Assembly (NCBI GenBank): GCA_008704415.1
Contig: VXIS01000280.1
Span: 1 to 64,000, forward strand
Source of the DNA: Sphaerosporella brunnea
Taxonomy: Eukaryota > Ascomycota > Pezizomycetes > Pezizales > Pyronemataceae
Length of the DNA stretch: 64,000 nt
Direction: 5' to 3'
The notes beneath the pieces are model-generated. The model saw nothing but the letters and a program-made list of their open reading frames with translations. It had not been told where the DNA came from and searched no databases. This document shows, in pieces, positions 1 to 64,000 of the stretch (positions are counted from its first letter, which is position 1; the number at the start of each line of letters is the position of its first letter). A program made the position numbers and the translations under genes.

Positions 1-2574
1 GATATGGCGCAAACAGGAACCAGCGCAGGCCTTTAAGCAGTTGAGGAACCGACCGCGACCCCGGGATGACGCGGGGACGGTTCGCATCATTGTGAGGTCT
101 GACAGCCTTGCGAAGTGCACACCAGCCGATTCTTTGTCGTCTTACCCGCTCCCGTGAAACCTGCTTCTGCCCGGCGGTTTGCGACGAGACCATTACTGAC
201 GCCTACTCTGCTTGCACAGTCCGACCACCCGACGGCAAGCTGCCGTGCCAACTCGGTGGTTGTGGTGAGAAAACTTGCGTCGTTTGTACAGCGCATCAAA
301 CCCTGAAAACAAGGGTGACCAGAACCTTCGGTGGTTCTGACCGGTGTTGACCAAACCGAATGCAGTGGCTGGCTGGTGGGATACTGTTGGCAATAGACAA
401 CGTTCCTTACTCACTCATGTTGCAACACTGGCTGCGCAGTCACCGCGCAATTGAGGTGGATTATTCTAGTTGCCACTGATGTGAGTTTATGATACCTCCA
501 CATGCGTCACAGGTTCACAGGTGCACAGGGTAACGGCTGTCCGCCTCTGTCGCCATAAATGTATGGAACTGGGAAAACAAGAGAACTCTGCCGTAGAAAG
601 GAGCTACTGCACACATTCTCGTGACTGTGCCAGGACCCCCTCCATATTGTGTCAGCGACAAACACTTTCTCGATTGCAAACCAGAGAGTTTGTTGTCATT
701 GCTCCCATACAGATGAACTGTAAATTGCTCTGTCCAGCCGAGCTGGTTGTGGTGGGGACGCCCGGCCACCGGGACTACCAATTTGCCTGTCCGCAAATCA
801 ATTCACCGGTTGCCACGGCAAGGTGGATCTACAAGGTGACGCGGTCAAATTTCGAGGTACCGCGGTGCTAAGCCCAGTCGTTTTGGCTTGCGGACGTCGC
901 CTGGACGGTGGTTCTGCCTGGGGCCGGTCATTCATGCAGTCCGAACGTGTATGCATCACACCTGTCCGCCAGCCATGACAGCAAGTACATGCCGGCTATT
1001 TTCAAAAGACAAAAGCGATACGATTTTGTCGTGCATGCTAGCCCTGGGCTTTGTTTGTGATTGTTGCTTTCTCTGTGCTGCTGACTCGCCTTTGGCTTGT
1101 TGGAGTCTATGTGCGGTCGGTAATTACTGACGTCGCCGTGAACGGCAGGGCTGTCCAGTCCGGCTTTGAGCGCGGCCTGAACCGGACTTATTGAACCGGG
1201 CTTTTGAAATCACGGCCCATTTGGACCAGGCTTTTTGGATACAGATCCAGGCGCCTACGGGCACCCGCCAGGCTCAGAGGAACCTGGCGCCCGGCGGGCC
1301 CGCCAGGTATCTGTAATTCTTGCTTACACATACATCATGGAAAAAAACATGAACGCGAGATGCAGATTTAACAACCTGATGGACCTCCAGCTACCCCTCC
1401 ATCTCCGCCGCCCGCTGTTCCCAGTCACTCAGAATACGCTCAACCTGATGAATTTGAGGACGTACCGTTGTAGGGGTGGTTAAAGGCTGAATTTGAGGAG
1501 TGAACGAACGGCGGAAGGACCGTACACCTTATAGCACGCGGAGGAACATGGGATTACTGTGTAGGCTCGCGCCGAAGGACCACGCGAATCGCGGGCGATG
1601 TGCACCGGCAAATTTCCACACCCTGCCTGCAAGCTGGCTGTGGTGAGCATAACGTCGGCCATGTTCATCTACCTCTCTTCCGACCTGTATTTTCTGGGTT
1701 AAAGTGCGTCAAACTTCAAAGATTTGTGAGTAAACCGTCAGCATTTCCGCTCCGCCATGTTCTGGATCTTGTCCGAGCTGCTGTTTTTGGGTTAAAGGGA
1801 GTGATTTGTCAGCAAAATGTGAGCGCTTCCGCTCCGTTATATTCCCCCTCTCCTCCGAGGTATAGTTTTTGGATTAAACGTGCACGGATTCTGACGGTTA
1901 TCGACCAGTCTTTTCATTCCAATCGACACATTAGCTGCGGCGGAACCAGCACCTAACGATTCGCGCTTTTACTGGCCCAGCGTTCGGCACAATGACCAAC
2001 CCCACCTTAGTTCAGAATACCGTGCACCGGCCGGACTATTGACCAGCCTTGCAACGGCCAGGTCACCGACGAAGCCCACGCCTCCATCCAAGAGAGACTT
2101 TCGGGCCTCCGCGAGAACCTTCAAATCACGAAGTTCACCGTTACCTGCAACTTGGCGCACACCAAGAAGGGAGAGCAGGAGTTACAGGTCGATAAGAGAC
2201 AGGTTGTACCTCCCTGGGGCCACCCCAAACCACAACCATTCATGGGGGCATCGATGTGAAGACACCGTGAGGATGAGCGTCCTTGGATGCCCTATATCTG
2301 TAAGTCTGAGCTCATTCCATTGAGAGTAAGGCAGGTAGCTCATTTTGATCCGGAGAACTACACCACCCGGCGCGGGGTCACCCCACTTGACAACCATTCA
2401 AGAGGGGATAGCTTTCAAGACACAGGGAGGATGACCTTGCTTTGATTGCCTTTATCTGTAAGCTTGAGCTCATTCCATGGAGACTAAAGGCCGGTAGCTC
2501 GTGTTGGGCCGGAGTGCCACAGGACACACCGCGGGGCCAGCCCACATTACAACCGTCGATGGAGGGATAGATTT
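1..2574. repeat. Left arm of giant inverted repeat (palindrome)
   Basis: Position i pairs with position 5193-i. The first bases of the window are the exact reverse complement of 5173-5192, so the arm continues beyond the left edge and its true length is unknown. The arm also mirrors in every translated segment I compared, with no difference seen. It carries no recognisable gene. Its inner end (2229-2545) is made of 159-bp tandem repeat units, and 1150-1330 and 1965-2050 resemble diverged copies elsewhere in the window (24655-24840 and 20450-20640). Short open frames exist but are duplicated in mirror image and resemble nothing I know. Confidence 0.95.
2229..2545 (-). repeat. 159-bp tandem repeat units, left arm
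   Basis: This is the mirror image of 2648-2964. There are two units with a shared core: an 'AATGGAATGAGCTC' box, an 'ACAGATATAGGGCATC'-like box, then a box with a run of C and 'ATGGTTGT'. Orientation is given relative to the copies at 22625-23150. Confidence 0.8.
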
Positions 2575-2618
2575 GAATGCTCGGGGAGGATGGCTTCATC
2601 CCTCGCTCGAGTCCTTCG
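2575..2618. other. 44-bp spacer at palindrome centre
   Basis: This is the only non-palindromic part of 1-5192. The first mismatch is between 2575 and 2618. Read from either side it aligns loosely with the 159-bp repeat unit of the flanking arm (a GGAGGATG-like core), so the centre looks like a head-to-head junction of two repeat units. It is not the common long-read hairpin adapter sequence. Confidence 0.85.
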
Positions 2619-5192
2619 AAATCTATCCCTCCATCGACGGTTGTAATGTGGGCTGGCCCCGCGGTGTGTCCTGTGGCACTCCGGCCCAACACGAGCTACC
2701 GGCCTTTAGTCTCCATGGAATGAGCTCAAGCTTACAGATAAAGGCAATCAAAGCAAGGTCATCCTCCCTGTGTCTTGAAAGCTATCCCCTCTTGAATGGT
2801 TGTCAAGTGGGGTGACCCCGCGCCGGGTGGTGTAGTTCTCCGGATCAAAATGAGCTACCTGCCTTACTCTCAATGGAATGAGCTCAGACTTACAGATATA
2901 GGGCATCCAAGGACGCTCATCCTCACGGTGTCTTCACATCGATGCCCCCATGAATGGTTGTGGTTTGGGGTGGCCCCAGGGAGGTACAACCTGTCTCTTA
3001 TCGACCTGTAACTCCTGCTCTCCCTTCTTGGTGTGCGCCAAGTTGCAGGTAACGGTGAACTTCGTGATTTGAAGGTTCTCGCGGAGGCCCGAAAGTCTCT
3101 CTTGGATGGAGGCGTGGGCTTCGTCGGTGACCTGGCCGTTGCAAGGCTGGTCAATAGTCCGGCCGGTGCACGGTATTCTGAACTAAGGTGGGGTTGGTCA
3201 TTGTGCCGAACGCTGGGCCAGTAAAAGCGCGAATCGTTAGGTGCTGGTTCCGCCGCAGCTAATGTGTCGATTGGAATGAAAAGACTGGTCGATAACCGTC
3301 AGAATCCGTGCACGTTTAATCCAAAAACTATACCTCGGAGGAGAGGGGGAATATAACGGAGCGGAAGCGCTCACATTTTGCTGACAAATCACTCCCTTTA
3401 ACCCAAAAACAGCAGCTCGGACAAGATCCAGAACATGGCGGAGCGGAAATGCTGACGGTTTACTCACAAATCTTTGAAGTTTGACGCACTTTAACCCAGA
3501 AAATACAGGTCGGAAGAGAGGTAGATGAACATGGCCGACGTTATGCTCACCACAGCCAGCTTGCAGGCAGGGTGTGGAAATTTGCCGGTGCACATCGCCC
3601 GCGATTCGCGTGGTCCTTCGGCGCGAGCCTACACAGTAATCCCATGTTCCTCCGCGTGCTATAAGGTGTACGGTCCTTCCGCCGTTCGTTCACTCCTCAA
3701 ATTCAGCCTTTAACCACCCCTACAACGGTACGTCCTCAAATTCATCAGGTTGAGCGTATTCTGAGTGACTGGGAACAGCGGGCGGCGGAGATGGAGGGGT
3801 AGCTGGAGGTCCATCAGGTTGTTAAATCTGCATCTCGCGTTCATGTTTTTTTCCATGATGTATGTGTAAGCAAGAATTACAGATACCTGGCGGGCCCGCC
3901 GGGCGCCAGGTTCCTCTGAGCCTGGCGGGTGCCCGTAGGCGCCTGGATCTGTATCCAAAAAGCCTGGTCCAAATGGGCCGTGATTTCAAAAGCCCGGTTC
4001 AATAAGTCCGGTTCAGGCCGCGCTCAAAGCCGGACTGGACAGCCCTGCCGTTCACGGCGACGTCAGTAATTACCGACCGCACATAGACTCCAACAAGCCA
4101 AAGGCGAGTCAGCAGCACAGAGAAAGCAACAATCACAAACAAAGCCCAGGGCTAGCATGCACGACAAAATCGTATCGCTTTTGTCTTTTGAAAATAGCCG
4201 GCATGTACTTGCTGTCATGGCTGGCGGACAGGTGTGATGCATACACGTTCGGACTGCATGAATGACCGGCCCCAGGCAGAACCACCGTCCAGGCGACGTC
4301 CGCAAGCCAAAACGACTGGGCTTAGCACCGCGGTACCTCGAAATTTGACCGCGTCACCTTGTAGATCCACCTTGCCGTGGCAACCGGTGAATTGATTTGC
4401 GGACAGGCAAATTGGTAGTCCCGGTGGCCGGGCGTCCCCACCACAACCAGCTCGGCTGGACAGAGCAATTTACAGTTCATCTGTATGGGAGCAATGACAA
4501 CAAACTCTCTGGTTTGCAATCGAGAAAGTGTTTGTCGCTGACACAATATGGAGGGGGTCCTGGCACAGTCACGAGAATGTGTGCAGTAGCTCCTTTCTAC
4601 GGCAGAGTTCTCTTGTTTTCCCAGTTCCATACATTTATGGCGACAGAGGCGGACAGCCGTTACCCTGTGCACCTGTGAACCTGTGACGCATGTGGAGGTA
4701 TCATAAACTCACATCAGTGGCAACTAGAATAATCCACCTCAATTGCGCGGTGACTGCGCAGCCAGTGTTGCAACATGAGTGAGTAAGGAACGTTGTCTAT
4801 TGCCAACAGTATCCCACCAGCCAGCCACTGCATTCGGTTTGGTCAACACCGGTCAGAACCACCGAAGGTTCTGGTCACCCTTGTTTTCAGGGTTTGATGC
4901 GCTGTACAAACGACGCAAGTTTTCTCACCACAACCACCGAGTTGGCACGGCAGCTTGCCGTCGGGTGGTCGGACTGTGCAAGCAGAGTAGGCGTCAGTAA
5001 TGGTCTCGTCGCAAACCGCCGGGCAGAAGCAGGTTTCACGGGAGCGGGTAAGACGACAAAGAATCGGCTGGTGTGCACTTCGCAAGGCTGTCAGACCTCA
5101 CAATGATGCGAACCGTCCCCGCGTCATCCCGGGGTCGCGGTCGGTTCCTCAACTGCTTAAAGGCCTGCGCTGGTTCCTGTTTGCGCCATATC
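2619..5192. repeat. Right arm of giant inverted repeat
   Basis: This is the reverse complement of 1-2574. Sequence right of 5192 has no mirror partner inside the window, because the left edge is reached first. The true outer boundary of the palindrome may therefore lie right of 5192 as well. No gene is recognised. Confidence 0.95.
2648..2964 (+). repeat. 159-bp tandem repeat units, right arm
   Basis: Equivalent points of successive units fall at 2648, 2807 and 2965, so the period is 158-159 bp. The same family occurs with the same period at 22625-23150 and as single copies in both LTRs of Gypsy-2. The function is unknown. Confidence 0.8.
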
Positions 5193-5720
5193 CACGGTAG
5201 AGTTGAGGCTGTTAAGTCCGGGAGACAACGGCTCACGGATGAAGTCTGGAAAAAATCAAAAATCTTGATGATAATGTTCAAATGGTTCAAGGCCCACTGC
5301 GCCGCTGCGTCAATTCACCGTATTAGCCCAGGCAAAATAGTTTCTAAGATCCTAACGTTCTTCGACAGTCATCGTATGTCAGTGCAATATCCTGTAGCCG
5401 CCGGCTCGGTCGCGCCCTTGCCGCCTGATTGCCGGCAGTCCACCTCCCGATGGCATCGCTTCCCCACTGATCGAGTGGCCTGCAGAACATGCTCCGGCAA
5501 ACCTCTCAATGCTACATTCCATCCGCGCCGTCCCCAAACTCACCTCCCCATCGTTGGTGTACAATGCGCAAACGACACCCAGACGGGCCCGTTCTCCCCT
5601 ATATTGCAACAGCCCCCAGTCCACAAGCTTGGCGCTGCAACTCCGTCTACGTGAACCCGGTGCTCACACATCGGTGGACCCCTCTTAGCCCATTGATCCA
5701 TCGGTTTCATGAGCCCATGG
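5193..5720. other. No gene recognised
   Basis: The sequence is unique within the window. Several overlapping short open frames are present, including one of 193 codons on the plus strand, but none shows a motif, and frames on opposite strands overlap extensively. I see nothing functional. Confidence 0.5.
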
Positions 5721-5988
5721 GTCCAACACTCTGGCGTGCGGCACTCCCCGTACACGTGGTTCACTACGGTTGGGTAATCGAGAAGGTGAACCTGGGTGGA
5801 AGATGGTCCAGGGAGAAAAGGCAAGGTGAGTGAGGAGTTCAGGGAATGGGGAAGGTCCAACACTCTGGCGTGCGGCACTCCCCGCTACACGTGGTTCACT
5901 ACGGTTGGGTAATCGAGAAGGTGAACCTGGGTGAAGATGGTCCAGGGAGAAAAGGCAAGGTGAGTGAGGAGTTCAGGAATGGGGAAAG
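5721..5988 (+). repeat. 134-bp tandem duplication
   Basis: Two head-to-tail copies start at 5721 and 5855, both with 'GTCCAACACTCTGGCGTG'. They differ by only a few single-base changes or indels. No coding potential is conserved across them, because the indels shift frame. Confidence 0.9.
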
Positions 5989-6961
5989 GTTGCTTGTGAA
6001 AAGCAGTTGGACATGGTTAGTCAATACTAAGATATAGAAAACTCCGATTTAAAGAGCGCACTTGTTGCGCTGCCCCTCGCAAGCACCTAGATGTGGAATC
6101 TCCACGGCAAGGTAACTGAACTCAGAGACGACGGCGGGGGCCTGGAAACAGTCCTCGTTTCTTGCCGACTCCCCACCGTTCGGAAATCGGTTTCCTCAGA
6201 GCTAGCGTTTGATTGCTGGCATAGCGTCGCACAATTGCGGCGTCCTGTGCCCTCCCAACGTCCGTTGAGAATCCGGGCGATCCATTACCTTGTATGTCAG
6301 GCCGTACTCATAACTGCAGAAGGTCTCCAAGGTGAAAGCCTCTTATGGATAGAACAATGTAGGTAAGGGAAGTCGGCAAAAGATATCCTTGACTTCGGGA
6401 AAAGGATTGGTTCTAACGTCGGCGGGACCTACTGGCTGATGACTGATGCACGGAGGCGGTTTTTGATTTCCTTCGTGCGACTAAGGTTGGCTGCTGGCCC
6501 GGGTAAGGCATTATGTGTGGACAGATATTTCCTTTCCAATCCCCTAACGATGTCATGGATTTCGTTGGTGCGCTCTTATACCTGGTGCCGTTTCCTTTGT
6601 CGGTTTCCTTAGGAGGGCCGCAGGCCCCAGCAGCGGGACTGCTGTATCCAGGGGGGTATCATAGTGACTTCTTTCCTTTATGTCATGTCCGCACGCGGCC
6701 GAATACCTCATGATTAAAACAAACAAAGAAAGATTGGTTCTGAGGGTAGCGTGTGTTGGGCCTCGTGTGGAAGCCGCGGGACCCATTGGGGACTCTCCTT
6801 TCCTAAGTTGCGTGGCTACACGGCGATGACAAACATCTGTCGTCAGTTGTGGTCAATCAGACGAAATGATAATGCGACGTCTCTCTATTCGTGTGGTACG
6901 ACCCGATCAAAACGCGCGCGTGCAATCTATCCCTATATAGAGCAGTGGTGTGGCTTTTACC
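5989..6961. other. No gene recognised
   Basis: Mixed-composition sequence with no long open frame, RNA gene or repeat that I can identify. Confidence 0.4.
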
Positions 6962-7026
6962 GGTGGCGTTTTACGGTGGCGTTTTACGGTGGCGTTTTAC
7001 AGTGGCGTTTTACAGTGGCGGTTTCC
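6962..7026 (+). repeat. 13-bp minisatellite
   Basis: Four successive units of GGTGGCGTTTTAC or AGTGGCGTTTTAC start at 6962, 6975, 6988 and 7001. A decayed fifth starts at 7014. Confidence 0.85.
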
Positions 7027-7089
7027 TGTGGCGTTACTGGTGTGGCGGTTTCTGGAACCATTCTGGAGTGAAGCCGTGGAGGACTGCCC

Positions 7090-7680
7090 AGCTCTATCAC
7101 TACCCCTGTATACATAGAGCAAGGTGAGCCGCATGATTGGGGCAGCACGGTGGCTCAACACGGAAAATTTATCCCACGAGAGAATGAGTGATTAGCTGTG
7201 ATTTTGCGGCGCAGTGTGCAGCAAAGCTCTAGGATCTGGAAGAAAGCCGTAGAGGAGCGTAGTGGCAGGTAATGAAATGTTATAGAATCGTATACCGTGG
7301 CGGTTCAATTAGTACGAGTGCTAAATCAACGTTTGACTTCAACGCACTCATGCTCTACCGCCCGCAACCTGTCAACCACTCAGCTTCACTACCCTCATCA
7401 TCGCCCCCCGTGTCTCTACCCCTATATATAAAGAGCAAAGTGAGTGTGCGGTGGCTTCCACGGTGGAGCCCGGTGGCGCAACGCAGGAAACTCAAAGATT
7501 TTTCCTACTACCGGCTGAGTAATTAGCTGTCATTAGGCGGCGAATTGTGGAGCGGAGCCGTCGAGGAGCTTGTGCGACAATACTGCGGAGCGGCCACGCT
7601 GCTGTACACGGTGCTAGATTTGTCAATAGTCGGGTAATGGAGTGAAATTGTATTTATCAGTGCCAGTGCTCGCGGTGAAG
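7090..7680 (+). repeat. Degenerate direct duplication (about 300 bp)
   Basis: Two diverged stretches begin near 7097 and 7410. Each starts with a 'CCCCTATATA...GAGCAA' box followed by 'GTGAG', and later contains 'GATTAGCTGT' or 'AATTAGCTGT' and a GTAGAGGAG/GTCGAGGAG box. A third partial box lies near 6928. Alignment by eye only; no gene seen. Confidence 0.4.
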
Positions 7681-9889
7681 TGAGACGGTCTTGCTTCCCC
7701 AAGCCACTACTACTACCTCCTCTCATTACTTTACTGCGGCGTGTTTCACACACATACGCCCTGACGGCAACGTACATATGACTTTACATTAAGTGGCGCT
7801 ATACTAATGACCCCCCCCCGTGTCGTCACCACACGGCTGTTTACTAGAGCTTGTGATATCAGTCGAATAGCTTTGTAAGTTGTTATGCGTGATGGACGAT
7901 CACCCACAGCGGCACTTATCTGCGCCAACGTGGGAAACGAACAGCCCTCGAACACCTCAATCCTGCTGCAAAAAAAAACTTATAAAGACAGCAAACGGAC
8001 AAACATGCAAGCGATAGAGTATACCAATCTGTAAACACCACAGTTTTCCCAGAACATTTACGTCGAAAATCGATAAAACATTTCAACCTTACCATATTTG
8101 CATACAGATTAACGTTGCTTCCTCGGTAGTACCACTGTCCTCAAAATAATGAATTCACTCAGTGTATTCGGGTTGCTCCTTTGTTTCAAGGGTATATCAG
8201 GCGTATTCAACTAGTATCCCGTGGTGCGCACGGGGTTAGCTATGACTTTCACTAACCGCCGTAACAGAGTGGTAGAAATTGAACAACACCACGGAAGAAA
8301 TGTACTGGTCGGTGTGATGGGAGGTCGGTGTGGTAAGAGCTGTCTTATGGAATGACTCAGCGACAGTAGAAAATGCCGCAAATGCAGTGATTGGATGTTC
8401 GATTGGTGATATCAGTTCGCGCCTGCGCAAAGAATAGCGTAGCGACTACCTGGACGCTGCACCAGCTAAATGAAACGTTTTGGGGCCTGGCCAGCCAGGC
8501 CTGCCGCTCTAATCAAACGCCACGGCCCTTTGCGCTCGCTGGTAGTGTCCATCTGCCGGCTGTACACAACATCACTCACCCCCCCTCCCCCCCCTCTCAC
8601 CTCGCGGCGACCTGATAGGCATTGGCTGCACTGCGATGAAGATGCCACAGTGCTTTTGCCCACCGGCTGCCGCGCGTCTTCAGAATCCCACATTCCTCCT
8701 CTCAAACAGGCCTGAAGCCCCAGTTTGATAACACCTTCGTGCCTGCAACGGGTCACGCAGTGAGCTGATTCAGTCATATCGTGCTGCCGCCGACCGTGTT
8801 GGTCAGTCATGGGGTGCTGTGCACTAGTCAAGTTGCGCCGGGCGTGCGGAAGATCAGAATATAGAATGCTTGGAGTGCGTCACTAGGCATGACATTCTGA
8901 TGGAGAACCCAAAGAATGTGATTATGATACCGTAGTATGTGATAGTCTGGGTATGGTGTACACCAATCGGTCCCCTGTGCAGTGTTCTAAATAGCCAGCC
9001 AGCAGTGGTGGCCGCGTTGGGCTGCCTGTGTCTTATCAAAAAGCCGGCCACGCTTCTTGCCTGGCCGCCCCGACGGCTGAATGAGTTGTTGCTCGGACGA
9101 AGAAGAACATCATTGTTGCTTCATGGTTGTCACTCTTCAGTGAGCTCAGCCGGCCGACATTGGACGCCGGCCTGACAGCTCGGCTTTTGAGACCAGTGTT
9201 CCCATGCAACTCGCACCAAAAAGAACCCTTTATTCATAGTGCCACACACTTGTGACGAAGAACGCAAATACGAGTTCATCGATCGTGCTCGCCTTACGTG
9301 ATAGCAACTACCGGAGCAACTGTTTTGCGTGGTCCAAAATGTGGTCGTGACGAGTGACTACTGGGGTATGCGGGGTAAAAGGATGGATGACAATAAAATA
9401 AACTTCTTTTGACCTCCGAAAAGCGCCATGGAAGCGATATGGTTCGGCGCCAGCGCCACGGGAGTAATCTGAAGACCGAACACCTCTTCTGCCACCGTGC
9501 ACCGACAGGCCTAGGCATTCATCAAGGCGTGCATCGTCCTGCCACACACCTGGTCATAATCACAACCGGACATCGACCTTTGAACGTGACCTGCAGGCCC
9601 GGCGCACAGGGTGATCTGAACTAGAGCCTAGAGGTGGGCTCTTCAAGTTGAGAGCGGCATCGTACCTGGAATAGGTGCCTGGCATGCTGAAGACCGCGAC
9701 AGGATGCAATTATATTACGATCTTGTTTAAACAGAACATCATCATCATCCGCGTCATCTTCATCCTACCTATTTCTCTCCTAAAGCAGGCAATGACCCAC
9801 CTCCAAGCTCTCATCTTTGCCTGCCCATTCTTGGTGCTCCCACCGCTTCCTGTTATCTGAATTTGCTCATGGTACGCCTTCCCAGTACC
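7681..9889. other. No gene recognised
   Basis: There are scattered short open frames without motifs, and a C/T-rich run at 8578-8602. Nothing here can be assigned a function. It ends at the left inverted repeat of the piggyBac-like element. Confidence 0.4.
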
Positions 9890-9906
9890 GTATCCCCTCG
9901 TCCGTA
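9890..9906 (+). repeat. Left terminal inverted repeat core
   Basis: GTATCCCCTCGTCCGTA, the exact reverse complement of 12244-12260. Confidence 0.85.
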
Positions 9907-9996
9907 ACGCGGATCCTGTGAAATTGGCCGGATAATTATGGGGCAACGTCGCACAGCACCACGCCTTTTGAGAAGATAAATTCGTAAATACAAAGC

Positions 9997-10002
9997 TTTA
10001 TT
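9997..10002 (-). terminator. Candidate polyadenylation signal AATAAA
   Basis: The plus strand reads TTTATT, so the minus strand carries AATAAA about 160 bp downstream of the transposase stop. This suits 3' end formation of the transposase mRNA inside the element. Confidence 0.5.
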
Positions 10003-10159
10003 AATCCAGAAAGATGGTTTTGATTAGGTTTACAGAAGTAATTACATGTGTGATGCTGCTGCAGGTAGCCAGTTGCCTGCTTTTCTCGCTCCTCCACCAG
10101 AAACCCCACCCCCGCTGCCCCCCCACCAGCTCAAATTTACCACAACACCTCCAATCACT

Positions 10160-11779
10160 TCAGTCCAACTCCGGGTCATGCAAATCATTAAAACAGTTGC
10201 GCTGGCTATTGAGACAGAGTGGGACCTGGCAGTCTTTACAGCACCAGCGAGTTTGAGGGAGTTCTTTGGATTTACCCTCGCCCCTGTGTTTCCAGCGGCA
10301 CAAGTAGCAGGTCTTCTTATTCTGGACATGGGTAGGCATATGGGCGCTTTCCGAACAGCGTCCTGCTGGTAATTCTGTGTTCTGTTTGACTGTAGGGCGA
10401 GGGACCGTGGTAGGAGGGGGGACTCGAGGTGGGGGTCCAGCAGTGATGAGACCCCAAGCCACATCCAGCCGGAACTGTTTGTGACTAATCTCTGGGGTTG
10501 TTTCCATGCTGGAGAAGATGAGGTAGGCGTTGATGACCATTGTGTCCATGCCATAGAAGAACATGGGCCACCAGGTGCGCCAGGCAGTCAGCTGCATATC
10601 GTAGTAGCTGCGCAGCTGGTCGGCGATGTCAACACCACCCATATGGTGATTGTAGTCATCAATACAGGTAGGCATTGGCATCTCTTTTGTTTGTTCTTCT
10701 CCAAAGGCCTCGCGGGCGTTCTTTGCGTTGGTACTTTTCTTGCCGGGACGTTTACGCTCGCGGTTCGTAGTGCAGTCCAGCTCGTGGGCGGTGGTCAAAA
10801 TCGTTACTGGTGCATTGTCGATCCACCTCAACGCACCAACCTCCTGTTGCAACGTAGGGTCCTTGACTACTCTGGCTTCTGTGGAGTGGTAATCATACTT
10901 AGATACATCTTGCTTGGCAATGGTAAGGTCTTTGGGGAATGCGGCAGAGCTAGGACGAGCGGTACCGCAAGCAGCAATTTTCAGATCACGTCGTAGCCTG
11001 CCAAGCAAAGGAACAGTGGTGTAAAAGTTGTCAAGGTACACAACCCAGTGACGAGACTTTGGGAGTTGGTTAAGGAGGTGGAAAACAACTTCTCCGGTTG
11101 CTGTTAGACCTTCAACGTGGGGTACAGGGTCGGGGCCGGCCTGGTTGGACGTCGGGAGAAAGTCATACACATAGCCATGGTCCGCAAGGCAATGAAACTT
11201 AAAACCATGCTCAATAGGCTTTGAAGGCATCTTGTATGTGTCCTGCGAGCGGCCCGTGCAGCGGATCATTGCTTCGTCAACAGATATGTTGGTAGAAGGC
11301 AGCCGGTAGGCCTGTGAACTTGACCGCAGCTGGTCGCGCAGAGGGTCCACTTTCGCATGCCACAGCCGGCGCCCTGTAGCAGTCTGTGTATCCCCATCAG
11401 GGCCAGAGACGTGGAAAAAGCGCTTTATCTGCTCGAAGCGTGTTTGTGACATATAGTTGGTGAAGGGGTGGGTTGGGTTGAGGCCATCGTGTTTCCAATA
11501 ATCCGCAATCGCTGGTGAGCGGTGCACCCCCATATACAAAACAATCTCTATCCATGCCCCAATTTCATTTGGCATTACCTCTACCCACTCCCTAATCCCA
11601 GTTTGGCCTTTCTCTTTATTCTTCTGCTCTGCATAGGCGTTGGTATTTACGGACATTGTGTCGAGTAGGGAATTTGTTAAAAAAAGGCGGAAGATTTGGA
11701 TCGGCTCCACGGCATCTAAACCACGTATCGATGATGGAAGAAGGTTAAAAGCTTCATGAGGTGGGGCTCGAGGAGTCAT
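10160..11779 (-). CDS. piggyBac-like transposase (DDE_Tnp_1_7 type)
   Basis: This is the likely transposase that cuts and rejoins the element ends. The frame is open from a TGA at 12053 to the stop at 10160. The first in-frame ATG is at 11779, giving 539 residues; upstream codons are open but have no ATG, so a spliced upstream exon is possible. Numbered from 11779, the catalytic aspartates appear as D168 (in SVDEAM), D250 (in YLDNFY) and the D384/D387 pair (in GGVDIADQ). This matches the spacing pattern of the superfamily. The C-terminus holds a Cys-rich cross-brace motif (CYLC...CCKDC...C...C), as in piggyBac, where it binds DNA ends. No internal stop or frameshift is seen, so the gene may be functional or recently active. 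The superfamily call is strong; activity is inference. Confidence 0.88.
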   Translation of the reverse strand: MTPRAPPHEAFNLLPSSIRGLDAVEPIQIFRLFLTNSLLDTMSVNTNAYAEQKNKEKGQTGIREWVEVMPNEIGAWIEIVLYMGVHRSPAIADYWKHDGLNPTHPFTNYMSQTRFEQIKRFFHVSGPDGDTQTATGRRLWHAKVDPLRDQLRSSSQAYRLPSTNISVDEAMIRCTGRSQDTYKMPSKPIEHGFKFHCLADHGYVYDFLPTSNQAGPDPVPHVEGLTATGEVVFHLLNQLPKSRHWVVYLDNFYTTVPLLGRLRRDLKIAACGTARPSSAAFPKDLTIAKQDVSKYDYHSTEARVVKDPTLQQEVGALRWIDNAPVTILTTAHELDCTTNRERKRPGKKSTNAKNAREAFGEEQTKEMPMPTCIDDYNHHMGGVDIADQLRSYYDMQLTAWRTWWPMFFYGMDTMVINAYLIFSSMETTPEISHKQFRLDVAWGLITAGPPPRVPPPTTVPRPTVKQNTELPAGRCSESAHMPTHVQNKKTCYLCRWKHRGEGKSKELPQTRWCCKDCQVPLCLNSQRNCFNDLHDPELD

Positions 11780-12243
11780 AGGGTGAAAGGTAGGGGTAGC
11801 CGAGGACTCTGGGTGGGTGGACGGGCCAACAAGGGGGTCGGGCGCGGCGGGCGAGTGATTTTTGGTGATGCTTGGCTTTTTCGCTGGCGGCCGAGTAGAT
11901 GTAGAGGATTTCTTCCCAGAGCTCACAGGGGGGGGCGATGAGATGTCCTCATGAGACTCTGAAGAAGGTGGGGATGATAGAGTGGGGGAAGGGAGTCGAG
12001 GTGGCCTGGGACGTAAGCTGTCAATCGGACATTGGGGGCTTGTTGATGCTTTTCACACTCGCACAAAAACTCGCTATTTGTCCTGCAATTGCCAACCATC
12101 ATCTCTCATAACTTCATCATAGACTGTTCATATGCCCTACATCACTTTGTTCTAAGACACCGAGGGGTCACATTTGGGTCCCCATGGAGTTGTGGGGCGC
12201 GGAGTCCGTTGCTACCTGCCAATTGGCCGGAAAACCCAATTTC

Positions 12244-12260
12244 TACGGACGAGGGGATAC
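12244..12260 (-). repeat. Right terminal inverted repeat core
   Basis: TACGGACGAGGGGATAC, the partner of 9890-9906. Confidence 0.85.
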
Positions 12261-13036
12261 AGTGATGAGATACCTTTGCAAGACGAGAACACTGAACCCC
12301 ATAAACAGCCCACCAGGCCAAATATCATTCTTGCAACCCGCGGGGACCCTAGGTAGCACTCGAACTACTGACAACACTGCTCTTAGCACCGCCAACTACA
12401 ACGTGCCACATACACAGTCCATCTCACTTGCTATCGCGTTCCGGTCGTGGCTTTACCTTCGGCTTTGGCACTGGCATGCTATATAATGCAACTTCCCGCA
12501 TCTACCACCCGCAACACGCAAGTTCGTCGTCGCGCTCGACTGACCTTGCCGGTCGCGGAGACTCTCAAGCTCCTGCCATGATGGCTGTAGATCATGCCAT
12601 GCCTCAGGGCCACAAACCAGTCATCAGCGTTCAGCCATACTGAGAATAGAAATGCTTGTGACTCTGCAATCCTCTAGCTGAGAGCCTGCTTTCCACGATC
12701 TTGCTTCAGCAATTCGACGCGAGTGCCCAGAATAGCTTTCTGTTTATCATGAGACTGTGGAAAGATCGAACAGCGACCACATCTTATCGGTCATGAATAC
12801 CAGGCAATCGCTTATGGCTTGATCCGCCGCCAGCCACCTGTAGGCGTATGTTTGCACACACACATTAAAAAGCGCACACGTGAATGCAACTATCTAGCGA
12901 CCATCCGCCAACGCGATGCAAAGGGCATCACGGCAGCAAACGAGGCCTGGATGACAATGGCACGAACCCATACACGGAGGCTTATAGCCGTTCAATTGCA
13001 GGGTTTTGCAACGCTCCCTGTTCTCAAAACCTGCAG
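12261..13036. other. No gene recognised
   Basis: Intergenic sequence between the transposon and the kinase-like pseudogene. Open frames are short and motif-free. Confidence 0.4.
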
Positions 13037-14430
13037 TTACCGCGCCACACGTGTCGGAAACAAGTACACCTGCGCCATCTGTTCCAGCAGCTCACAAGCG
13101 ACGTCATCGCGGTCAATAACCTCGGCTACAAACCTCGACCACACAGCGCTTGCCTTCAGCTGGCCCCAGGGATTTGCAAGGTCTTTGCGCTCCTCTCTAA
13201 TGCGTTCCTTCAACTGTTCCTTGATCCTGTGCGACTGCAATCCCTTAAACCTCGACGGAAACAGGCACTGGAGGACCAGCAGAGCCCAGCGCTGGAGGTC
13301 CTGGAGCGGCAGGGGGACGTACGTGTCTGTGGTGATGTCAAACTCGGGGTTGCAGATACGGTGGAGGCCGCCGTGGTGATTGACCTCTTTGGGCTTGCCC
13401 GACTTGAAATGAACCGCGTGATTGAATGATCGTTGGGTGCAGGGTACTGTCGTACCTGTGCAGTACAACGTTGTTGCGGCGGAGGTCCAGATGTATGATG
13501 CCAATTCTGTGTAGCCACTCCAGGCCCGAAAGGGTGTCCCATTGCATCTCCTGCATGGCAGTCACTGACGGGAGGGACGCCAACGTGAATGGCTGCCCTA
13601 CTGGCGTCATGCCGAACTCGCGGTCGTTGGGAAAAGCGTACTCCAGCCCTGGCAGTGACAGAGGGCGGCCTGGGGTGGACTTGATCCTGCGCAAAATCTG
13701 AATCTGGTGCGCAATCTGTTGGAAAAGGATTTCGGCTCGCGACCGTGAGTCTAAATGTCTTGTTTCCGTTTTCCGTAGTTTGATAGTTGTCCTTTTTCCT
13801 GCCCGAGGCTCACACTCCGGCGTCGGACCAACTAAGCTTCATCTACCCTCTCCACCTCGTCGCTCAACACAATCCCTACTTTGAACGCCTCGGTGGTGTA
13901 TTTGACGGCGATAACCTTGTCGTTGAATGTAAACGCGGCGAACACATTGCGTTCCGAGGAACGCCTCGTGAGATCTGAAGACGGGAGTGAGAAGAACAAC
14001 GGCGGCGGCATGAAATCGGAAACGCCCGTCTGCAGGGCCAGAGTGTGGCGGAGGTAGAGGATAAGCGTGCCCAAGTCGACGGCGCAATACTTGGCGACAA
14101 GACTGCGAAATATTTCTGCCGCTCGGGCGCCGCCTTCAGGACCCTGTAGAGGGAGTCATACGCCAGGCCAAGGTGGGTCGCGGTTTCAAGCTCATCGTGG
14201 TCGCAGATCTCCAGCTCGATTATGCCGTAGAGAGCGTGGGCAAGCGCTTTTCTCTGCCCCGCGGGGCTAATTACAAGGTCTGGCGAACACGTATCGGGCA
14301 ACAGATCCTTTCGGGCGTGAGTGTCAATCAGTTCAATGCCAGGTATTTTGTCTCCCAAACGGGCCGCATTCACCATGGGGCGCATCAAGGCAAGGACCGC
14401 CTTGCAGAACGCTGGGCCGCCCTCAAGTGC
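13037..14430 (-). pseudogene. Broken kinase-like gene with N-terminal nuclease-like region
   Basis: Successive minus-strand frames read as one protein when joined, but need at least four changes of frame. The first part (about 14430-14100) has a PD-L ... ELE pattern followed by a Leu-rich segment, which vaguely recalls the PD-(D/E)XK-like domains fused to kinases in fungal Crinkler-type proteins. The next part has an 'AVKY' strand like the kinase ATP-lysine strand (about 13900). Then comes HLDLRRNN near 13487, resembling the catalytic loop HxDLxxxN, and a C-lobe-like tail to the stop at 13037. The shifts could be short introns, but they sit inside motifs and involve one base, so decay (or assembly indels) is more likely. 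The kinase-like call is moderate; the N-terminal call is weak. Confidence 0.5.
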
Positions 14431-15048
14431 TGGTCAACACCTCCTGGCCGACTCCGCCGCTGACAACTGACGCCGTGGACGTCAAATCACCCGATGGCGT
14501 GTACGGCGAGCTACTGGGTGAATCGAACGGGAGCGGCAGAGCCGGCGAAGACGACAGTCCCAATCCAGAACCGCTGGGCAAGCTACGTCGCAGAACTGGC
14601 CGCGACCGAGACCGCGGGCTATTATGCGTTGCGCTGGTCTGCTTTCTAGGAGGTCCCCCAGGTGGCTGTAGCAAGGGTGGCAGCCGGCAGCGTCGAGAGT
14701 TCGTCGGGATTGGACATGAACGCAGCACGCAAGGCTCGATTGACCAGTTGGCGTGCATGGGCGTCTCTGGTGAAGCGATAGGCTGCTCGTGCGGTTCTTT
14801 GAGCACACGACCGTGGAATCGGCTGCCGCTGGTGGTGATCATCTGCAGGCCTTCATATCGCGACGCGCTTGTTGACGTGCGTGTATGCAGTGGCGCGCCA
14901 TGCTGTGCAACTTGTGGCTGCTGGCGGCGGCTGGCGCAAGAGCGCCTAATGCGTCTATCCTTACAGTTATGCATGTAAGCGCCATGATGGATGCAAGCGC
15001 ATTGCGTCGTGCATAACCGGAGTTGCACGGCGCCAACAACAATAACAA

Positions 15049-15080
<32 letters not shown>

Positions 15081-15421
15081 GCAACAACAACAACCACATC
15101 AACCATGGCGAAGAAAAAAAACAAAAAGACCACCCACAACAACAACAAATCCACGATTGAACCACCCACCGAGACGCAATTTTCATGCGCGCCGCCGCTC
15201 TAAACCCCGAAGAAAACCACCGCCAGTTGTGCTCCACCCCGCGATATCTCTCTTTACGCGTACCTGGCGTCGTTCGACGTCGAGAGCCCTTCAATCGCCA
15301 AGAACGCAGTCCCCGACATCAAGCTGCCGATCGCGCGATGGGAGGGTTTTTGCGCCGCCTGACATGTAGTCACGTTTCCTGGCAGGTGTACTGCGCTGCC
15401 ATCTGCTCGACCCCTGGGAAT
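14431..15421. other. Flank of Copia insertion; no firm gene
   Basis: A 248-codon minus-strand frame ends at 14423 and runs up to the kinase-like pseudogene. It includes a long valine run from the CAA/GTT microsatellite, so I do not count it as a gene, although its last part could be an upstream portion of the pseudogene. Confidence 0.35.
15034..15097 (+). repeat. CAA trinucleotide microsatellite
   Basis: About 60 bp of mostly CAA/AAC triplets with one CAG interruption. A shorter run follows at 15136-15152. Confidence 0.9.
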
Positions 15422-15621
15422 TGTTGGAAAACGAGCTTTCTAGGTGTGACGGGACGAGTGGATAAGGGTCGAGGTGGGACTGAGTGATATCCAGTGAAGC
15501 TGTGAGATGGTGTCTATACGTAGCTAGGCTAGCATGTAAACTAAGCAATATAACCATCGCTTACCCACCATCCATCTATTCTGACTAAGCTCCATCTCTC
15601 TACACGTCCACACTTTCAACA
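15422..15621 (+). repeat. Copia 5' LTR
   Basis: Starts TGTTGGAAAACGAG and ends TTTCAACA; the TG...CA termini are intact. Confidence 0.97.
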
Positions 15622-15633
15622 GGTTATGAGCCC
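15622..15633 (+). other. Primer binding site, complementary to initiator tRNA-Met anticodon arm
   Basis: GGTTATGAGCCC directly follows the 5' LTR. It is the complement of GGGCUCAUAACC, the conserved anticodon stem-loop of initiator tRNA-Met. Drosophila copia and related elements prime from such a half-tRNA fragment instead of from the CCA end. Confidence 0.75.
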
Positions 15634-15689
15634 TGTCGCGCTTTCCTGAAAACGAAATCGCTTCCTCCATCAACACCAAAACCATCAAA

Positions 15690-16616
15690 ATGTCCTCGAA
15701 AACGCAGATGTTTAAGCATCCCAAAGGCATCTTCGACCTCCTCACCACCGAAAACTACGCATCATGGGCGATAAACATGCGACGCATCCTTCGCTCGTCC
15801 GATGCCTGGGATATCGTAACCGGTGACGAAGAAGAACCCGATCAGCCTGCGCCCAACGCATCTGAGCGCGTACGGCAAGCCTTCAAAGACTACAGACACC
15901 GAAAAGAGGATGCAGCTACCTACATCTTCAATGGATGCTGCAAGACCGTGAAAGTCATGATAAGCGGCACCGATGATCCCAAAGAGATGTGGGATAAGCT
16001 TGCCAGCAAGCTCAACACGGCCAACTCGGCTCTCGGACGACAGCAACTGCACCAGAAATTCCTAGCAATGAGGCCAAAAGCTGGAGCTCCCATAGCCGAC
16101 TTCTTCACCGAGCTTGAGGAGATCCGAAACCAGATCGCAGGCACCGACGAGGCGATTTCCGACACGACGTTCAAAACGCACATATTCAACTACCTGCCAC
16201 CGGCTTTTGCGATGACAATCAACAATCAGCAGAACCGACCGGAAGCCACTATTGAGAGCATCTGCACCGCCCTTATCGAAGATGAGAGACTGCGATCGAT
16301 GAAGTCCAGCGCAGATGCAGCAGTGGAAGCCCTAAAGGCAAGCACCAAGCCCCCTAGAAGAAAGAAGCGATGCAACCACTGCAAAACAGCAACTCACGAT
16401 ACCGCGGAATGTTGGTACAAAGACGACAAAGATCACCCTAGAAGAAGATCGAAGCGACCTCGTGACGACTCAGACGATGACAAGGTAGTATGCTACTACT
16501 GCTGCGAGACAGGCCATCAGCTCAGCAAATGCCCACTCCGGCAGAAAGCCAGGTCCATACGCAAAAAGGCTTCCGTCAAGAAAGACTCCGACTCCGATGA
16601 AGGAGCAGACCTCTGA
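15690..16616 (+). CDS. gag: Copia Gag
   Basis: This is the structural protein of the virus-like particle, 308 residues, ATG at 15690 to TGA at 16614. The N-terminal two thirds has the UBN2-type Gag fold pattern (an early W in 'NYASWA', helix-rich, a 'MWDKL' segment). Two CX2CX4HX4C zinc knuckles follow, at about residues 228-241 (CNHCKTATHDTAEC) and 268-281 (CYYCCETGHQLSKC). These bind the element RNA. The tail is Lys/Arg and Asp/Ser rich. Two knuckles are more than most Copia Gags carry. Pol follows in the same frame after a single UGA. Confidence 0.93.
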   Translation: MSSKTQMFKHPKGIFDLLTTENYASWAINMRRILRSSDAWDIVTGDEEEPDQPAPNASERVRQAFKDYRHRKEDAATYIFNGCCKTVKVMISGTDDPKEMWDKLASKLNTANSALGRQQLHQKFLAMRPKAGAPIADFFTELEEIRNQIAGTDEAISDTTFKTHIFNYLPPAFAMTINNQQNRPEATIESICTALIEDERLRSMKSSADAAVEALKASTKPPRRKKRCNHCKTATHDTAECWYKDDKDHPRRRSKRPRDDSDDDKVVCYYCCETGHQLSKCPLRQKARSIRKKASVKKDSDSDEGADL

Positions 16617-16668
16617 CGGTTACGGACCTCCGCTCTAACGGCATCAACCTCACTTGGTGCGGAGGTCC
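16614..16668 (+). promoter_or_regulatory. Stop-codon readthrough cassette between gag and pol
   Basis: The gag stop is UGA followed directly by CGG. Seven bases after the stop begins a perfect 10-bp stem, GGACCTCCGC (16624-16633) with GCGGAGGTCC (16659-16668), closing a 25-nt loop. Pol is in the same frame. UGA-CGG plus a nearby 3' stem-loop is the known arrangement for programmed readthrough in tobraviruses and some other RNA viruses. The role here is inferred. Confidence 0.8.
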
Positions 16669-19600
16669 TACTAGCCACAAGACCCATACTGTCTACCACT
16701 ACCTGGATCATCGATTCAGGAGCATCTGAGCATATGTGTAACGATATCAACTGCTTTCTTCAAAAAACCTTAGCAGCGACAAACTACAAGGTCAAACTCG
16801 GCGACGAATCTGAGTTATCGGCATCTTACGTCGGAACCGCATACATCGACGGAATACCCCTACACCACGTACTACTAGTGCCTGAATTTCGTCTATCTTT
16901 AGTCTCAGTTTCACGACTGGACAAAGAAGGTTACAAATCCGTATTTAGTGATGGAAAAGCCACAATCACCGATGAGAGAAATCGGACTCTGTTTGCAGCT
17001 ACCGAAGAGCGTGGCCTCTACAGAATCTATTCGAAGAAGCATGATGCTTTGGTGACTACTCGATCAGGGAAGAAGACACTTCCACCACGAGATCGAAAGC
17101 ACTGCATACGACCTCCAGATGAGGATATATCTCCACAGGAGACATTGATGGGCTTGATACCATCCGAAGATCCTACTAGGGTGATGCGCTTGATAGCATC
17201 TGAAAACCCTAGTAAGGTGACGTCTGAAAAGACATTGATGGGCTTGATACCATCCGAAGATCCTACTAGGGTGATGCGCTTGATAGCATCTGAAGACCCT
17301 AGTAAGGAAACGTCCGAAGAGACACTGATGCGCTTGACAGCACCCAGAAAACCTGCTAAGGTAACATCTCCACACGAGATAGATAAAGATCTACTAGGAT
17401 CTGAAGAAGCCGCAAGCAGCGTATCCACGCAAAACGCCGCAATATGGCATAGGAGACTAGCTCACCTTAACCACGCATCTATGAAGAAGCTACTCGGATC
17501 TCAGATCCCAAGCCTGAATTGCGATATATGCATCATAGCTAAACAAACTCAGAAGTTTGATAGAATGCAGCAAAAGAGAGCGACGAAGCCATACGAATTC
17601 ATCCACTCAGACCTATGTGGACCCCTTAAAACAAGCATCGGAGGAGCATCATACTACATCGTGTATATTGACGATCTCACCAGATATACTGAAGTCTGTT
17701 TCCTGGTCACGAAAAACGCCCCCGAAATCATCTCGAAGTTTAAGGGCTTTCAAGCAGCGATCCAGAACAAGGGCTACTCCATTCAACGCTTTCGCTGCGA
17801 CAATGGGGGTGGTGAATACAACAACACCGAATTCCAGAAGGTTCTGACAGACTCGGGAATCCGCTACGAACCTGCTCCTGCCTACACGCAGCATAAGAAT
17901 GGCGTAGCCGAGAGGATGATCCGGACTATCAATACCAAGGCTCGCTGCATGCTACTGGATGCTAAGCTCCCTATGCGATTCTGGGCTGAAGCCGTAAGGA
18001 CAGCAGTCTATCTCCACCGGCGGACCCCAACTGCAGCCTGTAGCCACATGACACCATACGAAATGCTATTTGGTGAGAAATCTCCACTACAGCATCTTCG
18101 GCGTTTTGGCTGTATTGCCTACAAATTCGTCCCGAAAGAGCAACGCAAGGACAAGAAGTTTGGTATACGATCGCGACCCTGCATGATGCTAGGATACGTC
18201 CACGACACCACTAAGATCTGGCGTATATGGGACTTCAACCGTGGCTTACACGGTGGAGCTGTCGAATGCTCGAATGTCGTCTTCAGAGAAGATCAAAACG
18301 GCTACAGTACCCCAGAAAACGACGATGATGACGTCAATTTTCCTACTGATGACGATGACGTAAGCGAATCTGATGATAACGCTGTCACTCACTCCCGTCA
18401 AGCAGCAAATGCCATCATAGTCGAAAAGGCCAATCGAGGGGGGAGTGACGAAGTTGATCCGATTAGCCTTCGCTATGAGCCAGATCCCACCTCTCTCAAA
18501 GAAGCTATGACGAGCATCCACAAAGCCTCCTGGATCGACGCAATGAAAGAAGAGTGGAAGTCGCTGCTAGACAACCACACCTTTGAATTCGAAGCAACTC
18601 CGAAAGCCATCGAAATCGCAACTCCGAAAGCCATCGGAAGCAGATGGGTGTTTAGGACAAAACTCAACCCAGATGGGACTACGAAATTCAAAGCCAGACT
18701 AGTCATCAAGGGATACGAGCAAGTCAAAGGCATCGACTTCAACGAAACCTACGCTCCTGTCTCGAAGCTCTCAACCCTTCGCATGCTATTGGCCATAAGC
18801 GCCCAGAAAGGCTGGAAAATCGACCACATGGACGTTAAATCAGCTTTCCTTAACCCTGAGATCGATAACGACAACGTCTACATGAGCTTACCGCAGGGTA
18901 TAGAAGAAGTTGATCCCTCGCTATCAAGCTCTACCGTACGACTGAGAAAAGCTCTTTACGGCCTTAAGCAAGCTCCGAAGCTCTGGTATGACAACATCAA
19001 CCAGTTCCTGCTATCTCTCGAGTTTACTCAATCCACTGCGGATCCGAATCTCTACATCACAGATAAGGCTCTACTGCTACTCTACGTCGACGACATCCTC
19101 ATCATCCATACCAAGCAGCATGGCAGTAGAGGAGACGAAATCAAGCGACAACTCAATGAGCGATACAAGATGACAGACCTGGGTCAAGTGCAGAGGTTCC
19201 TAGGCCTAGAGATTGGACGAAGCTCAGCTGGCATAACTCTTAGCCAATCGACGTATATACACTCCATCATCCGAAGATTCGATCTTGAAAACGCCAAAGA
19301 AACCGCTTCACCGATGGATGCAAACGTCGATCTTGACAACCCCCTATGCAACGACAAGCAGGTGTCAGATACGACTCTATACCAGTCTATGGTCGGATCT
19401 CTCATGTATGCGGCACTAGGCACTAGGCCAGATATTGCATTCTGCGTCACAGTCTTGAGCAAATACAACGCCAACCCTCTACAGATGCATCTAACAGCTG
19501 CGAAACGAGCTCTACGATACCTCAAGAAGACATCGAAATACGGACTACACTTCCCTAGCATCGAGCAGCATAATACCAGCATAGTAGGCTTCACTGACTC

Positions 19601-20072
19601 AGACTGGGCTGGGAGCACTGGAAGCAGAAAGTCGATCGGCGGATACGTCTTTCAGATGAATGAGGGATCCATATCTTGGCAAGCGAAGTCACAGACAGTT
19701 GTCGCCCTATCGACGTTAGAAGCTGAATATATCGCCTGCTCGGACGCAACTCGAGAAGCCATCTGGCTTCGACGCCTGCAAGCCGAAATCGATCGACTCG
19801 GAGATCCCACGAAATCGACGCCGACACCTATAAGCTGCGACAACCAGGGAGCCTTGAAGCTTATAGCCACTGGAGTTCTGAAAGCAAAGACAAAGCACAT
19901 AGACATCAAGTTCCACCATGCTAGAGACGAGCAAGAGAAGGGGCACGTCAAGTTCGACTACATAGCATCTGAAGACAACATAGCAGACCTGCTAACGAAA
20001 GGCCTTCCGACTCCTCGACACCAAATGCTGACTAGCAAGCTTGGACTTTACGAAGTGGAGGACACTACCTAG
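16617..20072 (+). CDS. pol: Copia Pol (protease, integrase, RT, RNase H)
   Basis: The frame is open from the codon after the gag UGA to TAG at 20070. The first in-frame ATG (16734) lies downstream of the protease active site WIIDSGAS (Asp at 16713), so Pol needs readthrough of gag to be complete. Domains in order: aspartic protease; integrase zinc site (WHRRLAHLNH...CDIC, about 17440-17545); integrase core with Asp 17610, Asp 17799 and Glu 17910; reverse transcriptase with YVDD at 19083; and RNase H with TDSDWAG (about 19594), LEAEY and CDNQG. All catalytic residues are present. A 90-bp in-frame repeat lies between protease and integrase. This 3.4-kb frame is fully open. Confidence 0.96.
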   Translation, partial: RLRTSALTASTSLGAEVLLATRPILSTTTWIIDSGASEHMCNDINCFLQKTLAATNYKVKLGDESELSASYVGTAYIDGIPLHHVLLVPEFRLSLVSVSRLDKEGYKSVFSDGKATITDERNRTLFAATEERGLYRIYSKKHDALVTTRSGKKTLPPRDRKHCIRPPDEDISPQETLMGLIPSEDPTRVMRLIASENPSKVTSEKTLMGLIPSEDPTRVMRLIASEDPSKETSEETLMRLTAPRKPAKVTSPHEIDKDLLGSEEAASSVSTQNAAIWHRRLAHLNHASMKKLLGSQIPSLNCDICIIAKQTQKFDRMQQKRATKPYEFIHSDLCGPLKTSIGGASYYIVYIDDLTRYTEVCFLVTKNAPEIISKFKGFQAAIQNKGYSIQRFRCDNGGGEYNNTEFQKVLTDSGIRYEPAPAYTQHKNGVAERMIRTINTKARCMLLDAKLPMRFWAEAVRTAVYLHRRTPTAACSHMTPYEMLFGEKSPLQHLRRFGCIAYKFVPKEQRKDKKFGIRSRPCMMLGYVHDTTKIWRIWDFNRGLHGGAVECSNVVFREDQNGYSTPENDDDDVNFPTDDDDVSESDDNAVTHSRQAANAIIVEKANRGGSDEVDPISLRYEPDPTSLKEAMTSIHKASWIDAMKEEWKSLLDNHTFEFEATPKAIEIATPKAIGSRWVFRTKLNPDGTTKFKARLVIKGYEQVKGIDFNETYAPVSKLSTLRMLLAISAQKGWKIDHMDVKSAFLNPEIDNDNVYMSLPQGIEEVDPSLSSSTVRLRKALYGLKQAPKLWYDNINQFLLSLEFTQSTADPNLYITDKALLLLYVDDILIIHTKQHGSRGDEIKRQLNERYKMTDLGQVQRFLGLEIGRSSAGITLSQSTYIHSIIRRFDLENAKETASPMDANVDLDNPLCNDKQVSDTTLYQSMVGSLMYAALGTRPDIAFCVTVLSKYNANPLQMHLTAAKRALRYLKKTSKYGLHFPSIEQHNTSIVGFTDSDWAGSTGSRKSIGGYVFQMNEGSISWQAKSQTVVALSTLEAEYIACSDATREAIWLRRLQAEIDRLGDPTKSTPTPISCDNQGALKLIATGVLKAKTKHIDIKFHHARDEQEKGHVKFDYIASEDNIADLLTKGLPTPRHQMLTSKLGLYEVEDTT
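17141..17400 (+). repeat. 90-bp in-frame tandem repeat inside Copia pol
   Basis: Copies start at 17141, 17231 and 17321, each with GACATTGATG or GACACTGATG. The first two are nearly identical and the third has diverged. Each encodes 30 residues of a hydrophilic linker between protease and integrase. Confidence 0.9.
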
Positions 20073-20085
20073 AAAGAGGGGGGAG
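20073..20085 (+). other. Copia polypurine tract
   Basis: AAAGAGGGGGGAG lies between the pol stop and the 3' LTR. It primes plus-strand synthesis. Confidence 0.9.
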
Positions 20086-20285
20086 TGTTGGAAAACGAGC
20101 TTTCTAGGTGTGACGGGACGAGTGGATAAGGGTCGAGCTGGGACTGAGTGATATCCAGTGAAGCTGTGAGATGGTGTCTATACGTAGCTAGGCTAGCATG
20201 TAAACTAAGCAATATAACCATCGCTTACCCACCATCCATCTATTCTGACTAAGCTCCATCTCTCTACACGTCCACACTTTCAACA
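20086..20285 (+). repeat. Copia 3' LTR
   Basis: Same length and termini as 15422-15621, with one visible difference. Preceded directly by the polypurine tract. Confidence 0.97.
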
Positions 20286-20290
20286 GGAAT

Positions 20291-22017
20291 TGTTAGTGAT
20301 GCTTCCATCGACACCAACTTCAAAGGAGACTCTCACCCGATGAACACACGTTCTGCTTCAGCAGACGTCGCTGGAATCGCATTGACCTCAACTCCCATGC
20401 GCCGCAGATCTTGTCCGGACATCCCATCTACCTGGGAGCTTGCCAACCTGGCGCGCTTTTTCTGCGGCCGGCACAATGACCGACCCGACCTTAATTCAGG
20501 ATATCGGGCACCGGCTGGCGCCTATCAGGTGTCCAGGTTTTTCTTATGCCGGCCCGAACCTGGCGGGACGCCACATCACCGGCCCGACCTGAGCCACTCC
20601 TTGGAGCCCCGTTTGACCTGGCGGCCGGCCGGACTATTGACCACCCTGTGCTCGACATACAATCCCGTCACTCCCGCAGCGCACTCCCGCAGCGCGCGCT
20701 CGCGAGCTGCGGGAGTTATCGGTAGACAGGTCACGTACGACTTTGCAGTAACAGCGCATAGCAATCTGGCCAACATGTTCACATCAACTACTCAACACAC
20801 ACACCCGTCTTCTACGCAGGAATAACCGCCTCGACCCAGTGCCCATACCCCTCGTTGAACCATACCCCGCCAAGGTCCAGCTGTGGGCTTGCGTCAGCGT
20901 GGAACTTCACATAGCCGGGATTCCTACCTCGTTGATGCTGGCATCCCTCGTAAGCGCGTTGCCTTGTACGTCGTTAAACCCAATGCTCTCAGCGGCAACC
21001 CCGAGCTTCTCAGCGACTGCCTCCGCTACGTAGCTCAACCGCCGGTCCGACCAGACGCGAAACTGTAGCGGGCTCTCTGGTTTGCCTGGCGTCAGTGTAG
21101 CCCTGGGTGTGCGCGGGGAGGGGCCACTTACGGTGTCCGGGTATCGACACCACCATCAGGAGCTGTTGCAGGACCGTAGGCGAGCTGGGTGGGCTTGGGA
21201 GGTCGGTTAACATGGTGGCTGCGGTTGTGGAGTGATGCTGTGTGGGGCTGGAAAAATGCTGGCTGAAATAGATACTAATCTCCGCGCAACTCGAAGCGTG
21301 TCCTCGACGGAATGCTCTGCTGGATCGAGTTGTTCATGGGTGGCAGGATGGTTGGCGACGTCTCAAGATGCACGCATATTGTTGACAGGGCCACCCAATT
21401 TCGCAAAACACTGATCTTCTCCAAGCACCGCCGGTTGGTCTGGGATCCATGCCTGCATAGCGAGCCTGGCGGTTTGGAGGCGCCGCAATGTGAGGCGAAA
21501 ACACGCGAACACATCCAAGCCTTGTGAGCCTGCGTGGACATAGGGGACACAAACCGTGGCCGTGATACCCGTGCCACACAAAGACTGCCCGATACATTAT
21601 TGACCCAAGGGCCCAATTTTTGACGCCCGATTCGCTCAATCCCCCATCTGTGTCCTGCCACCTGCATTGGATGCGACCTCAGTCGCGGCCAACGGGAGTA
21701 GGAGCGGTGTGGGAGCAGACGATCTACACGAAGTGGCGCCGCGGAATCAGGACATGCAGACGCCGCGCGGGTGAATATTTCCCGTGGCTATGACGGGCAC
21801 ATGAAGGTACATCGCATCAATTGATATTATTCACGAAATTGGTGGACGGCAATCAACAGTCAGCCAGATTGTTTTGCGAATGGGCCGTCTGGCAACTCAG
21901 AGGAGGGAACGTTATTTCTCCATGAGGCAAATGCAGTCTGCTGCGTTCGATCGGGTCGCCATCTGTTTGGAGGTTTCAGTCGAGATCTTGGTAGAATGGC
22001 TGGTCCCGGGGCCCGTG
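20291..22017. other. No gene recognised; diverged dispersed repeat inside
   Basis: 20450-20640 shares boxes such as GGCACAATGACC, 'TTCAG(A/G)ATA(T/C)CG' and 'CCGGCCGGACTATTGACCA' with the palindrome arm at 1965-2060. The remainder has only short, motif-free frames. Confidence 0.45.
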
Positions 22018-22025
22018 TGTGCGAC

Positions 22026-23645
22026 CAGTGTTTCACACGAATCGAGAATTCTCGCCGAGGGTCTCGGTCTCGCGAGAATGGTGCGGTCTCGAAATATCCC
22101 GCCGGTCTCGTGGCAGTCTCGTCGGTTCTCGTTCGGTCTCGTCATTCTTGCGAGTGCTCGGTTGTCTCCCCAACATTCAGGCTGCTATGGTGCCACTGTT
22201 GTTTGGAGAGGCATAGCTCGAGTCGTGAAGTGTCTGCAGGGCGCGGGATACTGGAGCAATGAAAGCCCTATGGTACACGGTTTGTATGGAGGATGGATTT
22301 TTGATACATGAGCGTGTATAGATGCTGGACCCTGTGTATAACGGGACCCCACCAGCCCAGGGTCGCCACACCGAAGGTTTTACGTCCTCATTTAAACGTG
22401 TTCTTTTTGGGGCTCCCATCAATGCCTGGATGGCCAACTGGACTATAGGTTGCCTACATTCAGACCTTTCAAGTTACGCCAGATGGAAGGCTTGTTTATA
22501 TTGTTCGAGAATGTGGAATGCAGATGGTCCTGCTGAAAAATATAAAAAGGCTGATGGGGCTGTTTGTTTGGTGTATTTGCTTAACAGTTGCACTTCGTTA
22601 CTACTGTAATAGTAGGGTTGTCGTGTGGGGTAGTCCTGCGGTGGTCATATGGCTCCCCGGGATCAACAATTGCTAGATGCTATTACTCTCAATGGAACGA
22701 GCTCAAACTCACAGATATAGGGCATCAAACGACGCCGCATCACCCGCTGTACGCAGATCTATCCCCCCATAGGTGGATGTTGTGTGGCGTAGCCGTCCGC
22801 GGGTGCGGTAGCTCCCCTGGGTCAACAATAGCTGGAAGCTGTTACTCCCAATGGAATGGGCTCAAACTCACAGATATAGGGCATCAAAGGACGCGGCTTT
22901 ACCCGCTGTTCTCAGATTTATCCCCCCATAGATGGTTGTTGTGTGGGGTGGACCCGCGGAGGTCCTGTGGCTTGTCCGGTTCAAAAATAGCTGGAAGCTG
23001 TTACTGTCAATGGAATCACTTCAAACTCACAAATATGGGGCATTAGAGAACGCTTTTTTCACTCTGTACTCAGATCTATACCCCCATAGCTGCCCGTCTT
23101 GTGGGGTAGTCCCGCCGGAGTCCAGTTCTGTTATTCGACCCAGCGTAAGTCATCTCGCGATACTCTGGTTGTATGGATGCTGACGCCGCGGTTTAGCTTC
23201 CACAGCGCCGGCAGAACGGATTTTCTCCGCTGCAGGGAACGCTCACGAACGCCATCAAGCTCGGATGGCCCCCGAGACTCTGCAGACCCTCATCACGTTG
23301 CGGGCATGGTGGAAACAGGGCGCTCTGGGGTTTGACTCGGTCGTTGCCGGTGCATAGTGATTCGGTGGAGGATGACCAATGAAATGTTCCATTTCAAGTG
23401 GCTGGTACACAAATTTATTGTTATGTTCCTCGCCCATCTAGGTGCACCAGCACGCATGACCAGTTCGCCCAGTTTACGATGCAGACTGGAAGCTCTCCCG
23501 CTCGGGAGAGATTCTCGCCAGATATCGCCTGGTCTCGTGAGGCCGCCGTCATTCTAGGTCAGTCTCGGCCATCTTGAGTGGTCTCGACAGTTGTCGACGT
23601 CTCGATCATTCTCAGTCTCGTCTCGCGGTCTCGTGTGAATGACTG
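22026..23645. mobile_element. Non-autonomous hAT-like element
   Basis: The ends are CAGTGTTTCACACGA (22026-22040) and, inverted, CAGTCATTCACACGA (23631-23645), matching at 13 of 15 positions. Flanking 8-mers TGTGCGAC (22018-22025) and GGTGCGAC (23646-23653) match at 7 of 8 positions, as an 8-bp hAT target duplication would. Both subterminal zones (22036-22160 and 23500-23640) are packed with TCTCG/GGTCTCG boxes, likely transposase-binding repeats. No transposase remnant is present. The interior carries 159-bp tandem repeats. Confidence 0.72.
22625..23150 (+). repeat. 159-bp tandem repeats inside the hAT-like element
   Basis: Equivalent points fall at 22625, 22784, 22943 and 23101, giving three full units and a partial one. 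This is the same family as the palindrome centre (2229-2545 and 2648-2964). Confidence 0.88.
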
Positions 23646-23653
23646 GGTGCGAC

Positions 23654-24960
23654 CAGCTTTGGGGGTCTACAATTGCAAAGCATTGCGCATTCGACTTCGT
23701 GGAGTTGATTTTTGCCAGCCGGATGTCGGCGTCACTGTTATAGAGGCTAGATAACAGCCTTCGTTACCCCTTCCATGCGGCACATTTCACAGACCGATCG
23801 CACAAAGCGAGCATCATCCCATCAATCTAATTGTGGTGCGGTCCGGATTCACTCTTTACTACATCGTGGCCAGATAGTCCAATTTATCGGTGCACGACCT
23901 TAGGTGGTGTTCTTAGGGTCAAACAGTTTCCTTTGCCCACATGTTAGCTAGCTAGCGCCTGCAAGACGCGGAACACAGAAGGATGACCGAAGTAGAAAAA
24001 GCATGACTGATGTTGTTCTTTAGCTATCCGGAACTGTGCGTTCTGAAACCAGAAACCATCGGTGTTAACAGCTCTCCCGCCCCCCCCCCCCCTCTTGAGC
24101 GTCGGGTAGAGAGATCGCAACCAATGATGATTGAACTGCGTGTAATCTCTTTGCATAATGTCTGTTGCGGTATATTGTGTTTCCAGTACCGAGGTAACAC
24201 TTTTGTCCGCTGGGTGACTACACTGCGTGTCCCGGAAGTCGTTTGCGATTTCTAACTGTATGCAAAGCCCGGCGCACATTTATTAGTGCTGGGGTTTACG
24301 TTGCCGGTCCATGTTTTGTTCTGCCATGGAGCACTCACTTGGCCTTCAAGGTTCTCTACCATCCCAGGCATGGCTCTCTCTTGGGGCCGGATATCGACAA
24401 TGGTTGCAATATGCGCGGATACCCTGCCACTGGGTGCTAGGCTCTGCTTTAGAACAGCATCGCACAGATGGGAGCGGCTTCATTTCTAGAGCCACCAGCC
24501 ATCAAGATGCGGAGAGATTCTGAATTGGCAATAAGCTGCATAGAAGGCTATCTACGTGATGGAAAGAATCATAGAATGTCACTTCGAAAGTGACAGATTC
24601 TCAATCCTCGGGGATCAGCGTCAGTAATTTACTCCGATGATGCGACTGAGGTGCAGGGCTACCAATAGACCGGCCAGTCCGGCTTTCGGCGAAGTCTGTA
24701 CCCGTTTGAATTCAACGGGCTTTTCAAATCGTGGCCCTTTTGCACCAGGCCTTTTGGACCCAGATCCAGCTGCCCACGGGCGCCGGATGCGCTCTGTGAC
24801 ATGCAGGCGCCCACCGGGCCCGCCAGGCACCCAAAATATCTACCATTGTTTTCAATAACACAAGAACTCCGAGACAACGTCAAACCGAGTCTCCCGCCAC
24901 CTGCAATCATGCCACCCAAAAACCACTAGTCATTTCATCTCCGCTGCCCGAGTTTCCAAA
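23654..24960. other. No gene recognised; dispersed repeat copy
   Basis: 24655-24840 is a diverged copy of 1150-1330. Shared boxes include CAGTCCGGCTTT, GGGCTTTT, 'GACCAGGC' or 'CACCAGGC', and CGGGCCCGCCAGG. There is a short poly-C tract at 24081-24094. No coding sequence is recognised. Confidence 0.45.
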
Positions 24961-25314
24961 TAGGCGTGTTCACAATAGGGGTGTTCACAGTAGGCGTTCC
25001 AAAGGGCGTTCCGCGGGTCGTTCCAGGGTTCGTTCCGGGACACAGAACGCTTGGTGGAACGCCCGTCGTTGGAACGTCAAAAAAGGCGGTACTACGTTCC
25101 AAAAAGCATTCCAAAAATCGTTCCAGCGATCGTTCCAGAGAGCAACACAAACGAAAAAAAAAAATTGGAGCTGGTGGTGGAACGGGCGGTGGAACGCCTG
25201 GCGGAACGGCGTGTTCAGAGTGAATCGCGAGAAACACCACTTTTTCTGGGCCGCGGAACGAACTCTGAAACAACCCCGGAACGCCCTTTGGAACGCCTAC
25301 TGTGAACACGCCTA
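24961..25314. mobile_element. Palindromic MITE with GTTCC/GGAAC arrays
   Basis: 354 bp with long terminal inverted repeats starting TAGGCGTGTTCACA. A 37-bp stretch of the right end is matched on the left, where an extra 15-bp copy of the terminal sequence has been added (outer and inner TAGG(C/G)GTGTTCACA). The left half carries repeated GTTCC and the right half repeated GGAAC, so the single strand would fold into one long imperfect hairpin around an A-rich centre. Both ends are TA, which fits a Tc1/mariner-type target. No coding capacity. Confidence 0.75.
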
Positions 25315-25429
25315 ATCGCTCTACATACATTCGACATTGTCGAATCCGGTCATAGGTGGAGGGCCAGAGCCTTATACAGAACAGAACAACATCCTGCCTG
25401 CGCACCGCGTGCCGCTTGAACGACACTCC

Positions 25430-26081
25430 GAAATATTGAGTAAGTAGTAGTGTGCCATGAAGTGAAGTCCGCAGTGCTCAAGTCCGCCGCGGTCCGGGTG
25501 AATTCTCCCATTTGAAGGAAAGCAGCGAAGGCGGTGCCGAAGGCAGCATGGTAGGTCGCCCCTTATTGAGGATTGGTGTCCAGTTTTGCGAGGATGCGCA
25601 GCAGGAGGTTGCGGGTAATGGGGAGGCGTTCTCTCAGATCACCCTCTTTTGCGCCGTGGAAAATCTTGATACCGCGGATGACTCGTTGAACCCGGGGGTG
25701 TCGGAACACCTCGAGGTCGTCCCCGCCCATGCCCATATCGACACAGTAGGATCGCAGGCCATTGAGGTATGACTTCATGGTGGCCGATTTCGTGCGTCCA
25801 CGGTTGCCCAGGTAGGCCATCCAGTTGCATAATGACCCGACTGTCACAGGGAAAGGTGAGTCGAGGCCAGAGAAGGGGCAAAGGCTCTGTAGCTGTTGTA
25901 AGCAGTTGCGTAGGTGCGGCGTGTATTGGCGAGACGAGAACCGTGTGTGGTGAAGAACAGAAGGAAGCGGCGTTGGCCGGGCCCTTAAGTTTCTGCGGCG
26001 GCCGGTCACCCACCAGGGTGCAGCGTCTCTGTTTCTAGCATCCGGCTCACCGCGACATTCAACGAATTTGGCGCAGTCCAT
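25430..26081 (-). pseudogene. Tyrosine-recombinase (Crypton-like) fragment
   Basis: The minus-strand frame resembles the N-terminal SAM-like, DNA-binding half of eukaryotic tyrosine recombinases of the kind found in fungal Crypton-like elements. It has 'TVGSLCNWMAYL', 'TMKSYLNGLRSY', 'VQRVIRGIK' and 'RLPITRNLLLRIL' in the usual order. A single TAA at 25563 interrupts it, and the same frame then continues with 'HAAFGTAFAAFLQMGEFT', also typical. The catalytic Arg-His-Arg-Tyr part is not found; the match fades near 25430, just right of the MITE. No BLAST was run; family call by motif memory. Confidence 0.6.
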
Positions 26082-26495
26082 TCATTAACTTCATAATGCC
26101 ACAGCACATCGGGTCATATATGGTAGCTGAATGGAGGATGAATTAATCGGATTTGGAGATCGCAATTTTTCAATGGGCCATCCGGTAGGCACTCTTCGGG
26201 AAGTGGATTTGACGAAAGATTGGCTATCACCCGGGTGGACCCCATATTCAGCATTGGGTGTGGCCTCCTCGAAAAGCCTTAGCTGACAGCCGCGCCGTGG
26301 CACAAAGCCAACCGGGCGGGTTTTGATGATGTGAGGAACCATATTTTGGCCCCCACAACCTTGAACTCAATTTATCCCCGAACCTCAGCCTGTTCCCAAT
26401 AGTTTGAGATTCTGGCTGTATCTGTACTTCAAAATCGCAAACCTGAGAATCTGGCACGTAGCTTCCTGTTCATCCGCAATCACCAATAGCTGCTG
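26082..26495. other. No gene recognised
   Basis: Short spacer between two transposon relics, with no motif seen. Confidence 0.35.
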
Positions 26496-26959
26496 GTGGC
26501 GAACAGTCGAAGTATGCCCGGCTCAGGGAACGAACCTTGCTCGAGATGTAGAAGCGTGGTTCGCGCTGTGTCATCAGGAAGCTTTCGACGACATTTTACT
26601 CATTGCGGCTTAATTATTATGCAGTGTTTTTGCTGTATTACCTCCGAACAGACCCCGTTCGATTCAGCACCCCGCCCCGCTTTGGCTTCAGTCTAAATGG
26701 GCAGCCAGGCGGTGACCGAAGCTTACACAGCTCCTGTTCCGTGAGAAGGTTGCAGGGCGGCTCGCAGATTCCCCGCGGTGTCAGCTAGCAAGTATCGGAT
26801 GCTACTAACAGACTTCATCATTCAATCAATCTCAGCTTTTCCAATTGTCCAAGATCCATATATAAACCGAAATGCTTTTCTCTTTAGCCGTGACTTAGTG
26901 CGAGATACACCCGAAATTAAAAAAAAGTACCAGGAAAAGCTCCTGGAAGAGATTCAATT
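26496..26959 (+). pseudogene. hAT transposase, 5' part (interrupted by Gypsy-1)
   Basis: One frame runs through this segment with stops at 26694 (TAA) and 26742 (TGA). A possible BED-like finger (CSRC...RRHFTHC) lies near 26540. The last 70 codons (MLLTDFIIQSISAFPIVQDP...) match the hAT segment that precedes the catalytic domain. The frame is cut inside codons for Glu-Ile-Gln by the Gypsy-1 target duplication and resumes, in frame, at 32880. Confidence 0.7.
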
Positions 26960-27082
26960 TGTCGCGAGGGATAGGGGTTGGTTTGTAGGGGAAAGGTTGA
27001 TTGATTGGAAGCGACGCCAGCGCAGCGGGGTCTATCCAGGTTCCCTCACTAGTCATCACTCGTACCCATATATATCCCTACA
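26960..27082 (-). repeat. Gypsy-1 LTR (3' in element sense)
   Basis: Plus strand starts TGTCGCGAGG and ends CCCTACA. Unusually short for a Gypsy LTR. Confidence 0.95.
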
Positions 27083-27140
27083 TCACCTCCCCGATGACAA
27101 AAAGAAATGCCCTATCTCCATCCTCTCAGTCCTCCTAGTC

Positions 27141-30100
27141 TCATCCCTTTTCATCCTTCCAATCATCTGCCTCGAAAATCGTGATATCCACCGCTCTGTC
27201 TTCTATCTCCATTACCCATGCTTGCCTTTTCTGTCGTTTGCGGCGGGGCCGTGTTTTTGCCTTCTCGGCTGCCAGTACAGGCTGCAACTCCCCATCCGCA
27301 GCCTGAAATTCCTGCAGTATCTCCGTTCCACCGCCAGTGAACATCTCTGCTGGCTCCCAAGTCAACTCCTCATCGTTTTCCCATTTTACCTCGTACTCAA
27401 TCCGTCCACCCTCATCCGGGTTTCGGCGCCATGAGCGAATTTCCTCAACTCCATACTCTCCCTCAGGCTGTGCCTTTGCATGACCTCGTGTGATGCGCAG
27501 TGCAAGAGCTGGTGCCTGCGGTCGTGAGTGATCAATGGTCGAGGGCTTGAGTGAAGCCACATTGTGAGTGCGTGCTATCTTTCAGTTCTTGAACAATAGA
27601 ACTTCGAATGCATTTTGACCGTGCTGCTTTCCAAGCTCAAACTCTCCGATATACTTCTGGTGTAGTACTTTACGGTGGTTATCGGTGTCGGTGGCATACG
27701 TGATTGGTAGGTTCTTTGCGGACAACAAAACTTTATCTCCTTGCTGAAAGGTATGTGGTTGTCGATGCTTATTGGCTTCTGCTACTTGCTGTTCCTGCGC
27801 ATGCTGAAGATTTTGTCGTAGCCGACTAAGCGTGTTCACCATTTCTGCTGCAAATGTACGGCCATCTGCCGGCAAATTCACCTGTCCGGGCCGACTCCTC
27901 AGACCTTCTCTACGGCTCCGTTCTTTTCCAACACTTGCAAGAGCATCAAGTGGCATGCGAGGGATGTAAGCGAGATCAGCTTCAAATGGAGACATTTCGA
28001 TCGACTTCTGCCGGGTTGCATTGTATGCGAATTCTGCAAGAGCGAGCAGTTGATCCCATTCATCCTGGCGTTCGCCTGCATATGACCTGAGATATCGCTC
28101 AACAATCGAGTTTGCCTTTTCAGCCTGCCCATCAGTCTGAGGGTGAAATGCTGTTGACATACGGAGCTTGGTATCGAATTCACTCATCAGGGTCTCCCAG
28201 AATGTTGATGTGAATCGTATGTCGCGATCGGAGACAATCGCATCCGGGAGTCCATGGTATCGCACGTAGTGGTCACGGAAAATCTCAGCAAACTTTACAG
28301 CGGTCAGGTCCTTCTCCGTGGTCGCAATCAGGTGTGCACGCTTTGTCAAAGCATCGATAATAGTGATGATTGTGTCATTTCCATCCTTCGTCACCGGTAA
28401 CTTTGTAATAAAATCCATATTAATTCTCCGCCATCTCTCGTCCGGGATATCCAAGGGCTGTAGGAGTCCGTACGGCTTCTGATTTGATGACTTGGTGCGT
28501 GCACATGTTGCACAGCCTTGCACATAGCGCTTCACTTCCTGATACATTCGCAGCCAAAAGAACCTTCGTGCAATTGTTTCGTACGTTCTGCTCAGCCCAA
28601 AGTGGCCTCCAACTGCCGCGTCATGTGCCTCTCGAAGAATGCGATACTTGATATCTTTTATCTGCGGGATGACCAGACAGCCAGTATAGTTGTGAATGAT
28701 CATACCATCGTCCAAATGGTAGTGTCGTCCACGAGAGTGCTGCCGGCGAAGGTCTGCCTTGTGCTGTCGCTCCTCTCCTGGTGACCGTTTGCCAATTGGG
28801 TTCGGTTCTGGTTGCAAATGATACAACACATCGCGGCAGTAGGGATCCTCCAAATATCCACGACGGATGCTCTCGAACCATTCCTTGCCATCTTCAATAG
28901 CCAGTTCAAATAGCTCCTCATTTGCCAATGACCTGCTCGCAGATGTCAAGCGTGGCAGTGGTGGCTCCTTGTAATCGGGACGTCTACTCAGGGCATCCTG
29001 CACCCAGTTCTTTGCTCCCGGTAAGTATTCAACATCAAAATCATACTCCATCATATCCTCGAGGGCACGCATTTGACGTTGACTGAGCTTTGGTTGCTGT
29101 AGCATGTGGCGTAAGCTGGCGTGATCAGTTGATATGGTTGTGTGGCGGCCCAGTAAGTAGTATCGCCAATGCTTCAGAGCGTCACGGATTGCAAGAAGTT
29201 CCTTGTCGTATGTGGAATAACGTTGTTCCGCACCGTGAAGTTTGCGTGAGAAATAGGCCAGTACCTTCTCCTCAAAGCTTTGGCCGTTATCATCCGTTTG
29301 CTATATCTGTCGCAGCGTGGCACCAATGCCAAAATCTGAAGCATCTGTTCGAACAAGGAATTCACTGTTTCCAGCCTCCGGCAGTGACAGACAGGGTTCT
29401 TACGTGAGTACTTCCTTGAGATCCGCCATAGCCTGCTCCAGCCTCGTCCAATTCTCAGTGTTGGCCACATGTGCACGGAATTCATGCTTGCTGATATTGA
29501 GGACCTCGAAGAACAGTAAGGCCTTTATGGCAAACTTGGGTACGAATTTGCGGTATGCTCCTGCAAGACCCAGAAAGATCCGAGCGTCCTTGGGTGACTG
29601 AATCATTGGCCAGCTGGCAATTGACTTGATCTTGTCTTCCGTTAGACGGATACCCTTGCCATCAATGTCGAAGCCAACAAAGTCGGTTTCTTGATGACCA
29701 AACGCACATTTCTTGTCCTTCAGGCGGAACCCATTCTTTCGCAGCGTATCCAGAACCGCTTTTACATGCCACTCATGTTCTTCCATTGTTGCCGAGAATA
29801 TCAGGATATCGTCAATAAAAACCACACAGTACGCTTTGTGAGGTGCAAGCAGCTCAGTGACCATTCGCATAAACCAGGCTGGTGCCGTGGCTATACCTTG
29901 TGGTATGACAAGCCATTCCCACAGACCGTCTGGGCCGACAAATGCAGTCTTTTCAATATCTTCTGGAGCGACACGATTCTGCGAGTATCCGCTCCAAAAG
30001 TCCATTTTTGAAAAGAACTTCTTGCCCTGAAGTTTATCGATGAGTTCCTCTGGTAGTGGTAGCGGAAATCGATCCTTAATGGTAATTGCATTGAGTGCTC

Positions 30101-31177
30101 GATAGTCGATTACCATACGTAGTTCTCCAGGCGCTCCACCTGGTTTGGGAACAAACAACACTGGGGCTGCATAGGGTGAGCGACTGCGTCGGATATGTCG
30201 TTTGCTGCTGAACAGCTTTGTCTGCCGCTTATACTCATCCCATTCTGCCGGGGTAAGGCGGTATGAAGGTCGGTATGGAGCTTGAGATCCAGGAACCAGT
30301 CGTATACGGAAATCACCAAACTTAGGTCGGTGTGGAGGCAACCCTTCTGGTTCTTTGAAGAGGTCGGCATACTACTTACGAATCTTGGCATCCATAGGAC
30401 TTGGACTTTCCACTTGATTCAACTCCGCTGCAAATAGCTCGTGAATGGTCTTTGCTGCTTCCAAACTTGCCAGGCAACGTGTTCGCGCCGAAACAGGCTC
30501 TGTGCGACGTGAAGAGTAATACTCTCGGCATGCGGTTGTGGATATCGCTATGTCCTTGTACTCCCTTTCACCAGGTGGATCAATGTATGCGACCACCTGC
30601 TCAACAACCATAAGATCAATGCCATCCTCTCGTCCTTCTCCTTTTTCCTTCTCCTCCTCGGAAGTGCCACCTTCTCGTCCAACACCTCTCACCAGGCCGC
30701 GGAGGCGAATAGCTTCGGTTCCGCCCACCGGGTGGATTGTGATGACGTTGGTGGTATGATTGATGTCATGCTTGATCTCCTCCATCCAGTCTTTGCCGAA
30801 GATTATGTCGTATTTCACCAGATTGTATAGTGTAAACCAACCCGAGTATTTGAAACGACCGAATGCAATCTTCAGCTTCACTTGCACTCGCGGCAGGAAT
30901 TCCACCTTCCCAGCTGATGTAAGTTCCATATTTCCACGGTTGCGTCTCTCCATCTTCTCTCCTGCCGCTGCTTCAATTGCCTCCACCATTGATGGTGTAA
31001 CAAATTTATGGCTTGCTCCACCATCCATCAACGAATAAGCAGTAGCCACTCTCTTCTCTTCGCGACTTAGAAGCGGCAAATTGAAACGTAGTAGATTAGC
31101 TGAATCTCCATCAACTATGCTAAGCTCCATTTTGACCGATCCGTGGGCTGTCGTGCGCGTGGCGGCAGCCCGAGTCA
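27141..31177 (-). pseudogene. pol: Gypsy-1 pol with chromodomain
   Basis: One continuous frame broken by TAG 30372, TAA 29400, TAG 29301 and TGA 27582. Domains in order: aspartic protease ('SLMDGGASHKF', about 31030); RT with FIDDILIF (about 29820); RNase H ('VRTDASDFGIGATL', about 29350); integrase HHCC (about 28620-28500) and core with Asp in 'NMDFITKL', Asp in 'VSDRDIRF' and Glu in 'GQAEKANSI'; chromodomain ('YEVKWENDEELTWEPAEMF', about 27370). The chromodomain would direct insertion to heterochromatin. Several of the stops fit CAG to TAG or CGA to TGA change. Confidence 0.9.
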
Positions 31178-32668
31178 AAAATCCGCCTCCTTATCCTCCA
31201 ACGCATACAGCTTGCCATTCCGGACCTCGCCAATTATGCGTCCACCCATCGCCTTATCCTTCGCCTTCTTTTCTGTCTTTTTCTTGTCGCCATCCTCGAG
31301 CTGGTTGACTTGGCTGTTTCCGCCACGGCTACGTCCACCATAGCCACTACGGCTACTATATCCGCTGCATCCACCACGTCCTCCACGGCCTTCTCCATCA
31401 TATCCTCCACGGCCACGGCCACGACTCGGCAGACCACCACCAGGCTTGTAATCGTCAGGAGTGCGGCACTGGTAAGAATGATGGCCATAGCCGCCGCACT
31501 TGAAACACTTCTCGCGGTCCTGTCCCTGTCCTCGTCCACGACCGCGACCTCGAACGGTTACTGCATCCAATTCCATCAGTGTCGGTCCAGTGGCCACAGT
31601 TGAAGTTGTCAGGACAGCAGGGGTTGAAGAGGGAGTAGCCGTAGGGGTTGCTGTTGAGGGTAGGTTTCAGCGGTTCGACTCAGCGTTCTCCACGATAGTC
31701 ATCAGGTCATCCAGATACATGGTCTTGTGCTCACGGTGGAGGGTAGCCATCATCGACTGGTAAATCGTCTCCTCCCGGGCAGTAAGTTTCTTGACGTAGA
31801 GGGCAAAGGCACGTCCACCCTTCTGCTCTGTTTGTCAATAAACTCCGAGCATCTTAGCGATTCCCAGGAAGGCATGATGGAAAGCATATGCCGTAGTATA
31901 CTTCTTTCTCTGCATCTTCTCCAGCTCAGTCCACAGGTCCTCCGTAGCCCCCGTTGGCGAGAATCGATGAACCATCATGTCCGCAAACTCATTGAAGGTA
32001 AAGGGAAATCCATCGTTCCGGGCATCGTCATACGTTGTGCTGTGATTATCCTCCAAGACCACCAGCTGGAACCAGTTCATTGGCTCATCTGCAAACCAAC
32101 CGGCTGCAAATTCGATGAGTGCGTTGGAATCAGCTGTCGAGATTGTAGGTCGAAGGCGCATCACAGTGCCAGCAAGGCGGACCTTCTGAATGAACGTCAC
32201 CACCAACTTGTGATCAAGGTCGCCCTCAAATGCCGTGAGAGCGATTGCCTTCAGCTGCTGCTTCTGATTATAATTAGGATCAAGACAATTGGGTCGCTGC
32301 GCAGCAGCAGGAATTGCGGAACCTGGGATCGGAGGTGGTGTATACTGTCGTGCCTGCTGTTGCGGCTGCTGTCGTGCCTGCTGTTGCGGCTGCTGTTGTG
32401 CCTGCTGTTGCGGCTGCTGTTGTGACTGCTGCTGTTGCTGCAGCTGAGCCAGTGCGTTTCTCAATTCTGCCAGTTGTCGATTGTGGTCCGCCTGAACCTC
32501 ACCAAGTCGCCGCTCGTACTCCTCCTGCGAGGCTCTCATCTGACTGTTGTGTTGAGCCCGAAACATCGCCATCGTAGAGGGGTCCATCTGAGCGCGCATC
32601 TGGGTCATCTGAGGCATCCACGGGTTGCCAGGTGGTTCGAGTTTGTCAATCCCACCGCCGAAGTCCAT
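31175..32668 (-). pseudogene. gag: Gypsy-1 gag
   Basis: ATG at 32668. A Gln-rich tract (about 32340-32460, alternating CAG/CAA with Pro/Ala) precedes the capsid-like part (FEGDLDHKLVVTFIQKVR...). In-frame TGA codons at 31835 and 31667 interrupt it. An Arg/Gly-rich segment flanks one CCHC knuckle (CFKCGGYGHHSYQC, about 31490). The final TGA at 31175 is reached only because a T run (TTTTT) is one base short of joining gag and pol. With one more T the two would be a single frame, so a deletion is likelier than programmed shifting here. Confidence 0.85.
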
Positions 32669-32756
32669 TGTCGGTTGCTTTGCTTTACTCAGACGCGCGT
32701 AAGGAACGTTACAAGGTAACGAGGTACGTCTGTTCGAGTAAGGTGCTGCTGCCAAA

Positions 32757-32879
32757 TGTTGCGAGGGATAGGGGTTGGTTTGTAGGGGAAAGGTTGATTG
32801 ATTGGAAGCGACGCCAGCGCAGCGGGGTTCATCCAGGTTCCCTCACTAGTCATCACTCGTACCTATATATATCCCTACA
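32757..32879 (-). repeat. Gypsy-1 LTR (5' in element sense)
   Basis: Plus strand starts TGTTGCGAGG and ends CCCTACA. It differs from the other LTR at a few positions. On the minus strand, TTTGGCAGCAGCACC follows; its TGG offset by two bases is the likely start of a tRNA primer site. Confidence 0.95.
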
Positions 32880-33092
32880 CAATTGCACAAAGGATGGAGA
32901 GCACAAGACACTCGATATTTAAACCTCAAGAGGGATGCATGGACGTCTGGCAATCAGATTCCGTATCTGGGAGTCACCAGTCATTGGATTGACGATTACT
33001 GGGACGTCCACAACGAGACGCTGGCGTTCAAACGCCTGCGAGGCTCACATAAGTCCAAATATATTGTCCCTGTTATACACATCGTCAGATAA
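32880..33092 (+). pseudogene. hAT transposase, middle part (right of Gypsy-1)
   Basis: This continues the frame that stops at 26959. It carries the hallmark hAT stretch 'KRDAWTSGNQIPYLGVTSHW', containing the first catalytic Asp region, then 'LAFKRLRGSHKSKYI', and stops at 33092. Beyond this the protein cannot be followed with confidence; a 217-codon frame to 33588 may be a frameshifted continuation or noise. Confidence 0.75.
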
Positions 33093-35409
33093 TGCCGGTG
33101 TGAACCCTGAATCTTTTCAGTGCTTGGAAAAGCCTCCACCAGACTTTCATTGGTCCGGCACACACCGTCTCCTCAAACAGTCGAGTAGCGTTCTTATACA
33201 GATCAAGCATTGGTTGAAGCAGACGGTTGTGAAACCCTGGGAAAGATGGGGGTTTGATGATGCGGACAAAGGACCAGCGCCGACTGGTGAAACAAAGGAC
33301 GGTACCGCGAGTGCCGAGACTGCCCAGAGTGACCATAATGCAGTGAAGGGTGTTGCAGCACACATTGAACATGCTCTGAACTCCTCTTCGTGCCTTTCAG
33401 ATGCATCCAACGTATCTGCGCAGTTTATACTCTCGCAGATACTTTACATTGCCCTGCAAGAACTCCGGCGCGCGTTGAATTTTGATTTTAAATGGCGGAC
33501 TACAACTTTACCTCTAGTTCCTGCTGCTCCGACTTGGGCCCACGAGTCGAGCGTGAAACTCTCGCCAGCGGACTCGAGTGTACCCTGAGCTCCGCTCGAG
33601 TGCACTCGCGCGCAACACTGGTCCAAAATCTTCTATCATTCAAAGGTCGCAAGGAAATGCCGATAGCGCAACTTTTGACTTGAAAAACGTTGCAGTCGAT
33701 TGTGAAAGGAATATTAATTCGCGCGCGGGCCATATCTCGCAATATCGGAACGAACTGTGGCACACAGCGAGAGGTCAATCCTCTAATCTTGCCTACAGCA
33801 CGGAACCTCTCATCTGCCAACCTACTATGGCAGTAATAGTGGTTTGGTTGTCAATAACCTCCGTTCCACCGCAGTTTTCAAATTCGTTGGCCGGAACGCT
33901 TGAAAGAACGGCAGAGCGGCAAAGCCGGGGTTTGGCGCCTTCAGGTCTGGCGATAAGCTGATTGCGGTGCCTGCAAGAACTGGATTCACCCACCAGAAGC
34001 CTATTGCAACGCCCGCACAGGCTGACCAGACAATGATAGCCACACTGTCCACGTATCCCCACAGCTTGCTCTGATTCCTGTTGCGCTCTCTGCCACGGCC
34101 GCAGCCACACCGTTTACTGGCTGTCACCGTCACTTCCTAACGTCAACAAAATGCTTCATCCATACGCCCAAAACACTAGTCAATCATTTTGTGACCCTCG
34201 CTGATCAAGCGTTCGGCACGGGTCAAGTTTTAAACTCTTAATTAAGAGTGATACCGGGAGCTTTTTGGCGGACGGAGCTATCTTGAGCGGTTATCCACCC
34301 AGCTAGTCCCGCCGCTGGCTGCTCATAGAGAAACCCAGCATTTGGATCACGCGGTATAAGCACCGTGGGACGCAGAGCGAAAACCCATTGGGGTCGCCAG
34401 ACGGAACAGTGCTTGTCGACTCAGTGGAATTCGTTCGTGGTAGCCTTCAAGGCTGTGTGTCGACCCCCGATTCACAATAACGTTTCAATGGCCACCATCT
34501 ACCAACGAATGGGATCACGAACGTGGGGGACGGAGGTTATTGAGAACGAATTGGAGAGCAAAATTGTGAGCTCAAAAGGGGCAGGGGTCGACCTGCCACG
34601 GCCGTGGGGTTGTTGTTTCACATCCCAATCGAACGATAAGGCGATATATATTGTCAGGCACTTCGATATTGATATCTATCAATTTCTGGAGGAGTTCTTA
34701 ATCAATTAGAAGCGAAGCATGGTTGCCCCTTTCTGACAGCCAGAAAATCCTGGGAAACCACATTGGGATTCTTGCTGCATTGTGGATTAATACCGGGGGC
34801 TTTTTAAAGTTGCTGGCCTCTCGGCGGTACAGGGTCTATGGCTCTCGGCTGTAGATGAACTCCATGTACAGTGTTGACTTTTCAACACCGTGCCATGATG
34901 ACACCATGTGTATCATTAAGCTCCTACCAACAGTGTGGGTGCCGTTCAGCAACGATGGGGATCACGTACAGCGCGAGCGGAGGTTGACGATCAACACAAG
35001 GACCGTAAGTGCGAAGACAATCCAATGCTACTGCAGCTGTCATTGCTAGTCCCAGTTTGACGCCGGTGGTAGCTTGTAGCCAGGATAGCATGGCGACCGG
35101 GGGGCTGACAGGAGCTGGCGGTAACATGGTTATTTAAACCATCGAATTCGCAGAATCCATCCCTCGTGCGGTAAAAGTTCACTTCACTCCCGGCTGCCAC
35201 ATCGCTGAACCATCACCCAGCTCTACTCAGCTAGGTAAATGTTCTCTCGTGGACACAGTGTTCCTCGCAGTGCAGTCCGACCAGTCCTGAGCGCAGACCG
35301 GACCTGGACCACATCATGCAGTCCAGTCCGTGAGGCTGCCCTGGACCAATCAGTCCTTGGAGGGTTAAGGACTGGACGGCCTGCCGGGGATCCAGTCGAC
35401 TGGATAGTT
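33093..35409. other. No firm gene
   Basis: Contains a possible frameshifted hAT tail (to about 33588) and several short frames with hydrophobic stretches (33825-34133 and 34924-35127, minus strand), none supported. The box 'ATACCGGG(A/G)GCTTTTT' occurs twice (34251 and 34791). 35267-35400 is rich in GTCC/GGAC boxes such as CAGTCC, possibly the subterminal end of the adjacent hAT relic. Confidence 0.35.
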
Positions 35410-35808
35410 CTAGTGGAGTAAGATATTACGTAGGGATTTTATATACAAACTGCGGAGGCATACATGCCTTGCATTTCCACCGGTCTCTCCCTTAATCACA
35501 ACTTCCTCTCCATTTTCATGCAGCCAGAAATGACTTGAGCGGGCTCTTTTCTTGGCTTGAAACACTGCGGGAATGCATTCTTGGGATGCGCTGGGTTCTG
35601 CTGGGTTGCTTCCAAGAGTAGGCGTAAACATGCCACTTGGAAGCGAGGATAACTGGGAGGAAACCTCGCTTTGCATGTCGGAGTAATGCTGCGAGCTCTG
35701 GCATATCTCGGCGCTGTGGAACTGCTGCGAGCCGGAGAACATCACGATGATGGAAGCGGCTATCATGGCAAGTGAATTAGAGTTTGTTCTCGGGGTCCAA
35801 TTTGGCAC
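35410..35808 (-). pseudogene. hAT transposase N-terminal fragment with BED-like finger
   Basis: A 132-codon minus-strand frame. After a Ser-rich leader it reads 'KKRARSSHFWLHENGEE' and then a Cys within 'NARHVCL'. This resembles the BED-finger entrance of fungal hAT transposases, in which a basic stretch and W/H residues precede the zinc ligands. Only this entrance remains, and the second Cys of the usual pair is missing (CLRSLY). Weak but recognisable. Confidence 0.45.
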
Positions 35809-35956
35809 GTTGTGAGTGACTTACCGTTGGGGTTTTTATTCAAGGTCTTCGGGCGCAGTCGCGAATGAGAAGTGTGTTGACGACGTTCGGAGGTGGTTAT
35901 TTAGTGGTGAGTTGAGGATGTTTGACGGCAGTTGTTTTGCAACAGCGGAAGATGGG

Positions 35957-36457
35957 TGTAACGGAGAGGGTCGAGAACAGACTGGAGGGGCCCAAGGTAC
36001 TCGCGTACAGAGGGGACAAGAACGAGAGCAGGAACAATATCCAAATGCAGGACAAGAGGCGCGACGCGCACGGTCAGGATTCAGATTGGAACGAAGGTAC
36101 TTTGATTGACATACGAAGGTTCAGTAAGGAGAAAAGGGAAAACAAACAACAAAGCGGAAGCGAAGGCCCCTTATAGCAATCAGGTGATCGCGGTGCGCCG
36201 CGCCACGTGGTAGCCGAACATAACCTCGGCTCGGAGCCATCCCACCGAGCCTCCCTACAAAGCCTCATGACGACACCACAAACAACTCCCACTTCCGAAC
36301 CTCACCACGTGACGACCATCAACAGGGGGATAAATCTGAGAACAGCAAAGGTATCAGCATCCTTTCAAGTCTTAGATCTGAGAGTTCCAGCCAATTCGAT
36401 TGAGAGTAAGAGCTGGTAGCTTAGTCGGAAAACTCCATCCAAACTCGCGTCGTGACA
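35957..36457 (-). repeat. Gypsy-2 LTR (3' in element sense)
   Basis: Plus strand starts TGTAACGGAG and ends GTCGTGACA. 36300-36420 is the 159-bp repeat family (GGGGGATAAATCTGAGAACA and 'GAGAGTAAGAGC' boxes). Next to it, in element sense, lies the purine-rich tract AGGATGGGGATAC. Confidence 0.95.
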
Positions 36458-36491
36458 GTATCCCCATCCTACGGCTGAGCTCCGGCGAAGC

Positions 36492-39400
36492 TCATTCATC
36501 TTCCGGCAGAGACCCCGGCTTGTCTGGACAGGCCTTCTGGAAGCAATCGATAGCATTCAGACCATTGACTATCTCGGCTGGTTTCCAGTTCGGCCGATCG
36601 TAGCCGGTCCACTTGACCAAATACTGGAGCTTACGCCAGCGTCCATGCAGTCGGGAGTCCAAAATCCGACTCACGTAGCACTCCTGCTCACCCTCAATCT
36701 CTACCAGAGGTGGTGGGTCCTGTCGTTGTCCGATATAAGGATCATTGGGTGCCGGTTCCGAGAGGGAGACGTGGAAGACTGAGTGGACATGCATATCCTT
36801 ATGGAGCCGGAGGCGGTAGGCGTACGCCGAGATCTTCTCGGTAAGCTCAAACGGACCGTGACGCTTATTGTCCAGCTTACTGGCTGGAGGCCGAGTCTTC
36901 CAATTCCGCGCATGAAGCCAGACCTTGTCTCTGACCTGATAATAAGGAGCCGGTAAGTGGTGCTCGTCGGCGTTGTCCTGATGTCTCATCTGCGCCCGTA
37001 GGAGCTCGGTGCGGAGGTGCGAATGTATTTCCAACAACGTCCTCGTGGTGATCAAGGCTCTGCGATCGTCAACATTGTTTGGGGCCGCAGGGGACAAGTC
37101 AAACTGGTAACGAGGGTCGAACCCATTGTTAACAAAGAAGAGAGAGGAGACGTGAGCCTCTGATGCCTGGTTGTTGGTTGCGAATTCGGCCAACGGCAGC
37201 CAATCAGCCCAGTCATCCTGGAGATAGTTGACATATGCTTGGAGGCACTGCTCCATTACCGCATTGATGCGTTCCGTTTGTCCATCCGTTTGGTGGTGGA
37301 AGGCTCTTGAGAGCCGATGCTCTATACCCAGTCTGACAAAGATGCGTTTCCAGAATGCCGATGCGAACTGCGGTCCACGGTCGGAGATAATGGTAAGCGG
37401 TAGGACGTGGAGACGGAATACGTATTGGACGAAGAGATCAGCCAGTCCAGCCGCATCGACATTGGTCTGGCAAGGAATCAGGTGACGTTCCTTTGTAAGG
37501 CGGTCGACCACAACCCAAATAGCATCGCAGCCTTGTGACCACGGGAGCCCAGTGACGAAATCCATTGAGATGTCCTGCCAAGGACGTTCCGGGATAGGGA
37601 GGGGTGGTAAGATGCCGTAAGGAGCATGATGACCGGTCCGAGAGCGTTGGCAGACATGGCAGTTGCGGACATACTCTTCCACGTCCTGCCGCATCTTTGG
37701 CCAATGGTAGGTGCGACAAAGCAGCTCCAAGGTTTTGGATCTTCCTGGGTGGCCAGCAACGGGGGTATCGTGGTGTTGTTGCATCAAATGCAGCCGGAGC
37801 GGCTTGTATTCGGGCAAGTAAAGCTTATTTCTATAGGTGAGATGATCTCCTTCTTAGGCGCATTCTGCCAACGTGATCCGGCGGCTATGGCGGACTCCGT
37901 CTCGCAACATCCGAAGGACCCGAAATGGAAACGGGTCCGCATCGTAAACTCCTTGGAACAGGCGGGCAAGTGTCATCGCTTCGTTTCCTAGAGGTGGTGG
38001 AGGCTGCGCTGGCGGGCCGTCGGCCAGGAGGTGGACGATCTGGGGGGCTTTATGTCGATGGAAAAATTTTCAGTCGTCCGCTCATCCCCCTCCTTAGGCA
38101 GATCTCCTGATCTGCGAGTTAGTAAGTCCGGGTTCCCACCAGACTTTCCAGGACGGTAGACGATCTTGAAGTTGAACTGCGACAGAAACTGAGACCAACG
38201 GGCTTGACGCCGATTCAGGAACTTGATGGGGGTAAAATACTCCAAGTTCTTGTGATCAGTGAGCTCCTGGATTGAATTCTCCACGGATTGGAGTTCCGGC
38301 CGCCATTCCTCAAAAGCCCGGACAATAGCCATCAACTCCTTCTCGTGGATGTCGTAGTTGCATTCTGCAGGGCAATGCTTCTTAGAGAAGTACGCAACAG
38401 GGTGGAGGACGCCGTCGTCGTATTGTAATAGGATGCCAGCAGCGACGTAGTCGGAGGTGTCCGTCTCAACGACGACTTCACGGTCGTGGTCAAGGCGGCA
38501 GAGAACTGGAGCAGTGGTGAAGCACGTTTTCAGGCTGTAAAAGGCTTCCTGTTCAGTCATGGTCCATTGGAATGCCACGTCCTTCTGGGTCAGGCGGGTG
38601 AGTAGCCGCACCACCTGAGAGTAGGAGCATATGAATCGGCGGTAGAAGTTGGCGAATCCAAGGAAGGCTCAAACATCCTTTAGCTTTATCGGAGTTGGCC
38701 AAGCTTTCACTGCTTCGACCTTGTCCGGGTCCATCCGTATGCGTTTGACACCGCAGATCAGTCCGAGATACTTGACCTCACGTCGGTGAAACTCGCATGT
38801 CTCTGGCTTCAGGTGCAGGCCTGCTTCCGAAAGCCAACGAAGGACCTGTCGGATGTCGTCCTGGTGCTCTTCAAAGGTGTCTGAGTAGGTAAGGATGTTG
38901 TCCAGGTAGGCAGAGGCGAAACAGTCCAGGAACGGTGAGAGGGTATCGTTGATAAAAGGTTGAAAGTCAGCTGGAGCGTTGGTAAGACCGAATGGCATCA
39001 CCAGGGATTCGAATAGTCCATAACGGGTTCCAAATGCCATTGTCCACTCCTCACCCTCTGCCATTCGGATTAGGTTGTAAGCTCCGCGGACGTCCAAGTT
39101 GCTAAACCAGCGAGCTTTGTAAACCCTCATCAGTGTTTCTTGTACTAACGGGAGCGGATACCTATTTTTGATTGTTCCTTCGTGAGTCCCCGGTAGTCAA
39201 CCACCAGGCGTAACGATCCATCCCCCTTCTTGGCGAAGAGGATCGGGGCACCGCCGGGTGAGGATGAGGCCCTGATAAACCCTTCCGACAGGTTTTCCTC
39301 CAACCAGGCCTTGAGGGCTTCCAGCTCAGGGCGAGACAGCGAGTATAGGGGGCCAAAGGGGAGTTCAAACCCCTCCTTGAACAGTATCTTGTGGTCGTAG

Positions 39401-40229
39401 GGCCGGTGGGGAGGTAGGTGATTGGCTACCGCTTTCGAAAAGAGGGGCAGAAACTCGTGGTATTGCTGACGGACCAGTGACTTTAGGTACCCCTCGTCGA
39501 TCACCTTACGCTCCAACACCTTCTTGATTTCATACAGCGATAGGGAGAAAAGCTGGAGTTGGCCGTATTGCTGTTTCTTGTTTATGACCAGACGTTGGAA
39601 GGAGGTGGCCGACACTATTGCAATGTCTAGGGACTGGGTAGGGGGGGTCACTCCTTTGACACTTGTCTGCTTCAGTGTTGTCCTGTGTGCGACGCAGCAA
39701 GGGGATTTGAAGGAGATGTCGTTTGAGGCAAAGCGGATTGACACTCCATGATGCCGCATCCAAGGGATGCCGAGGATTAGAGGCTAGTGGCCAAGCTTGG
39801 TGACGAAGGCATGCAACGTCTCATGGTGACCGCCGATCGACATCCCCACCTTGACAATGTGGGTGATGTCCCCGGACGAGATGGGTCTACCGTCTATAAC
39901 CTCGAGGGTGCGAGGAACGCGTAGTGCATACTGGGGAAAATGATGATGGCAAGCAAATTCTTCGTCGATGAAAGCAAAACCAGTGGCTCCACAGTCAATC
40001 GGTGCGTGGGTTTGGATCTTGTTATCACTATCGGAGAGGGAACACGTAACTACGAGATGGTTTCTATCTATTGATTCCGCCTCCACACCTTGATTTGAGA
40101 GAGCTACCGAACACAAGGAAAGGCTGCCCGGCCTGCGGGCCGGAGAGCCGTGACAACAAGGAAAAGACAAAGAAGATGCTGGACGTCCCATGGCGGTGCC
40201 AACCTTCTGGCATGGGACAACTAGTTTTC
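36492..40229 (-). pseudogene. pol: Gypsy-2 pol
   Basis: Protease with 'IDCGATGFAF' (about 40000) runs to TAG 39784. The RT fingers follow in the same frame to a one-base shift near 39160. The RT palm reads YLDN in place of YLDD (about 38890), so the polymerase site is lost. TGA at 38669 is shared with Gypsy-4 (51978). RNase H spans 37988-38614. The remaining 441 codons (36492-37817) are open: integrase HHCC, core with Asp in 'SMDFVTGL', Asp in 'ISDRGPQF', Glu in 'GQTERINAV', and a chromodomain ('LQYLVKWTGYDRPNWKPAE'). Confidence 0.9.
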
Positions 40230-40230
40230 C
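40171..40230 (-). promoter_or_regulatory. Candidate -1 frameshift site, Gypsy-2 gag/pol
   Basis: In element sense: G-GAA-AAC (40230-40224), then TAGTT, then stem GTCCCATG (40218-40211) pairing with CATGGGAC (40192-40185), 8 bp, loop 18 nt. Loop bases AGAAG (40208-40204) could pair with downstream CTTCT (40175-40171). The pol frame is -1 relative to gag and is open from the heptamer. GGAAAAC is not a perfect X-XXY-YYZ site. Confidence 0.65.
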
Positions 40231-41488
40231 GACGGTTGGGCGTCGGAGGTGGGGGTGAGGTTTTCCAAGGGCTGAGCAGTGGGGGTAGCAGTGGCTACCA
40301 GCGACGTCTCGGCAGCACGGATACGACGAGCCTCAGCAGCCAGCCGGCGAGGGCAATCGAGGGGGAAGTGTTGATCCAATCCACAGTAGGTACACTGCCC
40401 CTTTGCCATCCTCCCCTCCCGGATCCTTTGGCGCTCAGCCTCACGCCAGGCAGCTGAGAGCTCCATTTGGGCCTGGCCATAGTTTCCACTGTTCGAGTTG
40501 GTGGGGTGATTGCCCGTGGTCGCAGGGGCAGTAGCAGTGGATGAGAATGGGGCATGGGGGCGAAGGGTGCTTCGATGGTTGGTGGTAGTGACGGTGGGGC
40601 GAGACGATGAGGGCTTACGTTCCTCAGCTCAGGCACGGGTCCAATCGTCCACGTTCTTACAAAGATTAACGAAGGCTGCCAGGGCGTCATCGGAGGCTCC
40701 TCGGTGCAGGAGGGCGTCCTTCATCTCTTCCGACAAGCCTTCATAAAGTTGATCTTTCTGACCGACTTCGTCCCAGTTAAGGTCTCCCATGAGGCGGCGA
40801 AAGTCGTCCAGATAGGTGGAGAAGAGCATGTTGTGTTGACGGAGACGGCAAATTTCACGGGCAGCGGTTCGAGCGCGGTCGGGGTCGTCATAGACCTGTC
40901 GGAGGATGGTCAACAGATCATTGAGGGAGGCCAGGGTGATATCTCAGGTGTCTTCATCGGCATACGAGCGCAGCTGGTTCAGAGCTGCTCCTGACAGGTG
41001 ATTGAAGGCGTACCGCAGACGGGCTTGTTCGGGTGGGTAACGGGTTGGCTGGGTAGCAAGCTTGTTGCGGAGCTGTAAGATCCAGGTCCTCAGCTCTTCG
41101 GGCTTGGCACCGTCAAAGGTAGTGCGTCGGGAAAGCCTCCCGACTGGGTGTCTTCTTCGCGGGGGTCACGGGTCGAGGCGGCAGCAATCGCCAGGACCTG
41201 GTTCAGTTGAGTGGTCAGGTCCCAAGCCTGCTGCTGGGCAGCGGCAAGGCCGGTGTGAGTGGCATCACGCTCGAGATGGGCCGTTCGGAGCTCGGCACGG
41301 GTCTCTTTCAGCTCCTCCTCCAAGTTGGGCGGAACTTCGCAGGCCAGGAGTCGTTCTGCCTTGTGGGCGAAATCGATCAGACGTTGGTCGCGCTCCTCTT
41401 GCGGGAAGCCTTCCGGAGATGCCTGAGCAGCAGTTTCGATGGCTGACCAGAGATCCGAGGGAATCCGAACATCTCGGTGGGTAGCCAT
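40221..41488 (-). pseudogene. gag: Gypsy-2 gag
   Basis: ATG at 41488. A one-base frameshift lies near 41100; in-frame TGA codons follow near 40941 and at 40629. The retrotransposon Gag core ('LRTWILQLRNKL', 'FSTYLDDFRRLM') precedes a CCHC knuckle (CTYCGLDQHFPLDC, about 40390). The true gag stop is TAG at 40221, directly after the heptamer GGAAAAC. Confidence 0.85.
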
Positions 41489-41557
41489 GGTGTTGCAGGG
41501 GGGGTGGCGATGTGGTAGACAGAGCGAGTAGGTCAGGCTTTGGTGGACTGAACCTAG

Positions 41558-42057
41558 TGTAACGGAGAGGGTCGAGAACAGACTGGAGGGGCCCAAGGTA
41601 CTTGCGTACAGATGAGACAAGAACGAGAGCGGGAACAAGATCCAAAGGCAGGATAAGAGGCGCGACGCGCACGGTCAGGATTCAGATTGGAATGAAGGTA
41701 CTCAGATTGACATACGAAGGTTCAGTAAAGAGGAAAGGAAAACAAAGAACAAAGCGGAAGCGAAGACCCCTTATAGCAATCACGTAATCGTTGTACGCCG
41801 TGCCACCTGGTAGCCGAACATAACCTCGGCTTGGAGCCATCCCACCGACCCTCCCTACAGAGACTCATCACGACACCACAAACAACCCCAACTTCCGAAC
41901 CTCACCATGTGACAAACATCCATGGGGGGGTAAATCTGAGAACAGCAAATGTATCAGCATCCTTTGAAGTCTTAAATCTGAGAGTTCCAGCCGATTCCAC
42001 AGAGAGTAAGAGCCGGTAGCTTAGTCGGAAAACTCCATCAAAACTCGCGCCGTGACA
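41558..42057 (-). repeat. Gypsy-2 LTR (5' in element sense)
   Basis: Plus strand starts TGTAACGGAG and ends GCCGTGACA. It contains the same 159-bp repeat copy (about 41910-42020). Confidence 0.95.
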
Positions 42058-42062
42058 ATGGC

Positions 42063-42896
42063 AAAGTTAGAGATTTTTTTTTCTCCGGCGCATGTTCGCC
42101 CCCCTTGACGTGCACCGCTTGCACATTGCCGCTCACTGCATATTACATAAGTATGGACTGGAGATCGACCCAGACGACGGAAATTTGGACCAGGCCGTCC
42201 ACTCCGCTGGAAATGACGGACTGGGTCATCGCATTCCACAAAGAAGAGTGGGCTGGAGTGAATTTTGGCAGACCGTCCAGGCCGACCGTCGGCCGCCCCA
42301 GCCCCTAAAAAACACTGCGTGGACAGCCAGAATCTATTGCAACAGGTATCTGGGGCGATACTTGTTGAACGCTGCACCCGATTGATGCAAACGGAAAACC
42401 TACGGACTATCCAACCCAGTATCCAAACCTCGCGTTCTGCCGCGCGCGTATGCACCTTGCGCTGGCCTTGCAGCGGCCTCACAGCAGCCTCATGACTGTC
42501 ACTCAACCCTACTTGTCACTCAACATACTCTCACATCGCGCTCGTGAGCTTGAACGGCGGGCCCAAAACCACTGAGATATATACTTGGCGCGAGCATGTC
42601 ACGGCAGACTGCAATCACGGTGCGTCGACACATTGTGGGGTACACCCAATGCATCAAGTTTATTAAAAAGACTACGTACGTACCCCCGCGGGCCGTTTCT
42701 CTTCCGCTGCTGGAACCTGAACCACGTCCCCTTGCGCGCCGTCTACCCAAGCCCCCCCTGCCGCCTCGACGACCTTCAGTAGTACGTTCCCCCTCACTAG
42801 CAACCGCTTTGCTCTTCACAGCGTTTGCCTGTTGGCGGCTACTTCTCCGGAGACCCGAACTTCAACAGTAGAATGGTCGACCATGCTGACTGCTGG
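42063..42896. other. No gene recognised
   Basis: Spacer between Gypsy-2 and Gypsy-3. It contains a T run at 42074-42083 and motif-free short frames. Confidence 0.4.
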
Positions 42897-43156
42897 TGTA
42901 ACGGGACAGGCGCGAGGAAACGTCCAAGGTACGTAGCTTTCGAGGCAAGGACCGGAGGCAGAAGAAGATGAGACAAGACAAGGCGGTTCAAGGTTACTAG
43001 GTTCGCTAGTATACAAGACGTTCTGTAAAGAAGAGAAGAAGAAAAGAAACAAAAACAAGTGAAACCTCGCTATTTATGCTTTCCCGTCACGTCACCGCGC
43101 GTCACGTGACACCCTAACCCTAGCGCCGAGTCACCCCTCCACCTCGAGCCGTGACA
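42897..43156 (-). repeat. Gypsy-3 LTR (3' in element sense), 260 bp
   Basis: Plus strand TGTAACGGGACAG ... GCCGTGACA. It contains CCCTAACCCTA, a telomere-like string by chance or design. A purine tract AAGAGGGGGATAC precedes it in element sense. Confidence 0.94.
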
Positions 43157-43191
43157 GTATCCCCCTCTTATGGCTGAGCTCCGACGAAGCT

Positions 43192-46100
43192 TCAGCTGTC
43201 ATCTGGGAGTGGTCCGGGCTTGTGTGGGTACAATTTGTGGAAGCGGTCGATAGCTTCAAGGCCATTGTTTCCTTCCGCCGCCTCCCATTCCGGTGGGTCA
43301 TAGCCGGTCCACTTTACCAGATATTAGAGGCGTCCCCTTACCAAGCGCGAATCCAGAATGGCATCGACGGACCATTCTTTTTCGCCATCGACATCAACAG
43401 GGAGAGGGGGTGGAATGATCTGTCCAGGGAGGGGGTCGGAAGATGCCGGGTTTAGGAGCGAGACCGGAAAGGTGCGATGGTTCTTCATGGTGTTGGGAAT
43501 GTCCAATTCATAGGCATGGGTACCGACGGCTTGAACCACTCGGTAAGGGCCCAGGTGCTTGTTTTCGAGTTTCCTAGATGATCGTTCCGTGGGCATGTTC
43601 CTAGAGTCCAGCCAGACGAGGTCGTTCTCTTTGAACTCAGGGGCGGGGGCTCGGGACCGATCGGCGGCTTCAGTATATCTGACTTGGGCGTACTTCATCT
43701 CGGCTCGTAGAACGTCGTGGATGTGTGACATCCGCTCGGCCACCAGCTGCGCGTCGACCTGTTCGGGGTTGTTGGTCCGAATGTCTAGCTCAAAAGAGCA
43801 CTTAGGGTTGCGGTCATAAACGGCGAAGAAAGGAGACAGTGACGTAGTCTCGGAAGCCTGGTTATTGGCTGCGAATTCGGCCAGGCGGAGATACTTCTTC
43901 CAATCGTTCTGCAGGTATGATACGTAGGCGCGGAGATACTGCTCCGTGACGGCATTGATCGGTTCTGTCTGACCATTGGTCTGCGGGTGGAAGGCGGTGC
44001 TTGGAGCAGTCTCAATCCCAAGACAGGAAGCAAGGTGTTTCCAGAAGTTAGCAACGACTTGGGGGCCTCGGTCGGAGATGAGAACGTCGGGGAGGCCATG
44101 GTGCTTGAAGACGTTTTCAATAAATAGCTGAGTAAATCCTTTTGCGTCGATGGTTGTAAGACAGGGAATTAGGTGGCGTTGTTTTCTTAGTCGGCAGACT
44201 ACTGCACAGATTGCGTTGTAGCCTTCCGAGACAGGAAGTTCAGTGAGGAAATCAACGCAGACACTTTGCCAAGGATACTGAGGGACAGGAAGAGGCTTCA
44301 GAGTCCCGAACGGTGCGTGTCTTGTTGCTTTCGTCCGTCGGCAGGTATGACAATTGCGTACGAATCTCTCTACGTCATGTCGCATACTTGTCCATTAGTA
44401 GCGTCGGGATAGGAGTTCCAAGGTCTTTGCACGTCCCGGGTGTCCCGTGGTCGGAGGGTCGTGGTGGTCTTGAATGAGTCGGAGCCGAAGGGGGGCGTAA
44501 TCTGGGACGTAGCAGCATCCGCAATACATTAGCCTCCGTTGGTGCTCAGAGCAGTCGGCAAGTGAAATGTCTTTGGAGATTCGGGTGCCTTTTGCCAGCA
44601 TCTCTAGGACTCGTTGCGGGAAAGGATCCGCTTCGTACCCTTTGTCAAACAGGGTTTCCAGGCAGGACGGCCCGATGCTGGGTGGGTTTTTCGTCATCAA
44701 ACGTAGATTGTCGGCCGAGTTCTGCGGTTTCAGGACTGCCTGTTGGTTGGCCAAAAGTCGTTCATCCCCCTCTTTAGGGAGGTCTCCAGACCTCCTAGTG
44801 AGGGTGTCGGGTTTCCCACCAGCGACACCGGGTCGATAGACTACCTTGAAGTTAAAGAGAGACAGAAATTCGGACCAGCAGGCCTGGCGACGGTTGAGCA
44901 GTTTCGTTGTCATGAAATATTCCAGGTTCTTGTGATCGGTGAGAACCTTGACGGGGAACGCAGAGCCTTCAAGGTGGTGACACCATTCCTCGAAGCATCG
45001 AACAATAGCCATCAACTCCTTCTCGTAGATCTCATAGTTGCATTCGTCAGGGGAGTGTTTCTTGGAAAAGCAGGCGACGGGGTGGATGGTTCCCTCATCG
45101 TCATACTGGGAGAGGACACCGGCTGAGACGTAGTCTGATGCATCGGTTTTGACAACAACTTCACAAGCATAGTCGAAGTGTCAGAGAATCGGGGCGGTTG
45201 TAAAAGCCTTTTCGATGGTAGCGAACGCGTTTTGCTGCGCGGTACCCCACACAAAGGGCACGGGTTGGCCATTGTCTTTCTTGGTCCGCGAGGTGAGTGG
45301 GGCAACCACCTTTGAATAGTCGCGAATGAACCGGCGATAGAAGTTCGCAAACCCTAAGAATTCCTGAACGTCCTTGAGGTTGGATGGTGGTTCCCATTCC
45401 ATCATTGTTTGGACTTTGCTGGGGTCCATCTTGATGCCGTTGCGTCCGACCAGTAAGCCCAGGTACTTGACCTCCATCTGATACAACTTGCATTTCGCCG
45501 GCTTGAGGTGGAGCCCAGGTTTGCTGAGAGCATCGAGGATCTGCTTGATATGCTCGCGGTGTTCTTCGATGGTCTCTGACTAGATCAAGATGTCGTCGAG
45601 GTAGGCCGTACAAAAGCGGTCGAGGAACGGTGGAAGTACATCGTTGATGAAGGCTTGGAAGTCGGCAGGGGCATTTGTGAGTCCGAAAGGCATGACCAGG
45701 GATTCGAAAAGCCCGTAGCGGGTTCTGAAGGCGGTCTTCCATTCTTCCCCTTCAGCCATGCAGACCAGGTTGTAGGCTCCTCGGATGTCCAACGTCGTGA
45801 AGTATTTTGCCTTGGAGAGCTGCCTTGGTGTCTCCTGGATCAGAGGTAACGGGTACCTGTTCTTGATAGTTCCTTTGTTCAGGCCTTGGTAGTCAACACA
45901 CAGCCGTAGAGACCCGTCTGCTTTCTTGACGAACAGGATGGGCGACGCGGCTGGCGAGGATGAGCGGCGAATAAATCCCTTTTCCAAGTTTTCTTCGAGC
46001 CAGGCCTTGAGGGCTTCCAGCTCCTCTCGGGAGAGGGAATACAAAGGGCCAAATGGGGGAACGAAGCCCTCTCGCAAAGGAATCTTATGGTCATATGGTG

Positions 46101-46910
46101 GATGCGGCCGTAGTCTATTTGCAATTGCCTCCTTGAACAAAGGGAGATAGCCGTGGAATTCGGCGGGGACAATTTTGCGTAGGTCGTTGTTGTCTTCGGC
46201 GTACTTCTGTTCAAGGGCGCTATTAATTTCGTACAGGGATATAGAATAGACGGCTAGGTGCTTTTTCTTGGCCAATCTGCAGAAGGAGGAGGCTTTTAGT
46301 GAGGCGATGTGTAGTTTTGCTGGCGCTGCTGTGATGGGTTCCCGAAAGACCTCTGGGGGTTCTTCGCTAAGGGCTGAGACGGTTGTTGGTACGGGGTTGC
46401 AGTGAGCCAGGCAGTATTGTGATCCGAAGGTGAGAGACCGAGAGCTGAATCGGATCGCGACGTGGTGGACCTGGAGCCAGGGGTTTCCAAGTACAATGAG
46501 GTAGTGTCCTAATTTGGTGTCAAACATGGGGACTTGTTCTTGGTCATCTTGGATGGTACATTGGGCGACGGACAGATGAGTGATGTCACCGGAAGAGATT
46601 GGACGGCCGTCGATTACTTCGAGGGTACGGGGTTTTCTTAAGGAGCGTAAGGGGAGTTGGTGATGGCGAGCAAAGTCTTCGTCCACAAAGGATATGCTAG
46701 TTGCGCCACAATTGATCAGCGCATGAGTACGAACAGTTTTATTGCTGAATGACAGAGTGCAAGAAACAATAAGGTGCTTTCCTTCCAGTGCTGTTTTCTC
46801 CACAACTGTGTCCGTAACTCCAAGAGCTGTCAATCCTAAGCTAGACGAAGACAACGAGATGGGGTGACCAGCAGCATAGCCATCAATGTGCGGCTGGTCT
46901 AGACGTTTCC
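43192..46910 (-). pseudogene. pol: Gypsy-3 pol
   Basis: One frame from the slippery site to TGA 43192, broken by TAG 45580, TGA 45181, TAA 44395 and TAA 43324. The protease active site reads NCGATS where DCGAT is expected, a G-to-A change that kills it. RT retains YLDD (about 45590), immediately before a stop. RNase H has '[16 protein letters not shown]' (about 45150). Integrase has HHCC and core with Asp in 'CVDFLTEL' and Asp in 'ISDRGPQV'; the usual Glu motif reads 'GQTEPINAV'. The chromodomain ('LVKWTGYDPPEWEAAE', about 43280) follows a stop where Gypsy-2 has Gln, i.e. CAA to TAA. Confidence 0.9.
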
Positions 46911-46911
46911 C
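46858..46911 (-). promoter_or_regulatory. Canonical -1 frameshift signal, Gypsy-3 gag/pol
   Basis: In element sense the heptamer G-GGA-AAC (46911-46905) is in the gag frame, followed by a 5-nt spacer. Stem 1 then pairs GACCAGC (46899-46893) with GCTGGTC (46872-46866), 7 bp, around a 20-nt loop. Loop bases GATGG (46884-46880) can pair with CCATC (46862-46858) just past the stem, forming an H-type pseudoknot. A -1 shift at the heptamer leads into the open pol frame. GGGAAAC is a known slippery site in retroviruses. Confidence 0.85.
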
Positions 46912-48056
46912 GACTGGTTGTCGGTCGGGAGGGGAGTGAGCGTGGTAGTCGTAGTGGTGACGGCGTCTCGGAGGTGGGCCGGCTTATTGGGGCAGGTCGC
47001 AGCCAAGTGCCCGTGGCCGCCGCAGTAGAGACAGCGACCCTCGGCAACCCGGGCAGCTCGTTCCTGGGGTGCGATCTTGCGGCGATTGGCGGAAAGGTCC
47101 ATGGGTGTAGGTACGGGCTGCGTAGTGTCAGGTTGAGGCTGGCGGGCCGAAGTGCGAGCGAAGGTTCCTTGAGGCGTGCGGGGTTGTTGTGGAGTAGTGA
47201 CCGGATGGTGACTGGCGTTGCGGGAGGTTGAAGACGAAGTGCTAGACCGGAGTTTGCGGAGGTGCTCAACGGCACGGATTTGGGACTCAAGACGTTGGCA
47301 CAGGTTGACAAAGTCGTTAAGGTTGGTGGGATTCAGGGTGCCGATGATCTTCTCGAGGGTTTCGATTGAGAGTCCATGCCGGAGGGCATCCATGGTGGCA
47401 CATTGATCCCAATCCAAATCAGAGACCAGCCTGGAGAACTCAGCGTAGTATAGCGAGAATGCCTTGTTGCCTTGTCCAAGGGTTTGGAGCTTGTGACAAG
47501 CTGTGGCGGCACGGTCCGGGTCACCGAAGGCAGTCTGGAGGACACTGATGACATCTTCAACATCGTCGAGTCACGTAATCGTGCCATTATCGCGAATGTA
47601 GGGGAGGAGTTGTTCCATGGCACGGCCTTCGCATCGGTTGATGGCATAGGACAACCGTAGCTGGGGGGTTGGGAAGCGTGTGGTGTCTGCAAACAGCTTG
47701 AGAGGGAGCTGGGCGACAAACAAACGAAGCTTATCGTGGGTGCCGTCGAACATAGGCGCGTCCGGGAGCTTGTCACCTCGTGCTCCATGGTTCTCCGGTG
47801 CCGGCTGGCCCAGGAGGCGGGTGATGATTTCTCATTGACGGACCAGTTCTTGCTCGGCAGCGTCAGCTCGAGCGGTTTCTTCGGCCAAGGTAAGGTCGTC
47901 GTCCGTGGGTGCAGGTGTATAGTCAGGGGTGCTGAGGACTTCGGTGCAGATTCTGTGGATATAGTCAAGAGGGTCGTTCTTTTCAAGATCAGTGAGAGCG
48001 CTGGCAGCCACGAGGCGTACCCAGAGGTTGTCGGAGATAGCTTTGTATATTGGCAT
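46899..48056 (-). pseudogene. gag: Gypsy-3 gag
   Basis: ATG at 48056. In-frame TGA codons at 47832 and 47571 are the only breaks. The Gag core (LSYAINRCEGRAMEQLLPYI and onward) leads to one CCHC knuckle (CLYCGGHGHLAATC, about 47020). The natural stop is TAG at 46899, two codons after the slippery heptamer. Confidence 0.88.
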
Positions 48057-48121
48057 GGTGTGTCGAGGTCGGGAGCAGGAGCAGGAGCTACGTAGGTTGG
48101 AGATAGTTCGACAGAACGTAG

Positions 48122-48402
48122 TGTAACGGGACAGGTGCGAGGAAACGTCCAAGGTACGTAGCTTTCGAGGCAAGGACCAGAGGCAGGAGGACAAGGACAA
48201 GAGGCAGAAGAAGACGAGACAAGACAAGGTGGTTCAAGGTTACTAGATTTGCTAGTATACAAGACGTTCTGTAAAGAAGAAAAGAAGAAAAGAAACAAAA
48301 ACAAGTGAAACCTCGCCATTTATGCTTTCCCGTCACGTGACCACGCGTCACGTGACACCCTAACCCTAGCGCCGAGCCACCCCTTAACCTTGAGCGGTGA
48401 CA
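48122..48402 (-). repeat. Gypsy-3 LTR (5' in element sense), 281 bp
   Basis: Same termini as 42897-43156 but about 21 bp longer, through duplication of an AGGACAAG/AGAGGC-rich piece near 48180-48210. Confidence 0.94.
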
Positions 48403-48504
48403 ATGATCAATAGCAGCACCGGTTAGTACAGTTTCAATGCTTGGGAGACCTTCCATGCCTAGAACCAACGGAAGATCGCAGTATTGTCTTCCTTCATCAT
48501 TGCG

Positions 48505-49472
48505 TTATTCCTCTTGCTGCTCTTTGATCTTCAGATATGCGATAAGCTGTTTGGCTGCCGCAGCGAGATTGTGCTTGTGACTGAGAAACGTTTTGATCGC
48601 ATATTTTTGACCTTCTGTCCGAGAGGACCCGTGACATACAAGATTCCGATAGTGGCGAACATATGCGGTGATAACACGTTTCTCCTTGCCATCCTTAACC
48701 GATTCTTTCTTGTAGTATTCACGCTGTGCTGGCACCAGGATCATCAAAATCGCGTCTTTGTTTTCTTGGACCTTATCCACTAACGGAGTTTTGATGTAAC
48801 GCCACATCGCATTCCACAATTCAGTTAGCTCATCCTTGGTTTTAATCTTGCGGTTCTCGAAAACTTGTTTCTGAATGTTGTTGAACATGTGCTTTTTATC
48901 CAGTTGGTGGAAGATGGAAGGATCGTACTCCTCAAGACTTTTTCGAATAGCACCGCCTTAATTGGATATGATCAGATGGGGTTGCGGGCACCCTACACAC
49001 CACACCAGTTTGTCAAGGCTGCGGAATAGGGAGAGCAGATCAAGGGACTTTTACGATCGGATAAAGCTCAATCCAGGTGAAAATGTCTTTTGATGGTCAT
49101 TGACGCCTGTGATGTGCGCCAGGAGTATACTAAAAGCGTTAATGTGGAACGTTGCGTCAATTTGCATCATAAAATCCGAACAGAACCTTCGAGCATTTCG
49201 TACTTGATGTTCACTGACAAAGAATGTCTAATCGAGCAGGAAAAGCTGTTTGGATCATTCCCAAACCTCTGTCCAGTGTACGCGTGTATGGAACCATCCC
49301 TGCATCATCTAACGCTTGTAGCATATCATCGTGGATATGACCTGGCTGATTAGCCCCTTTCTTAAACTTGTCGTAAGCAATGTTGTAGTATTCTGAAGCT
49401 TTTATGAGTCTGGCATCTGGCGGCAATGCTTGAAGAAGCTTGGAGTATGGGATTTTGGCTGCTCAATACTGG
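48505..49472 (-). pseudogene. MULE transposase, catalytic and C-terminal part
   Basis: The minus strand shows the MULE signature 'MMQIDATFHINAFSILLAHI' (first catalytic Asp at 49158-49156), followed by 'TGVNDHQKTFSPGLSFI'. A later frame (48505-48888, extended to about 48950) reads like the MULE C-terminal half: 'ELWNAMWRYI', 'YVRHYRNLVCHGSSRTEGQ', 'AIKTFLSHKHNL'. At least two frame changes and stops separate these pieces, and the region between them (about 48960-49080), where the second Asp would be, is badly decayed. The upstream piece is beyond Gypsy-4. Family call by motif; strong for the D region. Confidence 0.7.
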
Positions 49473-49809
49473 TGTAACGGAGAGGGTCGAGAACAGACTG
49501 GAGGGGACCAAGGTACTTGGGTACAGAGGAGGCAAGAACGAGAGCGGGAACAAGATCTGAAGGCAGCACAAGAGGCGGGATGCGCACGGTCAGGACTCAG
49601 ATAGGAACGAAGGTACTCAGATTGACATACGAAGGTTCACTGAAGAAGAAATGGAAACAAGGAACAAAGCCGAAGCGAAGGCCCCTTATATGGACCACGT
49701 ACCCGCGGTGCGCCGCGCCACGTGGCAACCGAACATAACCTCGGCAGAGCCACATTATTCAACCTCAACACCGAGCCGCACAACTTTAATCCAACCTCAC
49801 GCCGTAACA
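49473..49809 (-). repeat. Gypsy-4 LTR (3' in element sense)
   Basis: Plus strand TGTAACGGAG ... GCCGTAACA. The last bases differ from the other LTR (GTGACA) by one G-to-A change. Confidence 0.94.
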
Positions 49810-49847
49810 GTATCCCCCTCCTACGGCTGAGCTCTGGTGAAGCTCAT

Positions 49848-52800
49848 TCATCCTCTGGCAGAGGCCCCGGCTTGTCTGGACAGGCCTCCTGGAAGCGATT
49901 GATGGCTTCCAGACCGTTGACCAGCTCGGCTGGTTCCCACTTCGGCTGATCGTAGCCGGTCCACTTAACCAAGTACTGGAGCTTACGTCACCGTCCGTGA
50001 AGCCGAGAGTCAAGTATCTGATCTACAAACCATTCCTGCTCGCCCTCGATTTCTACCTGGGCTGGCAGATTCTGTCGCTGCCTGGGATAAGGGTCGTTGG
50101 GTGCCGGTTCCAGGAGGGAGACATGGAAGACGGGGTGGGCGTGCATATCTTCGTGGAGTCGGAGGCGGTAGGCATATTCTGAGACTTTGCTGGTAACCTC
50201 AAATAGCCTGTGCCGCTTGTTGTCTCGCTTGCTGACCCGGCGTTGAGTCTTCCAATTCCGGCCATCAAGCCACCCCGATGTGGTAGTTGGGAGCCGGTAT
50301 GCGATGCCCGTCGGCGTTATCCTGATACCTCATCTGCACCCGTAGAAGCTCCGTGTGGGGGTGCGAATGGATTTCCGACAACGTCCTGGCGGTGGTCAAA
50401 GCTCTGTGATCATCAACATTGTTGGGGGCCGCAGGGAACAGGTCAAACTGGGGTGAGGAGCCGTGAGCCTCCGATGCCTGGTTGTTGGTTGCGAATTCAG
50501 CCAGCGGCAGCCAGTCAGTCCAGTCATCCTGGAGATAGTTGACATATGCTCGGAGGTACTTCTCCATTACCGCATTAATCCGTTTAGTCTGTCTGTCCGT
50601 TTGAGGAAGGCTGTCCAGAGCTGACGTTCTATACCCAGTCTGACACAGATGCGTTCCCAGAAGTCCGATGCGAACTGCGGTTCACAGTCGGTGATAATCG
50701 TAAGCGGTACGCGGTGGAGACGGAATACGTATTGGACGAAGAGATCAGCCAGTCCGGCCGCATCAACATTGGTCCCGCAAGGAATCAGGTGACGTTCCTT
50801 TGTAAGGCGGTCGACCACAACCCAAATAGCATCGCAGCCTTGTGACCACCGGAGCCCAGTGACGAAATTCATTGAGATGTCCTGCCAAGGTCGTTCCGGG
50901 ATAGGAAGGGCTGGTAAGATGCCGTAAGGAGCATGATGACCGGTCCGAGAGTGTTGGCAGACATGGCAGTTGCGGACATACGCTTCCACGTCCTGCCGCG
51001 TCTTTGGCCAATGGTAGGTGCGACAAAGCAGCTCCAAGGTTTTGAGTCTTCCTGGGTGGCCTGCAACGGGGGTATCGTGGTGTTGTTGCATCAAATGCAG
51101 CCGGAGCGGCTTGTATTTGGGCAAGTAAAGCTTACTTCTATAGGTCAGACGATCTCCTTCTTGGGCGCATTCTGCCAACGTGATCCGGCGGCTATGGCGG
51201 ACTCCGTCTTGCAACATCCGAAGGACCCGAAATGGAAACGGATCCGCATCGTAAACTTCTTGGAACAGGCGGGCAAGTGTCATTGCTTCGTTTCCTAGAG
51301 GTGGTGGAGGCTGTGCCGGCGGGCCGTCGGCCAGGAGGTGAACGATCTGGGGGGCTTTATAACGACGGAAAAATTTTCAGTCGTCCGCTCATCCCCCTCC
51401 TTAGGCATATCTCCTGATCTGCAAGTTAGTAAGTCCGGGTTCGCACCAGACTTGCCAGGACGGTAGACGATCTTGAAGTTGAACTGCGACAGAAACTGAG
51501 ACCAACGCGCTTGACGTCGATTCAGGAACTTGATGGGGTAAAATACTCCAAGTTCTTGTGATCAGTGAGCTCCTGGATTGAATTCTCCACGGATTGGAGT
51601 TCCGGCCGCCATTCCTCAAAAGCCCGGACAATAGCCATCAACTCCTTCTCGTCGATGTCGTAGTTGCATTCTGCAGGGGAATGCTTCTTAGAGAAGTACG
51701 CAACACGGTGGAGGACGCCGTCGTCGTCGTATTGTAATAGGATGCCAGCGGCGATGTAGTCGGAGGTGTCAGTCTCAACAACGACGTCACGGTCGTGGTC
51801 AAGGCGGCAGAGAACCGGAGCAGTGGTGAAGCACGTTTTCAGGCTGTCAAAGGCTTCCTGTTCAGTCATGGTCCATTGGAATGCCAAGTCCTTCTGGGTC
51901 AGGCGGGTGAGTAGCCGCACCACCTGAGAGTAGGAGCGTATGAATCGGCGGTAGAAGTTGCCGAATTGAAGGAAGGCTCAAACATCCTTTAGCTTTATCG
52001 GAGTTGGCCAAGCTTTCACTGCTTCGACCTTATCCGGGTCCATCCGTATGCGGTTGACACCGCAGATCAGTCCGAGATACTTGACCTCCCGTCGGTGAAA
52101 CTCGCATGTCTCTGGCTTCAGGTGCAGGCCTGCTCCTGAAAGCCGACGAAGGACCTGTCGGATGTGGTTCTGGTGCTCTTCAAAGGTGTCTGAGTAGATA
52201 AGGATGTCGTCCAGGTAGGTAGAGGCGAAACGGTCCGGGAACGGTGAGAGGATATCGTTGATAAAACGTTGAAAGTCAGCTGGAGCGTTGGTAAGACCAA
52301 ATGACATCACCAGAGATTCGAATAGTCCATAACGGGTCCTAAAGGCCGTCTTCCACTCCTCATCTTTTGCCATTCAAATCAGGTTGTAGGCTCCGCGGAC
52401 GTCCAACTTACTAAACCAGCGGGCCTTGGAGAGTCTTATCAGTGTCTCTCGCACCAACGGGAGTGGATACCTATTCTTCACGGTTCCTTCATTGAGCCCT
52501 CGGTAATCAACCACCAGTCGTAGGGATCCATCCCCCTTTTTGACGAAAAGGCTTGGGGCACCGACCGGTGAAGAGGAGGCTCTAATGAATCCCTTTGATA
52601 GGTTGTCCTCTAGCCAAGTCTTAAGGGCTTCCAGCTCCGGGCGAGACAGCGAGTCTAGTGGGCCAAAGGGTGGTTCGAACCCCTCCTTGGATGGTATCTT
52701 ATGGTCATATGGGCGGTGAGGGGGAAGGCGGTTGGCAACAGCTTCCGAGAAGAGGGGTAGGAACTCATGGTATTGCTGGGGGACTAGTGATTTGAGGTTT

Positions 52801-53525
52801 CCATCGTCAATTGCCTTTCGTTCTAACGCCTTGTTGATTTCGTACAACAACACGGAGAAAAGCTGTTGCTGGCCGTATCGTTGTTTCTTGTTGTTGACAA
52901 GGCGGTGGAAAGAGGCGGCTGAGACCATCGCGATGTCCAAGGGCCGAGTGGGGGTCACCCGTTTGACACTCGTTGGTTTACGCGTTGTCTGGTGGTTGGC
53001 AGTCAACGGAGACGTTGTTTGAGGCGAAGCGGACAGACACTCCATGGTGCTTCAACCAGGGAATGCCAAGGACACAAGGGTAGTGGCCAAGTTTGGTGAC
53101 AAAGGCGGGCAACGTTTCGTGGTGGCCACCGACTGACAGTCCTACCTTGACGATGTGGGTGATGTCCCCGGACGAGATGAGTTTACCATCTATGACCTCG
53201 AGGGCGCGAGGCACGCGTAGTGCATATTGGGGGAAATGATGTTGGCGGCCAAATTCTGCGTCAATAAAGGCAAACCCGGTAGCTCCACAGTCGATCAATG
53301 CGTGGGTTTGTATCTTGTTATCACAGTCGGAGAGGGAGCACGTAACTACAAGATAATTTCCATCCATTGATTGCTCTCCTAACCCCTAATCCGAAATAGC
53401 TACTGAAGATAGGGAGAGGGGACCCAGCCTGCGGGCCAGAGAGCCATGACAACAAGGAAAGGAGGAAGAAGATGCTCGGTGTTCCATGTCGGTGCCAACC
53501 TTGCGGAATGGGATAACTAGTTTTC
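49848..53525 (-). pseudogene. pol: Gypsy-4 pol
   Basis: Protease with 'IDCGATGFAFIDAEF' (52978-53367). RT pieces at 52374-53045 and 51978-52373 keep YLDDILIY. TGA at 51978 is shared with Gypsy-2. RNase H is at 51522-51923. The integrase HHCC and first two Asp are open in 50567-51283, but a short deletion near 50600 removes the segment that holds the catalytic Glu in Gypsy-2. A second deletion lies near 50450. The chromodomain (49848-50050) has TGA at 49988 where Gypsy-2 has Trp. Confidence 0.87.
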
Positions 53526-53526
53526 C
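53500..53526 (-). promoter_or_regulatory. Decayed -1 frameshift site, Gypsy-4
   Basis: In element sense: G-GAA-AAC (53526-53520) directly before TAG, then TTATCCCATT. The 8-bp stem seen in Gypsy-2 is disrupted by several substitutions, mostly G to A. The pol frame is -1 and open to about 53385, where TAG replaces the Gln codon of Gypsy-2. Confidence 0.5.
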
Positions 53527-54741
53527 GACGGCTCGTCAAGCGGAGCACCTGTGGTAGCCGTCACGAGGAACGCCTCCGCAGCGCGGACGCGGCGAGCATC
53601 GACGGCTACCCTGCGAGGGCAGTCAAGACGGAAGTGCTGGTCTGATCCACAGTAGGTGCAGTGCCCCTTTGCCATCCTCTCATCTCGAATCCGCTGGCGC
53701 TCGGCTTCACGCCGAGCAGTTGAAAGCGCCATTGGGGCCGGGCCGTAGTTTTAACTGTTGGAGTTGGTAGTGTGGTTGCCAGGAGGGCAATAGCTGGAGC
53801 TGCAGGGCGAGGGGTACTTCAGGGGGTAGTGGTAACGGTGACGATACTCCGGGGGTTGGTGGTGGTGGCTGGGTGAGAGGTGGAGGGCTTGCGCTCTTCA
53901 ACACAAGTACGGATCCGGTTGTCGGTGTCCTTGCAGAGGTTGATGAAATCTGCAAGCGTGTCATTGGTGCCGTTCAGTACAGGAGGGCATCCTTCATCTC
54001 TTGCGACAGTCCTCCATATAACTCGTCCTTTTGGGCTGTCTCGTCCCAGTGCAGGTCTCCCATCAGCCGACGGAAATCGGCCAGGTAGGTGCAGAAGGGT
54101 AAGTTCCTTTGACGGAGACGACGAATTTTGCGGGCTGCGATGCGGGAGTGGTCGGGGTCGTCGTAGGCTTGACGAAGAATCGTCAATACGTCATTGAGAG
54201 AATCTAAGGCGATGTCTCCGGTATCCTCATCGGCATAGGAGCGGAGCTGATGGAGAGCGGCTCCCGCCAGGCGGTTGAAAGCATAGCGAAGACGTGACGG
54301 TTCGGTTGGGTAACGGGTGGGTTGAGCAGTAAGCTTGTTGCGAAGCTGCAGAATCCAGGTCCTCAGCTCTTCGGGCTTACTGCTGGTGAAGGTGGGAGCA
54401 TCGGGGAATCTGCCTGACAGAGCACCGCCTTCTGAGTTCTCACGAACCTGGGCAGCGGCGATAGCCAGGACCTTGTTTAGCTGGGCCGTAATAGCGGTAA
54501 GTGTGGTGCGAGCTGCATCACACTCGATCTGAGTGGTTTGGAGTTCGGCACGCGCCTCTCCCAGTTCTTCTTGCGAGTTTGGGGGCGCCCCGCAGACTAG
54601 GAGCTGCTGAGCCATATGGGCGAAATCGATTAGAGGTTGGTCGCGTTCTTCCTGAGGGAAGCCTTCCAGGGGTGCTTGTGCGCCTGTTTCGATGGCTGCA
54701 CACAGGTCGGCAGGGACCCGGATATTCTGATAGGTGGCCAG
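53517..54741 (-). pseudogene. gag: Gypsy-4 gag
   Basis: Aligned with Gypsy-2, the initiator codon is CTG at 54741 in place of ATG. The Gag core is open to a stop at 53974, then needs a frame change to reach the CCHC knuckle (CTYCGSDQHFRLDC, about 53650). It ends with the same GGAAAAC-TAG junction (53526-53517) as Gypsy-2. Confidence 0.82.
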
Positions 54742-54801
54742 GGTCGAACGGGGAACGAGGTGACAGAACGAATAGGTTCGGCTTTGGTATACTGAAACTA
54801 G

Positions 54802-55138
54802 TGTAACGGAGAGGGTCAAGAACAAACTGGAGGGGCCCAAGGTACCCGCGTATAGATGAGACAAGAACGAGATCGGGAACAATATCCGAAGGCAGGACAA
54901 GAGGCGCGATGCGCACGGTCAGTATTTAGATTGGAACGGAGGTACTCAAATTGACATACGAAGGTTCAGTGAAGAAAAAAGGGAAACAAGCAACAAAGTG
55001 GAAGCAAAGGCCCTTTATATGGACCACGTGACAGCGGTGCGCCTCGCCACGTGGTAACCGAACATGACTTCGGCAGAGCCGCATCATGGAACCTCGAAAC
55101 TAAGCCGCACAACCCTAATCCAACCTCACGCCGTGACA
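54802..55138 (-). repeat. Gypsy-4 LTR (5' in element sense)
   Basis: Plus strand TGTAACGGAG ... GCCGTGACA, 337 bp, with many single-base differences from 49473-49809. Confidence 0.94.
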
Positions 55139-55210
55139 GCTAGTTAGCTAGTTCTAGCAACACATTGTTCCCTGGATGTAGGTGCCTGTGTGCGGTGATC
55201 AAAAAGGGAT

Positions 55211-55750
55211 CTAAAACGAGGAAATGCCCACGGTGCTCAAGTCGTCAATGCTTGAGCAGCCAACAATCGATTTGCTGGCCTTGAGCCGTCCACTTGAGTG
55301 GCATAACTGCGTAACAAATACCGCCCATTTGCAGCCCGAACTCCTCGGCTTTTTTTCTCTCTGCCGGAGCACTTGTCCATCCTCACTTCTCCCCTTGCGC
55401 TCATTAAATGTAGTAGCGGAGACCGCATCAGGCGTGAGATGATGTGTGTTTCTTGCTTTTCCATAGTGCACACAAGAATAGGCGCGTCGATATAGTTCTT
55501 TCTGTGTCCCGACCACAGCGAAGCCCGCTGAGAAAGCGAACCGTTGAACAGCCTGAAATGCAGCTTTCGGGGTGGTGGAGCTTTCACTGTTGGCAGGCAG
55601 GTTGGATTGCCCCCCAAACTTCTCGTGCAAAACTCGCTCGATAAGACTCTCAGTTTGAGCATTTGAGCTGGGTTGAACCACAGTTGACGCTGCGCTAGCG
55701 GTGGTAACTCTCACCATCGCTGTTGACAGCATTAGTAAGACCATCAACTT
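55211..55750 (-). pseudogene. MULE transposase N-terminal domain (FAR1-like)
   Basis: The minus-strand frame contains 'AFSAGFAVVGTQKELYRRAY', then SCVHYGKARN, and later 'KPRSSGCKWAVFV'. This is the Cys/His-containing N-terminal DNA-binding pattern of MULE and FAR1 proteins. The frame stops at 55211, and Gypsy-4 begins at 55138 on its downstream side. The catalytic part of a MULE lies on the other side of Gypsy-4, so the two may be halves of one gene. Whether Gypsy-4 itself split it is uncertain, as no target duplication is seen. Confidence 0.6.
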
Positions 55751-55882
55751 GGATGACAAGAAAGCAGACTGGACGCAACCGCGAATGTACCTGGTTGGGG
55801 AAGGAAGGCTTGGAGGCGGGGGGTAGCCCAGTGTTGTGAATTGAAAAGGGGGAAAGCGAGGAAACCCTAGGATTTGAACCAT

Positions 55883-56906
55883 CGGAGCTGGTGGGCCAAG
55901 TGCACTAGTGCGGCGATAGGGTCAAGTAACAGTCATTGAGCGCGGTGATAGGTTGGAGTGTCAATAATGAGGCCGCCGCAAGGCCGCCGCAAGGCCCTGC
56001 GAGGCGCATAGGCGCGCGGCAGTACACGAGATTTGGATAGAGGGTTGGACAGTCTGTAGGTTTTCCAGATGCAAACACGAAACCGAGGAATGTGATCAAA
56101 GCCGTTTAGCATGACTCTTGCCATAATGTTGACTGCTGTGCTGCTCACGGTCTTTCGATGACTGCAGTCCAGTTCTCAATCACCAGTAACCGCAACTATC
56201 TGGTCTGATTAACTCCGCCGGATCCAGGAACTGGAAAAGAGCACTCATCACTACGCTCAACTGAGTGAATAGTAAGTTCGGTCGATGCAATACAGTAGAT
56301 ATTCGTGGTGTTTGAGTGCCATGTACTGGCTGTGAACCCTTTGCGGCGCCGAGCCGGACCCTTTCCGGGAGGTGGTGGATGTTTCCAAAAAAAAAAAACA
56401 AACAAAAGCAATTCACACACTTTGTCACAGTTATAAATTTTGCCTGAATGTACCGTGGCCATCATCATCGTTGTCAGAACCCTTAACAATCACGACCAAA
56501 GATCAACCGCCACGGACGCTCAATGTCCAACATTGTGTCTGTCCATAGCGAGAGTTGGCCTCCTCAACCGAACCCTTGGTGCTCTTTCAACACGGAAGCG
56601 CAGATAGGTAAACCACGGTTTCTTGAGGTCTTTCCTTTGTCAGTGCTGAGTGATCCTTTCAGTTTTCTCTTTGGCAGCAACCCTGCGGAGCGCAAAGGAT
56701 CTCACTTCGCGATGTTTTGGGCCCATAAAAAGGGGTAAAAGCACAACATCTGGCATCCAAACAATGCCTGCGAGGTGAAAATCCGCGGCCAGTTGACAAA
56801 GAGGTACAATCGATATACGTATACTGCATCAAGCTACCAAAACGCATGGAGCAATCTGTTTCAATGCTGAGGGCGGGTCTCATCAGGCCGGAATCCAAAA
56901 GTAGCC
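55883..56906. other. No gene recognised
   Basis: Contains a tandem GCCGCAAG duplicate (55971-55990) and a poly-A run at 56388-56399. Otherwise motif-free. Confidence 0.35.
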
Positions 56907-57251
56907 GTCAATGTTGCAGTTTCCGCTGTCAATAACCCACTTGGGTATGTCCCAAACTTTGATCTTGGTCCCAATGATCGGATACCGACTGTTGACCCTC
57001 CAGAGCATGAGTAACCAATTGAGACTGCGTTTGGTACCAAGCATCCAAAGATTGAAATGAGGACTGGCCTGTTGGAGCTGGAGACCGTGAAAACCTGGAC
57101 AAACCGGCTAAAAGGCAAGTACTGAGATAGCTATGTTGCAGATGTTTTCGCCGCTAGGGATGACCTTCTCCCAGACTTGGAAATAGCCAAACAGTTCCAC
57201 AACGCGCCAGGAAACAGTCGGCAATTAATTAGAACAATCAACAATGCTTGA
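56907..57251 (+). pseudogene. Unidentified coding remnant
   Basis: One plus-strand frame reads as ordinary globular protein over 114 codons (for example 'NNPLGYVPNFDLGPNDRIPT', then 'LLELETVKTWTNRLKG', then 'FAARDDLLPDLEIAKQFHNA'). It has in-frame TAA and TGA codons partway and a final TGA at 57249. Composition and continuity suggest decayed coding sequence. I do not recognise the family; it may belong to a transposon. Confidence 0.35.
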
Positions 57252-58194
57252 GGCGTTTAGTAGGTTTTTTCCCCTGACACTAGTTCTCCTTTGCCACCTC
57301 GTCGCCCTCGCAGCCTTTTGAGCGCGGTCGGCCCTTCTCTTCCACCCTAACCCTAACCTGCGTGAATGACTAAAAAGATGGAAGGGCAATGGCTAAACTC
57401 AGCCACATTTGCGTGACTCACAAACCTCAATAAAATTGTAACGGGGCTGTCTTAAGTGGAGGAGGAAAAGAGCAAGCAAAAACAGAATGAAACTCCAATA
57501 AGCAGCTCACTTGGAAGATTGTGGATGCCAGTGGTACAAGGTTGATGCATACCGTGAACCTATCAAATCGGGACAACTTACGATCATACATGTTGACGTG
57601 AAAAACCACCTTGCAGACATATGTACGATGGCCATTGTACACGCGGTGCGTGGGCATCTCTGCTCATGTTTTTGGAACAGTCGCGGGTGAGAAGGGGTGT
57701 GAAATTTTGATCGACGTGGTATTTCCTTGGTTTCCCTGCAGTGTTTTCTTATTTCATGCTGGTTTCATTCTAGACTCATTACGTGCACTTACGACTGCGA
57801 TTACTAGACCATGTCCTCGTCACATGTTTTCTTATTTTGTTATCTTTCACCTGTTTGCAGAAACCTTCCATCACTAGTCAGAATTACTCCTGTCTGGCTT
57901 ACGTGGGCTCACTATAGTGTGCAAATGGACACAGTTATACACGGCTGTGCATTCGTGCTTACTGGTTCTGTGTCATACTATTTCTAGTTGTTTTTCCTCT
58001 ATTGTACGTTTGACTGACACCTAAGAATCACAAGCATCATGAGTCACTCGAATCATGTATACAAAGTTACATACTAGGCTTGGCACAGTGAGCTGTCGTG
58101 TATATATACCCCGTCTCTCTCCCTCAACCACGCAAAACAATCAACACCACAATCTCCTCAACGATAAAATCCTCTCTTCACTTCTCCATTGTAA
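57252..58194. other. No gene recognised
   Basis: A short telomere-like CCCTAACCCTAACC string lies near 57345, but it is only two units. Nothing else stands out. Confidence 0.35.
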
Positions 58195-58416
58195 TGACAG
58201 ATTCCGCACACCTCTCTTTGTTCCTACTATTATCCTGCTACAAATACCTTTAACAGTATTGCTCCACATGACAGATTCCGCACACCTCTCTTTGTTCCTA
58301 CTATTATCCTGCTACAAATACCTTTACCAGTATTTCTCCACATGACAGATTCCGCACACCTCTCTTTCTTCCTACTATTATCCTGCTACAAATACCTTTA
58401 CCAGTATTGCTCCACT
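58195..58416 (+). repeat. 74-bp tandem repeat, three copies
   Basis: Copies start at 58195, 58269 and 58343, each with TGACAGATTCCGCACACC. They differ at only a few positions and directly abut the satellite array. Confidence 0.95.
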
Positions 58417-60131
58417 TCCGCCTTGGGCAAACCTACCTTGTATTATTGTCAACTGCATGCTTACAAAGATTGAATGTCGTGGACTCGTGGTTTTCAATGT
58501 TACTCTTATTGAGCCAGCCAGAGCCTCATGATGAATGGTGAATTACTCTCATCCACTGAGAATGAGTGCAACATTGTGATTTGGGAACTGCTCCGTTTTG
58601 GCACAAGATATGCCTAACCCTACTACCGTCAGAGAGCAAGCTAGGGGGTGATGGTACTTAATGAATTACTCTTATCCGCTGAGACCAAGTGTAATGATTT
58701 GATTATGCCACTCCACCGTTGGGTAACAAGATACCCATAGCTCAACAATCTTAAGCTGCATGCGTTCAAAAGCTGCATACTTGACTCAGAGTTTAAAATG
58801 TTGCCCTTGGTGAGCCACCCAGAGCTTTATGATACGTGGTGCATTACTCTCATCCACTGAGAAGGAGTGCACCATTGTCATTTCACAACTCCACCGATTG
58901 GTGATGATATACGCCGCGCGCTACTATCATCAACTGGATGCTTACAAAACTTGCATAGTTGACTCCGGATTTGCAATGTTGCGCTTAGTGATCCAGACCT
59001 CAGATTCATGGTACATGCTTGATTAATCTCATCAACCAAGAACGAGTACCACATTGTGATTTTGCAACTCCACCGTTTGGTTACAAGATACTTATCGCAC
59101 AACAATCATCCCCTGCATGCTTCCAAAACCTGCATACTTAACTCAAAGCTCGTAATGTTGCCCTCAGTGAGCCACCCAAAGCTTCATGATGGGTGGTGAA
59201 TTACTTTTATCCACAGAGAAGGAGTGCAATATTGTGATTTCGCAACTTTACCGTTTGGTGACAAGATACGCCGAGCGCTACTATCGCCAACTGCATGCTT
59301 ACAAAACTTCCATAGTTGACTCTGGGTTTACAATGTTGGCCTCAGTGAGCCACTCAGAGCTTCATGGCAAGAGGTGATTTATTCTCAGCAGCCAAGAACG
59401 AGTGAAATATTGTTATGTTGCAACCCCACCGTGTGATGACAAGATACACCTAGAGCTACTATCGTTAACCGTATGCTTACAAAGCTTGTGTAGTTGGCTC
59501 CTGATCTGCAATCTTGCCCCTGGTGAGCAACCCAGAGGTTTATGGAAAGTGGTGAATTCCTCTCATCGTCCAAGAACGAGGACAATATTGTCATTACGCA
59601 ACTCCACCGTTTGATGACAAGACACGTCCAGCACTACAATCGTCAACTGGATGCTTTCAAAAGCTGGATACCTGACTCTGAGTTGGCAACGTTATCCTCA
59701 TTGAGGAACCCAGAGCTTCATGGTAAGTGGTGATTTACTCTCATCCGCCGAGAACGAGGGCAATATTGTCATTACGCGTCTCCAGCGTATGATCACAAGA
59801 CACGCCTAGCGCCAGTATCGTCAACTGAATGCTTTCAAAACCTGTATACTTGACTTCGAGTTTGCAATGTTACCCTCGGTGAGCAACTCAGAGGTTGATG
59901 GTAAGTGGTGATTGACTCTCATCCACCAAGAACAAGTGCGATATTGTCATCACGCAACTTCAGGGTTTGATGACAAGACACGCCTAGGGCTAGTATCGTC
60001 AACTGAATGCTTTCAAAACCTGCATACCTGACTCCCAGTTTGCGTTGTTACCTTGGTGAGCAACCCAGAAGTTCATTGTAAGTGGTGAATTACTCTAATC
60101 CTCCAAGAACAAGGGCAATATGGTCATTACG
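58410..60131 (+). repeat. 178-bp satellite array, left block
   Basis: The box 'GGTGAATTACTCTCATCC' (with variants) recurs about every 178 bp, for example near 59187, 59365, 59543, 59722 and 59900. Each monomer also holds 'GCAACTCCACCGTTTG', a CGTCAACTG-ATGCTT box and a GAGC-ACCCAGAGCTTCATGG box. Monomers are diverged from one another. No frame is conserved, so it is not a coding repeat. Confidence 0.92.
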
Positions 60132-61084
60132 TGTCAAACCACTAGGTTGACTAAATCGCGTGCAAGGAAGGTAGGCCTAACAGTAATCCTTTTCTTAGGA
60201 AAAGACACTTGTTGGGCGAAGAGCTTTCAGATACGTAATCGGTAAAGATTCGCTAATGGTACGAGTATATTCGTACCAAGCAGAAAATAGAATCAAGATT
60301 TCAAAATGAATATAACTTGTGTAAACGACAATCTTGTTAACGCTGAACCTCACAATATCTGACGGATTCGCCTTTGAGCCTTAAAGTTGAGTTCCAATTC
60401 TTGGACGAACAATTGCCCCGATTGTCACGTAAGGGTACTGAGCTTCTTTGACTAGCCAGGGATTGTAGATAACCCCCACTCCAACTCGGACACTCTTCTG
60501 CAGCTATGGCGTGATTGAACGCGTAAGCTTTGATGCCTAGAATGCCCTATTGAAGTGCCGCAGTAGCTATGACCTGATGACCAATTGCCGAAGTGACTTT
60601 GGTACTTATCAAGTCTTGTCTCAGGTGCTACCCTCATATACCCACCGGGTACGTTCCCGTATAACGGTAGGGTGCAACGTGATGTGAGTTATTTTGTACC
60701 CAGAAAAAAACTATCTTTCTATGGGACTTGGCAACTAACCACTTTTTGCCGTATAACTCACGCTGAATAACCTCTGACAACTCCAAGGTGTTGGACCCAA
60801 ACAGTTGTCATTATTCATTTGTATGCGCACGACTGGTGAGTTATTTTGTACCCAGAAAAGAATACTTTTACGATGCGTTCCGGCAACTAACTTCATCATC
60901 ACCATTAAGACGTAAGTTTTGTAACTCTTAGGACACTACCTAATAGAGCAGACTCATAGATGATTATACAGCCTCACTGTTGATAATCATCAACGTCAAG
61001 AAACCGTTACGTAACCCTTCAGGTAATGTAGGCATAACTTGTAAGGGGGCACCATAAATGATACTGTGGGAGGTGGGTGTAACA
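60132..61084. mobile_element. Probable solo LTR inserted in the satellite
   Basis: A 953-bp non-satellite insert starts TGTCAAACC and ends GTGTAACA, i.e. TG...CA termini. It is flanked by TTACG (60127-60131) and TTACA (61085-61089), consistent with a 5-bp target duplication. The satellite resumes in register on the right side. It contains an internal direct repeat (TGAGTTATTTTGTACCCAGA at 60685 and 60837). No coding sequence, and no similarity to the four Gypsy or the Copia LTRs was seen. Confidence 0.6.
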
Positions 61085-64000
61085 TTACAAAGCTCCAGTG
61101 TTTGATGACAAGCAACACCTAGAGCTAGTATCGTCAATTGAATTCTTCAAAACCTGCATACTTGACTCCTAGTTTGCAATGTTACGCTTGGTGAGCAAAC
61201 CAGAGGTTCATGCTAAGTGGTGATTTACTCTCATCCGCCAAGAACAAGTGCGATATTGTCATTTCGCAACTCTACCATTTTATCACAAGATATGTCTAGC
61301 TCAGCAATTGTCAACTGGATGTTTGCATAACCTGCATACCTGACTCAGAGTTGGCAACGTTATCCTCAGTCAGGAACCCAGGGCTTCATGGTAGGTAGTC
61401 GTGTACTCTTATTCGCCCAGAACGAGTGCAATATCCTCATTACGCAACTCCAGCGTTTGATGACAAGACACGCCTTGGGCTAGTATCATCAACTCCATGC
61501 TTGGAAACTTGCATACCTCACTCCGAGTTCGTAATGTTATCCTTGGTGAGCAACCCAGAGCTTTGTCGTAGGCGGTCATCTACTCTCATCCGCCGAGAAC
61601 AGGTGCAATATTGTCATTCCACCACTCCAGTGTTTAATGACAAGACCCGCCAAGGGCTAGTATCATCAACTGAAGGCTTTCAAAAACCTGCATACTTGAC
61701 TCTCAGTTGGCAATGTTACCCTCGGTGAGCAACCCAGAGGTTCATGGTAAGTGGTGATTTACTCTTGTCTGCCGAGAATGAGTGCGATATTGTCATTTCA
61801 CAACTTCAACGTTTGATTACAATCGTCAACTGAATGCTTCCAAAATCGGCATACTTGGCTCCCAGTTGGTAATGTTATTCTTAGTGAGCCACCCAGAACT
61901 TTATGGTACAAGGTGAATTACTATCATCCGCCGAGAACGAGTGCAATATTGTTATTTTGCATGTTCACTGTTTGATGATAAGATACGCCCAGCACTACAA
62001 TCGTCATCTGGATGCTTTCAAAACTTGCATACTTGACTTTGAGTTCGCAATGTTACCCTCAGTGAGCTACACACAGCTTCATGGTACTTGGTGAATTACT
62101 CTTATCCACTGAGGACAAGTGCAATATTGTCATTTCGCAATTCTACTGTTTGATTACAATCGTCAACTGGATACTTCCAAAATCGGCATACTTGGCTCCC
62201 AGTTGGTAATGTTATCCTCAGTGAGCCACCCACAGCTTTATGGCACATGGTGAATTACTATCAGCCGCCGAGAATGAGTGTAATATTCTGATTTGGCAAC
62301 TACTCCGTTTGGTCACAAGATACCCCTAGCACTACTATCGTCAGTGATCCACCCAGAGTGTAATCGTACTTCAGGAATTACTCTTATCCGCGGGGACTGA
62401 GTGCTATATTTTGATCAGGCAACTCCACCGTTGGCTAACAAGACTCTCATCGCGGTACAATCGTCAACATGATGCTTTCAAAACCTGCAAATTTGACTCG
62501 AAGTTCGCAATGTTACCCTCAATGAACCTCCCACAGATTCATGGTAATGGTGAATTGCTGTCATCCACCGAGAACCAGTCCAATATTGGAATTTAGAAAT
62601 TGCTCCAATTGGTCACAAGATACTCAATTTGCTACTATCATCAACTGCATGCTTGGAAACTTGCATACCTCACTCTGAGTTGGCAACGTTATCCTCATTG
62701 AGAAACCCGGAGCTTCATGGAAGTGGTGATTTACTCTCATCCGCCGAGAACGAGTGCAATATTGTCATTACGTGTCTCCAGCGTATGATGACAAGACACA
62801 CCTAGCGCCAGTATGGTCAACTGAATGCTTTCAAAACCTGCATACTTGACTCCGAGTTTGCAATGTTACCCTCGGTGAGCAACTCTGAGGTTCATGGTAA
62901 GTAATGATTTACTCTCATCTGCCAGGAACGAGTGCGATATTGTCATTTCCCAACTCCACCTTTTGATCACAATCTTCCTCTGAATGGTTCCAAAATCTGC
63001 ATACTTGACTCTGAGTTGGCAATGTTATCCTGGGGGAGCAACCCAGAGCTTGATGGTGAGTGGTGATTTATTCTCATCCGCCAGGAATAAGTGCAATATT
63101 CTCATTTCGCAACTCCACCATTTAATTACAATCGTTAACTGGATGCTTCCAAAATCTGCATGCTTGACTCCAAGTTTGCAATCTTACCCTCGGTGAGCAA
63201 CCCTGAGCTTTATGCTAAGTGGTGATTTATTCTCATCCGCCGAGAACGAGTGCCATATTGTCATTTCGCAACTCCATCTTTTGATCACAATCTTCAACTG
63301 GATACTTCCAAAATCTGCATACTTGACTCCAAGTTGGCAATGATACACTCAGTGAGCCACCCAAGGCTTTGTGGTCGGTGATTATTTAGTCTCAAGTACT
63401 AAGAATGAGTGCAATATTGTCATTTCGCAACTCCACTGTTTGATGACAAGATACGTCTAGCACCACAATCGTCAATTGGATGCTTTCAAAACATGCATAC
63501 TTGACTCTGAGTGCGCAGCTGCATGGAACATGGTGAATTGCTCTGATCCACCGAGAACCAGTACGATATTGTAATTTTGCAACTCCTCCGATTGGTCACA
63601 ATATACGCATTCTGTTACTATCATCAACTGCAGGCTTGGAAACTTGCATACCTGACTCCGAGTTTGCAATGTTACCCTCAGTGATCTACCCAGAGCTTCA
63701 TTGTACGTGGTGAATTACTCCCATCCTGCGAGAATGTGTGGAATAATATTATCATTTTGCAACTCCACCGTTTGGTAACAAGATACGCCTAGAGCTACCA
63801 ACGTCAACTACATCGTTACAGAACTTGCATAGTTGACTTGGGATTTGCAATGTTGCCCTCAGTGAGCCATCCAGAGCTTCATGGCACCCGGTAAATGGCC
63901 AACATTGTGATTTGGCAACGCCAATGGTGGGGAACAAGATACTCATAGCGCTACGATTGTCAACTGGATTCCTCCAAAACCTGCATACTTGACGCTGATT
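61085..64000 (+). repeat. 178-bp satellite array, right block
   Basis: Continues the monomers of 58410-60131 to the window edge. In total about 26 monomers are present. Some are shortened, for example near 61810 and 62340. Short open frames inside are by-products of the repeat. Confidence 0.92.

Follow-up and report, generated by a model that had tools for sequence, protein, structure and literature searches.

At positions 15422-20285, the window (the whole stretch of 64,000 nucleotides that was analysed) contains a complete, young Ty1/copia LTR retrotransposon of Sphaerosporella brunnea, designated C202 where it has to be told apart from its relatives. Its features, all on the forward strand, are as follows.

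15422..15621, +, 5′ LTR (TGTTGG...CAACA), preceded by the target-site duplication (TSD) GGAAT at 15417-15421
15622..15641, +, primer-binding site (PBS), adjoining the 5′ LTR
15690..16616, +, gag ORF (Retrotran_gag_2, two zinc knuckles), coding 15690-16613, then TGA
16614..16616, +, UGA stop, putative readthrough site (TGA in 33 of 40 lineage junctions)
16617..16623, +, CGG and the remainder of the 7-nt spacer (CGGTTAC; CGG in 31 of 33 TGA copies)
16624..16668, +, stem-loop with arms 16624-16633 and 16659-16668 (10 bp) and a loop of 25 nt
16617..20072, +, pol ORF: protease (DSG), Pol_BBD, gag_pre-integrs, integrase (rve), SH3, RVT_2
20086..20285, +, 3′ LTR, with the purine tract GAGGGGGGAG just before it and the TSD GGAAT at 20286-20290

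The LTRs are 200 bp long and differ from each other at a single position, in agreement with the near-identity noted in the original prediction, and the same TSD is found on both sides. Ty1/copia hallmarks are present throughout: LTRs with TG...CA ends, a short TSD (5 bp in five of five copies), a PBS, a purine tract, and the domain order protease-integrase-RT in pol. The latter encodes 1151 aa (coding 16617-20069, stop TAG) in the frame of gag, with Pfam matches to Pol_BBD (residues 30-106), gag_pre-integrs (265-310), rve (323-423; 29.9 bits, slightly below the cut-off of 32.6), and RVT_2 (670-900). The sole PDB match for pol residues 1-528 was an integrase (7z0h_W), which we take to be that of Ty1. 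Between protease and integrase, pol carries an in-frame 90-bp tandem repeat (17140-17337), and related families are of unequal length at this place. PBS-like sites were found at 18 places when up to 2 mismatches were allowed, and the core GGGCTCATAACC was retained in 17 of them; at most three bases beside this core differ among families. The complement of the PBS is presumably similar to the initiator tRNA-Met anticodon arm, which suggests priming by a half-tRNA of the kind used by Drosophila copia; a gene for the initiator tRNA-Met primer itself was not found.

Gag and pol share one frame, interrupted by a single TGA at 16614-16616 that is followed by CGG, exactly as had been predicted. The further claim that the first ATG of pol lies beyond the active site of the protease also held, with this ATG at 16734 (codon 40) and the DSG at codon 33.

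Conservation of UGA-CGG in sibling copies

Sibling copies were sought within one assembly, namely that of the window itself, which spans 50.6 Mb in 640 contigs, is marked as fungal by 66 Fungal_trans matches, and was queried with the junction DNA, the start of pol, gag, RVT_2, Retrotran_gag_2, and two sequence patterns. Forty junctions with a readable stop position were obtained (29 in the main set, plus 6, 1, and 2 further ones, plus 2), two of which (C307b and C578b) are known solely as pattern matches. Excluded from this number were copies with the junction deleted or not found (C223, C2, C252, C544, C624, C603, C234, C306, and C44), gag matches stopping short of the junction (C324 and C383), other gag matches with the junction unfetched (e.g., C118, C17, C128, and C175), and the remaining pattern matches with 3 mismatches; backward control patterns gave 4 and 28 matches. 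Near-identical copies are not independent, and about four clades can be distinguished (window type, C456 type, C172 type, and C43/C534 type).

This comparison, which had been proposed together with the original prediction, bore out the stop and its context. TGA occupied the stop position in 33 of the 40 junctions; in all 33 the next base was C, and in 31 the next codon was CGG, the other two being CAG (C336) and CCG (C456). One TGA copy, C124, has a TAG immediately upstream of its TGA. The codon behind the stop is CGG in almost every copy, throughout clades with saturated synonymous sites (gag pS of 0.744 for C202/C172 and 0.791 for C202/C456), although CGG accounts for 9 of the 92 Arg codons in gag and pol of the window element and for 9-17% of those in four other stretches. 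In the seven junctions that lack TGA, its position is taken by TAA (C37), TGC (C299a), CGA (C281, C281b, and C307b), AGA (C307), or TCA (C623). Every one of these copies is damaged elsewhere too: C37, C281, C281b, C307, and C623 have stops in gag, protease, or RT, C307b has a partial gag match containing a stop, and in C299a the frame is disrupted after the protease and RVT_2 gives no match. Many of the TGA copies have lesions, too; therefore, those in the non-TGA copies show only that an intact copy without TGA was not encountered. At ∼18390-19860 of C299 (L037), TGC-CAG replaces TGA-CGG with the stem intact, so that gag into protease forms one frame of 514 codons; this copy is a natural loss of the stop.

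The lineage is active now, or was so until recently. Five insertions of the window family, each flanked by a TSD of its own and with LTRs differing at 0-1 of 200 positions, all carry TGA-CGG. Pairwise, they differ at 2-23 bases in 2,484 of pol. The 201-bp junction (16560-16760) is identical in four of the five; C113 has a single change 5′ of the stop, and C313 a 3-nt deletion slightly farther upstream than this junction. Counting from the stop, seven lineage copies have an open pol of 1,094 codons or more (1151 codons in the five copies of the window family, 1142 in C67, and 1094 in C534), each of them with TGA-CGG. As the gag match of C534 spans one extra TGA, only its pol is claimed to be open.

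In principle, the UGA could be an ordinary nonsense mutation in a decaying element, for example, a CGA codon for Arg changed C to T by deamination or RIP. The three copies with CGA, from which TGA would arise by just such a C-to-T change, are compatible with this explanation, as are the other stops in many lineage copies, those with TGA included. However, it does not account for a TGA common to deep clades and to five young insertions with open pol, for its presence in 7 of 7 copies with a pol of at least 1094 codons, or for the other lesions in 7 of 7 copies lacking it. Decay was rejected on the grounds that the stop is common to deep clades and young insertions, which makes this explanation extremely improbable and upholds the original assertion that random decay is unlikely to account for the UGA.

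Both frames show the footprint of selection. Between C202 and C67, dN was 0.100 and dS 0.504 for gag, and 0.120 and 0.568 for pol (730 aligned codons), thus a dN/dS of ∼0.2 for both, which indicates purifying selection on two frames with the stop between them. Between the same two copies, synonymous divergence drops to 0.23 at pol codons 1-20; it is 0.63-0.71 over the five full bins at the end of gag and 0.74 in the pol bin that follows. Because bins of low synonymous divergence are found in other parts of both genes as well, this dip is supportive only. Within the first ∼140 codons of gag (15690-16110), synonymous divergence of C202 from C67 is 0-0.23, versus 0.4-0.7 further on, which may reflect recombination between families or a constraint at the RNA level such as packaging.

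When a tree of 28 copies was built from the flanks with the signal itself excluded (25 of the 29 junctions of the main set and three of the six further ones), TGA was found on both sides of the midpoint root and the three non-TGA rows represented three separate changes at tips; the tree has long branches meeting (tool warning), which makes its rooting unsure. The best reading is that the readthrough type composed of UGA-CGG and a stem-loop is ancestral to this copia lineage.

The stem-loop downstream of the stop

Three prime of the stop, the window element has CGGTTAC (7 nt), GGACCTCCGC (16624-16633), a loop of 25 nt, and GCGGAGGTCC (16659-16668). The perfect 10-bp stem beginning 7 nt after the stop was therefore recovered as predicted. 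The 87 nt from the stop fold with −31.6 kcal/mol (z −4.24), and none of 200 dinucleotide shuffles was as good. Under a null preserving the amino acids, a stem of at least this length near this place was seen in 5.0% of 20,000 draws (MFE z −3.03 against 300 such draws); thus, the protein sequence predisposes to part of the stem. The single-copy case for the stem is weaker than it first appears, and its conservation across copies is the convincing part. A covariance model of the junction found only this junction in the 64-kb window (next matches with E of 3 and 4.8), and Rfam gave one match in 15400-20300, below the cut-off of its family and located elsewhere in pol.

For covariation, 23 of the 29 main-set junctions were aligned with MAFFT, the six others being duplicates of a row or family already included; two C43/C534 rows, which have gaps in the 5′ arm, were set aside by the tool. 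In the 23 rows, 90.5% of the stem cells were paired, compared with 40-51% when one side was slid. Cells changed on both sides numbered 22 (shuffled mean 10.1), and the covariation score was 0.232 (shuffled 0.141), with 0 of 500 shuffles as high in either case. Two of five measures did not exceed the shuffles, namely the counts of doubly changed pairs (3) and of further pair types (9), because the changes amount to a few clade-level events. Changes on both sides at three pairs, G-C to C-G (columns 27-69), A-U to G-C (28-68), and C-G to U-A (33-63), are what the comparison of siblings was expected to reveal for a conserved stem, with the caution that amino acids account for part of it. According to our reading of the alignment, columns 27-69 and 33-63 are third codon positions on both sides.

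The stem is not equally well preserved everywhere. At least eight uninterrupted pairs are formed in 17 of the 23 copies, and four to seven in C100, C75, C124, C123, C159, and C298. Under the synonymous null, P was 0.05 for the window element, 2.8% for C200, 0.5% for C534, between 0.05 and 0.12 for six of seven other near relatives, several of them at 10-12%, and 0.039 for C100, in which the longest stem is 7 bp. In C75, C124, C123, C159, and C298, the stem was no better than chance by this null (P 0.37-0.98); judged by the same null, 18 of 23 copies had an MFE z that did not reach −2. Combining C202, C200, and C534 by Fisher's method gave ∼0.0006 in a hand calculation that treats these hand-picked representatives as independent. 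A consensus fold of all 23 aligned junctions contained no pairs, which we attribute to the two C43/C534 rows aligning badly in the 5′ arm; with 20 rows (without the C43/C534 rows and C222), it contained seven.

The C43/C534 clade, the most divergent of the lineage at 38-41% identity to the window element in gag and protease, has a different sequence after the stop and forms a 9-bp stem (CGGCAGCAT/ATGCTGTCG) at the same 7-nt spacer. Among five copies of this clade, the stem shows no covariation, and three (C123, C159, and C190) break one pair; all three have stops in their pol matches.

These observations bear on whether readthrough might occur by virtue of UGA-CGG alone, with the stem a dispensable by-product of a conserved protein. 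Synonymous-null values between 0.05 and 0.12 for most near relatives would be expected in that case, and UGA-CGG has been kept in C123, C159, C298, C75, and C124 despite their interrupted stems. Neither the covariation at third positions nor the different stem with the same spacing in the C43/C534 clade (P 0.005), however, is readily explained in this way, and the stems of C123, C159, and C298 may be decayed, given that every one of these copies has a stop within its pol match. A dispensable stem is therefore considered unlikely. Whereas the amino acids favor part of the stem, the third-position covariation and the separate C43/C534 stem argue for selection acting on the RNA.

Predicted readthrough and alternative routes to Pol

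Taken as a whole, the arrangement makes it highly probable that the element produces its enzymes via programmed UGA readthrough, the occurrence, rate, and stem dependence of which we infer from sequence; that the stem is essential is proposed with less confidence than readthrough itself. In this model, most ribosomes would stop at the UGA at 16614 and release Gag, and a minority, in which a near-cognate tRNA decodes the UGA, would go on to translate protease, integrase, and RT in frame. Readthrough would be raised by the 3′ context CGG together with a stem starting 7-9 nt downstream, and would set the ratio of Gag to Gag-Pol.

Pol might alternatively be obtained by splicing out the stop, or from an RNA or start of its own (internal or non-AUG), with the stem serving something else. 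Drosophila copia makes Gag through splicing, and weak GT and AG sites do exist near the stop. When GTNNG[TC] sites in 16314-16616 and YAG sites in 16617-16830 (the only ranges scanned) were combined, however, GTATGC at 16488 yielded no intron whose length was divisible by 3, and the introns maintaining the frame begin at GTTGGT (16411), which is a poor fungal splice site, and would delete the second zinc knuckle. An own start has to contend with the first AUG of pol falling after the active site of the protease, and the strict UGA-CGG is predicted by neither route. Splicing, for which the scan offered no good in-frame fungal intron, is thus possible in principle but poorly supported, as are internal starts, and we regard the two as very unlikely.

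Beyond the single element, we lean towards the view that an entire, deeply diverged fungal Ty1/copia lineage inherited a single UGA-CGG readthrough switch, the geometry of which (stop, CGG, 7-9 nt, and a stem of 8-10 bp) has persisted, whereas the stem itself underwent compensatory change in one clade and in another was built anew from different sequence. If so, the UGA-CGG/stem-loop type known from viruses would be an ancestral route to Gag-Pol in fungal retrotransposons, alongside copia families with one ORF in the same genome.

Related signals and other copia families

To our knowledge, control of Gag-Pol by readthrough is rare in Ty1/copia elements. In Tca2 (pCal), a Ty1/copia element of Candida albicans, gag and pol are in frame and separated by a single UGA, which is bypassed with the help of a downstream pseudoknot. 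The window element shares with Tca2 the Ty1/copia order and the single in-frame UGA between gag and pol, but has a simple stem-loop after UGA-CGG instead of a pseudoknot. The latter was rejected because no consistent loop-to-downstream pairing emerged in 10 sequences: in a simple test, the longest such pairing was matched by 102-500 of 500 shuffles, and there was no common position. Thus, the kind is already known, and a simple stem-loop with a CGG kept over a deep lineage looks like a variant.

Alphaviruses, tobraviruses, and Colorado tick fever virus use readthrough signals consisting of UGA-CGG or UGA-C and a 3′ stem-loop. The likeness extends to the UGA, the CGG or C behind it (here CGG in 31 of 33), and a stem a few nucleotides downstream (here at least eight pairs in 17 of 23); in contrast to the viral signals, the one predicted here is located at gag/pol of a fungal LTR retrotransposon, and no homology is claimed. 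SIRE1 of soybean is likewise a Ty1/copia element with stop codon readthrough, which is predicted for the window element, but there it takes place at the junction of pol and an env-like gene, at UAG in a CARYYA-like context, rather than at a UGA-CGG between gag and pol. Murine leukemia virus resembles the window element in having gag and pol in frame, one stop, and a structure about 8 nt downstream, and differs in that its signal is UAG-G with a pseudoknot; this type was not found here, where the stop is UGA-C and is followed by a stem-loop. Relatives were not detected in viral contigs, contigs of prokaryote genomes, or phages, collections described as containing no fungal genomes.

Some other copia families in the same genome encode gag and RT in one open frame (1547 codons in C86, 1476 in C342, 1478 in C612, and 1305 in C9), and no stop was found between the cysteine-rich region and the protease at the junctions of C342, C204, C464, C460, C86, and C616. 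A copia element in C131 does contain a TGA, at a Trp of the protease and not at the junction. One genome consequently offers dozens of natural variants, with intact, weakened, or destroyed stems, stops changed to sense codons, and single-ORF families. With these, the parts of a UGA-CGG signal could be tested in a fungus, as could its reading by fungal versus animal or plant ribosomes. For annotators, the element is a warning that when gag and pol are divided by an in-frame stop, this does not necessarily indicate decay.

The remainder of the window contains further mobile elements and repeats. A CAA repeat array (15034-15103) lies ∼320 bp upstream of the insertion, and an ORF of 630 codons with DDE_Tnp_1_7 (10160-12052, − strand) is presumably of the piggyBac type. 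Retroelement ORFs on the minus strand encode RNase H/integrase (27582-29300), integrase with a weak chromodomain match (36492-37853), and protease/RVT_1 (45580-46983). Long arrays of 178-bp and 159-bp units occupy a stretch of lower GC (58662-63449), and another 159-bp array is present at 22619-23120.
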